Source: Limnomonas spitsbergensis (taxonomy: Eukaryota; Chlorophyta; Chlorophyceae; Chlamydomonadales). From it: a stretch of 64,000 nt of DNA. The translations under genes were made by a program, and so were the position numbers. Below, in pieces: positions 1-64,000 of the stretch. The notes beneath the pieces are model-generated. The model was not told the origin of the DNA and made no database searches. It worked only from the letters and a program-made list of their open reading frames with translations. The DNA is taken from positions 434,001-498,000 of the forward strand of contig JAYJMM010000076.1 in assembly GCA_037349105.1 (NCBI GenBank), written 5' to 3'. The stretch's first letter is position 1. The number at the start of each line of letters is the position of its first letter.

Positions 1-3000
1 CTAGTCCCTGTGCTCCTCCACCACCTCAACATGTTATCCCTTTTAGGTGTCGAGATCTTCCTAGTCCCTGTGCTCCTCCACCACCTCAACATGTTATTCC
101 TTTTAGGTGTCGAGATCTTCCTAGTCCCTGTGCTCCTCACCCACCTCAACATGTTATCCCTTTTAGGTGTCGAGATCTTCCTAGTCCATGTGCTCCTCAC
201 CCACCTCAACATGTTATCCCTTTTAGGTGTCGAGATCTTCCTAGTCCCTGTGCTCCTCACCCACCTCAACATGTTATCCCTTTTAGGTGTCGAGATCTGC
301 CTAGTCCATGTGCTCCTCACCCACCTCAACATGTTATCCCTTTTAGGTGACGAGATCTGCCTAGTCCCTGTGCTCCTCCACCACCTCAACATGTTATCCC
401 TTTTAGGTGTCGAGATCTTCCTAGTCCCTGTGCTCCTCCACCACCTCAACATGTTATTCCTTTTAGGTGTCGAGATCTGCCTAGTCCCTGTGCTCCTCCA
501 CCACCTCAACATGTTATCCCTTTTAGGTGTCGAGATCTTCCTAGTCCCTGTGCTCCTCACCCACCTCAACATGTTATCCCTTTTAGGTGTCGAGATCTGC
601 CTAGTCCATGTGCTCCTCCACCACCTCAACATGTTATCCCTTTTAGGTGTCGAGATCTTCCTAGTCCCTGTGCTCCTCCACCACCTCAACATGTTATTCC
701 TTTTAGGTGTCGAGATCTGCCTAGTCCCTGTGCTCCTCCAACACCTCAACATGTTATCCCTTTTAGGTGTCGAGATCTGCCTAGTCCCTGTGCTCCTCAC
801 CCACCTCAACATGTTATCCCTTTTAGGTGTCGAGATCTTCCTAGTCCCTGTGCTCCTCACCCACCTCAACATGTTATCCCTTTTAGGTGTCGAGATCTTC
901 CTAGTCCCTGTGCTCCTCACCCACCTCAACATGTTATCCCTTTTAGGTGTCGAGATCTGCCTAGTCCCTGTGCTCCTCCACCACCTCAACATGTTATCCC
1001 TTTTAGGTGTCGAGATCTTCCTAGTCCCTGTGCTCCTCCACCACCTCAACATGTTATTCCTTTTAGGTGTCGAGATCTTCCTAGTCCCTGTGCTCCTCAC
1101 CCACCTCAACATGTTATCCCTTTTAGGTGTCGAGATCTTCCTAGTCCATGTGCTCCTCACCCACCTCAACATGTTATCCCTTTTAGGTGTCGAGATCTTC
1201 CTAGTCCCTGTGCTCCTCACCCACCTCAACATGTTATCCCTTTTAGGTGTCGAGATCTGCCTAGTCCATGTGCTCCTCACCCACCTCAACATGTTATCCC
1301 TTTTAGGTGACGAGATCTGCCTAGTCCCTGTGCTCCTCCACCACCTCAACATGTTATCCCTTTTAGGTGTCGAGATCTTCCTAGTCCCTGTGCTCCTCCA
1401 CCACCTCAACATGTTATTCCTTTTAGGTGTCGAGATCTGCCTAGTCCCTGTGCTCCTCCACCACCTCAACATGTTATCCCTTTTAGGTGTCGAGATCTTC
1501 CTAGTCCCTGTGCTCCTCACCCACCTCAACATGTTATCCCTTTTAGGTGTCGAGATCTTCCTAGTCCATGTGCTCCTCCACCACCTCAACATGTTATCCC
1601 TTTTAGGTGTCGAGATCTTCCTAGTCCATGTGCTCCTCCACCACCTCAACATGTTATCCCTTTTAGGTGTCGAGATCTGCCTAGTCCATGTGCTCCTCCA
1701 CCACCTCAACATGTTATCCCTTTTAGGTGTCGAGATCTGCCTAGTCCCTGTGCTCCTCCACCACCTCAACATGTTATCCCTTTTAGGTGTCGAGATCTTC
1801 CTAGTCCCTGTGCTCCTCCACCACCTCAACATGTTATTCCTTTTAGGTGTCGAGATCTTCCTAGTCCCTGTGCTCCTCACCCACCTCAACATGTTATCCC
1901 TTTTAGGTGTCGAGATCTTCCTAGTCCATGTGCTCCTCACCCACCTCAACATGTTATCCCTTTTAGGTGTCGAGATCTTCCTAGTCCCTGTGCTCCTCAC
2001 CCACCTCAACATGTTATCCCTTTTAGGTGTCGAGATCTGCCTAGTCCCTGTGCTCCTCCACCACCTCAACATGTTATCCCTTTTAGGTGTCGAGATCTTC
2101 CTAGTCCCTGTGCTCCTCCACCACCTCAACATGTTATTCCTTTTAGGTGTCGAGATCTGCCTAGTCCCTGTGCTCCTCCACCACCTCAACATGTTATCCC
2201 TTTTAGGTGTCGAGATCTTCCTAGTCCCTGTGCTCCTCACCCACCTCAACATGTTATCCCTTTTAGGTGTCGAGATCTGCCTAGTCCATGTGCTCCTCCA
2301 CCACCTCAACATGTTATCCCTTTTAGGTGTCGAGATCTTCCTAGTCCATGTGCTCCTCCACCACCTCAACATGTTATCCCTTTTAGGTGTCGAGATCTGC
2401 CTAGTCCATGTGCTCCTCCACCACCTCAACATGTTATCCCTTTTAGGTGTCGAGATCTGCCTAGTCCCTGTGCTCCTCCACCACCTCAACATGTTATCCC
2501 TTTTAGGTGTCGAGATCTTCCTAGTCCCTGTGCTCCTCCACCACCTCAACATGTTATTCCTTTTAGGTGTCGAGATCTTCCTAGTCCCTGTGCTCCTCAC
2601 CCACCTCAACATGTTATCCCTTTTAGGTGTCGAGATCTTCCTAGTCCATGTGCTCCTCACCCACCTCAACATGTTATCCCTTTTAGGTGTCGAGATCTTC
2701 CTAGTCCCTGTGCTCCTCACCCACCTCAACATGTTATCCCTTTTAGGTGTCGAGATCTGCCTAGTCCATGTGCTCCTCCACCACCTCAACATGTTATCCC
2801 TTTTAGGTGACGAGATCTGCCTAGTCCCTGTGCTCCTCCACCACCTCAACATGTTATCCCTTTTAGGTGTCGAGATCTTCCTAGTCCCTGTGCTCCTCCA
2901 CCACCTCAACATGTTATTCCTTTTAGGTGTCGAGATCTGCCTAGTCCCTGTGCTCCTCCACCACCTCAACATGTTATCCCTTTTAGGTGTCGAGATCTTC

Positions 3001-6000
3001 CTAGTCCCTGTGCTCCTCCACCACCTCAACATGTTATCCCTTTTAGGTGTCGAGATCTTCCTAGTCCCTGTGCTCCTCACCCACCTCAACATGGTATCCC
3101 TTTTAGGTGTCGAGATCTTCCTAGTCCCTGTGCTCCTCACCCACCTCAACATATTATCCCTTTTAGGTGTCGAGATCTTCCTAGTCCCTGTGCTCCTCAC
3201 CCACCTCAAAATGTTATCCCTTTTAGGTGTCGAGATCTTCCTAGTCCATGTGCTCCTCACCCACCTCAACATGTTATCCCTTTTAGGTGTCGAGATCTTC
3301 CTAGTCCCTGTGCTCCTCACCCACCTCAACATGTTATCCCTTTTAGGTGTCGAGATCTTCCTAGTCCCTGTGCTCCTCACCCACCTCAACATGTTATCCC
3401 TTTTAGGTGTCGAGATCTTCCTAGTCCCTGTGCTCCTCCACCACCTCAACATGTTATCCCTTTTAGGTGTCGAGATCTTCCTAGTCCCTGTGCTCCTCCA
3501 CCACCTCAACATATTATCCCTTTTAGGTGTCGAGATCTGCCTAGTCCCTGTGCTCCTCCACCACCTCAACATGTTATCCCTTTTAGGTGTCGAGATCTTC
3601 CTAGTCCCTGTGCTCCTCCACCACCTCAACATGTTATTCCTTTTAGGTGTCGAGATCTGCCTAGTCCCTGTGCTCCTCCAACACCTCAACATGTTATCCC
3701 TTTTAGGTGTCGAGATCTGCCTAGTCCCTGTGCTCCTCCACCACCTCAACATGTTATCCCTTTTAGGTGTCGAGATCTTCCTAGTCCCTGTGCTCCTCAC
3801 CCACCTCAACATGTTATCCCTTTTAGGTGTCGAGATCTTCCTAGTCCCTGTGCTCCTCACCCACCTCAACATGTTATCCCTTTTAGGTGTCGAGATCTTC
3901 CTAGTCCCTGTGCTCCTCCACCACCTCAACATGTTATCCCTTTTAGGTGTCGAGATCTTCCTAGTCCCTGTGCTCCTCACCCACCTCAACATATTATCCC
4001 TTTTAGGTGTCGAGATCTGCCTAGTCCCTGTGCTCCTCCACCACCTCAACATGTTATCCATTTTAGGTGTCGAGATCTTCCTAGTCCCTGTGCTCCTCCA
4101 CCACCTCAACATGTTATTCCTTTTAGGTGTCGAGATCTGCCTAGTCCCTGTGCTCCTCCACCACCTCAACATGTTATCCCTTTTAGGTGTCGAGATCTGC
4201 CTAGTCCATGTGCTCCTCCACCACCTCAACATGTTATCCCTTTTAGGTGTCGAGATCTTCCTAGTCCCTGTGCTCCTCACCCACCTCAACATGTTATCCC
4301 TTTTAGGTGTCGAGATCTTCCTAGTCCCTGTGCTCCTCACCCACCTCAACATGTTATCCCTTTTAGGTGTCGAGATCTGCCTAGTCCCTGTGCTCCTCCA
4401 CCACCTCAACATGTTATCCCTTTTAGGTGTCGAGATCTTCCTAGTCCCTGTGCTCCTCCACCACCTCAACATGTTATTCCTTTTAGGTGTCGAGATCTTC
4501 CTAGTCCCTGTGCTCCTCACCCACCTCAACATGTTATCCCTTTTAGGTGTCGAGATCTTCCTAGTCCATGTGCTCCTCACCCACCTCAACATGTTATCCC
4601 TTTTAGGTGTCGAGATCTTCCTAGTCCCTGTGCTCCTCACCCACCTCAACATGTTATCCCTTTTAGGTGTCGAGATCTGCCTAGTCCATGTGCTCCTCAC
4701 CCACCTCAACATGTTATCCCTTTTAGGTGACGAGATCTGCCTAGTCCCTGTGCTCCTCCACCACCTCAACATGTTATCCCTTTTAGGTGTCGAGATCTTC
4801 CTAGTCCCTGTGCTCCTCCACCACCTCAACATGTTATTCCTTTTAGGTGTCGAGATCTGCCTAGTCCCTGTGCTCCTCCACCACCTCAACATGTTATCCC
4901 TTTTAGGTGTCGAGATCTTCCTAGTCCCTGTGCTCCTCACCCACCTCAACATGTTATCCCTTTTAGGTGTCGAGATCTGCCTAGTCCATGTGCTCCTCCA
5001 CCACCTCAACATGTTATCCCTTTTAGGTGTCGAGATCTTCCTAGTCCATGTGCTCCTCCACCACCTCAACATGTTATCCCTTTTAGGTGTCGAGATCTGC
5101 CTAGTCCATGTGCTCCTCCACCACCTCAACATGTTATCCCTTTTAGGTGTCGAGATCTGCCTAGTCCCTGTGCTCCTCCACCACCTCAACATGTTATCCC
5201 TTTTAGGTGTCGAGATCTTCCTAGTCCCTGTGCTCCTCCACCACCTCAACATGTTATTCCTTTTAGGTGTCGAGATCTTCCTAGTCCCTGTGCTCCTCAC
5301 CCACCTCAACATGTTATCCCTTTTAGGTGTCGAGATCTTCCTAGTCCATGTGCTCCTCACCCACCTCAACATGTTATCCCTTTTAGGTGTCGAGATCTTC
5401 CTAGTCCCTGTGCTCCTCACCCACCTCAACATGTTATCCCTTTTAGGTGTCGAGATCTGCCTAGTCCATGTGCTCCTCACCCACCTCAACATGTTATCCC
5501 TTTTAGGTGACGAGATCTGCCTAGTCCCTGTGCTCCTCCACCACCTCAACATGTTATCCCTTTTAGGTGTCGAGATCTTCCTAGTCCCTGTGCTCCTCCA
5601 CCACCTCAACATGTTATTCCTTTTAGGTGTCGAGATCTGCCTAGTCCCTGTGCTCCTCCACCACCTCAACATGTTATCCCTTTTAGGTGTCGAGATCTTC
5701 CTAGTCCCTGTGCTCCTCCACCACCTCAACATGTTATCCCTTTTAGGTGTCGAGATCTTCCTAGTCCCTGTGCTCCTCACCCACCTCAACATGGTATCCC
5801 TTTTAGGTGTCGAGATCTTCCTAGTCCCTGTGCTCCTCACCCACCTCAACATATTATCCCTTTTAGGTGTCGAGATCTTCCTAGTCCCTGTGCTCCTCAC
5901 CCACCTCAAAATGTTATCCCTTTTAGGTGTCGAGATCTTCCTAGTCCATGTGCTCCCCAACCCCCTTAACATGTTATCCCTTTTAGGTGTCGAGATCTTC

Positions 6001-9000
6001 CTAGTCCCTGTGCTCCTCACCCACCTCAACATGTTATCCCTTTTAGGTGTCGAGATCTTCCTAGTCCCTGTGCTCCTCACCCACCTCAACATGTTATCCC
6101 TTTTAGGTGTCGAGATCTTCCTAGTCCCTGTGCTCCTCCACCACCTCAACATGTTATCCCTTTTAGGTGTCGAGATCTTCCTAGTCCCTGTGCTCCTCAC
6201 CCACCTCAACATATTATCCCTTTTAGGTGTCGAGATCTGCCTAGTCCCTGTGCTCCTCCACCACCTCAACATGTTATCCCTTTTAGGTGTCGAGATCTTC
6301 CTAGTCCCTGTGCTCCTCCACCACCTCAACATGTTATTCCTTTTAGGTGTCGAGATCTGCCTAGTCCCTGTGCTCCTCCAACACCTCAACATGTTATCCC
6401 TTTTAGGTGTCGAGATCTTCCTAGTCCCTGTGCTCCTCACCCACCTCAACATGTTATCCCTTTTAGGTGTCGAGATCTTCCTAGTCCCTGTGCTCCTCAC
6501 CCACCTCAACATGTTATCCCTTTTAGGTGTCGAGATCTGCCTAGTCCCTGTGCTCCTCCACCACCTCAACATGTTATCCCTTTTAGGTGTCGAGATCTTC
6601 CTAGTCCCTGTGCTCCTCCACCACCTCAACATGTTATTCCTTTTAGGTGTCGAGATCTTCCTAGTCCCTGTGCTCCTCACCCACCTCAACATGTTATCCC
6701 TTTTAGGTGTCGAGATCTTCCTAGTCCATGTGCTCCTCACCCACCTCAAAATGTTATCCCTTTTAGGTGTCGAGATCTTCCTAGTCCCTGTGCTCCTCAC
6801 CCACCTCAACATGTTATCCCTTTTAGGTGTCGAGATCTGCCTAGTCCATGTGCTCCTCACCCACCTCAACATGTTATCCCTTTTAGGTGACGAGATCTGC
6901 CTAGTCCCTGTGCTCCTCCACCACCTCAACATGTTATCCCTTTTAGGTGTCGAGATCTTCCTAGTCCTTGTGCTCCTCCACCACCTCAACATGTTATTCC
7001 TTTTAGGTGTCGAGATCTGCCTAGTCCCTGTGCTCCTCCACCACCTCAACATGTTATCCCTTTTAGGTGTCGAGATCTTCCTAGTCCCTGTGCTCCTCAC
7101 CCACCTCAACATGTTATCCCTTTTAGGTGTCGAGATCTGCCTAGTCCATGTGCTCCTCCACCACCTCAACATGTTATCCCTTTTAGGTGTCGAGATCTTC
7201 CTAGTCCATGTGCTCCTCCACCACCTCAACATGTTATCCCTTTTAGGTGTCGAGATCTGCCTAGTCCATGTGCTCCTCCACCACCTCAACATGTTATCCC
7301 TTTTAGGTGTCGAGATCTGCCTAGTCCCTGTGCTCCTCCACCACCTCAACATGTTATCCCTTTTAGGTGTCGAGATCTTCCTAGTCCCTGTGCTCCTCCA
7401 CCACCTCAACATGTTATCCCTTTTAGGTGTCGAGATCTTCCTAGTCCCTGTGCTCCTCACCCACCTCAACATGTTATCCCTTTTAGGTGTCGAGATCTGC
7501 CTAGTCCCTTGTGCTCCTCCACCACCTCAACATGTTATCTCTTTTAGGTGTCGAGATCTTCCTAGTCCATGTGCTCCTCCACCACCTCAACATGTTATCC
7601 CTTTTAGGTGTCGAGATCTTCCTAGTCCCTGTGCTCCTCCACCACCTCAACATGTTATCCCTTTTAGGTGTCGAGATCTTCCTAGTCCCTGTGCTCCTCA
7701 CCCACCTCAACATGTTATCCCTTTTAGGTGTCGAGATCTTCCTAGTCCCTGTGCTCCTCCACCACCTCAACATGTTATCCCTTTTAGGTGTCGAGATCTT
7801 CCTAGTCCCTGTGCTCCTCCACCACCTCAACATGTTATCCCTTTTAGGTGTCGAGATCTGCCTAGTCCCTGTGCTCCTCCACCACCTCAACATGTTATCC
7901 CTTTTAGGTGCCGAGATCTTCCTAGTCCCTGTGCTCCTCCACCACCTCAACATGTTATCCCTTTAAGGTGTCGAGATCTGCCTAGTCCATGTGCTCCTCC
8001 ACCACCTCAACATGGTATCCCTTTTAGGTGTCGAGATCTGCCTAGTCCCTGTGCTCCTCACCCACCTCAACATGTTATCCCTTTTAGGTGTCGAGATCTT
8101 CCTAGTCCCTGTGCTCCTCCACCACCTCAACATGTTATCCCTTTTAGGTGTCGAGATCTTCCTAGTCCCTGTGCTCCTCCACCACCTCAACATGTTATCC
8201 CTTTTAGGTGTCGAGATCTTCCTAGTCCCTGTGCTCCTCCACCACCTCAACATGTTATTCCTTTTAGGTGTCGAGATCTTCCTAGTCCCTGTGCTCCTCC
8301 ACCACCTCAACATGTTATTCCTTTTAGGTGTCGAGATCTGCCTAGTCCCTGTGCTCCTCCACCACCTCAACATGTTATCCCTTTTAGGTGTCGAGATCTT
8401 CCTAGTCCATGTGCTCCTCCACCACCTCAACATGTTATCCCTTTTAGGTGTCGAGATCTGCCTAGTCCCTGTGCTCCTCCACCACCTCAACATGTTATCC
8501 CTTTTAGGTGTCGAGATCTTCCTAGTCCCTGTGCTCCTCCACCACCTCAACATGTTATCCCTTTTAGGTGTCGAGATCTCCCTAGTCCATGTGCTCCTCC
8601 ACCACCTCAACATGTTATCCCTTTTAGGTGTCGAGATCTGCCTAGTCCCTGTGCTCCTCCACCACCTCAACATGTTATCCCTTTTAGGTGTCGAGATCTT
8701 CCTAGTCCATGTGCTCCTCCACCACCTCAACATGTTATCCCTTTTAGGTGTCGAGATCTTCCTAGTCCATGTGCTCCTCCACCACCTCAACATGTTATCC
8801 CTTTTAGGTGTCGAGATCTTCCTAGTCCCTGTGCTCCTCACCCACCTCAACATGTTATCCCTTTTAGGTGTCGAGATCTGCCTAGTCCCTGTGCTCCTCC
8901 ACCACCTCAACATGTTATCCCTTTTAGGTGTCGAGATCTTCCTAGTCCCTGTGCTCCTCACCCACCTCAACATGTTATCCCTTTTAGGTGTCGAGATCTG

Positions 9001-12000
9001 CCTAGTCCCTGTGCTCCTCCACCACCTCAACATGTTATCCCTTTTAGGTGTCGAGATCTTCCTAGTCCCTGTGCTCCTCCACCACCTCAACATGTTATCC
9101 CTTTTAGGTGTCGAGATCTGCCTAGTCCCTGTGCTCCTCCACCACCTCAACATGTTATCCCTTTTAGGTGTCGAGATCTGCCTAGTCCCTGTGCTCCTCC
9201 ACCACCTCAACATGTTATCCCTTTTAGGTGTCGAGATCTTCCTAGTCCATGTGCTCCTCCACCACCTCAACATGTTATTCCTTTTAGGTGTCGAGATCTG
9301 CCTAGTCCATGTGCTCCTCCACCACATCAACATGTTATTCCTTTTAGGTGTCGAGATCTGCCTAGTCCCTGTGCTCCTCCACCACCTCAACATGTTATCC
9401 CTTTTAGGTGTCGAGATCTTCCTAGTCCCTGTGCTCCTCCACCACCTCAACATGTTATTCCTTTTAGGTGTCGAGATCTTCCTAGTCCCTGTGCTCCTCC
9501 ACCACCTCAACATGTTATCCCTTTTAGGTGTCGAGATCTTCCTAGTCCATGTGCTCCTCACCCACCTCAACATGTTATCCCTTTTAGGTGTCGAGATCTG
9601 CCTAGTCCATGTGCTCCTCACCCACCTCAACATGTTATCCCTTTTAGGTGTCGAGATCTTCCTAGTCCATGTGCTCCTCACCCACCTCAACATGTTATCC
9701 CTTTTAGGTGTCGAGATCTTCCTAGTCCATGTGCTCCTACACCACCTCAACATGTTATCCCTTTTAGGTGTCGAGATCTTCCTAGTCCCTGTGCTCCTCC
9801 ACCACCTCAACATGTTATCCCTTTTAGGTGTCGAGATCTTCCTAGTCCCTGTGCTCCTCCACCACCTCAACATGTTATCCCTTTTAGGTGTCGAGATCTT
9901 CCTAGTCCCTGTGCTCCTCCACCACCTCAACATGTTATCCCTTTTAGGTGTCGAGATCTGCCTAGTCCATGTGCTCCTCCACCACCTCAACATGTTATCC
10001 CTTTTAGGTGTCGAGATCTTCCTAGTCCCTGTGCTCCTCCACCACCTCAACATGTTATCCCTTTTAGGTGTCGAGATCTTCCTAGTCCCTGTGCTCCTCC
10101 ACCACCTCAACATGTTATCCCTTTTAGGTGTCGAGATCTTCCTAGTCCCTGTGCTCCTCCACCACCTCAACATGTTATTCCTTTTAGGTGTCGAGATCTT
10201 CCTAGTCCCTGTGCTCCTCCACCACCTCAACATGTTATTCCTTTTAGGTGTCGAGATCTGCCTAGTCCATGTGCTCCTCCACCACCTCAACATGTTATCC
10301 CTTTTAGGTGTCGAGATCTTCCTAGTCCCTGTGCTCCTCCACCACCTCAACATGTTATCCCTTTTAGGTGTCGAGATCTTCTTAGTCCATGTGCTCCTCC
10401 ACCACCTCAACATGTTATCCCTTTTAGGTGTCGAGATCTTCCTAGTCCCTGTGCTCCTCACCCACCTCAACATGTTATCCCTTTTAGGTGTCGAGATCTG
10501 CCTAGTCCCTGTGCTCCTCCACCACCTCAACATGTTATCCCTTTTAGGTGTCGAGATCTTCCTAGTCCCTGTGCTCCTCACCCACCTCAACATGTTATCC
10601 CTTTTAGGTGTCGAGATCTTCCTAGTCCCTGTGCTCCTCCACCACCTCAACATGTTATCCCTTTTAGGTGTCGAGATCTGCCTAGTCCCTGTGCTCCTCC
10701 ACCACCTCAACATGTTATCCCTTTTAGGTGTCGAGATCTTCCTAGTCCCTGTGCTCCTCCACCACCTCAACATGTTATCCCTTTTAGGTGTCGAGATCTT
10801 CCTAGTCCCTGTGCTCCTCCACCACCTCAACATGTTATTCCTTTTAGGTGTCGAGATCTGCCTAGTCCCTGTGCTCCTCCACCACCTCAACATGTTATTC
10901 CTTTTAGGTGTCGAGATCTGCCTAGTCCCTGTGCTCCTCCACCACCTCAACATGTTATCCCTTTTAGGTGTCGAGATCTTCCTAGTCCCTGTGCTCCTCC
11001 ACCACCTCAACATGTTATTCCTTTTAGGTGTCGAGATCTTCCTAGTCCCTGTGCTCCTCCACCACCTCAACATGTTATCCCTTTTAGGTGTCGAGATCTT
11101 CCTAGTCCATGTGCTCCTCACCCACCTCAACATGTTATCCCTTTTAGGTGTCGAGATCTGCCTAGTCCATGTGCTCCTCACCCACCTCAACATGTTATCC
11201 CTTTTAGGTGTCGAGATCTTCCTAGTCCATGTGCTCCTCACCCACCTCAACATGTTATCCCTTTTAGGTGTCGAGATCTTCCTAGTCCCTGTGCTCCTAC
11301 ACCACCTCAACATGTTATCCCTTTTAGGTGTCGAGATCTCCCTAGTCCCTGTGCTCCTCCACCACCTCAACATGTTATCCCTTTTAGGTGTCGAGATCTT
11401 CCTAGTCCCTGTGCTCCTCCACCACCTCAACATGTTATCCCTTTTAGGTGTCGAGATCTTCCTAGTCCCTGTGCTCCTCCACCACCTCAACATGTTATTC
11501 CTTTTAGGTGTCGAGATCTTCCTAGTCCCTGTGCTCCTCCACCACCTCAACATGTTATCCCTTTTAGGTGTCGAGATCTTCCTAGTCCATGTGCTCCTCA
11601 CCCACCTCAACATGTTATCCCTTTTAGGTGTCGAGATCTTCCTAGTCCCTGTGCTCCTACACCACCTCAACATGTTATCCCTTTTAGGTGTCGAGATCTT
11701 CCTAGTCCCTGTGCTCCTCCACCACCTCAACATGTTATCCCTTTTAGGTGTCGAGATCTTCCTAGTCCCTGTGCTCCTCCACCACCTCAACATGTTATCC
11801 CTTTTAGGTGTCGAGATCTTCCTAGTCCCTGTGCTCCTCCACCACCTCAACATGTTATTCCTTTTAGGTGTCGAGATCTTCCTAGTCCCTGTGCTCCTCC
11901 ACCACCTCAACATGTTATCCCTTTTAGGTGTCGAGATCTTCCTAGTCCATGTGCTCCTCACCCACCTCAACATGTTATCCCTTTTAGGTGTCGAGATCTT

Positions 12001-15000
12001 CCTAGTCCCTGTGCTCCTACACCACCTCAACATGTTATCCCTTTTAGGTGTCGAGATCTTCCTAGTCCCGGTGCTCCTCCACCACCTCAACATGTTATCC
12101 CTTTTAGGTGTCGAGATCTTCCTAGTCCCTGTGCTCCTCACCCACCTCAACATGTTATCCCTTTTAGGTGTCGAGATCTGCCTAGTCCCTGTGCTCCTCC
12201 ACCACCTCAACATGTTATCCCTTTTAGGTGTCGAGATCTTCCTAGTCCCTGTGCTCCTCACCCACCTCAACATGTTATCCCTTTTAGGTGTCGAGATCTG
12301 CCTAGTCCCTGTGCTCCTCCACCACCTCAACATGTTATCCCTTTTAGGTGTCGAGATCTTCCTAGTCCCTGTGCTCCTCACCCACCTCAACATGTTATCC
12401 CTTTTAGGTGTCGAGATCTTCCTAGTCCCTGTGCTCCTCCACCACCTCAACATGTTATCCCTTTTAGGTGTCGAGATCTTCCTAGTCCCTGTGCTCCTCA
12501 CCCACCTCAACATGTTATCCCTTTTAGGTGTCGAGATCTGCCTAGTCCATGTGCTCCTCCACCACCTCAACATGTTATCCCTTTTAGGTGTCGAGATCTG
12601 CCTAGTCCCTGTGCTCCTCCACCACCTCAACATGTTATCCCTTTTAGGTGTCGAGATCTTCCTAGTCCCTGTGCTCCTCCACCACCTCAACATGTTATCC
12701 CTTTTAGGTGTCGAGATCTTCCTAGTCCCTGTGCTCCTCCACCACCTCAACATGTTATTCCTTTTAGTTGTCGAGATCTTCCTAGTCCCTGTGCTCCTCC
12801 ACCACCTCAACATGTTATTCCTTTTAGGTGTCGAGATCTGCCTAGTCCCTGTGCTCCTCCACCACCTCAACATGTTATCCCTTTTAGGTGTCGAGATCTT
12901 CCTAGTCCTTGTGCTCCTCCACCACCTCAACATGTTATCCCTTTTAGGTGTCGAGATCTTCCTAGTCCCTGTGCTCCTCACCCACCTCAACATGTTATCC
13001 CTTTTAGGTGTCGAGATCTTCCTAGTCCCTGTGCTCCTCCACCACCTCAACATGTTATCCCTTTTAGGTGTCGAGATCTTCCTAGTCCCTGTGCTCCTCA
13101 CCCACCTCAACATATTATCCCTTTTAGGTGTCGAGATCTGCCTAGTCCCTGTGCTCCTCCACCACCTCAACATGTTATCCCTTTTAGGTGTCGAGATCTT
13201 CCTAGTCCTTGTGCTCCTCCACCACCTCAACATGTTATCCCTTTTAGGTGTCGAGATCTGCCTAGTCCCTGTGCTCCTCCACCACCTCAACATGTTATCC
13301 CTTTTAGGTGTCGAGATCTTCCTAGTCCCTGTGCTCCTCCACCACCTCAACATGTTATCCCTTTTAGGTGTCGAGATCTTCCTAGTCCCTGTGCTCCTCC
13401 ACCACCTCAACATGTTATTCCTTTTAGGTGTCGAGATCTGCCTAGTCCCTGTGCTCCTCCACCACCTCAACATGTTATTCCTTTTAGGTGTCGAGATCTG
13501 CCTAGTCCCTGTGCTCCTCCACCACCTCAACATGTTATCCCTTTTAGGTGTCGAGATCTTCCTAGTCCCTGTGCTCCTCCACCACCTCAACATGTTATTC
13601 CTTTTAGGTGTCGAGATCTTCCTAGTCCCTGTGCTCCTCCACCACCTCAACATGTTATCCCTTTTAGGTGTCGAGATCTTCCTAGTCCATGTGCTCCTCA
13701 CCCACCTCAACATGTTATCCCTTTTAGGTGTCGAGATCTGCCTAGTCCATGTGCTCCTCACCCACCTCAACATGTTATCCCTTTTAGGTGTCGAGATCTT
13801 CCTAGTCCATGTGCTCCTCACCCACCTCAACATGTTATCCCTTTTAGGTGTCGAGATCTTCCTAGTCCCTGTGCTCCTACACCACCTCAACATGTTATTC
13901 CTTTTAGGTGTCGAGATCTTCCTAGTCCCTGTGCTCCTCCACCACCTCAACATGTTATCCCTTTTAGGTGTCGAGATCTTCCTAGTCCCTGTGCTCCTCA
14001 CCCACCTCAACATGTTATCCCTTTTAGGTGTCGAGATCTGCCTAGTCCCTGTGCTCCTCCACCACCTCAACATGTTATCCCTTTTAGGTGTCGAGATCTT
14101 CCTAGTCCCTGTGCTCCTCACCCACCTCAACATGTTATCCCTTTTAGGTGTCGAGATCTGCCTAGTCCCTGTGCTCCTCCACCACCTCAACATGTTATCC
14201 CTTTTAGGTGTCGAGATCTTCCTAGTCCCTGTGCTCCTACACCACCTCAACATGTTATCCCTTTTAGGTGTCGAGATCTGCCTAGTCCCTGTGCTCCTCC
14301 ACCACCTCAACATGTTATCCCTTTTAGGTGTCGAGGTCTTCCTAGTCCTTGTGCTCCTCACCCACCTCAACATGTTATCCCTTTTAGGTGTCGAGATCTG
14401 CCTAGTCCCTGTGCTCCTCCACCACCTCAACATGTTATCCCTTTTAGGTGTCGAGATCTGCCTAGTCCCTGTGCTCCTCCACCACCTCAACATGTTATCC
14501 CTTTTAGGTGTCGAGATCTGCCTAGTCCCTGTGCTCCTCCACCACCTCAACATGTTATCCCTTTTAGGTGTCGAGATCTGCCTAGTCCCTGTGCTCCTCC
14601 ACCACCTCAACATGTTATCCCTTTTAGGTGTCGAGATCTGCCTAGTCCCTGTGCTCCTCACCCACCTCAACATGTTATCCCTTTTAGGTGTCGAGATCTG
14701 CCTAGTCCCTGTGCTCCTCCACCACCTCAACATGTTATCCCTTTTAGGTGTCGAGATCTGCCTAGTCCCTGTGCTCCTCCACCACCTCAACATGTTATCC
14801 CTTTTAGGTGTCGAGATCTTCCTAGTCCCTGTGCTCCTCCACCACCTCAACATGTTATCCCTTTTAGGTGTCGAGATCTTCCTAGTCCCTGTGCTCCTCC
14901 ACCACCTCAACATGTTATTCCTTTTAGGTGTCGAGATCTTCCTAGTCCCTGTGCTCCTCCACCACCTCAACATGTTATTCCTTTTAGGTGTCGAGATCTG

Positions 15001-17760
15001 CCTAGTCCCTGTGCTCCTCCACCACCTCAACATGTTATCCCTTTTAGGTGTCGAGATCTTCCTAGTCCCTGTGCTCCTCCACCACCTCAACATGTTATCC
15101 CTTTTAGGTGTCGAGATCTTCCTAGTCCCTGTGCTCCTCACCCACCTCAACATGTTATCCCTTTTAGGTGTCGAGATCTTCCTAGTCCCTGTGCTCCTCC
15201 ACCACCTCAACATGTTATCCCTTTTAGGTGTCGAGATCTTCCTAGTCCCTGTGCTCCTCACCCACCTCAACATATTATCCCTTTTAGGTGTCGAGATCTG
15301 CCTAGTCCCTGTGCTCCTCCACCACCTCAACATGTTATCCCTTTTAGGTGTCGAGATCTTCCTAGTCCCTGTGCTCCTCCACCACCTCAACATGTTATCC
15401 CTTTTAGGTGTCGAGATCTGCCTAGTCCCTGTGCTCCTCCACCACCTCAACATGTTATCCCTTTTAGGTGTCGAGATCTTCCTAGTCCCTGTGCTCCTCC
15501 ACCACCTCAACATGTTATCCCTTTTAGGTGTCGAGATCTTCCTAGTCCCTGTGCTCCTCCACCACCTCAACATGTTATTCCTTTTAGGTGTCGAGATCTG
15601 CCTAGTCCCTGTGCTCCTCCACCACCTCAACATGTTATTCCTTTTAGGTGTCGAGATCTGCCTAGTCCCTGTGCTCCTCCACCACCTCAACATGTTATCC
15701 CTTTTAGGTGTCGAGATCTTCCTAGTCCCTGTGCTCCTCCACCACCTCAACATGTTATTCCTTTTAGGTGTCGAGATCTTCCTAGTCCCTGTGCTCCTCC
15801 ACCACCTCAACATGTTATTCCTTTTAGGTGTCGAGATCTTCCTAGTCCATGTGCTCCTCACCCACCTCAACATGTTATCCCTTTTAGGTGTCGAGATCTG
15901 CCTAGTCCATGTGCTCTTCACCCACCTCAACATGTTATCCCTTTTAGGTGTCGAGATCTTCCTAGTCCATGTGCTCCTCACCCACCTCAACATGTTATCC
16001 CTTTTAGGTGTCGAGATCTTCCTAGTCCCTGTGCTCCTACACCACCTCAACATGTTATTCCTTTTAGGTGTCGAGATCTTCCTAGTCCCTGTGCTCCTCC
16101 ACCACCTCAACATGTTATCCCTTTTAGGTGTCGAGATCTTCCTAGTCCCTGTGCTCCTCACCCACCTCAACATGTTATCCCTTTTAGGTGTCGAGATCTG
16201 CCTAGTCCCTGTGCTCCTCCACCACCTCAACATGTTATCCCTTTTAGGTGTCGAGATCTTCCTAGTCCCTGTGCTCCTCACCCACCTCAACATGTTATCC
16301 CTTTTAGGTGTCGAGATCTGCCTAGTCCCTGTGCTCCTCCACCACCTCAACATGTTATCCCTTTTAGGTGTCGAGATCTTCCTAGTCCCTGTGCTCCTAC
16401 ACCACCTCAACATGTTATCCCTTTTAGGTGTCGAGATCTGCCTAGTCCCTGTGCTCCTCCACCACCTCAACATGTTATCCCTTTTAGGTGTCGAGGTCTT
16501 CCTAGTCCTTGTGCTCCTCACCCACCTCAACATGTTATCCCTTTTAGGTGTCGAGATCTGCCTAGTCCCTGTGCTCCTCCACCACCTCAACATGTTATCC
16601 CTTTTAGGTGTCGAGATCTGCCTAGTCCCTGTGCTCCTCCACCACCTCAACATGTTATCCCTTTTAGGTGTCGAGATCTGCCTAGTCCCTGTGCTCCTCC
16701 ACCACCTCAACATGTTATCCCTTTTAGGTGTCGAGATCTGCCTAGTCCCTGTGCTCCTCCACCACCTCAACATGTTATCCCTTTTAGGTGTCGAGATCTG
16801 CCTAGTCCCTGTGCTCCTCACCCACCTCAACATGTTATCCCTTTTAGGTGTCGAGATCTGCCTAGTCCCTGTGCTCCTCCACCACCTCAACATGTTATCC
16901 CTTTTAGGTGTCGAGATCTGCCTAGTCCCTGTGCTCCTCCACCACCTCAACATGTTATCCCTTTTAGGTGTCGAGATCTTCCTAGTCCCTGTGCTCCTCC
17001 ACCACCTCAACATGTTATCCCTTTTAGGTGTCGAGATCTTCCTAGTCCCTGTGCTCCTCCACCACCTCAACATGTTATTCCTTTTAGGTGTCGAGATCTT
17101 CCTAGTCCCTGTGCTCCTCCACCACCTCAACATGTTATTCCTTTTAGGTGTCGAGATCTTCCTAGTCCCTGTGCTCCTCCACCACCTCAACATGTTATCC
17201 CTTTTAGGTGTCGAGATCTTCCTAGTCCCTGTGCTCCTCCACCACCTCAACATGTTATTCCTTTTAGGTGTCGAGATCTTCCTAGTCCCTGTGCTCCTCC
17301 ACCACCTCAACATGTTATCCCTTTTAGGTGTCGAGATCTTCCTAGTCCCTGTGCTCCTCCACCACCTCAACATGTTATCCCTTTTAGGTGTCGAGATCTT
17401 CCTAGTCCCTGTGCTCCTCCACCACCTCAACATGTTATTCCTTTTAGGTGTCGAGATCTGCCTAGTCCCTGTGCTCCTCCACCACCTCAACATGTTATTC
17501 CTTTTAGGTGTCGAGATCTTCCTAGTCCATGTGCTCCTCCACCACCTCAACATGTTATCCCTTTTAGGTGTCGAGATCTTCCTAGTCCCTGTGCTCCTCC
17601 ACCACCTCAACATGTTATCCCTTTTAGGTGTCGAGATCTTCCTAGTCCCTGTGCTCCTCCACCACCTCAACATGTTATTCCTTTTAGGTGTCGAGATCTG
17701 CCTAGTCCCTGTGCTCCTCACCCACCTCAACATGTTATCCCTTTTAGGTGTCGAGGTCTT
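1..17760. repeat. 60-bp satellite array, about 296 copies (intronic, carrier copy 1)
   Basis: Every 60 bases the same unit recurs, with a core such as CTCAACATGTTATCCCTTTT followed by AGGTGTCGAGATCT. It runs in perfect register from the window edge to about 17,760, broken only by a 1-base insertion near 7,509. Variation sits at a few diagnostic positions: CCACC or CACCC after GCTCCT, TTATCCC or TTATTCC, AGATCTTC or AGATCTGC, and CCCTG or CCATG. The array continues beyond the left edge. Because 60 is a multiple of 3, frames on both strands stay open and give 20-residue repeat 'proteins' of up to 5,930 residues, which I do not regard as genes. By comparison with unit 2 (41,605-42,760, then the exon at 43,783) the array lies in the intron before the third-repeat exon of the carrier. 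Confidence 0.97.
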
Positions 17761-17870
17761 CCCTGTGATCCTCTCCCACCTGTGATCCTCTCCCACCTGT
17801 GATCCTCTCCCACCTGTGATCCTCTCCCACCTGAGATCCTCTCCCACCTGTCCCCCCCCCCCCCCCCCCC
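17761..17870. repeat. 17-bp repeat (TGATCCTCTCCCACCTG) and C-run
   Basis: About five copies of a 17-bp unit follow the 60-bp satellite directly and end in a run of about 20 C. Unit 2 carries about 18 copies at the same place (42,763-43,072), so this small array also varies between the two copies. Confidence 0.93.
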
Positions 17871-18549
17871 CAACATTTGTATTCTCACACTGTCCAGTCC
17901 CCGCTCCGTCTTCTGCATACCTGCCATAGGCCTTTGACCTTCCCACCCTCTATACCTTGGCCTCACACTTGTACCTTTTCCACCCTTCTATGTTCTATGG
18001 TACCAGCAATTCTTGGTGCTGCCGTTGGTTTATTTTCCACCATCCTCTGTTTCCCATTCGTTTTTCTGCGTGCCTTCCATAGGCCACCGACCTTACCACC
18101 TGAAGCACCTTTTCGAAGAAACGGTAACGGACATGCTGTCCCCCCTTTTACCACCCACTCTGCTCCCCCCGTTCTCACACTTTTTCGCCACCCCTTTCAC
18201 CACCCACTCTGCTCTCCCCGTTTTCTGCACTGCCCGACATTTCATTTGTCACCCAGCTCTGTTCCCCGCTCCATTTCCCTCAACCCTAAACCCAGCTCTG
18301 TTCCCCGCTCCGTTTTCCTTAGATCCTAAACCCTCAACCCAGCTCTGATCCCCGCTCAGTCTTCTTTAAACCCTCGACCCTTAGCCCATCTCTGTTCCCC
18401 ACTCCGTTTCCCCTAATCCCTCAACGCAGCTCTGTTCCCCACTCCGTTTTCCCTAAACCCAACCCAGCTCTGTTCCCCACTCCGTTTTACCTAAACCTTA
18501 AAACCTTAACCCAGCTCTGTTCCCCACTCCGCTTTCCGCACTGCCCCAG
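17871..18549 (+). repeat. Intron tail: pyrimidine-rich degenerate repeats before the acceptor
   Basis: The last part of the intron is C/T-rich. From about 18,255 it repeats a 35-45-bp element built on CCAGCTCTGTTCCCCACTCC and CCCTAAACCC. The true acceptor (CTGCCCCAG at 18,541-18,549) lies at the end of this ladder, so the repeats look like copies of the polypyrimidine/acceptor region. I see no coding exon in it. Confidence 0.75.
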
Positions 18550-18646
18550 GCCTTTGACCTGGTCCTCGCGTCTGGCTTCTCGAAGATGGTGGCTTCGTCC
18601 GCCACGTATCCGCACGAGGTGGTGCGGTCTCAGATGCACATTACGG
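18550..18646 (+). CDS. Carrier copy 1, exon with third-repeat signature
   Basis: Acceptor CTGCCCCAG, 32 codons plus one base, donor GTGAGC. It encodes [20 protein letters not shown] then [12 protein letters not shown]. The equivalent exon in copy 2 is 43,783-43,879. Confidence 0.9.
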
Positions 18647-20891
18647 GTGAGCAAGGGGTGTGGGGGGGGACTACTTATCCAGCGGGGGGGGGGGGGGGGC
18701 ACTATATTCAGATATTTTGAAACGCTCAAGAGAGTTACAGGTCAGCTACACTCCAGCTACAGTGCAGCTACAGTTCAGCTACCAAGCACGAGGTGGTGTG
18801 CTCTCATATGCACATCACGGGCGGGGCTTATCTTTGAACGTTTCAGCCTTTGTTCAGCTACAATTTAGCTACAATGCCGCTACAAATAAAATGCAGTTCA
18901 GCTACAGTTCAGCTATAATTTAACTTTACGCACGAGGTGGTGCGGTTCCAGAGGCACATTACGGGTGAGCCTAGAAGGGTAGGCAAGGGTTTAGGGGTTA
19001 AGGGTTAAGATGCTCATCATGTCTCAGCTGCAGTTCAGTTACAGTGAGGTCCCGCCATTTGACAGCACCAGCGGCCCCAGCCGCAGGTCATGCTGTAGCT
19101 GAAGTATAGCTGAACTCTAGCTGAAGCATCCTCAGCTTAACAGTGCCCCCCCTCTCCCCCTTGTTGTTCCCTGCTGCCTGTTGCCCTGCAGGCGCTCGCA
19201 GCCGCATGCCCCGATGTAGCTGAAGTGTAGCTGGACTCTAACTGAAGCATCCTCAGCTTAACAGCGCCGCCCCCCCTCCCCCTATTGTGGATCCCTGCTG
19301 CCTTGATCTGCAGGCGCTCGCAGCCGCATGTCACGCTGTAGCTGAACTATAGCTGAGATGTATCTGAAATATAGCTGAGGCATTCTCAGCCTAGCAACAA
19401 CCCCCTCCCCATATTGTGGATCACTGCTGCCTTGCCCCTGCAGGCGCTCGCAGCCGCATGTCACTAAGTAGCCAAAGTGCAGCTAAATGTAGCTGAAATG
19501 TAGCTGAAGAAGTACAGACTGAACATCACCGCCATCCGTCACCTTTCCCCCTGGTGGCTCCCTGCCGCCTTTTGCCCTTCAGGCTCGGCATCTTTCGATG
19601 GATGCGTGAAAGCGATTCAAAAAGTGTGGCTTGAGGATGGCATCAGGGTGAGTCCAGTGCTAGGGGGAGGGAGGGGGAGGCGGGAGGGGGAGGGGGGGAG
19701 GGAGGGGGAGGGGGGGGAGGGGGAGGCGGGAGGGGGAGGGGGGGCTCAGCTCCTCTGTTGGTTGGTGCGTGTCTGTTTGGGTTAAGTTGCTGGTCTGTCC
19801 CAGCTCGCTCTGCCTGGCCCTTTCAAAATAGGCGGCAGCGTGGGTGGTCTTGTTGAGTCTCCCGTGCGACTGTCACAACGAAACGCGTTGGTCCATTCCT
19901 GCCATGATCACTGCACCCGTACATCCAGAGAGAGAGAGATGTAACCAACTGAATATGTAACCAACTGAATATGTAACCAACTGAATATGTAACCAACTGA
20001 ATATGTAGACAACTGAATATGTTGACAACTGAATATGTAACCAACTGAATATGTTGACAACTGAATATGTAACCAACTGAATATGTAACCAATTAAATAT
20101 GTAACCAACTGAATATGTATCCAACGAAATATGTAACCAACTAAACCCGGGGTGGGGGGAAGTCCAGTACCCCATAACGTGCGGTGCAGTCATGTGCATA
20201 TTCACACTTTTGCCCTGGCCAGGGGTCGTAGGACGATTCCACCTGCTGCACTTACCTTCACTGGCTTATAGCCTTTTCCACACGCTCATTGTCTACCACC
20301 CTTTCACACATGTTCCTCACTCTTTCGCACACACCTGTTCATCACTCCTTTTTCCATGCCTGTTCTTCACTTTTTGGTCTACACCTGATCCTCACTCTTG
20401 TGTCCACACCTGATCCTCACACTTTTGAGGTGTAGGGCTTACCTACCGCGGCCGCACTCACCTTCACGAGCTTTGGCCCTGGTCCCCCCGGTGCTCTTTG
20501 TCCTCCACACCTTTGTGCCCCCTACACGTTTTCACACCTGCGGCCTGCCCCCCACACTATTCCACCCCTGCCCCTCACAGGGGCTGCCTAGGGTTTCACA
20601 CCACGCGGCTGCCTCACCCACCTCTGCCCAACCACGCCGTCCGCTGCGCTGGCTTTCACCAGCTTACAGCTCGTTTACCGGAGATGCCAACTGTCTTCCA
20701 CACCTGTGCCCCTCACAACATTCCACACCTGCCCCCCTCAAACTTTTGCTTTTCAGGGCTTCTACCGTGGCTGCATCACCAACCTCTGTCGGACGACGCC
20801 GGCCGCCGCACTCACCTTCACCAGCTTTGAGCTCGTTTCAAGGATGCTGAAAGAGGTCATAGGGGCCCGCGCAAGCAACCAGCAGAAATAG
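18550..20891 (+). CDS. NDT-type mitochondrial-family carrier, copy 1, last three exons (5' part outside window)
   Basis: Exons are 18,550-18,646, 19,583-19,647 and 20,757-20,891 (TAG). They join in phase (phase 1, then phase 0) to give 98 residues: the third repeat and C-terminus of an SLC25 carrier. Visible are the third-repeat signature YPHEVVRSQ, the matrix-helix region [14 protein letters not shown], then [17 protein letters not shown] and [17 protein letters not shown] followed by GFYRG..TNL.RTTPAA is characteristic of the plant/yeast NDT NAD+ transporters and the related SLC25A32 folate/FAD carriers; the substrate here is inferred. The first two repeats should lie left of the window, beyond the 60-bp satellite. 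The coding sequence is almost identical to copy 2: two residues differ near the C-terminus (ARASNQQK against AHASNKQK) and one silent change is seen in the middle exon. Both frames are intact. Confidence 0.88.
18730..18925. repeat. Short TAGCTGAA/TTCAGCTA tandem element
   Basis: Degenerate 10-12-bp units (CAGCTACA variants) run through this intron. The same element recurs in both orientations at about 19,085-19,505, 30,405-30,595, 44,300-44,720, 52,630-52,670, 54,420-54,515, 63,585-63,655 and 63,962-64,000. It is a dispersed simple repeat typical of this genome. Confidence 0.85.
18787..18965 (+). pseudogene. Two decayed copies of the exon end plus donor
   Basis: At 18,787-18,821 and 18,931-18,965 the sequence CACGAGGTGGTG...CACAT.ACGGG repeats the end of the preceding exon (PHEVV...HITG). 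The second copy even keeps a GTGAGC donor. Neither has the upstream half of the exon. Both are also present in unit 2 (about 44,020-44,200). Confidence 0.8.
19080..19505 (+). repeat. Three 120-125-bp repeats carrying a copy of the next exon's acceptor
   Basis: Each unit holds a TAGCTGAA cluster, then a C-rich tract, then CCCTGCTGCCT..CTGCAG followed by GCGCTCGCAGCCGCATG. This last part resembles the true acceptor and start of the exon at 19,583 (CCCTGCCGCC...CTTCAG, GCTCGGCATC). The copies lack the rest of the exon and so act as decoy acceptors only. Unit 2 has them at about 44,285-44,705. Confidence 0.8.
19583..19647 (+). CDS. Carrier copy 1, 65-base exon
   Basis: Acceptor CCCTTCAG, donor AGG/GTGAGT. 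It encodes [20 protein letters not shown] plus R, the segment between the third signature motif and the last transmembrane helix. Confidence 0.88.
19660..19748 (+). repeat. G-run tract with quadruplex potential
   Basis: A run of GGGGGAGG/GGGAGGCGGG units starts about 12 bases after a splice donor. Unit 2 has a slightly shorter version at 44,870-44,950. Confidence 0.85.
19939..20150. repeat. 16-bp repeat AACCAACTGAATATGT, about 13 copies
   Basis: Tandem units with occasional GACAACTG variants, preceded by an AGAGAGAG tract. Unit 2 counterpart is 45,145-45,345. Confidence 0.93.
20215..20692 (+). pseudogene. Three decayed copies of the terminal exon's 5' part
   Basis: Segments at about 20,219-20,275, 20,437-20,480 and 20,578-20,690 align with the start of the true last exon (20,757: GGCTTCTACCGTGGCTGCAT and onward to CACCAGCTTTGAGCTCG). 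The third copy is the longest (GGGCTGCCTAGGGTTTCACA...CACCAGCTTACAGCTCG) but carries frame-breaking changes. All sit upstream of the one intact exon, separated by CACACCTG-rich spacers. Confidence 0.75.
20757..20891 (+). CDS. Carrier copy 1, terminal exon
   Basis: Acceptor TGCTTTTCAG; 44 codons and TAG. It encodes [31 protein letters not shown] and a short hydrophilic tail. This is the sixth transmembrane helix of an SLC25 carrier. Confidence 0.9.
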   Translation, partial: GFYRGCITNLCRTTPAAALTFTSFELVSRMLKEVIGARASNQQK

Positions 20892-21345
20892 GGCGTCAGG
20901 CGGGTGCGCCCCAGCCAGGCTGAAGGCGCCAGTTCCGAGCTTGTTTCACGGATGCGGAGAGAGTTTATTGGGGCCCGCGCAAGCAACAAGCAGGACTAGG
21001 GCGTCAGGCGGGCGCGCCCTGACCAGCTGAAGGGCCAGCTGACGGTGTTGGTGGAGTCTGCAGCATGAAGTTTAAGGCAGTGTCGCGAGAGCCTGAGGCT
21101 TTCAGAATGTTTCATGTTGGGCCCGCGCTGACAAGCAGGGCCAGGGGAGTTCACGCGGGGTTTGGCGCCCCAGCCAGGCTGAAGGCGCCAGCTGAAGGTC
21201 TGCCGGTGGAGTCAACAGCGTATGGCTTTTACGGCATCGTCGTTAGAGCCGGAAGCTTTCAGAATGTTTCACGTAGAGGCCCGCGCCGACAAGCAGGACT
21301 GGGGGAGGTCATGCGGGGTTTGGCGCCTAGGTCAGAGGTGGTGTT
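20836..21345 (+). repeat. Tandem copies of the gene's 3' end
   Basis: The end of the coding exon plus 3' flank (TTTCA.GGATGC...GGGCCCGCGC.AGCAA..AGCAG...GCGCCCC.GCCAGGCTGAAGG) is repeated about four times, at about 20,836, 20,937, 21,090 and 21,240. Only the first copy is joined to an open coding frame. Unit 2 has the same series from 46,654 and adds extra copies of a 65-bp piece at 47,164-47,360. Confidence 0.8.
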
Positions 21346-22605
21346 TGCAAGACTTTCGCTTTGTTTCCACTATCATGCGGGGGCCGTGCGCCCCGGCCAG
21401 AGGCGGCGTCCGCAACGTTTCGCTTTGTGCCGGCGATCCTCCGGGATCGAGTTGCTGCCGAGTGCCTGCAACTTCACAGTTCACACTTGCTCCACACTGC
21501 CGCGACCAGCCGCCCAGCCCGAAACTAAGGGCACCTGCCGGCCGTGGTCAGGTAAATATTGAACCTGAGCCTTGCTCAATAATGCTCGGGTGCGTGGGGG
21601 CCCCCAACTGGGTTTGGTTGCGGCAGGGGGGGGAAGAGTCATGGGATTGAATCTTATTTCAGTTTCGTTGATGTCGGAAGATCCGAAGATGAAGCTTGAT
21701 CTTCCCCAAATTAACACAGAAACTCTGTGTGCGCTTGAATCAGGGTTACACAGAACGACCGTTTGGGTCCAAATCCCGTACCGTTTACTGTATCGTATCG
21801 CACCGTTTAACAATACCGTACCGTTTTAAAACACCGTGTTGGCAATTTTATTACCTGTCCGGCCATTTTGGCCGTACCGTACCGTTTGACCGTCCCGTAA
21901 TTCCATACCGGGTAACTCTGGCTTGAATGTTGTGCAAGCAGGCTCACAGCTGCATATCTATTTCATCCGGATCCAGATCCAGAACTTCTGTGCGTGCCCC
22001 TTTGTTGTACAAGCAAGCTTGTTTCCCAAACCAGCTCAGCATTTGGGGGGCACTTTGCGGTTGTTGGTTTGGTGCATGCCCGCTCGCAGCTGCTTACCTA
22101 TTTCATCTACATAAAGATTGGGTTTATATTTGTATCCGCACCCCTAAGGCCCCCCAGGGCCTGTTGTACGTAGTTACTCATTTGTCGACTGCAGTTGAAG
22201 CATGTAGCCTTCAAGTTGCTTTTGAATTTGCAGTGCGTCTCTTTCCGGTGCTGCGTTACCAGGAGGTCAATGACATTGCACCTCTGGTCCCTGCTCATAA
22301 GGCTCGGCCGCGTGGGCGCTCGACTGTCCCTTGGGAAGAAAGAAAGTTAAGGGAAGAAGCAGAAGAACACAAAGGAGAGAGAAATTACCGGTACCTCCCT
22401 TTCCAGGGGTGCGTTACCAGGAGGTACCGCAGCCTCATTTGTTTAAAGGCCACATCCATGCATAAGAAGGTTCGGCCGCGTGTGCGCGCAACTGATCAGA
22501 CGACCCAGTTCTCATCGCACACTGATGGCTAACCATCTATGCCATGCTGTGTCTTCTCCTCTCCAACAATCTGCTTTAATGTTCATGACGTTACACCACT
22601 AGTCC
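21346..22605. other. Intergenic DNA with dispersed repeats, no gene seen
   Basis: I see no supported exon. From 21,775 to 21,910 TACCGTACCGTTT motifs cluster. From about 22,255 to 22,345 lies a dispersed element (AATGACATTGCACCTCTGG ... AAGGCTCGGCCGCGTGGGCG). Related copies occur at about 22,440-22,500, 25,776-25,825, 48,240-48,300, 50,817-50,870 and, inverted, about 56,410-56,470. Most of the stretch is repeated in unit 2 (47,360-48,370). Confidence 0.7.
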
Positions 22606-22730
22606 TTACCCAAGATAAGAATCTTATTGAAATTTTGCTCTGTTTGTGAGAAGAAGCCTAGGGGCCTGCATGGTCCAATATTTTTTATCTTGGGAAAGAC
22701 TTCATAAGATTTTGCATGGTCCTCGTACTC
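22606..22730. other. 125-bp insertion present in unit 1 only, with hairpin arms
   Basis: Flanks ACTAGTCC and CAGGCCCGG are contiguous in unit 2 (about 48,946-48,962) but separated here. The inserted sequence is A/T-richer and carries inverted arms CCCAAGATAA (from 22,609) and TTATCTTGGG (22,685-22,694). It may be a small transposon-derived insertion; no clear target-site duplication is visible. Confidence 0.6.
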
Positions 22731-24095
22731 CAGGCCCGGTCAAAAAATGAGGCCCCATGCCGCCTGGCCGCCCAGCAAATGTTCTGGTCTCCTCCCGGTT
22801 CGCTCCGCCTGGCCCTACGAAAAAGGCTGTGGGTGGTTGCATCAACTTTGTAACAGCAACAATATCTTAACTCGTTGCCAAATTGCCGAGTGGCTTCAGC
22901 TGTTGCCTTTGATGTCGCGTTGCTTTTTCTCCCTCTCCAACAACCTGCGGGGGCCACACTCAAAAACATTCATGAATATTCAAAAATGAGATGTAACAAC
23001 CTGCGGGGGCCATATTCAAAAGTATGATGCAACAAACAAGGACCCGCAGCCCAGAAGGGTGGGGTAGCGCCGGGAGGTGTGCATATTTTACAATTGAAAA
23101 AATTCCGAGGCTGCGAGAGGCTTCTGAGGGAGTAGGGGGGGGGGCACGGTGCTGATAAGGGGCCGTGCTTACAGATAATTCTGTCAGTGCACACAAATTC
23201 AAATTCAAATTTTCGAGGCTGGGAGGCTTCTGGGGGAGTAGGGGGGATTCTGTCAGTTTGTACAAATTCAAATTCAAAATTTCGAGGCGCGGAGGCTTCT
23301 GGGGGAGAAGGGGGGGGGATTCTGTCAGTTTGTACAAATTCAAATTCAAAACAATGTAAATGGAAATAAGATACTGAATCTTCTCACGTGCAACTTTCCA
23401 CACATAATAGTCATACCACTCACAATAGGCGGAACACACACGACACTACCGTAGATTTGATTTTCCTTCCCTTCCCGGTAAGAAACAACGATTTAATTGT
23501 ATGCTGCCCCTCAGAGCAAATTATCGACCTAAACTCTTAGTTTCTGACTGGAAAAAGGCATCAGCAATCGATAATCAGTTTATTAAGGGATCCCTCAACC
23601 CTGCCCTCAACCCCAAACAACGTTAGTTATGAGGGCAGGCAAAGCAAATATACTGTAATGGAGGTGTGTCTATCTGCCGGGCACAAAATTATAGTTGCTA
23701 CTGGAGACCTGTCATTGAAATAATTCATGGACTCAAGCAAACCTGCACATCTCGAAGTGCCCAAAAGCCACAGTGCCACCAAGCAAATAGTTGCTAATGG
23801 AGGTGCGTATATCTGCCAGGCACACAAATTTAGTTGCTAATGGATACCTGGCCATTGAATCAGTTACCGTACATGACTCAAGCAAACCTGAAAATTGCGT
23901 ATATCTCCCAGGCTGCCTGCAGCCTGTAAAAGGGATACAAGTTCTGGCTGACTGGTATAGACACAGAAAGCCGGAATCAGAGAGCATTCAAGACTCTTAC
24001 TTCAGAGGCGGAGAGGTGGCAGCGTAGATTTGCAAAGGGTGGCTCTCTTGTTCGTTAAGCTAGGGCAAGGAACTCAGGGACAAGGATACGCAAAA
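22731..24095. other. Intergenic DNA, short tandem duplications, no gene seen
   Basis: At about 23,175-23,350 a roughly 75-bp unit containing ACAAATTCAAATTCAAA and GGAGGCTTCTGGGGGAG is repeated about three times. At about 23,640-23,900 a 100-120-bp unit (TAGTTGCTAATGGAGGTGCG) is repeated. Short open frames here run through these repeats and look like chance. Unit 2 holds the same DNA at 48,955-50,315. Confidence 0.7.
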
Positions 24096-25738
24096 AAACC
24101 GAGAAGGGTGAAACCCTGACCGAGAAGGGTGAAACCCTGACCAAGAAGGGTGAAACCCTGACCGAGAAGGGTGAAACCCTGACCAAGAAGGGTGAAACCC
24201 TGACCGAGAAGGGTGAGACCCTGACCAAGAAGGGTGAAACCCTGACCGAGAAGGGTGAAACCCTGACCAAGAAGGGTGAAACCCTGACCAAGAAGGGTGA
24301 GACCCTGACCAAGAAGGGTGAAACCCTGACCGAGAAGGGTGAGACCCTGACCAAGAAGGGTGAAACCCTGACCGAGAAGGGTGAGACCCTGACCGAGAAG
24401 GGTGAGACCCTGACCAAGAAGGGTGAGACCCTGACCGAGAAGGGTGAGACCCTGACCAAGAAGGGTGAGACCCTGACCGAGAAGGGTGAGACCCTGACCG
24501 AGAAGGGTGAGACCCTGACCAAGAAGGGTGAAACCCTGACCAAGAAGGGTGAAACCCTGACCAAGAAGGGTGAAACCCTGACCGAGAAGGGTGAGACCCT
24601 GACCGAGAAGGGTGAGACCCTGACCGAGAAGGGTGAAACCCTGACCGAGAAGGGTGAAACCCTGACCGAGAAGGGTGAAACCCTGACCAAGAAGGGTGAA
24701 ACCCTGACCGAGAAGGGTGAGACCCTGACCAAGAAGGGTGAAACCCTGACCGAGAAGGGTGAAACCCTGACCAAGAAGGGTGAAACCCTGACCGAGAAGG
24801 GTGAGACCCTGACCAAGAAGGGTGAAACCCTGACCGAGAAGGGTGAGACCCTGACCAAGAAGGGTGAAACCCTGACCGAGAAGGGTGAGACCCTGACCGA
24901 GAAGGGTGAGACCCTGACCGAGAAGGGTGAGACCCTGACCAAGAAGGGTGAGACCCTGACCGAGAAGGGTGAGACCCTGACCAAGAAGGGTGAGACCCTG
25001 ACCGAGAAGGGTGAGACCCTGGCCGAGAAGGGTGAGACCCTGACCAAGAAGGGTGAGACCCTGACCGAGAAGGGTGAAACCCTGACCAAGAAGGGTGAAA
25101 CCCTGACCGAGAAGGGTGAAACCCTGACCGAGAAGGGTGAAACCCTGACCAAGAAGGGTGAAACCCTGACCGAGAAGGGTGAGACCCTGACCAAGAAGGG
25201 TGAAACCCTGACCGAGAAGGGTGAGACCCTGACCGAGAAGGGTGAGACCCTGACCAAGAAGGGTGAGACCCTGACCGAGAAGGGTGAGACCCTGACCAAG
25301 AAGGGTGAGACCCTGACCGAGAAGGGTGAGACCCTGACCGAGAAGGGTGAGACCCTGACCAAGAAGGGTGAAACCCTGACCGAGAAGGGTGAAACCCTGA
25401 CCAAGAAGGGTGAAACCCTGACCGAGAAGGGTGAAACCCTGACCGAGAAGGGTGAAACCCTGACCGAGAAGGGTGAAACCCTGACCGAGAAGGGTGAAAC
25501 CCTGACCGAGAAGGGTGAAACCCTGACCGAGAAGGGTGAAACCTGACCGAGAAGGGTGAAACCCTGACCGAGAAGGGTGAAACCCTGACCGAGAAGGGTG
25601 AAACCCTGACCGAGAAGGGTGAAACCCTGACCGAGAAGGGTGAAACCCTGACCGAGAAGGGTGAAACCCTGACCGAGAAGGGTGAAACCCTGACCGAGAA
25701 GGGTGAAACCCTGACCGAGAAGGGTGAAACCCTGACCG
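24096..25738. repeat. 21-bp minisatellite, about 78 copies
   Basis: Units with core GAGAAGGGTGAAACCCTGAC differ at two sites (CGAG or CAAG; GAAAC or GAGAC). The period is a multiple of 3, so the minus strand gives a 449-residue open frame of VRVSPFS repeats, which I reject as a gene. Unit 2 has about 22 copies (50,315-50,782). Confidence 0.97.
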
Positions 25739-26192
25739 TCTGCCTTGCTAGCTTTGCAACGGCCGGCTGCCTGTCAATGACGTTACACCTCTAAAACCTG
25801 CTCAAAAAAGGCTCGGCCGCGTAGCCTGCTGCCTTTCTGCTCCTACCTGCCTGTTCAGCACTTCCGGTGTGTACAAAGGTATGTAAGATATAAGGGTTTA
25901 ACCCTAACCTAGATATATCATGTACAGCCGCATGGGACGGGTAGGTCTGATAAGAGGTACATTGTTCCATCTGGCAAATTATTTAATTCTGAGACAAATG
26001 TACCGGTGCATTTTTAGAATTCTACTATAGCCTTCCCTCACCCCTAGGAAAACTAGACACACACTTACCGTCGTCGAACTGGTTCAGCTCCCTTTTCGAC
26101 ATCTAGTATGCCCTTTATGAAAGCTGTCATCCCTACCATCAGAAGCAGGCAGTCCAGATCAGCTCGAACAAGCCCTTCACCCCGTCCCCGCA
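25739..26192. other. Intergenic spacer with a decayed minus-strand exon end
   Basis: It contains a dispersed-repeat copy (25,776-25,825) and a single copy of the 29-bp element that is expanded in unit 2. On the minus strand at about 26,180-26,069 lies a segment ending in SKRELNQFDD and a GTAAGTG donor. It is a decayed relative of the exon end at 29,327 (EMELKQFDR). Confidence 0.65.
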
Positions 26193-29033
26193 CCTTACCC
26201 CCCCTACACATTAAACCCTGTCCCCGCACCTTACCCCCCTACACATTAAACCCTGTCCCCGCACCTTACCCCCCTACACATTAAACCCTGTCCCCGCACC
26301 TTACCCCCCCTACACATTAAACCCTGTCCCCGCACCTTACCCCCCCTACACATTAAACCCTGTCCCTGCACCTTACCCCCCCCCCCTACACATTAAACCC
26401 TGTCCCTGCACCTTACCCCCCCCTACACATTAAACCCTGTCCCCGCACCTTACCCCCCCCCTACACATTAAACCCTGTCCCCGCACCTTACCCCCCCTAC
26501 ACATTAAACCCTGTCCCCGCACCTTACCCCCCCTACACATTAAACCCTGTCCCCGCACCTTACCCCCCCTACACATTAAACCCTGTCCCTGCACCTTACC
26601 CCCCCTACACATTAAACCCTGTCCCCGCACCTTACCCCCCCTACACATTAAACCCTGTCCCCGCACCTTACCCCCCCTACACATTAAACCCTGTCCCCGC
26701 ACCTTACCCCCCCTACACATTAAACCCTGTCCCTGCACCTTACCCCCCCCTACACATTAAACCCTGTCCCCGCACCTTACCCCCCCCTACACATTAAACC
26801 CTGTCCCCGCACCTTACCCCCCCCCTACACATTAAACCCTGTCCCCGCACCTTACCCCCCCCCTACACATTAAACCCTGTCCCTGCACCTTACCCCCCCC
26901 TACACATTAAACCCTGTCCCCGCACCTTACCCCCCCCCTACACATTAAACCCTGTCCCTGCACCTTACCCCCCCCTACACATTAAACCCTGTCCCTGCAC
27001 CTTACCCCCCCCCTACACATTAAACCCTGTTCCCGCACCTTACCCCCCCTACACATTAAACCCTGTCCCTGCACCTTACCCCCCCTACACATTAAACCCT
27101 GTCCCTGCACCTTACCCCCCCTACACATTAAACCCTGTCCCTGCACCTTACCCCCCCTACACATTAAACCCTGTCCCCGCACCTTACCCCCCCTACACAT
27201 TAAACCCTGTCCCCGCACCTTACCCCCCTACACATTAAACCCTGTCCCCGCACCTTACCCCCCCTACACATTAAACCCTGTCCCCGCACCTTACCCCCCC
27301 TACACATTAAACCCTGTCCCCGCACCTTACCCCCCCTACACATTAAACCCTGTCCCTGCACCTTACCCCCCCCTACACATTAAACCCTGTCCCCGCACCT
27401 TACCCCCCCTACACATTAAACCCTGTCCCCGCACCTTACCCCCCCCTACACATTAAACCCTGTCCCTGCACCTTACCCCCCCCCCCTACACATTAAACCC
27501 TGTCCCCGCACCTTACCCCCCCCCTACACATTAAACCCTGTCCCTGCACCTTACCCCCCCCCTACACATTAAACCCTGTCCCTGCACCTTACCCCCCCTA
27601 CACATTAAACCCTGTCCCTGCACATTACCCCCCCCCTACACATTAAACCCTGTCCCTGCACCTTACCCCCCCCCTACACATTAAACCCTGTCCCTGCACC
27701 TTACCCCCCCTACACATTAAACCCTGTCCCCGCACCTTACCCCCCCTACACATTAAACCCTGTCCCCGCACCTTACCCCCCCTACACATTAAACCCTGTC
27801 CCTGCACCTTACCCCCCCCTACACATTAAACCCTGTCCCCGCACCTTACCCCCCCCTACACATTAAACCCTGTCCCCGCACCTTACCCCCCCCCTACACA
27901 TTAAACCCTGTCCCCGCACCTTACCCCCCCCCTACACATTAAACCCTGTCCCTGCACCTTACCCCCCCCTACACATTAAACCCTGTCCCCGCACCTTACC
28001 CCCCCCCTACACATTAAACCCTGTCCCTGCACCTTACCCCCCCCTACACATTAAACCCTGTCCCTGCACCTTACCCCCCCCTACACATTAAACCCTGTTC
28101 CCGCACCTTACCCCCCCTACACATTAAACCCTGTCCCCGCACCTTACCCCCCCCCTACACATTAAACCCTGTCCCTGCACCTTACCCCCCCTACACATTA
28201 AACCCTGTCCCTGCACCTTACCCCCCCCCTACACATTAAACCCTGTCCCCGCACCTTACCCCCCCTACACATTAAACCCTGTCCCTGCACCTTACCCCCC
28301 CTACACATTAAACCCTGTCCCCGCACCTTACCCCCCCCTACACATTAAACCCTGTCCCCGCACCTTACCCCCCCCCTACACATTAAACCCTGTCCCTGCA
28401 CCTTACCCCCCCTACACATTAAACCCTGTCCCCGCACCTTACCCCCCCCCTACACATTAAACCCTGTCCCCGCACCTTACCCCCCCTACACATTAAACCC
28501 TGTCCCCGCACCTTACCCCCCCCCTACACATTAAACCCTGTCCCCGCACCTTACCCCCCCCCTACACATTAAACCCTGTCCCCGCACCTTACCCCCCCCC
28601 TACACATTAAACCCTGTCCCTGCACCTTACCCCCCCTACACATTAAACCCTGTCCCCGCACCTTACCCCCCCCCCTACACATTAAACCCTGTCCCCGCAC
28701 CTTACCCCCCCTACACATTAAACCCTGTCCCCGCACCTTACCCCCCCTACACATTAAACCCTGTCCCTGCACCTTACCCCCCCTACACATTAAACCCTGT
28801 CCCCGCACCTTACCCCCCCCCTACACATTAAACCCTGTCCCCGCACCTTACCCCCCCCCTACACATTAAACCCTGTCCCCGCACCTTACCCCCCCTACAC
28901 ATTAAACCCTGTCCCCGCACCTTACCCCCCCTACACATTAAACCCTGTCCCCGCACCTTACCCCCCCTACACATTAAACCCTGTCCCCGCACCTTACCCC
29001 CCCTACACATTAAACCCTGTCCCCGCACCTAGG
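26193..29033. repeat. C-rich 36-39-bp minisatellite, about 76 copies
   Basis: The unit is CTACACATTAAACCCTGTCC, then CCGCACCTTA and a run of 5-9 C. Length varies through the C-run, and C/T varies in CCCCGCACC or CCCTGCACC. Unit 2 keeps only about one and a half units (51,478-51,530), so nearly 2.8 kb differ between the copies here. Confidence 0.97.
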
Positions 29034-29084
29034 GGTGGGTTTCTGCAGTACCTCCCAGGGGGGGGGTGTTCAGGAACCGGTAGA

Positions 29085-29235
29085 GATTTGCAAGGGGGGG
29101 GGCAAAGGGTTGGAAGGTGGTGCCAAAGAGACCAGGTAGGGGGCAAAGGGCAAGGGGGGGGGGGCAAAGGGCAAGGGGGGGGGGCAAAGGGCAAGGGGGG
29201 GGGGGCAAAGGGCAAGGGGGGGGCAAAGGGTTGGA
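29085..29235 (+). repeat. G-run repeat (GGGCAAAGGGCAAGGGGGGG)
   Basis: Five or more units of GGCAAAGGGCAAGG plus 7-10 G. It is strongly G-rich on the plus strand, with quadruplex potential. Unit 2 has a shorter form at 51,590-51,670. Confidence 0.9.
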
Positions 29236-29326
29236 AGGCGGAGCCAAAGAGGCCAGGTGGGTCGTAGCGCCTCCAAGGGATGGTGTTCTATGCTTTCCTC
29301 GACAAACAAGCAAAAGTGCCTCTTAC

Positions 29327-29495
29327 TTGCGGTCAAACTGCTTGAGCTCCATTTCGTCCAGACTGCCCAAGCCGTCATCCGTCGCATCGGGCGCAGGCAG
29401 TCCAGGGGAGGATCCAGATCCAGCCGTCCCACCTCGTCCCCAGGGGCCAAGCACAGGGTCGGAGGAGGACGGGGTGCCACCAGGCAGAGGGGGCG
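29327..29495 (-). pseudogene. Truncated exon of the minus-strand gene (unit 1 copy)
   Basis: On the minus strand the frame reads TPSSSDPVLGPW ... DDGLGSLDEMELKQFDR and ends at a GTAAGAG donor. It matches 51,928-52,096 of unit 2 but is cut at its 5' side by the duplication junction. It therefore lacks an acceptor and cannot be spliced to its own upstream exons. Confidence 0.6.
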
Positions 29496-29496
29496 A
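29495..29496. other. Junction between duplicated units
   Basis: Left of here the sequence (GTGCCACCAGGCAGAGGGGG) matches 52,065-52,096. Right of here it becomes the carrier's EF-hand exon, while unit 2 continues with CCCACCTGCGTCAGG. This is the expected head-to-tail joint of a tandem duplication. Confidence 0.75.
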
Positions 29497-29563
29497 GTTC
29501 GTTGCTTACGTGCGCCAGCGCGAGGAATTCCTGACCGCGCTATTCGACCAGATTGACAGCCTG
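29495..29563 (+). CDS. Carrier copy 2, exon a: EF-hand 1 entering helix
   Basis: Reads [20 protein letters not shown] plus DSL, donor GTAAATAAG. This is an EF-hand E-helix with the loop's first Asp. The frame stays open upstream across the junction to about 29,117 through G-rich repeats, so the true start cannot be set. Confidence 0.65.
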
Positions 29564-32500
29564 GTAAATAAGAGCGGGCTTTGTCCATAGCTTTACGGCA
29601 TGTGCTTATGGGCATGGCATTCTAGCATACATGAGTATGGGCCTGGCAATATGGCAAGACTCGCAGGCTGCTCTCTTCGACCAGGTTCAAAGCCAGGTCG
29701 AGGAGAGAGCAAGTCTTACCCCCAGGCACATGCTGGTGTGGCGCACCCCTCTGAGAGCAGACAATAAAGACACGCAACCAGCACATGGGCTGGCAGTAGG
29801 GCATGGCTGTCGCAACCTGCACACCTGGTGCAGATGTACTATTGTACTTATGTTGTACAGAGCACTACATCGCTCTATACTGTCTGTGCCTCCTAAGGAT
29901 GCGATATATCATCCATTGCACAGCCCAGATGTACATCAGTATTCTCAGACCTAGAAGCTTTAGGAACGATACAATGGCGCATGGGCATGGCGCATGTGTG
30001 CATGGGCATGGCGATAGGGCACACACGCATGGGCATGGCAGTATGTCACATGGGCGTGGCATTAGGGCACATGCGCATGGCAACAGGTCATATGCAGTTA
30101 TGCACATGGGCCTACGGCAGTGTTGGTATGGCACGGTGACTAGCAAGGTGTGTGCCTTATGCCTGCCTTTCCTGTGAAAAGGCCTAGGTGTGTACAAGGG
30201 GACAAGGGCACAAGGGGGGGGGGGAAGTGTGAAACAAATTCCGTCCATACTGCCGGCCGCTTTTAGACCCCCCCGCCTGTTTAAATGACCCGAGGCCCGG
30301 GGTTGGAAACCCTGGCCCCTCATCTTGTATGGCCTACCACGGGTGTGAGCCAAGCAGGGGGCATGCTGCACAAGGCTCTGCCAGCCGCGGGGTTGTGTTG
30401 TAGTAGCTGAAGTGTAGCTGAAATGTATCTGACATGTATCTGACATGGTGCTGACATGGAGCTGAAGTGTGGCAGAAGTCCTCTTGAATAGCCTATACAT
30501 ATTTTCACCCGGCATGGGCTCATGCTGCCCCAAGCGTCTCCCAAGCGACAGTGCAGGAGGTAGCTGAACAGTAGCTGAACTGTAGCTGTATGGGAGACGG
30601 GCCCCTCACGCTACAAGCGTGAGCTCCGCCATGTGCGTGCCATAACCGCGCCGGAGCTGTAAGAAGTAAGAACTCCGCGTGGTTTCCAATCCTTCGTGAT
30701 GTTTAGCGGGTCCCTAGGTATAGGCGGTTAGACCTGCCCGTACGGGATACGCGCATTCTTCCCTGTGTCATTGCAATTGTGGATCAATCACCGCGCCGGA
30801 GCTGCCAGCCCACTACCAGCGAGTGATGGGATGACCCGCCCGCCATCTTTTGTCTTGCTGTAGATTCACTTTGCCTTCGCTCATAATTAACGTTGTTTTG
30901 GGTTGAGGGATAAGGATTTTGGGAGGGATTCGTGATTATCGCATGTCGACGCCAGTTTCCACTCAAAAAATGATGCAAACAGACAATGAGTTAAGTAGAA
31001 AGACCATGAGACAAGTGCAGGTCATGCAGGTTGCATGGTGCATCCGGTCGGAGCCAAGCAAGCCATGCAACGGTCTGTGTCTGTGTCTTTGGAGCCAGGC
31101 AAGTCATGTAGCACCAGCCATGTTTGGCATGCATAAGCCCATGAGTCCAGGAGTCAAGAGTTTGCCCTGAGGGCAGCATTCGAAGACATCATGTTTTCAC
31201 ACCCGAGGGAAGGCAGAACAAATCAAATCTACTGTATGTAATCCTGAACCCTGAACTAAACCCTGAACAAAACCCTGAATCAAACCCTGAACCCGCATTG
31301 CTCACAACAGGGCGAGCAGGACGGGCACATCACCGTGCCGGAGCTGCAGGCCTACCTCCAGCAGGTGATGCGGCGACCAGTCAGCAAGGCGGAGGCTCAG
31401 GCGCTGCTGGAGAAGCTGGACACGGACAAATCTGGGACCGTGGAGTATTCGGAGCTGCTTCAGGTGACAGGGGTATAGATGTGTGGACTGATGTGTGGAC
31501 TGATGTGTGGAATGATGTGTGGAGTGATGTGTGGACTGATGTGTGACTGCTGCCCCTGGATAAGCTGGACACAGACAAATCTGGGACCGTGGAGTATGCG
31601 GAGCTGCTTCAGGTGACAGGGGTATAGATGTGTGGACTGATGTGTGGACTGATGTGTGACTGCTGCTCCTGGATATGCTGGACACGGACAAATCTGGGAC
31701 CGTGGAGTATTCGGAGCTGCTTCAGGTGACAGGGGTATAGATGTGTGGACTGTGGCTGCTAGTTGGAGTGTTTAGGGTTCAGGATTTAGGGTTGAGACCC
31801 TTAGACCCTAAACCCTGCCCCCTCCACCCTCCTCTTCCCTTTGACCCTGAACACTACCCCCCCCCCCCCTTCCTCCTCTTCTCTTACCCTAAATCCTGCA
31901 CCCTGAGATATAAATCCCTCCACATTTTCCCTTAGACCCTGAACCCTCCTCGGGATGGCGGGGCAACCTCTTGACGGCAGGCAATGTCACCAAGGTTTTC
32001 TGCCTCTGATGCCGTGCCCTTCCCCCATCCCTCCTCTCTGCCCTTATGCCCTGAACCCACCTCTCCCGGCCTGTAGGTTATTATTTTGACGGTCTATGAC
32101 GCGTCCGAGGTATCTGGATCTGGAGCCATGCACCTATCCCCCACCCCCCTCTCCTACCTGAGATCCTGAACCCTCAAGCCCTGCACCCTCCTCTCCTCCC
32201 TTAAACCCAGAACCCTCCGCCCATAAACCCTGAACCCTCCTCCCTTAAGCCCTGAACCCTCCTCAAAGTATACCCTCCTCCGCAGGGTATTCTTTTGACG
32301 GCTGGTGACGCCACCGAGGTTCTGGACCTGGAGCCATGAACCTATCCGCCTCTCCTACCTGAGACCCTGAACCCTTGACCCTTTGCCATTAAACCCCGAA
32401 CCCTCCTCCTCCTCCGCAGGGTATTCTTTTGACAGCCGGTGACGCCACGGAGGTGTTCTGGATCTGGAGCCATGAACCTATCCGCCTCTCCTACCTGAGA

Positions 32501-35500
32501 CCCTGAACCCTTAACCCTTTGCCATTAAACCCCAAACCCTCCTCCTCCTCCGCAGGGTATTCTTTTGACGGCCGGTGACGCCACCGAGGTGTTTCGGATC
32601 TGGAGCCATGACCCCGAGCACTTCTACCTCAGCACCCCGTCACCAACGCCCACCTCGCCCCTTGTGACGGTCACGGCAGGGCTCATTGCAGGTGTGTGAG
32701 CTGGCGTTGAGGGTTTAGGGTATAGCCGCCCCTTGTGACGGTCACGGCATGGCTCATTGCAGGTGTGTGAGCTGGTGTTGAGGTTTGAGGGTCTAGCCGC
32801 CCCCATGTGACGGTCACGGCATGGCTCATTGCAGGTGTGTGAGCTGGGGTTGAGGGTTTAGGGTCTAGCCGCCCCCATGTGACGGTCACGGCATGGCTCA
32901 TTGCAGGTGTGTGAGCTGGGGTTGAGGGTTTAGGGTCTAGCCGCCCCCATGTGACGGTCACGGCATGGCTCATTGCAGGTGTGTGAGCTGGGGTTTAGGT
33001 TTGAGGGTCTAGCCCCCCCCATGTGACGGTCACGGCATGGCTCATTGCAGGTGTGTGAGCTGGGGTTTAGGTTTGAGGGTCTAGCCCCCCCATGTGACGG
33101 TCACGGCATGGCTCATTGCAGGTGTGTGAGCTGGGGTTGAGGGTTTAGGGTCCAGCCGCCCATTGTGACGGTCACGGCATGGCTCATTGCAGGTGTGTGA
33201 GCTGGGGTTGAGGGTTTAGGGTCTAGCCGCCCATTGTGACGGTCACGACAGGACTCATTGCAGGTGAGTGAGCTGGGGTTGAGGGTTAGGGTCTAGCCCC
33301 CCTCCATGTGACGGTCACGACAGGACTCATTGCAGGTGAGTGAGCTGGGGTTGAGGGTTAGCCCCCCCATGTGACGGTCACAGCAGGGTTCATTGCAGTT
33401 GAGTACAGAAGAGGAGGGGAGTAGGGGGGAGATTTGTAGGGGGGGGAGGGTTGCCGAGGACTCCCACCCCACCCCTTGTGTCGGTCACGGCTGGACTCAT
33501 TTCAGGTGTGCGAAGAAAATGAGGGAAGGGGAGGGGAGGAGGGGGGAGGAGGACAACAGAGTTAGGGTATGGGGCCGGAGGCATGTCCATGAGGCCATGA
33601 CTGTCACCCCGCCCATTGTGACGGTCACGGCTGGACTTGTTGCAGGTGTGCAAAGAAAATGAGGGAAGGGGAGGGGAGGAGGGGGGAGGAGGACAACAGA
33701 GTTAGGGTATGGGGCTGGAGGCACGTCCATGAGGCCATGACTGTCACCCCGCCCATTGTGACGGTCACGGCTGGACTTGTTGCAGGTGTGCAAAGAAAAT
33801 GAGGGAAGCGGGGGAGGGGAGGAGGGGGGAGGTTTTTTTTTGTGGGAGGAGGAGGAGAAGGGATGGGGGCAGGGAGGAGGAGGAGGAGAATGGGTGGGGT
33901 GGGGGAGGAGAAGGAATGGGGAGGAGGAGGAGAAGGGGTGGGGGGGGGGGGAGGAGGAGGAGGAGAAGGGGTGGTGGGGGGAGGATGAGGAGAAGGGATG
34001 GGGGGGGAGGAGGAAAAGAAGGGGTGGGGGGAAGGAGGAGGAGAAGGGATGGGGGGGGGAGGAAAAGGAGGAGAAGGGATGGGGGGGGGGGGGGGGGGGA
34101 GGAGGGGGAGGAGGAGGGTGTGTCTTGAGATGGTGGAGGCATACTGGCATACCCATGACTCTCACCTCACCAATTGTCTGGAGGGGAGGGGAGGAGGGGG
34201 GAGAAGGAGAAAATAGTTGGGGTATGGGGTGGAGGCATACCCATGACTCCCACCTCACCAATCGTCTGGAGGGGAGGGGAGGAGGGGGGAGAAAGAGAAA
34301 ATAGTTGGGGTATGGGGTGGAGGCATACCCATGACTCTCACCTCACCAATTGTCAGGAGGGGAGGGGAGGAGGGGGGAGAAGGAGAAAATAGTTGGGGTA
34401 TTGGGTGGAGGCATACCCATGACTCCCACCTCACCAATCGTCTGGAGGGGAGGGGAGGAGGGGGGAGAAGGAGAAAATAGTTGGGGTATGGGGTGGAGGC
34501 ATACCCATGACTCTCACCTCACCAATTGTCAGGAGGGGAGGGGAGGAGGGGGGAGAAGGAGAAAATAGTTGGGGTATGGGGTGGAGGCATACCCATGACT
34601 CTCACCTCACCAATTGTCAGGAGGGGAGGGGAGGAGGGGGGAGAAGGAGAAAATAGTTGGGGTATGGGGTGGAGGCATACCCATGACTCTCACCTCACCA
34701 ATTGTCAGGTTCACGGCCGGAGGTATTGCAGGTATGTCTATCACTACCGCGGTGGTCTTTACCCTCCCCCCTCCCCCCTCCCCCCTCCACTAGCATCCAC
34801 CCAGCCATTCCCCTCCCTGCTCCCTCCTCCCTCCCCTCTCCCTCTTTCCCTCCTTTACCCCCCCCCTCCCTCTCTGCCATTCTCAATTGCTCCCTTTTGC
34901 CTACTCCCCTCTCTGCTCCCCTCCCCCCCCTCTCCCTCCTTCCCTACTTCCCTCCTCCCCCTGCTCGCAACCACCCAGCCATTCTCCTCCCCTCTCCCTC
35001 CTCCCTCCTCCCCCACCTGCCTTAGGGGGTATCACAGCCGCGGTGATGTGCCCGCTGGATGTGCTCAAGACCCGGCTCCAGGTCCAGAGGAGCGGCACAG
35101 CGGCAGGCGGCATCATAGGTGTGGCTGTTATCTGGGCTGAGTTAGCTGGGCTGATTGAGCTGGGCTGATTGAGCTGGGCTGATTGAGCTGGGCTGAGTTA
35201 GCTGGGCTGATTGAGCTGGGCTGATTGAGCTGGGCTGATTGAGCTGGGCTGAGTTAGCTGGGCTGAGTTAGCTGGGCTGATTGAGCTGGGCTGATGTAGT
35301 ATTGCAGCTGGGCCGGGAGGGCGGATGGCAAGGTTTACACTGGGCATGCTGAAGACCCGGCTGCAGGTCCAGAGGAGCGGCAAGGCGGCAGGAGGCATCA
35401 TAGTTGAGACCATGAGCTAGGCTGGGCTGATTGAGGCATTGAGCTGGGCTGATTGAGCTGAGCTGAGTTAGTATCGGGGCTGGGCCGGGGTAGGGGGGGG

Positions 35501-38500
35501 GGGTACCCGCTGGATGTGCTCAAGAACCGGCTGCAGGTCCAGAGGAGCGGCACGGAGGCAGGAGGCATCATAGGTGAGGCTGTGAGCTGGGCTGACTTAG
35601 CTGAGCTGATTTATTGTTGCGGCTGGGCCGCGAGGGGGGGGGGTGCAAGATTTAACCTGGGCATGCTCAAGACCTGGCTGCAGGTTCAGAGGAGTGGGGG
35701 TGGAGGTGGAGGGGGTGGGTGGTGGGGGTGGGTGGTGGAGATGGGTGGTCGAGGTGGTGGGGTTGGGCGGTGGGGGTGGAGGTGGTGGCTCGGCGGCAGG
35801 AGGCATCATTGGTGAGATCATGAGGCATGGGGATGTGGGGGTGGGTGTGGAGGGGGTGGGGGGTGGAGGTGGGGGGTGGGGGTGGGTGGTGGAGGTAGGT
35901 GGTGGGAAGGGTGGCGGGGGTGGGATGTACATATGGCCGTGGGGGGTGGGTGTGGAGGGGGTGGGTGGAGGGGGTGGGTGGTGGAGGTGGGTGGTGGAGG
36001 TGGGTGGCGGGGGTGGGATGTACATATGGCCGTGGGGGGTGGGTGTGGAGGGGGTGGGTGGTGGGGGTGGGTGGTGGGGGTGGGTGGTGGAGGTGGGTGG
36101 TAGAGGTGGGTGGCGGGGGTGGGATGTACATATGGCCGTGGGGGGTGGGTGTGGAGGGGGTGGGTGGTGGGGGTGGGTGGTTGCGAGGAGGTGTAGTGCA
36201 CACACGCGTGCACACGCACACACACATACACACCAACACGCACACACACACACACGGGCCGCCCTCATCCTCAATCCCTTGCTGCTCCCGCACGAGGTCT
36301 GAGGAGCATCGTGGCACGTGAGGGGCCTCTGGTTTGTACACACACGCACACACCTACGGGCCGCCCTCACCCTCCATCCCTTGCCGCCTCCGCATGGGTC
36401 TTTGGAGCATCGTGGCCATACCTAAACCCTGAACCTTAATCCCTAAACCCACACACATATACCCTTGCCGCCCCCGCGGAGCATCGTGGCGCGCGATGGC
36501 GTTTCTGGCTTGTACAAGGGGCTGGCGACGTCGCTCATGACCACGAAATAACTTGAAATAATTTCCCCATGAAATAATTTCCCCATGACCACCAGCAAGC
36601 ATACATGTACACACAAAACACACACACACACACATGCACGTACGGGCCCCCCTCACCCTCGATCGGTGCCCACGAAGGAGGTCTCCGGAGCATCGTGGCG
36701 CGTGAGGGCGTCCTTGGGTTGTACAAGGGCCTTGCGCCGTCGCTCATCGCGCTCCTTCCCAACTGGGCGGTGTACTTCACGATGTACGACATACTGAAGG
36801 AGCACCTCAGCCGCCGACCAGGAGGTACGGTGTACTGCTTGACATGCGGTACAGTGTGGGCGTGAAGGACAACGGGGCAGTGTATAGCTTTTTGATTCTC
36901 AGTCTTATAATGTGATTGTGTCACCAAGTGTGCCTCCTCCGCCAATCCCTTGACATGGTTCCAAGGTTTCATCACTGCTCTAAGGTTGTATCACTGTTCT
37001 AAGGTTGTAAAGAAAACTACGCCCCGTGTGGGGCGTGAGTGTTAAGAAGACGGCGCAGCCTGGGCCGAAGCCACGTCCGCGCTGTCACCGTATTGTATTG
37101 CAATTATAATGATGTATCACGGTTCCAAGTTTGTGTTACAGTTCTAAGGTTATATCACGCTTATAAGGTTCTATCACAGTTATAAGGCTGTTTTTATCTC
37201 CATTGTTTCCCCAACAGGCACGTCGGCCCCCGCAACGCCGGTGCTGCACATGTCGGCTGCTGCGGGCGCCGGCATCGCAACCATCTTGGTCACCAACCCG
37301 CTGTGGGTCGCGAAGACACGTATCCAGACGCAGGATCTGGAGAGTGTCAAGGCATTGGTGCGTTAGGGACTTGGAGTATCAGTGACTGTGAATTTGTTAT
37401 TTGTAACCTGTTTTTTTGACTAGGTTTTTTATTTATTCATTTGGATTTGCAACCGGTATTTATTTATTTATTTATTCATTTGGATTTGCAACCGGTACCG
37501 TATTTATTTATTCATTTGGATTTGCAACCGGTATTTATTTATTCATTTGGATTTGCAACCAGTATTTATTCATTTATTTATTCATTTGGATTTGCAGCCG
37601 GTATTTATTTATTACTGTAAAGTGGACTTGGTGTTATTCCTGGTGGTGGATTTGTTATTATTCATTAATTCGTTAACGGTGTGCCGGTACGTCGTTTATA
37701 TTCATCAATTGTTGTGGATTTTGTACTTAATTATGGTGACCGCATTATTGGGCGCGGTGGATGGGGGTTATTCGTAACAGTGGATTTTTATTTGGAAAGG
37801 CGGGTGTGTCATTCTTTATGGTTGCTTTTTATAATTAATTTTTGTTTTTAACGGTGGGTTTATTTTCTGTCTGTGGATTTGCAACCGGTGTATATTGGGC
37901 AGTGTAATTATGCAATACGGTGATTTTGTGTTTTTGTCTTTTTATTTCAGCAAGGAGTCCCACACCGCCGCGTTCAACGCCCCATGCCACGTCCTACCCG
38001 GGGCCTGCCTACCTTCCTATTTGTATCTTCCTGATCTCCCCCTCCCACCTGCCGGCCCAACTCCGCCGCGTTCAACGCCCCATGCCATGTCCTTCCCCGG
38101 GCCTGCCGGGACATATTTGTTAAATTTTCTCCTAGTCTCCCTTTCTCGCCGTGTTTCCCGCCGTGTTTCCCGCCGTGTTTCCCGCCGTGTTTCTCGCCGT
38201 GTTTCCCGCCGTGTTTCTCGCCGTGTTTCTCGCCGTATTTCTCGCCGTGTTTCTCGCCGTGTTTCTCGCCATGTTTCCCGCCGTGTTTCTCGCCGTGTTT
38301 CCCGCCGTGTTTCCCGCCGTGTTTCCCGCCGTGTTTCCCGCCGTGTTTCTCGCCGTGTTTCCCGCCGTGTTTCCCGCCGTGTTTCCCGCCGTGTTTCTCG
38401 CCGTGTTTCCCGCCGTGTTTCCCGCCGTGTTTCCCGCCGTGTTTCTCGCCGTGTTTCCCGCCGTGTTTCTCGCCGTGTTTCTCGCCGTGATTCCCGGTAG

Positions 38501-41500
38501 CCCTACCACGACGACACATTTATCCCAGTCTCCCTCTCCCACTGTGTTACATATCACCCGGCGGCCCTACTCCCTATGCACATTTTTATCAGTCTCCCTT
38601 TCCCGCCGTGGCCCTACTACGACACCCTCAATGCTTTGCACCGCATCGCAACCAAGCCGCATCCCCCTCCGCTCCGGGCCTGCCTATTTATTTTGCACTT
38701 CCCGACCTCCCTACGTATTTCAGATGACCCAGCGGCCCTACTCCGGCGCGCTCTGTACCGCCTTGTAACGCATCGCAGCAACATGACGTCCCGCTCCGAC
38801 CCTACCTGCCATCCTAATAACGATTATGTTTCCCAGTCTCCCGATACGTGTTTCAGATGACCCGGCGACCCTACTCCGGCGCATTGAACGCGTTGTACGG
38901 CATCGCGGCAACGTCCCGCTCTGCTCCGCTCCGGGCCTGCCTTTTTGTTTTGATTTTCCGATCTCCTAACGTGTGTGTTCAGATGATCCGGCGGCCCTAC
39001 TCCGGCGCATTCAACGCGTTATACCGCATAGCAGCTGAGGAGGGCCGGGCGGGGCTGTACAGCGGGCTGATCCCCTCCCTCTTCGGGGTGGTCCATGTGG
39101 CTATACAGGTGGGGGTGAAAGGGAGGGTTGAGGGTTGAAGGCTGAGGGCTGATCCCCAACCTCTTTTGGGTGGTCTATGTGGCTATACAGGTGGGGGTGA
39201 AAGGGAGGGTTTATGTTGAGGGCTGAGGGTTGAGGGCTAATAGTTGAGGATTGATCCCCTCACTCTTCGGGGTATGGTCCATGTGGCTATACAGGTGGGT
39301 GGCGTTAGGGAGGGGATAGAAAACAAATATATATAGGGACGGTGGTGGAAAAAAAAAATTGGAATCAAGGTTGAGGTTTCGGTGCTGCCCCCCGCCCCAT
39401 GTTTGGGGTAAGGTCCATGTGGCGATTCAGGTGGGTGGCGTTAGGGTGAACGCTGAACCCTGAACCCGGAACCCTGAACCTTGAATCCTGAACCCTGAAC
39501 TTTGAACCAATTTCACACATTTACTTAGTGTGAATGCGTAACACCTCACGTAATATCACTGCTTGCATCTTGATCCGCAGTGTCCTCCATACGAGTACTG
39601 CAATGCCAAGCTGGACCCACTTACCAATTTCACAAATTTCACACATTTAGTGTGAATGCTGAACCCCTACCCCTACTTGAGATATATGGTCATGCATCTT
39701 GATCCGCAGTTCCCTCTCTATGAGCATTTCAAGGCCAAGCTGGCGGAGTCCAGAGGCCTACCCGTGGCGGAGCTGCAGGTGTGATGTGTGGGAACTGTGT
39801 GGATCTGAGTGATGTGTGGGGACTGCAACGGTAGGATGTGTGAACGGTGTGGATCAGTTACACTCCTTGCAGTCGAGGCTGCGTGTAGATTTCTTCGATG
39901 CAGCTTTAACGCCCAGACTTGAATTGCCATGGTATGGATGAATGAAGGGTACGAATGAATACATGGTATGGATGAATGAAGGGTATGAATACATGGTATG
40001 GATGAATGAAGGGTACGAATGAATACATGGTATGGATGAATGAAGGGTACGAATGAATACATGGTATGGATGAATGAAGGGTACGAATGAATACATGGTA
40101 TGGATGAATGAAGGGTACGAATGAATACATGGTATGGATGAATGAAGGGTATGAATACATGGTATGGATGAATGAAGGGTATGAATACATGGTATGGATG
40201 AATGAAGGGTACGAATGAATACATGGTATGGATGAATGAAGGGTACGAATGAATACATGGTATGGATGAATGAAGGGTATGAATACATGGTATGGATGAA
40301 TGAAGGGTACGAATGAATACATGGTATGGATGAATGAAGGGTACGAATGAATACATGGTATGGATGAATGAAGGGTATGAATACATGGTATGGATGAATG
40401 AAGGTTACGAATGAATACATGGTATGGATGAATGAAGGGTACGAATGAATACATGGTATGGATGAATGAAGGGTATGAATACATGGTATGGATGAATGAA
40501 GGGTACGAATGAATACATGGTATGGATGAATGAAGGGTACGAATGAATACATGGTATGGATGAATGAAGGGTATGAATACATGGTATGGATGAATGAAGG
40601 GTTTGAATACATGGTATGGATGAATGAAGGGTACGAATGAATACATGGTATGCCAGGTTTGAATGGTTTGAATTGATAGTCCATTGTTAATTAATGATTC
40701 TGACATCAGCACTCTGTAGCACCAGCAGTGAGAGGGCATGATGTCGACCCTTATCCACCCTTTCCCTCATCTTCCATCCACCCTTTTCCATCCGCTCTGT
40801 TCCTCTCGTTTGTGTGACTGGCCTCGTTTATTCACCCTTTATCCCATCGCCTCTGTCGACCGCTCTGTTTTGTTTAAGGCTGAGGGTTTTGTTTGTGTAT
40901 AGGTTTGGGGGTTCAGGGTTCAGGGTTTTGTTTGTGCTTCTGTAGGTCTTTAACCTGCCCAGTCCCTACGATTCTTTTCCACCTGGCATTCCTGCCAGTT
41001 TTTCATTTTCGGCTACTAGGCCACTTTCGCCTCAGGGCCGCCCTGAGGCCATCAAAGGCCCGATCGTGACCAGACCTTGGCCGGCCTATCAGTGGCTGCC
41101 AAACTGGCACTGCTGGCCTCCGGCCAGAGGCTGGAATGTAGCGCCCGACTCTATTTCCTGCGCACCCGACTCTATTCCTGCGCTGCAGCAGGCCTGTAAC
41201 ATTTCGTTGGGTCACCGCTCTGATATTCCACCACCCCGATCTGTATCCGTTTGGAACATCAAAACTTCGAATGCTAGGAAGCTGACTTTCCCCCACATCC
41301 CCCCGTTTACTTTGCATTGCCGCCCACACGCTGTTTTTACCCCTCTCGGCCCCCACATCAGCCCACTCGGTTCCCTCCCCGGATACATCGTGTGCCGTCC
41401 TGGACCTTCCACCTCTCCGCCCAACATTTTTGTAACCCGGAGGGAATTCAGTGGAGTGGAAAAAATAATGTTTTCCCTACCACACGGTGCCCTCTCCGTA

Positions 41501-44500
41501 CCTTGCGCTGCCTTAGGGGCCTTCGATCTCTTATCCTGGCATTACAATTATTTGGTCGACATGAAATTACTTGAAATAGAAAGTTCAATGTTTTTGTATC
41601 CCTTTTAGGTGTCGAGATCTGCCTAGTCCCTGTGCTCCTCCCCCACCTCAACATGTTATCCCTTTTAGGTGTCGAGATCTGCCTAGTCCCTGTGCTCCTC
41701 CCCCACCTCAACATGTTATCCCTTTTAGGTGTCGAGATCTGCCTAGTCCCTGTGCTCCTCCCCCACCTCAACATGTTATCCCTTTTAGGTGTCGAGATCT
41801 GCCTAGTCCCTGTGCTCCTCCCCCACCTCAACATGTTATCCCTTTTAGGTGTCGAGATCTGCCTAGTCCCTGTGCTCCTCCCCCACCTCAACATGTTATC
41901 CCTTTTAGGTGTCGAGATCTGCCTAGTCCCTGTGCTCCTCCCCCACCTCAACATGTTATCCCTTTTAGGTGTCGAGATCTGCCTAGTCCCTGTGCTCCTC
42001 CCCCACCTCAACATGTTATCCCTTTTAGGTGTCGAGATCTGCCTAGTCCCTGTGCTCCTCCCCCACCTCAACATGTTATCCCTTTTAGGTGTCGAGATCT
42101 GCCTAGTCCCTGTGCTCCTCCCCCACCTCAACATGTTATCCCTTTCAGGTGTCGAGATCTGCCTAGTCCCTGTGCTCCTCCACCACCTCAACATGTTATC
42201 CCTTTTAGGTGTCGAGATCTGCCTAGTCCCTGTGCTCCTCCCCCACCTCAACATGTTATCCCTTTTAGGTGTCGAGATCTGCCTAGTCCTTGTGCTCCTC
42301 CCCCACCTCAACATGTTATCCCTTTTAGGTGTCGAGATCTGCCTAGTCCCTGTGCTCCTCCCCCACCTCAACATGTTATCCCTTTTAGGTGTCGAGATCT
42401 GCCTAGTCTTTGTGCTCCTCCCCCACCTCAACATGTTATCCCTTTTAGGTGTCGAGATCTGCCTAGTCCCTGTGCTCCTCCACCACCTCAACATGTTATC
42501 CCTTTTAGGTGTCGAGATCTGCCTAGTCCCTGTGCTCCTCCCCCACCTCAACATGTTATCCCTTTTAGGCGTCGAGATCTGCCTAGTCCCTGTGCTCCTC
42601 CCCCACCTCAACATGTTATCCCTTTTAGGGGTCGAGATCTGCCTAGTCCCTGTGCTCCTCCCCCACCTCAACATGTTATCCCTTTTAGGTGTCGAGATCT
42701 GCCTAGTCCCTGTGCTCCTCCCCCACCTCAACATGTTATCCCTTTTAGGTGTCGAGGTCTTCCCTGTGATCCTCTCCCACCTGTGATCCTCTCCCACCTG
42801 TGATCCTCTCCCACCTGTGATCCTCTCCCACCTGTGATCCTCTCCCACCTGTGATCCTCTCCCACCTGTGATCCTCTCCCACCTGTGATCCTCTCTTACC
42901 CGTGATCCTCTCCCACCTGTGATCCTCTCCCACCTGTGATCCTCTCCCACCTGTGATCCTCTCCCACCTGTGATCCTCTCCCACCTGTGATCCTCTCCCA
43001 CCTGTGATCCTCTCCCACCTGTGATCCTCTCCCACATGTGATCCTCTCCCACCTGTGATCCTCTCCCACCTGTCCCCGCCCCCCCCCCCCCCCCCCCCCC
43101 CCCCAACATTTGTATTCTCACACTGTCCAGTCCCCGCTCCGTCTTCTGCATACCTGCCATAGGCCTTTGACCTTCCCACCCTCCATACCTTGGCCTCACA
43201 CTTGTACCTTTTCCACCCTTCTATGTTCTATGGTACCAGCAATTCTTGGTGCTGCCGTTGGTTTATTTTCCACCATGCTCTGTTTCCCATTCGTTTTTCT
43301 GCGTGCCTTCCATAGGCCACCGACCTTACCACCTGAAGCACCTTTTCGAAGAAACGGTAACGGACATGCTGTCCCCCCTTTTACCACCCACTCTGCTCCA
43401 CCCGTTCTCACACTTTTTCGCCACCCCTTTCACCACCCACTCTGCTCTCCCCGTTTTCTGCACTGCCCGACATTTCATTTGTCACCCAGCTCTGTTCCCC
43501 GCTCCATTTCCCTCAACCCTAAACCCAGCTCTGTTCCCCGCTCCGTTTTCCTTAGATCCTAAACCCTCAACCCAGCTCTGATCCCCGCTCAGTCTTATTT
43601 AAACCCTCGACCCTTAGCCCATCTCTGTTCCCCACTCCGTTTCCCCTAATCCCTCAACGCAGCTCTGTTCCCCACTCCGTTTTCCCTAAACCCAACCCAG
43701 CTCTGTTCCCCACTCCGTTTTACCTAAACCTTAAAACCTTAACCCAGCTCTGTTCCCCACTCCGCTTTCCGCACTGCCCCAGGCCTTTGACCTGGTCCTC
43801 GCGTCTGGCTTCTCGAAGATGGTGGCTTCGTCCGCCACGTATCCGCACGAGGTGGTGCGGTCTCAGATGCACATTACGGGTGAGCAAGGGGTGGGGGGGG
43901 GGACTACTTATCCAGCGGGGGGGGGGGGGGGCACTATATTCAGATATTTTGAAACGCTCAAGAGAGTTACAGGTCAGCTACACTCCAGCTACAGTGCAGC
44001 TACACTCCAGCTACCAAGCACGAGGTGGTGTGCTCTCATATGCACATCACGGGCGGGGCTTATCTTTGAACGTTTCAGCCTCTGTTCAGCTACAATTTAG
44101 CTACAATGCCGCTACAAATAAAATGCAGTTCAGCTACAGTCCAGCTATAATTAATTTAACGCGCGAGGTGGTGCGGTTCCAGAGGCACATAACGGGTGAG
44201 CCTAGGAGGGTAGGCAAGGGTTTAGGGGTTTAGGGTTAAGATGCTCATTATGTCTCAGCTGCACTTCAGTTACAGTGAGGTCCCAGCCGCAGGTCATGCT
44301 GTAGCTGAAGTATAGCTGAACTCTAGCTGAAGCATCCTCAGCTCAACAGTGCCCCCCCTCTCCCCCCTTGTTGTTCCCTGCTGCCTGTTGCCCTGCAGGC
44401 GCTCGCAGCCGCATGCCCCGATGTAGCTGAAGTGTAGCTGAACTCTAGCTGAAGCATCCTCAGCTTAACAGCGCCGCCCCCCCTCCCCCTATTGTGGATC

Positions 44501-46709
44501 CCTGCTGCCTTGATCTGCAGGCGCTCGCAGCCGCATGTCACGCTGTAGCTGAACACTAGCTGAGATGTAGCTGAAATGTAGCTGAGGCATTCTCAGCCTA
44601 GCAACAACCCCCTCCCCATATTGTGGATCACTGCTGCCTTGCCCCTGCAGGCGCTCGCAGCCGCATGTCACGATGTAGCCAAAGTGCAGCTAAATGTAGC
44701 TGAAATGTAGCTGAAGAAGTACAGAATGAACATCACCGTCATCCGTCACCTTTCCCCCTGGTGGCTCCCTGCCGCCTTTTGCCCTTCAGGCTCGGCATCT
44801 TTCGATGGATGCGTGAAAGCGATTCAAAAAGTGTGGCTCGAGGATGGCATCAGGGTGAGTCCAGTGCTAGGGGGAGGGAGGGGGAGGCGGGAGGGGGAGG
44901 GGGGAGGGAGGGGGAGGGGGGAGGGGGAGGCGGGAGGGGGAGGGGGGGCTCAGCTCCTCTGTTGGTTGGTGCGTGTCTGTTTGGGTTAAGTTGCTGGTCT
45001 GTCCCAGCTCGCTCTGCCTGGCCCTTTCAAAAAAGGCGGCAGCGTGGGTGGTCTTGTTGAGTCTCCCGTGCGACTGTCACAACGAAACGCGTTGGTCCAT
45101 TCCTGCCATGATCACTGCACCCGTACATCCAGAGAGAGAGAGAGATGTAACCAACTGAATATGTAACCAACTGAATATGTAACCAACTGAATATGTAACC
45201 AACTGAATATGTAGACAACTGAATATGTTGACAACTGAATATGTAACCAACTGAATATGTAACCAACTGAATATGTAACCAACTGAATATGTAACCAATT
45301 AAATATGTAACCAACTGAATATGTATCCAACCAAATCTGTAACCAACTAAACCCGGGGTGGGGGGAAGTCCAGTACCCCATAACGTGCGGTGCAGTCATG
45401 TGTATATTCACATGCCGATGCCGATGCCGATGCCGATGCCGATGCCGATGCCGATGCCGATGCCGATGCCGATGCCGATGCCGATGCCGATGCCGATGCC
45501 GATGCCGATGCCGATGCCGATGCCGATGCCGATGCCGATGCCGATGCCGATGCCGATGCCGATGCCGATGCCGATGCCGATGCCGATGCCGATGCCGATG
45601 CCGATGCCGATGCCGATGCCGATGCCGATGCCGATGCCGATGCCGATGCCGATGCCGATGCCGATGCCGATGCCGATGCCGATGCCGATGCCGATGCCGA
45701 TGCCGATGCCGATGCCGATGCCGATGCCGATGCCGATGCCGATGCCGATGCCGATGCCGATGCCGATGCCGATGCCGATGCCGATGCCGATGCCGATGCC
45801 GATGCCGATGCCGATGCCGATGCCGATGCCGATGCCGATGCCGATGCCGATGCCGATGCCGATGCCGATGCCGATGCCGATGCCGATGCCGATGCCGATG
45901 CCGATGCCGATGCCGATGCCGATGCCGATGCCGATGCCGATGCCGATGCCGATGCCGATGCCGATGCCGATGCCGATGCCGATGCCGATGCCGATGCCGA
46001 TGCCGATGCCGATGCCGATGCCGATGCCGATGCCGATGCCGATGCCGATGCCGATGCCGATGCCGATGCCGATGCCGATGCCGATGCCGATGCCGATGCT
46101 GACGCCACCCACTACCACCCTTTCACACATGCTCCTCACTCTTTCGCACACACCTGTTCATCACTCTTTTGTCCATGCCTGTTCTTCACTTTTTGGTCCA
46201 CACCTGATCCTCACTCTTGTGTCCACACCTGATCCTCACACTTTTGAGGTGTAGGGCTTACCTACCGCGGCCGCACTCACCTTCACGAGCTTTGGCCCTG
46301 GTCACCCCGGTGCTCTTTGTCCTCCACACCTTCGTGCCCCCTACACGTTTTCACACCTGCGGCCTGCCTTCCACACTATTCCACCCCTGCCCCTAACAGG
46401 GGCTGCCTAGGGTTTCCACCACGCGGCTGCCTCACCCACCTCTGCCCAACCACGCCGTCCGCTGCGCTCGCTTTCACCAGCTTACAGCTCGTTTACCGGA
46501 GATGCCAACTGTCTTCCACACCTGTGCCCCTCACAACATTCCACACCTGCCCCCCTCACACTTTTGCTTTTCAGGGCTTCTACCGTGGCTGCATCACCAA
46601 CCTCTGTCGGACGACGCCGGCCGCCGCACTCACCTTCACCAGCTTTGAGCTCGTTTCAAGGATGCTGAAAGAGGTCATAGGGGCCCACGCAAGCAACAAG
46701 CAGAAATAG
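29495..46709 (+). CDS. EF-hand / NDT-type mitochondrial carrier, copy 2 (11 exons seen)
   Basis: Exons are 29,495-29,563, 31,311-31,463, 32,556-32,691, 35,026-35,118, 36,681-36,824, 37,218-37,357, 38,983-39,108, 39,710-39,778, 43,783-43,879, 44,790-44,854 and 46,575-46,709. They join in frame into 408 residues plus TAG. Residues 1-74 carry EF-hands: one split across an intron, and a canonical loop [12 protein letters not shown] at 60-71. Residues from about 110 form a full three-repeat SLC25 carrier with signatures PLDVLKTR (129-136), NPLWVAKTR (225-233) and YPHEVVRSQ (330-338). Tryptophan in the second signature is typical of the NDT/SLC25A32-33-36 group. NAD+ or a related nucleotide/folate is therefore the likely cargo, across an inner mitochondrial or plastid membrane, possibly with calcium control. 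The 5' end is uncertain because the duplication junction falls in the first exon. Confidence 0.88.
29564..31310 (+). other. Intron a-b: minisatellite and decoy exon copies
   Basis: At about 29,665-29,705 a decayed copy of exon a reads [13 protein letters not shown]. At 29,950-30,110 GGGCATGGC units repeat. At 30,405-30,595 TAGCTGAA elements recur. At about 30,640-30,665 and 30,786-30,835 GCGCCGGAGCTG... copies resemble the start of exon b (GTGCCGGAGCTGCAGGCCTA). Confidence 0.65.
31311..31463 (+). CDS. Carrier copy 2, exon b: EF-hand loops
   Basis: 51 codons, donor GTGACA. It contains [14 protein letters not shown] (end of EF-hand 1) and [20 protein letters not shown] (EF-hand 2). A second possible acceptor 6 bases downstream (exon from 31,317) would restore a standard 12-residue first loop, [12 protein letters not shown]. 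With the upstream AG the loop is two residues longer. Confidence 0.85.
31464..31740 (+). pseudogene. Two decayed copies of the end of exon b with donors
   Basis: The segment from [15 protein letters not shown] through GTGACAGGGGTATAGATGTG recurs at about 31,559-31,612 and 31,672-31,723. Each keeps its GTGACA donor but lacks an acceptor and the upstream exon half. Twelve-bp GTGTGGACTGAT units lie between them. Confidence 0.85.
31950..32480 (+). pseudogene. Four decayed copies of the start of exon c
   Basis: GTATTCTTTTGACGGC..GTGACGCCACCGAGGT...TGGATCTGGAGCCATGA recurs at about 31,953 and 32,077 (weak), 32,284 and 32,419 (strong), before the intact exon at 32,556. The strong copies keep a CGCAG acceptor and are about 136 bp apart. 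After the GGAGCCATGA block they run into intron sequence. Confidence 0.82.
32556..32691 (+). CDS. Carrier copy 2, exon c: linker into first helix
   Basis: Acceptor CCTCCGCAG, 45 codons plus one base, donor GTGTGTGAG. It reads [20 protein letters not shown], then a Ser/Thr/Pro linker and [12 protein letters not shown], the start of transmembrane helix 1. Confidence 0.85.
32692..33800 (+). repeat. Ladder of exon-c 3' ends with donor sites (72-bp, then about 140-bp units)
   Basis: GTGACGGTCACGGC.TGGCTCATTGCAG followed by GTGTGTGAGC recurs about 11 times at 72-bp spacing, then at about 33,479, 33,617 and 33,761 in longer units. Each copy repeats the last ~30 bases of exon c ([10 protein letters not shown]) together with its GT donor and TTAGGG-like intron sequence. 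Confidence 0.9.
33800..34130 (+). repeat. Polypurine G/A tract
   Basis: More than 300 bases almost free of pyrimidines on the plus strand (GGAGGAGGAG, GGGGGGGGAGG). It has triplex/quadruplex potential and yields spurious Gly/Glu/Arg-rich frames. Confidence 0.92.
34131..34740 (+). repeat. 88-bp repeat, about seven copies, ending in another exon-c-like donor
   Basis: The unit contains GGAGGCATACCCATGACTCT, CACCTCACCAATTGTC and a GGGGAGGGGAGGAGG run. The last unit ends in CAGGTTCACGGCCGGAGGTATTGCAG before GTATGTC (read as [13 protein letters not shown]), another diverged copy of the exon-c 3' end. Confidence 0.88.
34741..35025 (+). other. Pyrimidine-rich intron end
   Basis: C/T-rich sequence (CCCTCCCCCCTC, CTCCTCCCTC) leads into the acceptor CTGCCTTAG at 35,025. 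No exon is visible. Confidence 0.8.
35026..35118 (+). CDS. Carrier copy 2, exon d: first SLC25 signature
   Basis: Encodes [20 protein letters not shown] then [10 protein letters not shown]. It joins phase 1 to phase 1 with its neighbours. PLDVLKTR is the classic Pro-x-Asp-x-x-Lys signature of repeat 1. Confidence 0.92.
35119..35830 (+). pseudogene. Three decayed copies of exon d plus GAGCTGGGCTGATT repeats
   Basis: CTGGATGTGCTCAAGA..CGGCTGCAGGTCCAGAGGAGCGGC...GGAGGCATCATAG recurs at about 35,340-35,405, 35,505-35,572 and 35,660-35,812. The third is split by a G-rich insertion. Copies lose the Lys or frame (for example [21 protein letters not shown]), and one keeps a GTGAGG donor. Fourteen-bp GAGCTGGGCTGATT units fill the gap. 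Confidence 0.85.
35690..36190 (+). repeat. GGTGGGTGGTGG-type G-rich minisatellite
   Basis: It contains four 85-100-bp higher units with GGGATGTACATATGGCCGTG inside GGTGGGGGTGGGTGG repeats. Quadruplex potential is high. A CA-rich microsatellite follows (36,190-36,260). Confidence 0.9.
36283..36545 (+). pseudogene. Three decayed copies of the start of exon e
   Basis: GGTCT..GGAGCATCGTGGC recurs at about 36,294, 36,398 and 36,476. The last extends to GGCTTGTACAAGGGGCTGGC..CGTCGCTCAT before breaking off. The intact exon follows at 36,681. Confidence 0.85.
36681..36824 (+). CDS. Carrier copy 2, exon e: end of repeat 1 and helix 2
   Basis: Encodes [20 protein letters not shown] then [30 protein letters not shown] is the conserved second half of an SLC25 repeat, and NWA.YFTMYD matches the NDT family closely. 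Confidence 0.92.
36825..37217 (+). other. Intron e-f with ATCAC..TTCTAAGGTT repeats
   Basis: Short degenerate 18-20-bp units (TATCAC.GTTCTAAGGTT) occupy about 36,955-37,190. At 37,019-37,085 lies a dispersed element starting with the hairpin ACGCCCCGTGTGGGGCGT. An inverted relative is at about 53,345-53,430. Confidence 0.75.
37218..37357 (+). CDS. Carrier copy 2, exon f: second SLC25 signature
   Basis: Encodes [38 protein letters not shown] and DLESVKAL. Acceptor CCCCAACAG, donor TTG/GTGCGT. Trp in place of the usual acidic residue after NPL marks the NDT/SLC25A32-33-36 subgroup. Confidence 0.92.
37415..37620. repeat. A/T-rich minisatellite (TTTATTCATTTGGATTTGCA)
   Basis: Six or so units of TATTTATTCATTTGGATTTG then CAACCGG, with variable TTTA runs. 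The rest of the intron to 37,950 is unusually A/T-rich for this window. Confidence 0.9.
37945..38980 (+). pseudogene. Decayed copies of exon g and a 12-bp repeat
   Basis: Segments at about 37,960, 38,055, 38,600, 38,724 and 38,857 repeat CGGC.CCCTACTCCGGCGC.TT.AACGC.TTGTACCGCATCGC in various states of decay. The last ([18 protein letters not shown]) keeps a TTTCAG acceptor but lacks the second half. At 38,145-38,490 about 29 units of CCGTGTTTCTCG (12 bp) occur; their open frames (RRVS, AVFP) are spurious. Confidence 0.82.
38983..39108 (+). CDS. Carrier copy 2, exon g: repeat 2 loop and helix 4
   Basis: Encodes [40 protein letters not shown] then IQ. Acceptor GTGTTCAG, donor CAG/GTGGGG. EEG..GLYSGL.PSL...HVAIQ is strongly NDT-like. 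Confidence 0.92.
39109..39440 (+). pseudogene. Three decayed copies of the exon-g end with donors
   Basis: TCGGGGT..GGTCCATGTGGCTATACAG before GTGGG recurs at about 39,148-39,193, 39,252-39,295 and 39,403-39,430, spaced by GAGGGTTGAGG-type sequence. The last reads GTGGCGATTCAG. Confidence 0.85.
39573..39640 (+). pseudogene. Decayed copy of exon h with acceptor
   Basis: GCATCTTGATCCGCAG is followed by a sequence that pairs base for base with exon h (CTCCATACGAGTACTGCAAT...CCAAGCTGGA) but is altered and truncated. The intact exon has the same GCATCTTGATCCGCAG acceptor. Confidence 0.85.
39710..39778 (+). CDS. Carrier copy 2, exon h
   Basis: 23 codons reading [20 protein letters not shown] then ELQ, donor GTGTGA. 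FP.YE..K is the conserved end of repeat 2 in NDT-type carriers. Confidence 0.9.
39930..40650. repeat. 34/30-bp minisatellite (GGTATGGATGAATGAAGGGT), about 22 units
   Basis: Two unit lengths alternate: 34 bp (ACGAATGAATACAT tail) and 30 bp (ATGAATACAT tail). The minus-strand frames of YPSFIHT type are artefacts. Confidence 0.95.
40651..41604 (+). other. Middle of intron h-i, decoy exon-i start, no gene seen
   Basis: C/T-rich sequence. At about 41,505-41,545 CTGCCTTAG is followed by GGGCCTTCGATCTCTTATCC, resembling the acceptor and start of exon i (CTGCCCCAG, GCCTTTGACCTGGTCCTC). No other coding segment is visible. Confidence 0.6.
41605..42760. repeat. 60-bp satellite, short version of about 19-20 copies
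   Basis: The same unit as at 1-17,760, but nearly all copies carry GCTCCTCCCCCACCTC and AGATCTGC, a variant combination not seen in the long array. It starts after AATGTTTTTGTATCC and ends with the same TCGAGGTCTTCCCTGTGATC transition into the 17-bp repeat. Confidence 0.97.
42763..43104. repeat. 17-bp repeat, about 18 copies, and C-run
   Basis: TGATCCTCTCCCACCTG in tandem, ending in a C-run of about 25. Longer than the five-copy version at 17,761. Confidence 0.93.
43783..43879 (+). CDS. Carrier copy 2, exon i: third SLC25 signature
   Basis: Identical in protein to the exon at 18,550. It encodes [20 protein letters not shown] and [12 protein letters not shown], phase 1 donor GTGAGC. Decoy ends follow at about 44,020 and 44,164. 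Confidence 0.92.
44790..44854 (+). CDS. Carrier copy 2, exon j
   Basis: 65 bases, same protein as 19,583-19,647 with a silent CTT to CTC difference. It is preceded by the same three decoy acceptor repeats (44,285-44,705) and followed by the G-run tract at 44,870-44,950. Confidence 0.92.
45145..45345. repeat. 16-bp repeat AACCAACTGAATATGT
   Basis: About 12-13 copies, the unit-2 counterpart of 19,939-20,150. Confidence 0.93.
45412..46098. repeat. (CCGATG)n hexanucleotide microsatellite, about 115 copies
   Basis: Uninterrupted and apparently perfect over nearly 690 bases; all six frames are open (Asp-Ala, Pro-Met, Arg-Cys, Ser-Ala, Gly-Ile repeats), so none is evidence of a gene. Unit 1 has no hexamer at this place (20,204): about 85 bp of ordinary intron stand there instead. 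Confidence 0.98.
46257..46515 (+). pseudogene. Decayed copies of exon k in unit 2
   Basis: Unit-2 counterparts of the decoys at 20,437 and 20,578. The 20,219 decoy has been lost where the hexamer array sits. Confidence 0.75.
46575..46709 (+). CDS. Carrier copy 2, terminal exon k
   Basis: 44 codons and TAG, encoding [37 protein letters not shown] and HASNKQK. Acceptor TGCTTTTCAG. Confidence 0.92.
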   Translation, partial: GFYRGCITNLCRTTPAAALTFTSFELVSRMLKEVIGAHASNKQK

Positions 46710-47380
46710 GGCGTCAGGCGGGTGCGCCCCAGCCAGGCTGAAGGCGCCAGTTCCAAGCTTGTTTCACGGATGCGGAGAGAGTTTATTGGGGCCCGCGCAA
46801 GCAACAAGCAGGACTAGGGCGTCAGGCAGGCGCGCCCTGACCAGCTGAAGGGCCAGCTGACGGTGCCGGTGGAGTCTGCAGCATGAAGTTTAAGGCAGTG
46901 TCGCGAGAGCCTGAGGCTTTCAGAATGTTTCATGTTGGGCCCGCGCTGACAAGCAGGGCCAGGGGAGTTCACGCGGGGTTTGGCGCCCCAGCCAGGCTGA
47001 AGGCGCCCCAGCCAGGCTGAAGGCGCCAGCTGAAAGTCTGCCGGTGGAGTCGGCAGCGTATGGCTTTTACGGCATCGTCGTTAGAGCCGGAAGCTTTCAG
47101 AATGTTTCACGTAGAGGCCCGCGCCGACAAGCAGGACTGGGGGAGGTCATGCGGGGTTTGGCGCCCCGGTCAGAGGTGGTGTTCGCAAGACTTTCGCTTT
47201 GTGTCCACTATCATGCGGGGGCCGTGCGCCCCGGTCAGAGGTGGTGTTCGCAAGACTTTCGCTTTGTGTCCACTATCATGCGGGGGCCGTGCGCCCCGGT
47301 CAGAGGTGGTGTTCGCAAGACTTTCGCTTTGTTTCCACTATCATGCGGGGGCCGTGCGCCCCGGCCAGAGGTGGCGTCCG
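46654..47380 (+). repeat. Tandem copies of the gene's 3' end (unit 2)
   Basis: Counterpart of 20,836-21,345. It is longer because a 65-bp unit (CGGTCAGAGGTGGTGTTCGC ... GCGGGGGCCGTGCG) has three copies at 47,164-47,360, and GCGCCCCAGCCAGGCTGAAG is doubled near 46,985. Confidence 0.8.
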
Positions 47381-50314
47381 CAACGTTTCGCTTTGTGCCG
47401 GCGATCCTCCGGGATCGAGTTGCTGCCGAGTGCCTGCAACTTCACAGTTCACACTTGCTCCACACTGCCGCGACCAGCCGCCCAGCCCGAAACTAAGGGG
47501 CAGCTGCCGGCCGTGGTCAGGTAAATATTGAACCTGAGCCTTGCTCAATAATGCTCGGGTGCGTGGGGGCCCCCAACTGGGTTTGGTTGCGGCAGGGGGG
47601 GGGGGAAGAGTCATGGGATTGAATATTATTTCAGTTTCGTGGATTTCGGAAGATCCGAAGGTGAAGCCTGATCTTCCCCAAATTAACACAGAAATCAGGT
47701 GTGCGCTTGAATCAGGGTTACCCAGAACGACCGTTTGGGTTGGAATCCCGTACCGTTTACTGTATCGTATCGCACCGTTTAACAATACCGTACCGTCTTA
47801 AGACACCGTGTTGGCAATTTTATTACCTGTCCGGCCATTTTGGCCGTACCGTACCGTTTGACCGTCCCGTAATTCCACACCGGGTAACTCTGGCTTGAAT
47901 GTTGTGCAAGCAGGCTCACAGCTGCATATCTATTTCATCCAGATCCAGAACTTCTGTGCGTGCCCCTTTGTTGTACAAGCAAGCTTGTTTCCCAAACCAG
48001 CTCAGCATTTTGGGGCCTTGGGGGCACATTGCGGTTGTTGGTTTGGTGCATGCCCGCTCGCAGCTGCTTACCTATTTCATCTACATAAAGATTGGGTTTC
48101 TATTTGTATTCGCACCCCTAAGGCCCCCCAGGGCCTGTTGTACGTAGTTACTCATTTGTCGACTGCAGTTGAAGCATGTAGCCTTCAAGTTGCTTTTGAA
48201 TTTGCAGTGCGTCTCTTTCTGGTGCTGCGTTACCAGGAGGTCAATGACATTGCACCTCTGGGCCCTGCTCATAAGGCTCGGCCGCGTGGGCGCTCGACTG
48301 TCCCTTGGGAAGAAAGAAAGTTAAGGGAAGAAGCAGAAGAACACAAAGGAGAGTGAAATTACCGGTACCGATGACACGTTGCTTCTCCTCCCTCTCCGAC
48401 GATGACCTGGGTTCATGTTCATGACGCTATTTTGCCTCCAGTCCCAAGCTCAGTCAAAACTAAGGCCCGGACGCCTGGCCACCTAGCAAAATCTTCACTC
48501 CATGCAAAGGGGGTTCAGCTGTTGCTGTCTATCAGCTGATGCCATGCGGTGTCTTTTGTTCATGATGTTCTACCAGTGGCCCAGCCAAAAGTAAGGCCCA
48601 GAGGCCTGGCCGACCAACAATACCTCATCTCCATGCAAAGTGGATTCAGCTGTTGCTGTCTATGCCATGCTGTGTCCGGTATCACATCCCGGTATCACAT
48701 CCGCCTGTCTTACCTCCCCCTGGTTGTTCCCGGTATCACATCCCCCTGTCTTACCTCCCCCTGGTTGTTCCCTTGCAGGCTGCATCCTCCTTGGCCGTCC
48801 CATTTCCTCCACCCCCCCTCTGTCCACCTGCCTCACAACCCCGGTATAAGTCACGTCTGCCTAACCTTGTCCTGGATGTTCCCTGGATCCATGCTGTGTC
48901 TTCTCCTCTCCAACAATCTGCTTTAATGTTCATGACGTTACACCACTAGTCCCAGGCCCGGTCAAAAATGAGGCCCCATGCCGCCTGGCCGCCCAGCAAA
49001 TGTTCTGGTCTCCTCCCGGTTCGCTCCGCCTGGCCCTACGAAAAAGGCTGTGGGTGGTTGCATCAACTTTGTAACAGCAACAATATCTTAACTCGTTGCC
49101 AAATTGCCGAGTGGCTTCAGCTGTTGCCTTTGATGTCGCGTTGCTTTTTCTCCCTCTCCAACAACCTGCGGGGGCCACATTCAAAAACATTCATGAATAT
49201 TCAAAAATAAGATGTAACTACCTGCGGGGGCCATATTCAAAAGTAAGATGCAACAAACAAGGACCCGCAGCCCAGAAGGGTGGGGTAGCGCCGGGAGGTG
49301 TGCATATTTTACAATTGAAAAAAGTCCGAGGCTGCGAGAGGCTTCTGAGGGAGTAGGGGGGGGGGCACGGTGCTGATAAGGGGCCGTGCTTACAGATAAT
49401 TCTGTCAGTGCAAACAAATTCAAATTCAAATTTTCGAGGCTGGGAGGCTTCTGGGGGAGTAGGGGGGATTCTGTCAGTTTGTACAAATTCAAATTCAAAA
49501 TTTCGAGGCGCGGAGGCTTCTGGGGGAGAAGGGGGGGGGATTCTGTCAGTTTGTACAAATTCAAATTCAAAACAATGTAAATGGAAATAAGATACTGAAT
49601 CTTCTCACGTGCAACTTTCCACACATAATAGTCATACCACTCACAATAGGCGGAACACACACGACACTACCGTAGATTTGATTTTCCTTCCCTCGGGTAA
49701 GAAACAACGATTTAATTGTATGCTGCCCCTCAGAGCAAATTATCGACCTAAACTCTTAGTTTCTGACTGGAAAATGGCATCGGCAATCGATAATCAGTAT
49801 ATTAAGGGATCCCTCAACCCTGCCCTCAACCCCAAACAACGTTAGTTATGAGGGCAGGCAAAGCAAATATACTGTAATGGAGGTGTGTCTATCTGCCGGG
49901 CACAAAATTATAGTTGCTACTGGAGACCTGTCATTGAAATAATTCATGGACTCAAGCAAACCTGCACATCTCGAAGTGCCCAAAAGCCACAGTGCCACCA
50001 AGCAAATAGTTGCTAATGGAGGTGCGTATATCTGCCAGGCACACAAATTTAGTTGCTAATGGATACCTGGCCATTGAATGAGTTACCGTACATGACTCAA
50101 GCAAACCTGAAAATTGCGTATATCTCCCAGGCTGCCTGCAGCCTGTAAAAGGGATACAAGTTCTGGCTGACTGGTATAGACACAGAAAGCCGGAATCAGA
50201 GAGCGTTCAAGACTCTTACTTCAGAGGCGGAGAGGTGGCAGCGTAGATTTGCAAAGGGTGGCTCTCTTGTTCGTTAAGCTAGGGCAAGGAACTCAGGGAC
50301 AAGGATACGCAAAA
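47381..50314. other. Intergenic DNA of unit 2, no gene seen
   Basis: It largely matches 21,400-24,095. At 48,360-48,950 it differs: two extra diverged 130-200-bp repeats of the block TTCATGACGTTACACC...AAGGCCC.GACGCCTGGCC and a doubled GGTATCACATCCCCCTGTCT unit are present. I see no exon. Confidence 0.7.
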
Positions 50315-50782
50315 AAACCGAGAAGGGTGAAACCCTGACCGAGAAGGGTGAAACCCTGACCAAGAAGGGTGAAACCCTGACCGAGAAGGGTGAAACCCTG
50401 ACCGAGAAGGGTGAAACCCTGACCAAGAAGGGTGAAACCCTGACCGAGAAGGGTGAAACCCTGACCGAGGAGGGTGAAACCCTGACCGAGGAGGGTGAAA
50501 CCCTGACCGAGAAGGGTGAAAACCTGACCGAGAAGGGTGAAAACCTGACCGAGAAGGGTGAAACCCTGACCGAGAAGGGTGAAACCCTGACCGAGAAGGG
50601 TGAAACCCTGACCGAGAAGGGTGAAACCCTGACCGAGAAGGGTGAAACCCTGACCGAGAAGGGTGAAACCCTGACCAAGAAGGGTGAAACCCTGACCGAG
50701 AAGGGTGAAACCCTGACCAAGAAGGGTGAAACCCTGACCAAGAAGGGTGAAACCCTGACCGAGAAGGGTGAAACCCTGACCG
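50315..50782. repeat. 21-bp minisatellite, about 22 copies
   Basis: The short allele of the 24,096-25,738 array, with the same flanks (CAAAAAAACCGAGAAGGG; CTTGCTAGCTTTGCAACGGC). Confidence 0.97.
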
Positions 50783-51034
50783 CCTGCCTTGCTAGCTTTG
50801 CAACGGCCGGCTGCCTGTCAATGACGTTACACCTCTAAGCCCTGCTCAAAAAAGGCCCGGCCGCGTAGCCTGCTGCCTGTCTGCTCCTACCTGCCTGTTC
50901 AGCACTTCCGGTGTGTACAAAGGTATGTAAGATATAAGGGTTTAGGGTTTATTCTAAACCCTAAACCCTAACCTAGATATAACATGTACAGCCGCATGGG
51001 ACGGGTAGGTCTGATGAGAGGTACATTGTTCCAT

Positions 51035-51312
51035 CTGGCAAATTATTTAATTCTGAGACAAATGTACCGGTGCATTTAATTCTGAGACAAATGTACCGGT
51101 GCATTTAATTCTGAGACAAATGTACCGGTGCATTTAATTCTGAGACAAATGTACCGGTGCATTTAATTCTGAGACAAATGTACCGGTGCATTTAATTCTG
51201 AGACAAATGTACCGGTGCATTTAATTCTGAGACAAATGTACCGGTGCATTTAATTCTGAGACAAATGTACCGGTGCATTTAATTCTGAGACAAATGTACC
51301 GGTGCATTTTTA
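51035..51312. repeat. 29-bp repeat (TTCTGAGACAAATGTACCGG), about 9 copies
   Basis: Tandem only in unit 2; unit 1 has a single copy at about 25,985-26,013. Confidence 0.95.
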
Positions 51313-51369
51313 GAATTCTACTATAGCCTTCCCTCACCCCTAGGAAAACTAGACACACACTTACAGTCG

Positions 51370-51830
51370 TCGAACTGGTTCAGCTCCCTTTTCGACATCT
51401 AGTATGCACTTTATGAAAGCTGTGATCCCTACCATCAGAAGCAGGCAGTCCAGATCAGCTCGAACAAACCCTTCACCCCGTCCCCGCACCTTCCCCCCCC
51501 TACACATTAAACCCTGTCCCCGCACCCAGGAATGGGTTTCTGCAGCACCTCCCAGGGGGGGGGTGTTCTGGAACCGGTAGAGATTTGCAAGGGGGGGGGC
51601 AAAGGGTTGGAAGGTGGAGCCAAAGAGGCCAGGTGGGGGGGCAAAGGGCAAGGGGGGGGCCAAAGGGTTGGAAGGCGGAGCCAAAGAGGCCAGGTGGGTC
51701 GTAGCGCCTCCAAGGGATGGTGTTCTATGCTTTGCTCGACAAAAGTGCTTCTCATCTGCGGTCAAACTGCTTGAGCTCCATTTCGTGCAGACTGCCTAAG
51801 CCGTCATCCCTCTCACCAGACACAGGCAGT
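51370..51830 (-). pseudogene. Two decayed copies of the minus-strand exon end
   Basis: At about 51,480-51,372 the minus strand reads SKRELNQFDD. At about 51,830-51,755 it reads RDDGLGSLHEMELKQFDRR. Both resemble the end of the exon at 51,928 but have lost the GTAAGAG donor or frame. The second copy is not seen in unit 1. Confidence 0.6.
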
Positions 51831-51927
51831 CCAGATCAGCTCGAACAAACCCTACACACTACACCCTAAGCCCCTGCACCCTACGCCCCTTCATGGTGTT
51901 CGACAAACAAACAAAAGGGCCTCTTAC

Positions 51928-52101
51928 TTGCGGTCAAACTGCTTGAGCTCCATTTCGTCCAGACTGCCCAAGCCGTCATCCGTCGCATCGGGCGCAGGCA
52001 GTCCAGGGGAGGATCCAGATCCAGCCGTCCCACCTCGCCCCCAGGGGCCAAGCACAGGGTCGGAGGAGGACGGGGTGCCACCAGGCAGAGGGGGCGCCCA
52101 C
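51928..52101 (-). CDS. Probable exon of a minus-strand gene
   Basis: Acceptor CACCTGACGCAG, donor GTAAGAG, 174 bases. With a phase-1 entry it reads WAPPLPGGTPSSSDPVLGPW, a Gly/Ser-rich stretch, then DDGLGSLDEMELKQFDR and leaves in phase 2. The acidic, charged end looks like a C-terminal tail. It could belong to the membrane-protein gene at 55,289-53,957, but that exon ends in phase 0, so a further exon would be needed between them. Function unknown. Confidence 0.5.
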
Positions 52102-53956
52102 CTGCGTCAGGTGATATTCTTACAGCGGTACAACCTCAGTGAGCGGTACAAACTGAGTCAGCCGTACAGGTGCACAGAGTCAGCAATAAAGACGGATGCG
52201 AGCATCTACACCCTACACCCTGCACCCTGCATTGAGTCCTCAGTTATGATTAACTCTGTATATAACCAACACCCTAAACATTGGGCCTTATATCAGACAC
52301 ACCATGAAACCCTGAACCTTTACCCTAAACCTGAACCCTAAACCTTGACCCTATACCTTAACCCTTAAGCTTAACCCTATACCTTAACCCTACACCATTG
52401 ACCCTTCACCCCACACCTACCATGGCCTGCCTCCAATCGCATCAAGTCGGCTTCCCACCAGCTCCCTAAGAGTCCCTGGCTCCGTGTTCACGATGCGCTC
52501 CACCTAGCGACATGAGTGGGCGGGAAAGTTCAGATGACGCGTGACACAGTAAAGGAGCGGGTTTAGGGTTCAGGGTTTAGGGTTTAGGGGCAGCGGGTGG
52601 GAGACCACCAGTGTCCATGTTTTGTCACTCAGCTACATGTCAGCTACATGTTAGCTACATGTCAGCTACATTCTGACCTCCAACCTGAGACCCCAGGTGT
52701 GGCCATCCATGCTACTCAGGCCGCTTAGGGTGGACTCAGCACCCTAAACCCTGAACCCGCAACCTAAACCCACACCCTAAACCCACACCCCACACCCTAA
52801 CGCTTAACTAGGTGTGGCCATCCATGCTACTTAGGCCGCTGGCGCCTGGCCGGTCCAAGTTTGTTCCCACTTCAGATTTTTGGCCCATGGCCGCAAGATA
52901 GCCCGTTTAGGGTGGACCCTAGCAGCATCCTTAACCCTTAACTCTAAGCCCGTTACTCTTTTGACCACAGCCGCAGGGTAGCCCGTTTAGGGTTGACCCA
53001 GCACCCTAAACCCTGAACCCACAGTCCAGTGGTTCTTTTAGTGGGCACCAGACCACCTGTAAGGGGCCGCCGGGCGGCCAGCTCGGGGCCTATTGGGAGG
53101 AAATCCTGACCAACCTATGGCCGGTGGCCCGAGCAGCAAGCACCTTGCTGCCCCAGGCCCCCACGGCCGTGGGCCGTGATGCAGCTGAATTGTGGCTGAG
53201 GCGCACTAATAGAAACCCTGAACTTTCACTCCTCACCCTGAACCGGAAACGATGCTGCATCTCCGCCCTAGCTGTTTTGCCGTGGCACTGCCCTAGCAGA
53301 CGCTGTGCCACCCTCATCGTCTCCGCCCTAGCAGGTGCTGTGTACCTCCAACTGACGGCACGGTTGTGAATTCGGCCCAGGCTGCACTGTTTCCTTAACT
53401 CTCACGCCCCCCACGGGGCGTAGCTTTCTTCCTTTCTTTGTATCTCAGACTCTCCATAGCCGAAACCATGACGTTGTAGACATGAGCAGTGGAGGGGGCA
53501 GCAAGGAGCATCAGAGGTCACAGAGGGCACACCGGTGTGTGTATAGGATTTAGGCCTTGAGGGTTAAGGGTTTGGGGTTAAGGCCTCAAGGGCTCAGGGT
53601 TGTGGGTTTAGGCCCTAAGGGTGTAGGGTTTAGAGCCTAAACACTAAGGGTGTAGGGTTTAGGGCCTAAACCCAAAGGGTGTAGGGTTTAGGGCATAAAC
53701 CCTAAGGGTGTAAGGTTTAGGGCCTAAACCCTAAGGGTGTAAGGTTTAGGGCCTAAACCCTGAGGGTGTAGGGTTTAGGGTCAAGGGTTAAGGGGTTAAC
53801 AGTTTGCTCGCGCCACACCACACCCCCTAACGGGACTACCGGGCGGCCACACCTGGGCCATTGAGAACCTAGTCATGAATCCGAGCATTTCACTAACACA
53901 GGCCCCTAAGAGGGGCGGACTTTCGTTTCGTTTCTGTCTGTTACATTGTAACCAAC
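52102..53956. other. Non-coding stretch with telomere-like tracts
   Basis: It contains CCCTAAACCCTGAACC-type runs at about 52,195-52,400 and 52,740-52,810, and TTTAGGG runs at about 52,560-52,590. A short TAGCTACATGTCAGC cluster lies at 52,630-52,670, and an inverted dispersed element at about 53,345-53,430. A small plus-strand frame (53,124-53,369) has no protein-like features. No exon is supported. Confidence 0.65.
53555..53795. repeat. Telomere-like palindromic repeat, about 7 units
   Basis: Units of about 29 bp read AAGGGTGTAGGGTTTAGGG followed by CCTAAACCC. Arms GGGTTTAGG and CCTAAACCC are perfect complements around one G, so each unit can fold back. Confidence 0.9.
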
Positions 53957-55289
53957 CTGCACGTGGACCACGCAGAGCGCCAGCATGAGCAGGCTGTACC
54001 CATCGAAGTCGAAACCGGAGCGTAGGAGCGGTACGGTGTACAACGCACAGTACTTGTAGTACAGAGAGGCCCGGTCAGGCTCCGAAGTCAGCGCTGGCAG
54101 CACCCATGCCTGGACAGGCAGGACCGGCAAGAAGTGTGGGGGTCAGTGTTTCTTCTTCCAGCTGTCGATTCCACCCTCAGCGGGCTGCCCCTCGACCGGG
54201 CGGGCCGCCTCTACCGTACGGGGTCTAAATTGCGTTTGCTTGTGTTGCTTCTCACTCAAGTATGAGGAGTATAAATAACGCCCTAAAGAGCTCAATTTGG
54301 CCGCCACATGCCTGATCATAACCAAATCTTGACAGACTGACAGACAAGACCTAGCCATAGAGAATGGCGGGCCACGCAGGGGGCTAGCCATGCATGGGGC
54401 ATCCGACCGAAGGCCAGGTGGTAGCTGAGCTGTAGCTGAGCTGATGCTGAGCAGTAGCCGAACTGTAGCTGAGCTGTCCCTGAGTTGAAGCTTAACTTAA
54501 GCAGAGCTGTAGTTGAGCCACATGAAAATAAGCACTGGGCCAGAGCGCTTGGGGCTGGCCATGCATGGGGTTGGCCACGCATGGGGCTGGGCGGCTAGCC
54601 ATGCATGGGGCTGGCCATGCATGGGGCTGGCCATGCATGTGACGCACCACGGAGTTGACGAGCGGGACAAAGCTGGTGACAGAAGTCACCGCCCATGCCA
54701 GGTTTTCGTCTTCTTGTCCCAGCCGCTCCTGCTCCTGCTTCTGCTGCTGACTCTGCTGCTGCTTGCGCGTCGAAGCAGCTGCTGACTCGCCGCCGTCTAG
54801 CTGCCCCGTCTGTCGCTCCATGGGGGCAGATGAGGGACGGGTGGAGGGGGAGGGGGAGAAGGAGGAGGAGGAGGAGGAGGAGGAGGAGGAAGTTGTGGTG
54901 CTTGGTGGCTGATGCTGGTTGCTAGGTGGTTGCTGTTGCTGCTGTTGGCTGCGGTGTGTCATGTCGGTCGGGCCGGATACGGACTGGGCGCTCCGAGCGA
55001 GCGTCATGAGGATAGCGACACCGCTGGCCGCGACGGTGCCGACAGTGACCACCTGGTCTAGAAGTGCTGGCAGGGCGGCACGGGTCTGCGCCCTGTTGGG
55101 TCTGCGCGGCAGGTGCAGAATCAGCAGGCCACCTGCCCCGTCGCGTCTTCTCAGGCTCGAAGGCGGAGGGGAGGTGCGGTATTCAGTGTTCGATGTTGGG
55201 TACAGGCAGAGAGGTACCGGACCTGTAAATCGAGGCTGCACGCTTCGGTATGCAGCAGATGCAGAGGCGTGAAAGGCGCTAGTTTGCAT
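53957..55289 (-). CDS. Unrecognised membrane protein, probably organelle-targeted (5' exons)
   Basis: Exon 1 (55,289-54,648, 214 codons) starts at ATG and has an N-terminus rich in Ser, Ala, Arg and Pro with no acidic residue before about residue 36, consistent with a plastid or mitochondrial transit peptide. A hydrophobic segment lies at about 77-98 (VVTVGTVAASGVAILMTLA), then poly-Gln, poly-Ser and Gln-rich low complexity, then LAWAVTSVTSFVPLVNSV. It splices in phase 0 to exon 2 (54,109-53,957), which gives AWVLPALTSEP, SLYYKYCALYTVPLLRSGFD and YSLLMLALCVVHVQ. About four hydrophobic segments suggest a polytopic membrane protein; I do not recognise the family. An upstream in-frame GTG at 55,304 is less likely the start. 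The 3' end is unknown. Confidence 0.72.
54420..54660 (-). repeat. Intron of the minus gene: TAGCTGA element and CATGCATGGGGCTGGC repeats
   Basis: Five or six units of GGCCATGCATGGGGCTGG lie just inside the donor. Beyond them is a TAGCTGAGCTG block with the tail AATAAGCACTGGGCCAGAGCG. The same block plus tail recurs at 63,585-63,682, so it is a dispersed repeat. Confidence 0.85.
54840..54895. repeat. GGAGGA trinucleotide tract inside exon 1
   Basis: An interrupted GAG/AGG tract on the plus strand encodes the poly-Ser run of the minus-strand protein; unstable in length by nature. Confidence 0.85.
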
Positions 55290-55814
55290 GGCGAGCCGAG
55301 TCACGGAAACGGCCCGACGGTGTCCGTGGAATCAGGAGGGTGAATCGTTATTGTGATGATGGGGCAGAGGAGCTGTAACAGGATTTCAAGGAATGAAGAT
55401 GATGGCGACCATGTGCGTGGATTTCAGATCTACGCTTGAATCAAGGAGTGAGAAAGTGTGATCTGGCAAGTCGCACGTCAACACTTCAGCAACGACCTCT
55501 TGCAACAGTGATGTATAACCGCGGTGGTATAATAGGAAAAGGTCGCCTAGCGGGACCTCCCGAGAGCCACTTTTTTGAAGGTGCGCATGAGTGTTAGAGG
55601 CACTTGAGTACAGTGGATGGAAGGTGAAAATACGTCAATTTCCCTACAAGCCATTTTAGCCATTTGAGGCTGGGCATGCGCCAATGTATGCATTTCACTT
55701 TTAAGGATGACATGGTGTCGGCTTGTAGCAAGTACCGGTAGCGACAAAATTAAAAGATTGTGGGTGAACCCATGCATGCAATCATGCATGCCCCGAAAGC
55801 TTGAAAGTTGAGTA
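55290..55814. other. Upstream region of the minus-strand gene
   Basis: Lower G/C and free of tandem arrays. It is the likely 5' untranslated and promoter region of the gene starting at 55,289, but I cannot point to a specific element. Confidence 0.5.
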
Positions 55815-55997
55815 CCGTAGTCACGGACGTGTTTCGTTATTTTCGAATTTCGTTGTTGCTTAAAAAGTCGCAGTTTTGGCGATTTTTTTGATTCGTTGCC
55901 CCTTAACATGAAAAATTCCAGTCAAAAACATTTTCACGACTGATTTCGTTGCTCCTTGTAAAACGATCAAAATAACGAAATACGTCCGTGACTACGG
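55815..55997. mobile_element. 183-bp MITE with terminal inverted repeats and TA target duplication
   Basis: Left end CCGTAGTCACGGACGTGTTT and right end AAATACGTCCGTGACTACGG are inverted repeats about 28-30 bases long with one mismatch (CGTGTTTCG against CGTATTTCG). TA flanks both sides (55,813-55,814 and 55,998-55,999). No coding capacity. TA target sites and the size suit a Tc1/mariner-type non-autonomous element. Confidence 0.88.
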
Positions 55998-57120
55998 TAA
56001 TTTGTAAAATAATGAATGAGTGCGTGTCAATGCTGCTTACCGTACTAGAGAGTTTCCAGCTAAATGGCGACTGACAGGAGGCCAGTTACGTTTTTGCACC
56101 CCAAAGTCCTGGTGGCTCCGGCCCAGCAGCCTGTCAAACGTAATATATCAGAGGGGCACTAGTGCACTCAAGGATTAACATGGCCAGTTCCTTTTGTGCC
56201 CATTGTTGGTATGCAACCCGGGTGCCTTCTCCCATGACTTTCCTGGCTCGCTTTTTGTTTGCCGACGTGCGAGCAAATGTACTTTATGCTGCTAGAGACG
56301 GCACTCCGGTACCGCGATTCACGGTTATCGTTTCGTGATGCACAGGTGCAGTACACCCGCATGGCCCTCTTCCTTTTAGTGTCTTCTTTTCTCCATTCTG
56401 AACAGTTGGGCGTATACGCGGCCGAGCTTTGAGCGGGCCCAGAGGTGTAACGTCATTGACCCGCTTGGCCGCATCCATGCCGATAATTTCGACGGTCTCT
56501 CTGTCCACCTAACACCTCACCAATCAATCCAGACGGTCGATGCCAGGTAAGAATACAGAAGACTCACGGCGTGACAACCATACAGGAAATCAGCATCGAA
56601 GGGCCAACGTCCGCCATTTTTACGGGGATATGATGTATCATTCATTCATGATAACAGGGTTCTATGTTCTGGCTTACATATGACATTTGAACGGTACACT
56701 CCCAAAACGTCTTTACACTCACACCAGCCACCGGTTCAACATTGGTCACTCATATTATAGATATGGTACATGCAGCGTACTTTCCAGCCAGCAGTTCATC
56801 AGTGCTGCCAGGAGCCCCACAGATCTGCCAGCCCATGTACAGTGGGCCCCTCCATTTCCCCGTCCCAGGGTCAATTATGTACAACAGATGCAGCGTTGGA
56901 ACCTGTACAACAAGCAGGCCTGGTCGATTCCTACTACACCCCAATGACGCCACATGCCCTGCTTTGCATCAGTACCCGTGCGGTCCCGCAAACTTTCACT
57001 CCATTCCATGCCCCTGCGGGCTTTTGTTGCCATGATTCGACTCATCGCCCCGATTTCAGCACCCCTGCGGTCCTGCAATTTTGCATTCCATTTCATGCTC
57101 CTGCCATGCCATGAAACGAC
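55998..57120. other. Intergenic DNA with an inverted dispersed-repeat copy
   Basis: At about 56,410-56,470 the minus strand carries the GTCAATGACGTTACACCTCT...GCTCGGCCGCGTA element found near 22,260 and 25,776. At 56,950-57,120 the block CGACTCATCGCCCC...CACCCCTGCGGTCCTGCA recurs; it resembles the stop-codon region of the exon at 57,121. No exon seen. Confidence 0.6.
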
Positions 57121-57279
57121 TCATCGCCCCTGCACCGCCTCCTCCTGCTTCTTCTTGGGGAGCGGGATCTCGCACGCCACATCAGCGTCGCCGCACAAGC
57201 TGACCTCCTCCTTCCCCTTTCTCGCCAGAATGATGTCCAGGCCCTCCCTCCCAGTCACCTCCATCCTGCTCAAGTGCAT
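57121..57279 (-). CDS. Short minus-strand terminal exon, function unknown
   Basis: The minus strand reads MHLSRMEVTGREGLDIILAR, then KGKEEVSLCGDADVACEIPL and a Lys/Glu-rich tail ending in TGA (57,123-57,121). CACTTGAGCAG before GATGGAGG at 57,265 could be an acceptor, making 57,265-57,121 a last exon. Alternatively it begins at the ATG at 57,279. It is protein-like but short. It may belong to the gene with the exon at 63,851-63,735, with the minisatellites in between as intron; that link is inference. Confidence 0.45.
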   Translation of the reverse strand: MHLSRMEVTGREGLDIILARKGKEEVSLCGDADVACEIPLPKKKQEEAVQGR

Positions 57280-58255
57280 GGCAGTGCGTCACCATCAGAT
57301 CCAAAGCAGGCTGGCAGCTAAAACGCAACAGTCTTATCAATGCATAACCAAGGCCCCTCGAAATGCCTCACGAGCCCCGTCTCAATTCTCATGCCCTGAA
57401 TCCATTCCCCCTTTTTGCCCTGAATCCGTTTCACCCTTTTTGCACTGAAGCTACTTCCCCCTTGTTACCCTCAGTTTCTGTTTCTCCCCCCTTAAAGACC
57501 GAAAGTTCTCTTTCTTCCCAGAAGTTAAACAAGCCTAAACCCTTAATCCTAAACCCTTTCTCATACCATTTCACACATGTACTTGGCCCAGAAGTTAAAC
57601 AAGCCTAAATCTCAACCCATACTCATACCCTTTCACACCTGTACTTGGCCCAAAAGTTATACAAGGACTCAGCCAAGCGACCAACCGGCTCGTACCTGCG
57701 TCCACACAAACATAAAGTCAGACATGGTGGTTGCTGTTATACGTTGAAATGACGAGGCTTTGCTTTAAATTAGGGTTCAGGGTTCAGAAATCCACAATAT
57801 GGTTCTGCAGGTTGCAGAGGGAGATATTGGACTTAAATTAGTAAAATAGTCAATTCGTAAATTAGGATTCAGGGTACAAAACCCCTTTGGGATTCCCAGT
57901 GCACATGTCTGAACCCCCAACCCTACAGGAGCATGTAAAACCTGAAGCTCTCCGAAACCCCAGATTCAGGGTACAGGGGCCTCCAGGGTTCACAGGGCAC
58001 ATTTCGAAACCCTAGACAATGAACCCCACAGGATCTTAAGAGGCCTTACATCCGAACAAGAGTTTGTAATTCATTTAATTCAAACCGGTAAAAATGTTTG
58101 TGCACATCCTCGGGGCACCACACATGGTGTCCATGCACGAGGCCTCACTGACTCACTGTGTTCATGCCCGCCCCCCACACATAGTGTCTATGACCGGCCC
58201 AACATGCCAGGTTTATTCCAAACATGCCATGTTCATTCCAAACATGCCTTTTTAT
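57280..58255. other. Non-coding, CCCTAAA-like motifs and short duplications
   Basis: At about 57,500-57,660 a 70-bp block (CTCATACCCTTTCACACCTG...AAGTTAAACAAGCCTAAA) is doubled. GGGTTCAGGGT motifs appear around 57,770-58,030. No exon seen. Confidence 0.65.
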
Positions 58256-59545
58256 GCCTGACACACGGTGTCCATGCCCGGCCCCAACACATGCCATGTC
58301 CATGCCCGGCCTCAATACATGCCACGTCCATGCCAGGCCTCAATACATGCCACGTCCATGCCAGGCCCCAATACATGCCATGTCCATGCCCGGCCCCAAT
58401 ACATGCCATGTCCATGCCCGGCCCCAATACATGCCATGTTCATGCCCGGCCTCAATACATGCCATGTCCATGCCAGGCCCCAATACATGCCATGTTCATG
58501 CCCGGCCTCAATACATGCCATGTCCATGCCCGGCCCCAATACATGCCATGTTCATGCCCGGCCTCAATACATGCCATGTCCATGCCAGGCCCCAATACAT
58601 GCCATGTTCATGCCCGGCCCCAATACATGCCATGTCCATGCCCGGCCCCAATACATGCCATGTTCATGCCCGGCCTCAATACATGCCATGTCCATGCCAG
58701 GCCCCAATACATGCCATGTCCATGCCCGGCCCCAACACATGCCATGTCCATGCCCGGCCTCAATACATGCCACGTCCATGCCAGGCCCCAATACATGCCA
58801 TGTCCATGCCAGGCCCCAATACATGCCATGTCCATGCCCGGCCCCAATACATGCCATGTCCATGCCCGGCCCCAATACATGCCATGTCCATGCCCGGCCC
58901 CAATACATGCCATGTCCATGCCCGGCCCCAATACATGCCATGTTCATGCCCGGCCTCAATACATGCCATGTCCATGCCCGGCCTCAATACATGCCACGTC
59001 CATGCCAGGCCCCAATACATGCCATGTTCATGCCCCGCCCCAATACATGCCATGTCCATGCCCGGCCCCAATACATGCCATGTCCATGCCCGGCCCCAAT
59101 ACATGCCATGTCCATGCCCGGCCCCAATACATGCCATGTCCATGCCCGGCCCCAATACATGCCATGTTCATGCCCGGCCCCAATACATGCCATGTCCATG
59201 CCCGGCCCCAATACATGCCATGTCCATGCCCGGCCCCAATACATGCCATGTTCATGCCCGGCCCCAATACATGCCATGTCCATGCCCGGCCCCAATACAT
59301 GCCATGTCCATGCCCGGCCCCAATACATGCCATGTCCATGCCCGGCCCCAATACATGCCATGTCCATGCCCGGCCTCAATACATGCCATGTCCATGCCCG
59401 GCCCCAATACATGCCATGTCCATGCCCGGCCCCAATACATGCCATGTCCATGCCCGGCCCCAATACATGCCATGTTCATGCCCGGCCCCAATACATGCCA
59501 TGTTCATGCCCGGCCCCAATACATGCCATGTTCATACCCGGCCCC
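58256..59545. repeat. 28-bp minisatellite, block 1, about 45 copies
   Basis: The unit is CCATGTCCATGCCCGGCCCC followed by AATACATG, with CCATGTTC, GCCTCAAT and TGCCAGG variants. Spurious open frames appear in most phases. Confidence 0.97.
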
Positions 59546-59814
59546 CGGTGTTGATGATCAGCCCCCACACATCATGTCCTCGCCCAGCCCAACATGCCGT
59601 GCTTATGCCTGGCCTGACACACGGTGTTGATGCCCAGCCCCCACACATCATGTCCACGGCCGGCCCAACATGCCGTGCTTATGCCTGGCCTGACACACGG
59701 TGTTGATGCCCAGCCCCCACACATCATGTCCACGCCCGGCCCAACATGCCGTGCTTATGCCTGGCCTGACACACGGTGTTGATGATCAGCCCCCACACAT
59801 CATGTCCACGCCCG
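59546..59814. repeat. Three 76-bp units inserted between 28-bp blocks
   Basis: Units contain CCCCCACACATCATGTCC, CGCCCGGCCCAACATGCCGT and GCCTGGCCTGACACACGGTG. They are the same family as the large array at 61,595-63,480. Confidence 0.95.
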
Positions 59815-61594
59815 GCCCCAATACATGCCATGTCCATGCCCGGCCCCAATACATGCCATGTCCATGCCCGGCCCCAATACATGCCATGTTCATGCCCGGC
59901 CTCAATACATGCCATGTTCATGCCCGGCCTCAATACATGCCATGTCCATGCCCGGCCTCAATACATGCCATGTCCATGCCCGGCCCCAATACATGCCATG
60001 TCCATGCCCGGCCCCAATACATGCCATGTCCATGCCCGGCCCCAATACATGCCATGTCCATGCCCGGCCCCAATACATGCCATGTCAATGCCCGGCCCCA
60101 ATACATGCCATGTCCACGCCCGGCCCCAATACATGCCATGTCCATGCCCGGCCCCAATACATGCCATGTCCATGCCCGGCCCCAATACATGCCATGTCCA
60201 TGCCCGGCCCCAATACATGCCATGTCCATGCCCGGCCCCAATACATGCCATGTCCATGCCCGGCCTCAATACATGCCATGTCCATGCCCGGCCCCAATAC
60301 ATGCCATGTCCATGCCAGGCCCCAATACATGCCATGTCCATGCCCGGCCCCAATACATGCCATGTCCATGCCCGGCCCCAATACATGCCATGTCCATGCC
60401 CGGCCCCAATACATGCCATGTCCATGCCCGGCCCCAATACATGCCATGTCCATGCCCGGCCCCAATACATGCCATGTCCATGCCCGGCCCCAATACATGC
60501 CATGTCCATGCCCGGCCCCAATACATGCCATGTCCATGCCCCGCCTCAATACATGCCATGTCCATGCCCGGCCTCAATACATGCCATGTCCATGCCCGGC
60601 CCCAATACATGCCATGTCCATGCCCCGCCTCAATACATGCCATGTCCATGCCCGGCCCCAATACATGCCATGTCCATGCCCCGCCTCAATACATGCCATG
60701 TCCATGCCCGGCCTCAATACATGCCATGTCCATGCCCGGCCTCAATACATGCCATGTCCATGCCCGGCCCCAATACATGCCATGTCCATGCCCGGCCTCA
60801 ATACATGCCATGTCCATGCCAGGCCCCAATACATGCCATGTCCATGCCAGGCCTCAATACATGCCATGTCCATGCCCGGCCCCAATACATGCCATGTCCA
60901 TGCCCGGCCCCAATACATGCCATGTCCATGCCCGGCCCCAATACATGCCATGTCCATGCCCGGCCTCAATACATGCCATGTCCATGCCCGGCCTCAATAC
61001 ATGCCATGTCCATGCCTGGCCCCAATACATGCCATGTCCATGCCTGGCCCCAATACATACCATGTCCATGCCCGGCCCCAATACATGCCATGTCCATGCC
61101 CGGCCTCAATACATGCCATGTCCATGCCCGGCCCCAATACATGCCATGTCCATGCCCGGCCCCAATACATGCCATGTCCATGCCCGGCCCCAATACATGC
61201 CATGTCCATGCCCGGCCCCAATACATGCCATGTCCATGCCCGGCCTCAATACATGCCATGTCCATGCCCGGCCCCAATACATGCCATGTCCATGCCCGGC
61301 CCCAATACATGCCATGTCCATGCCTGGCCCCAATACATGCCATGTTCATGCCCGGCCTCAATACATGCCATGTCCATGCCCGGCCTCAATACATGCCATG
61401 TCCATGCCCGGCCCCAATACATGCCATGTCCATGCCCGGCCCCAATACATGCCATGTCCATGCCCGGCCCCAATACATGCCATGTCCATGCCCGGCCCCA
61501 ATACATGCCATGTCCATGCCCGGCCCCAATACATGCCATGTCCATGCCCGGCCCCATACATGCCATGTCCATGCCCGGCCCCAATACACATCAT
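59815..61594. repeat. 28-bp minisatellite, block 2, about 63 copies
   Basis: The same unit as block 1. The shift back to 76-bp units at 61,594 occurs through a shortened unit (CCCCATACATG) and CAATACACATCATGTCC. Confidence 0.97.
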
Positions 61595-63480
61595 GTCCAC
61601 GCCCGGCCCAACATGCCGTGCTTATGCCTGGCCTGACACACGGTGTTAATGATCAGCCCCCACACAGCATGTCCACGCCCGGCCCAACATGCCGTGCTTA
61701 TGCCTGGCCTGACACACGATGTTAATGATCAGCCCCCACACATCATGTCCACGCCCGGCCCATCATGCCGTGCTTATGCCTGGCCTGACACACGGTGTTA
61801 ATGATCAGCCCCCACACATCATGTCCACGCCCGGCCCATCATGCCGTGCTTATGCCTGGCCTGACACACAGTGTTAATGCCCAGCCCCCACACATCATGT
61901 CCACGCCCGGCCCAACATGCCGTGCTTATGCCTGGCCTGACACACAGTGTTGATGCCCAGCCCCCACACATCATGTCCACGCCCGGCCCATCATGCCGTG
62001 CTTATGCCTGGCCTGACACACGGTGTTGATGCCCAGCCCTCACACATCATGTCCACGCCCGGCCCAACATGCCGTGCTTATGCCTGGCCTGACACACGGT
62101 GTTGATGATCAGCCCCCACACATCATGTCCACGCCCGGCCCATCATGCCGTGCTTATGCCTGGCCTGACACACAGTGTTAATGCCCAGCCCCCACACATC
62201 ATGTCCACGCCCGGCCCAACATGCCGTGCTTATGCCTGGCCTGACACACAGTGTTGATGCCCAGCCCCCACACATCATGTCCACGCCCGGCCCATCATGC
62301 CGTGCTTATGCCTGGCCTGACACACGGTGTTGATGCCCAGCCCTCACACATCATGTCCACGCCCGGCCCAACATGCCGTGCTTATGCCTGGCCTGACACA
62401 CGGTGTTGATGCCCAGCCCCCACACATCATGTCCACGCCCGGCCCATCATGCCGTGCTTATGCCTGGCCTGACACACAGTGTTAATGCCCAGCCCCCACA
62501 CATCATGTCCACGCCCGGCCCAACATGCCGTGCTTATGCCTGGCCTGACACACAGTGTTAATGCCCAGCCCCCACACATCATGTCCACGCCCGGCCCAAC
62601 ATGCCGTGCTTATGCCTGGCCTGACACACAGTGTTGATGCCCAGCCCCCACACATCATGTCCACGCCCGGCCCAACATGCCGTGCTTATGCCTGGCCTGA
62701 AACACGGTGTTGATGCCCAGCCCCCACACATCATGTCCACGCCCAGCCCAACATGCCATGCTTATGCCTGGCCTGACACACGGTGTTGATGCCCAGCCCC
62801 CACACATCATGTCCACGCCCGGCCCAACATGCCGTGCTTATGCCTGGCCTGACACACGGTGTTGATGCCCAGCCCCCACACATCATGTCCCCGCTCGTCC
62901 CAACATGCCGTGCTTATGCCTGGCCTGACACGCACATGGTGTCCATGCCCAGCCCCCACACATCATGTCCACGCCCGGCCCAACATGCCGTGCTTATGCA
63001 TGGCCTGATACACGGTGTTGATGCCCAGCCCCCACACATCATGTCCACGCCCGGCCCAACATGCCGTGCTTATGCATGGCCTGACACACGGTGTTGATGC
63101 CCAGCCCCCACACATCATGTCCACGCCCGGCCCAACATGCCGTGCTTATGCCTGGCCTGACACACGGTGTTGATGCCCAGCCCCCACACATCATGTCCCT
63201 GCTCGGCCCAACAAGCCGTGCTTATGCCTGGCCTGACTCGCACATGGTGTCCATGCCCAGCCCCCACACATCATGTCCACGCCCGGCCCAACATGCCGTG
63301 CTTGTGCCTGGCCTGACACACGGTGTTGATGATCAGCCCCCACACATCATGTCCACGCCCGGCCCAACATGCCGTGCTTATGCCTGGCCTGACACACGGT
63401 GTTGATGATCAGCCCTCACACATCATGTCCACGCCCGGCCCAACATGCCGTGCTTATGCCTGGCCTGAAACATGGTGTTG
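61595..63480. repeat. 76-bp minisatellite, about 25 copies
   Basis: Variants alternate between TTGATGCCCAGCCC, TTGATGATCAGCCC and TTAATGCCCAGCCC. The unit shares GTCCA.GCCCGGCCC with the 28-bp repeat, so the two are probably related by descent. Confidence 0.96.
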
Positions 63481-63734
63481 ATGCCCAGCCCCCACACATG
63501 GTGCACATGCCGTGCTTATGCCCGAAAACAAGCGGTGCACATGTTGCATGCAAACCACTCAGTGATGGCATACACGTAACTGAGCAGTAGCCGAACAGTA
63601 GCTGAGCTGTCGCTGAGCTCTGGGTTACCTTGATCAAAGCTGCAGGTGAGCTACATGAAGATAAGCACTGGGCCAGAGCGCAGACATGCCACCCACTTAC
63701 CAATGGGGTTTAGGGTTAAGGGTTTGGGGGTTAC

Positions 63735-63851
63735 CCACTTTGTGACGGCGTACACGTAGCCTAGCCCGACGGCCTCATACAGCAGCCGGAAGACCTCGAC
63801 GCCCACGACAATCCGGCCAGCAGACGTGACAGCGTGGATCTTGCGCATTGC
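63735..63851 (-). CDS. Minus-strand exon of an unrecognised gene
   Basis: Acceptor CCCCACGCAG, 39 codons in phase 0, donor TGG/GTAACC. It reads AMRKIHAVTSAGRIVVGVEV, FRLLYEAVGLGYVYAVTKW, a mixed hydrophobic and basic segment that looks like part of a compact or membrane-associated domain. The gene must continue upstream beyond the window's right edge. Downstream it may reach the exon at 57,265-57,121 across the 28/76-bp minisatellites. I do not recognise the family. Confidence 0.6.
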
Positions 63852-64000
63852 CTGCGTGGGGTACATCCCGGCAGTACATTGAATCACAGCGGTACATAAT
63901 ATAATGGCGGTACAACACATCCCAGCAGTACAAAATTACCCCAGAACAACAGGGGCCAGGGTGTAGCTGAGCTGTGGCTTTAGCTGAACTTCAGGAGGTA
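63852..64000. other. Intron-like edge with GTACA and TAGCTGA repeats
   Basis: GGCAGTACATTGAATCACAGCGG-type short repeats are followed by a TAGCTGAGCTGTGGC element running to the window end. No exon seen. Confidence 0.6.

What the first reader, a model, noticed from the sequence alone, without database searches (positions are those of the whole stretch)
29564..46709. Introns built from decayed copies of their own exon edges ('splice-junction stuttering')
Exons b, c, d, e, g, h, i, j and k of the carrier each have one intact copy accompanied by 1-11 decayed tandem copies of just the exon edge plus its splice site. Copies of an exon start lie upstream with their acceptor, and copies of an exon end lie downstream with their donor. 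That is what you expect if tandem duplications spanning an exon/intron border repeatedly lengthened the intron while selection kept one junction in use. I know of general models in which tandem duplication creates or extends introns, but not of one gene in which almost every junction shows it. Minus-strand exons here show it too, so it may be genome-wide.
Basis: partly seen in the sequence, partly recalled or inferred. Interest (0 to 1): 0.9.

Follow-up and report, generated by a model that had tools for sequence, protein, structure and literature searches.

The report
Introns stretched by copied exon edges
In what is very likely an Arctic snow alga, short pieces of DNA that straddle the borders between a gene's coding segments and its introns are present in rows of tandem copies, which likely arose by repeated accidental duplication that lengthened the introns and left dozens of look-alike splice sites that the cell is predicted to ignore.

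Summary
In the window's mitochondrial-carrier gene, 11-12 of 20 exon edges have a same-strand copy in their own adjoining intron beyond all 200 shuffles, and none on the opposite strand. Copies of exon starts lie upstream, of exon ends downstream; 113 of 137 copies run through the junction. It occurs elsewhere in the genome but is patchy: 33 of 228 edges in 39 other loci, opposite strand 2 of 228. The genome matches Limnomonas spitsbergensis.

The interpretation needs a correction. Exon edges are not special: random intron points have local copies at least as often (110 of 309 against 39 of 170). The likely process is general local tandem duplication, with selection keeping one intact junction. 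The copies look neutral: third-codon-position mismatch ratio 1.88, about 2 expected for dead copies, 13.4 in real paralogous exons; copied GT/AG decay no faster than neighbouring dinucleotides. A near-identical second gene copy has different unit numbers, so turnover is recent. The window gene is itself a 5'-truncated tandem duplicate. No RNA was examined; which junctions are used is inferred.

The parts
29494..29563 (+). exon a, native part only (left of about 29494 the sequence belongs to the duplication joint); donor at 29564
   Evidence: 100% match to copy 0 from 29494 on; left of it 98.5% match to window 51900-52096
31311..31463 (+). exon b (EF-hand)
   Evidence: gene model
31556..31725 (+). 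two copies of the end of exon b with donor GT (113-nt array)
32077..32478 (+). three copies of the start of exon c with acceptor AG (136-nt units); a weaker fourth at 31962
32556..32691 (+). exon c
   Evidence: gene model
32727..33785 (+). 13 copies of the end of exon c, 12 of them with donor GT (72-nt then 140-nt units); a 14th, weaker, ends at 34731
35026..35118 (+). exon d
   Evidence: gene model
35347..35811 (+). four copies of the end of exon d
36294..36538 (+). three copies of the start of exon e; none keeps AG
36678..36824 (+). exon e
37218..37357 (+). exon f (no edge copies)
38724..38909 (+). two strong copies of the start of exon g with AG; three weaker ones at 38044, 38553, 38600. 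The one at 38857 would add 126 nt in frame without a stop
38983..39108 (+). exon g
   Evidence: gene model
39146..39430 (+). three copies of the end of exon g with donor GT; the farthest is absent from gene copy 0
39581..39611 (+). copy of the start of exon h with AG
39710..39778 (+). exon h
   Evidence: gene model
41597..42760 (+). 60-nt satellite, 19.4 units, in intron h-i
43783..43879 (+). exon i
   Evidence: gene model
44018..44195 (+). two copies of the end of exon i; one keeps GT
44790..44854 (+). exon j (no exonic edge copies)
46411..46494 (+). copy of the start of exon k
46575..46709 (+). exon k with stop codon; a copy of its end lies in the 3' flank at 46756-46817
18550..20891 (+). 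exons i, j, k of the upstream, intact gene copy 0 (whole gene C76:411923-454891)
1..17762 (+). part of the same 60-nt satellite, 296 units, in intron h-i of gene copy 0

Best explanation
Rows of decayed copies of exon edges, most of which run through the splice junction, sit in the introns of this gene and likely arose by repeated local tandem duplication that strikes intron and exon edge alike, after which selection would have kept one intact junction. Shown by the calls: the copies are local, same-strand and spaced like tandem units; exon ends lie downstream and exon starts upstream; unit numbers differ between two near-identical gene copies; random intron points have copies at least as often. 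Inferred: a duplication that straddles a border is close to harmless, because the first donor (or last acceptor) still adjoins the intact exon, so the surplus becomes intron and decays neutrally. Because the exon is the only source of a fresh edge, each new copy would land beside the used junction and push older ones outwards, which fits similarity falling with distance in 15 of 17 arrays. Predicted, untested: the spliceosome ignores the decoys because each carries only one edge of an exon (exon definition). Whether slippage, microhomology repair or unequal exchange makes the duplications was not resolved.
For: Edge copies beyond all shuffles at 11-12 of 20 edges, opposite strand 0. 33 of 228 edges elsewhere, opposite strand 2 of 228, far edge of the same exon 1 of 228. 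113 of 137 copies carry at least 6 intron-side nt. The exon-c unit was matched only at the two carrier copies (the search lists best candidates only). Edges 39 of 170 against intron points 110 of 309; edges outside the window 33 of 228 against exon centres 6 of 181, p=0.0001. Gene copies: exons 7 of 1161 nt different, nine introns 176 of 10037, yet whole units gained or lost; distal c-end units pair between copies at 70 and 68 of 70 nt, proximal ones do not pair one to one. Codon-position ratio 1.88 against 13.4 in paralogous exons. Read-through to a decoy meets a stop for 39 of 42 window copies. GT kept 0.81 against 0.81 for nearby dinucleotides, AG 0.71 against 0.59.
Against: The nearest copy is the best match in only 15 of 26 arrays with two or more copies, and by identity instead of score the fall with distance is 14 down, 2 up, 1 flat. 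The biggest c-end difference between gene copies lies inside the array, not at the exon. 7 of 90 random window intron points also matched the reverse complement, so part of the window signal is low-complexity sequence. 24 of 137 copies do not reach 6 nt past the junction. 26 of 137 copies come from one array, L045. Two copies outside the window set matched on the opposite strand. Samples hold paralog pairs, so edges are not fully independent, and splice sites outside the window come from a simple scoring script.
Confidence: 0.8

Rival explanations
1. Exon edges are preferred targets: something about splice sites or transcription (for example R-loops or AG|GT motifs) makes duplication start there, so introns are built outwards from their junctions.
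For: The window gene is extreme, 12 of 20 edges against 18 of 108 in chaperonin genes (p=0.0001). Similarity falls with distance from the junction in 15 of 17 arrays. Turnover in the c-end array is on its exon-proximal side.
Against: Random intron points have local copies as often (window 52 of 90, p=1.0; chaperonins 33 of 148, p=0.34; other carriers 25 of 71, p=0.14) and pooled more often (p=0.005). Intron-intron copies decay on both sides, so the true intron rate is if anything higher (inference).
Confidence: 0.1
2. The copies are functional alternative junctions or exon parts, kept to make protein variants.
For: 22 of 26 donor copies keep GT and 7 of 16 acceptor copies keep AG; the acceptor copy at 38857 would add 126 nt in frame without a stop.
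Against: 39 of 42 window copies lead to a stop on read-through. Codon-position ratio 1.88, not the 13.4 of paralogous exons. Copied GT/AG are not kept above GT's neighbours; AG is slightly above, 0.71 against 0.59. Copies almost never bear both exon edges (1 of 228).
Confidence: 0.04
3. The introns themselves were born from tandem duplication of exon segments holding AGGT (Rogers model).
For: The raw process, tandem duplication, is the same; one of 32 chaperonin introns has similar ends (L045).
Against: In 0 of 10 carrier introns are the two ends copies of each other. Age of the introns could not be tested.
Confidence: 0.03
4. The copies are recursive-splicing (ratchet) points that help remove long introns in steps.
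For: 20 of 26 donor copies in the window have AG|GT.
Against: Pyrimidine fraction upstream of them is 0.24-0.59 against 0.59-0.88 at used acceptors; the AG|GT follows simply from copying exon ends in AG; GT is kept no better than its neighbours.
Confidence: 0.02
5. Insertion of dispersed mobile elements (introners) or an assembly artefact.
For: The assembly is from PacBio continuous long reads (PMC11228838, passages read), which size perfect arrays poorly, for example (ATGCCG)114 at 45412-46099.
Against: The exon-c unit was matched only at the two carrier copies (a capped search), and edges find no match in other introns except exon d's start in its own downstream intron. Units are diverged from one another and distal ones agree between two separately placed gene copies.
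Confidence: 0.01

Closest known systems
[quoted passage not shown] passages of both read)
   Same: Tandem duplication supplies intron sequence; in the potato RdRp case the duplicated piece spans an intron/exon border.
   Different: There a new intron appears; here existing introns lengthen and the extra junctions stay decoys. Intron ends are not copies of each other (0 of 10 carrier introns).
Minisatellites and satellite DNA in introns (general knowledge)
   Same: Head-to-tail units with changing copy number.
   Different: Many units include coding sequence and a splice site of the neighbouring exon, so the constrained exon serves as a fixed reference for age and decay.
Unexplained long introns of volvocine algae (PMC8226300, passages read)
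   Same: A related group with conspicuously long introns; the authors write that whatever drives intron length is likely ancient.
   Different: Those are core-Reinhardtinia species; whether local tandem duplication acts there was not tested here.
Tandem (mutually exclusive) exon duplication (general knowledge)
   Same: Local duplication of exon sequence.
   Different: Whole exons with both splice sites are copied there; here copies bear one edge (far edge 1 of 228) and look neutral.

Membership tests
Tandem-repeat (minisatellite) arrays | head-to-tail units on one strand | tested here: met
   (median spacing 125 nt); TRF covers 54% of this gene's intron bases
Tandem-repeat (minisatellite) arrays | unit number changes quickly | tested here: met
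   whole-unit differences between gene copies 0.6% apart in exons
Intron gain by tandem duplication (AGGT model) | the two ends of the intron are copies of one exon segment | tested here: not met
   0 of 10 carrier introns, 1 of 32 chaperonin introns
Intron gain by tandem duplication (AGGT model) | intron absent from relatives | not testable with these tools
   no genome of a relative is held; only proteins
Introner or transposable element | copies dispersed over the genome | tested here: not met
   exon-c unit matched only at the two carrier copies (best candidates only)
Tandem alternative exons | copy has both splice sites | tested here: not met
   far edge found for 1 of 228 edges elsewhere and for exon d here
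Tandem alternative exons | open reading frame under constraint | tested here: not met
   39 of 42 with a stop; codon-position ratio 1.88
Recursive splicing sites | AG|GT with a good pyrimidine tract | tested here: inconclusive
   AG|GT in 20 of 26 donor copies; pyrimidine 0.24-0.59 against 0.59-0.88 at used acceptors
Recursive splicing sites | splicing intermediates | not testable with these tools
   no RNA data

The most novel reading that the evidence does not exclude
A junction conveyor: in this alga introns grow by tandem duplications that reach into exons, each fresh splice-site copy landing beside the used one and pushing older ones outwards, so that a gene can carry up to 14 one-sided decoy splice sites at one exon end under no visible selection; splice choice must then rest on pairing the two edges of an exon (strict exon definition), which makes this genome a ready natural experiment on how a unicellular alga picks one site among many.
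Probability: 0.45. Interest if true: 0.75.

Novelty: new variant of a known kind. Interest (0 to 1): 0.57.

Why it matters
It points to a still active way for introns to lengthen without transposons, in a group of algae whose long introns lack an explanation (PMC8226300, passages read). Because exons stay put while intron copies decay, exon-edge copies are marks by which intron growth can be dated. They also set a used splice site beside near-identical, apparently unused ones, so splice-site choice and the cost of decoys could be measured with transcript reads that exist for this species (IsoSeq, PMC11228838). For annotation it warns that duplicated exon edges can mislead exon calling.

Tried and rejected
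Considered and set aside: intron birth from AGGT duplication, dispersed elements, functional alternative exons, recursive splicing (not excluded), chance similarity, exon edges as preferred targets. Rfam at gathering scores and a tRNA scan of the window found nothing. Ten paper searches were sent, nine answered. In the titles and starts of abstracts listed there I saw no report of recurrent junction-spanning duplication lengthening introns; the lists are capped and subscription papers are missing, so this is no proof of absence. Microhomology at unit boundaries was thought of but not analysed.

Rows dropped before counts: 4 of 72 chaperonin matches were not used (68 used, 67 kept as exons after dropping one overlap). 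Of 120 carrier matches, 55 in 26 loci already held were used; loci L008, L023, L025, L026, L031, L032 were left out because they overlap others. The 26-copy L045 array and the 3' flank of exon k were left out of the counts and of the codon-position test. Edges for the copy list were chosen by score >=16.5, not by shuffles. Loci L021 and L024 hold stops inside their hits and were kept. Edges were tested with 100 or 200 shuffles, intron points and exon centres with 60. My note 3 says 24 carrier loci and note 2 says 13 starts and 5 ends; the right numbers are 26 loci, and 14 starts and 4 ends among the 18 inner chaperonin edges.

Full report
What it is. The window is G000:C76:434001-498000 of a genome of 260,226,709 bases in 124 contigs. 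The best named protein relatives of the carrier are Chlamydomonadales (Chlamydomonas eustigma 74%, UWO 241 57%), and the published Limnomonas spitsbergensis assembly is 260.248 Mb in 124 contigs (PMC11228838: abstract, passages and sections 18-20 read), so the organism is very likely that snow alga. The gene encodes a mitochondrial carrier with EF-hands.

The observation. For each of 20 exon edges facing an intron I aligned the terminal 45 exon nt to the adjoining intron. 12 edges beat all 200 dinucleotide shuffles with score 15 or more. With exon e corrected, 11 of 20 in the window copy and 12 of 20 in the second gene copy passed; reverse complement 0 in both; the far edge only for exon d, in both. 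Other introns of the gene held no match of 15 or more except for the start of exon d, found in its own downstream intron.

Elsewhere in the genome. In 13 chaperonin loci 18 of 108 inner and 1 of 26 outer edges had own-edge copies; reverse complement 2 of 134, far edge 0 of 134. In 26 other carrier loci 9 of 42 inner and 5 of 52 outer; reverse complement 0 of 94, far edge 1 of 94. 9 of 13 and 6 of 26 loci have at least one positive edge. The window gene is extreme (p=0.0001 against chaperonin inner edges); L053 is another, with 7 of the 14 positive edges of its set. Three chaperonin pairs are close paralogs, so the edges are not all independent.

Anatomy. Among 137 copies at 42 edges, 67 of 77 on the donor side and 46 of 60 on the acceptor side carry at least 6 nt of the intron side; 44 of the copies are in the window and 26 in one array, L045. 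Successive copies lie a median 125 nt apart (68 spacings; L045 left out). The exon-c unit was matched only at the two carrier copies (best candidates only). Tandem Repeats Finder covers 54% of this gene's intron bases and 10% of its exon bases. 3735 of 15985 intron nt lie between a used junction and its farthest strong copy (23%; 31% without intron h-i).

Are exon edges special? No. Random 45-nt intron points have a local same-strand copy in 52 of 90 (window; reverse complement 7 of 90), 33 of 148 (chaperonins; 1) and 25 of 71 (other carriers; 0); exon centres in 2 of 12, 3 of 108 and 3 of 73. Within each set edges and intron points do not differ (p=1.0, 0.34, 0.14); pooled, edges are rarer (39 of 170 against 110 of 309, p=0.005). 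Edges outside the window exceed exon centres (33 of 228 against 6 of 181, p=0.0001). Exon edges are thus best read as bystanders of general local tandem duplication; exon interiors are spared by selection, by unit size, or both.

Recent turnover. The carrier is a tandem gene pair: copy 0 at C76:411923-454891 and copy 1 in the window. Exons b-k differ at 7 of 1161 nt, nine introns at 176 of 10037 aligned nt. Copy 1 has one more exon-c-start unit (134 nt), 277 nt more in the exon-c-end array, 264 nt more in an 88-nt array and an extra exon-g-end copy; copy 0 has a few small extras of 8 to 26 nt. Intron h-i is 4,004 nt in copy 1 and 31,392 nt in copy 0, where a 60-nt satellite runs over about 29 kb. 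In the c-end array two distal units pair between gene copies (70 and 68 of 70 nt) while the proximal ones do not pair one to one. The match to the exon edge falls with distance in 15 of 17 arrays with three or more copies (p=0.002; by identity 14 down, 2 up, 1 flat), though the nearest copy is the best in only 15 of 26 arrays with two or more.

Dead copies. Mismatches between copies and exons by codon position are 200/1663, 172/1651 and 347/1642, a third-position ratio of 1.88. If the copy is neutral and only the exon is constrained, about 2 is expected (my reasoning); paralogous functional exons gave 13.4 (20/556, 4/555, 160/554). Read-through to a decoy meets a stop for 39 of 42 window copies. 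22 of 26 donor copies keep GT and 7 of 16 acceptor copies keep AG. Averaged over edges GT is kept at 0.81 against 0.81 for nearby dinucleotides (11 edges), AG at 0.71 against 0.59 (21 edges): no sign of selection against the decoys, and at most a slight excess of AG.

How it would work (inferred). A tandem duplication straddling a border leaves the first donor, or the last acceptor, next to the intact exon; the surplus becomes intron. The exon is the only source of a fresh edge, so later events push older copies outwards. That the cell uses the intact junctions is inferred from protein continuity with relatives and from the stops; no RNA was examined. That decoys are ignored because each bears one exon edge is a prediction.

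Caveat on the window gene. Its exon a is chimeric: left of about 29494 the sequence matches window 51900-52096 (98.5%), while copy 0 has a full exon a with EF-hand residues. The window gene is therefore a 5'-truncated duplicate of uncertain expression. The edge arrays are shared with copy 0 and so predate the duplication. Of the 7 exon differences 5 are synonymous.

Literature. Intron gain by tandem duplication is established (PMC3443670, PMC4974935; passages read), including one border-spanning case in which a new intron appeared. Long volvocine introns are reported without a known driver (PMC8226300, passages read). In nine answered searches, seen as listings, I found no report of the present pattern. 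Verdict: real, found across the genome, ordinary in mechanism but unusual in extent; a new variant of a known kind.

Noticed in passing
window 29494; C76:411923-486096: Tandem gene duplication with its joint inside exon a: the window's carrier lost its first EF-hand residues and is fused to sequence that also ends the downstream unit at window 52096; two or so bases could belong to either side.
   Followed up: partly
window 1-17762; C76:422713-451688: A 60-nt satellite fills most of a 31.4-kb intron (h-i) of gene copy 0, while the same intron in the window copy is 4.0 kb with 19 units.
   Followed up: partly
window 38857-38982: Acceptor copy of exon g whose use would add 126 nt in frame with no stop: the one decoy in the gene that could plainly give a protein variant.
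   Followed up: no
window 45412-46099: Perfect (ATGCCG)114 in intron j-k of the window copy; in gene copy 0 that place holds instead what looks like another decayed copy of the start of exon k.
   Followed up: no
L053 (C11:495500-505499): Another carrier gene with many edge copies (7 positive edges).
   Followed up: partly
L045 (C37:663500-673499), intron after its fourth exon hit: A 26-copy array that starts at the exon end and fills over 2 kb of the following stretch; the only chaperonin intron of 32 whose two ends resemble each other.
   Followed up: partly
window 24098-25738 and 50317-50782; 26179-29030; 58269-63499: Long 21-, 36-, 28- and 76-nt arrays between genes; tandem repeats cover 64% of the window.
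   Followed up: no
   Followed up: partly
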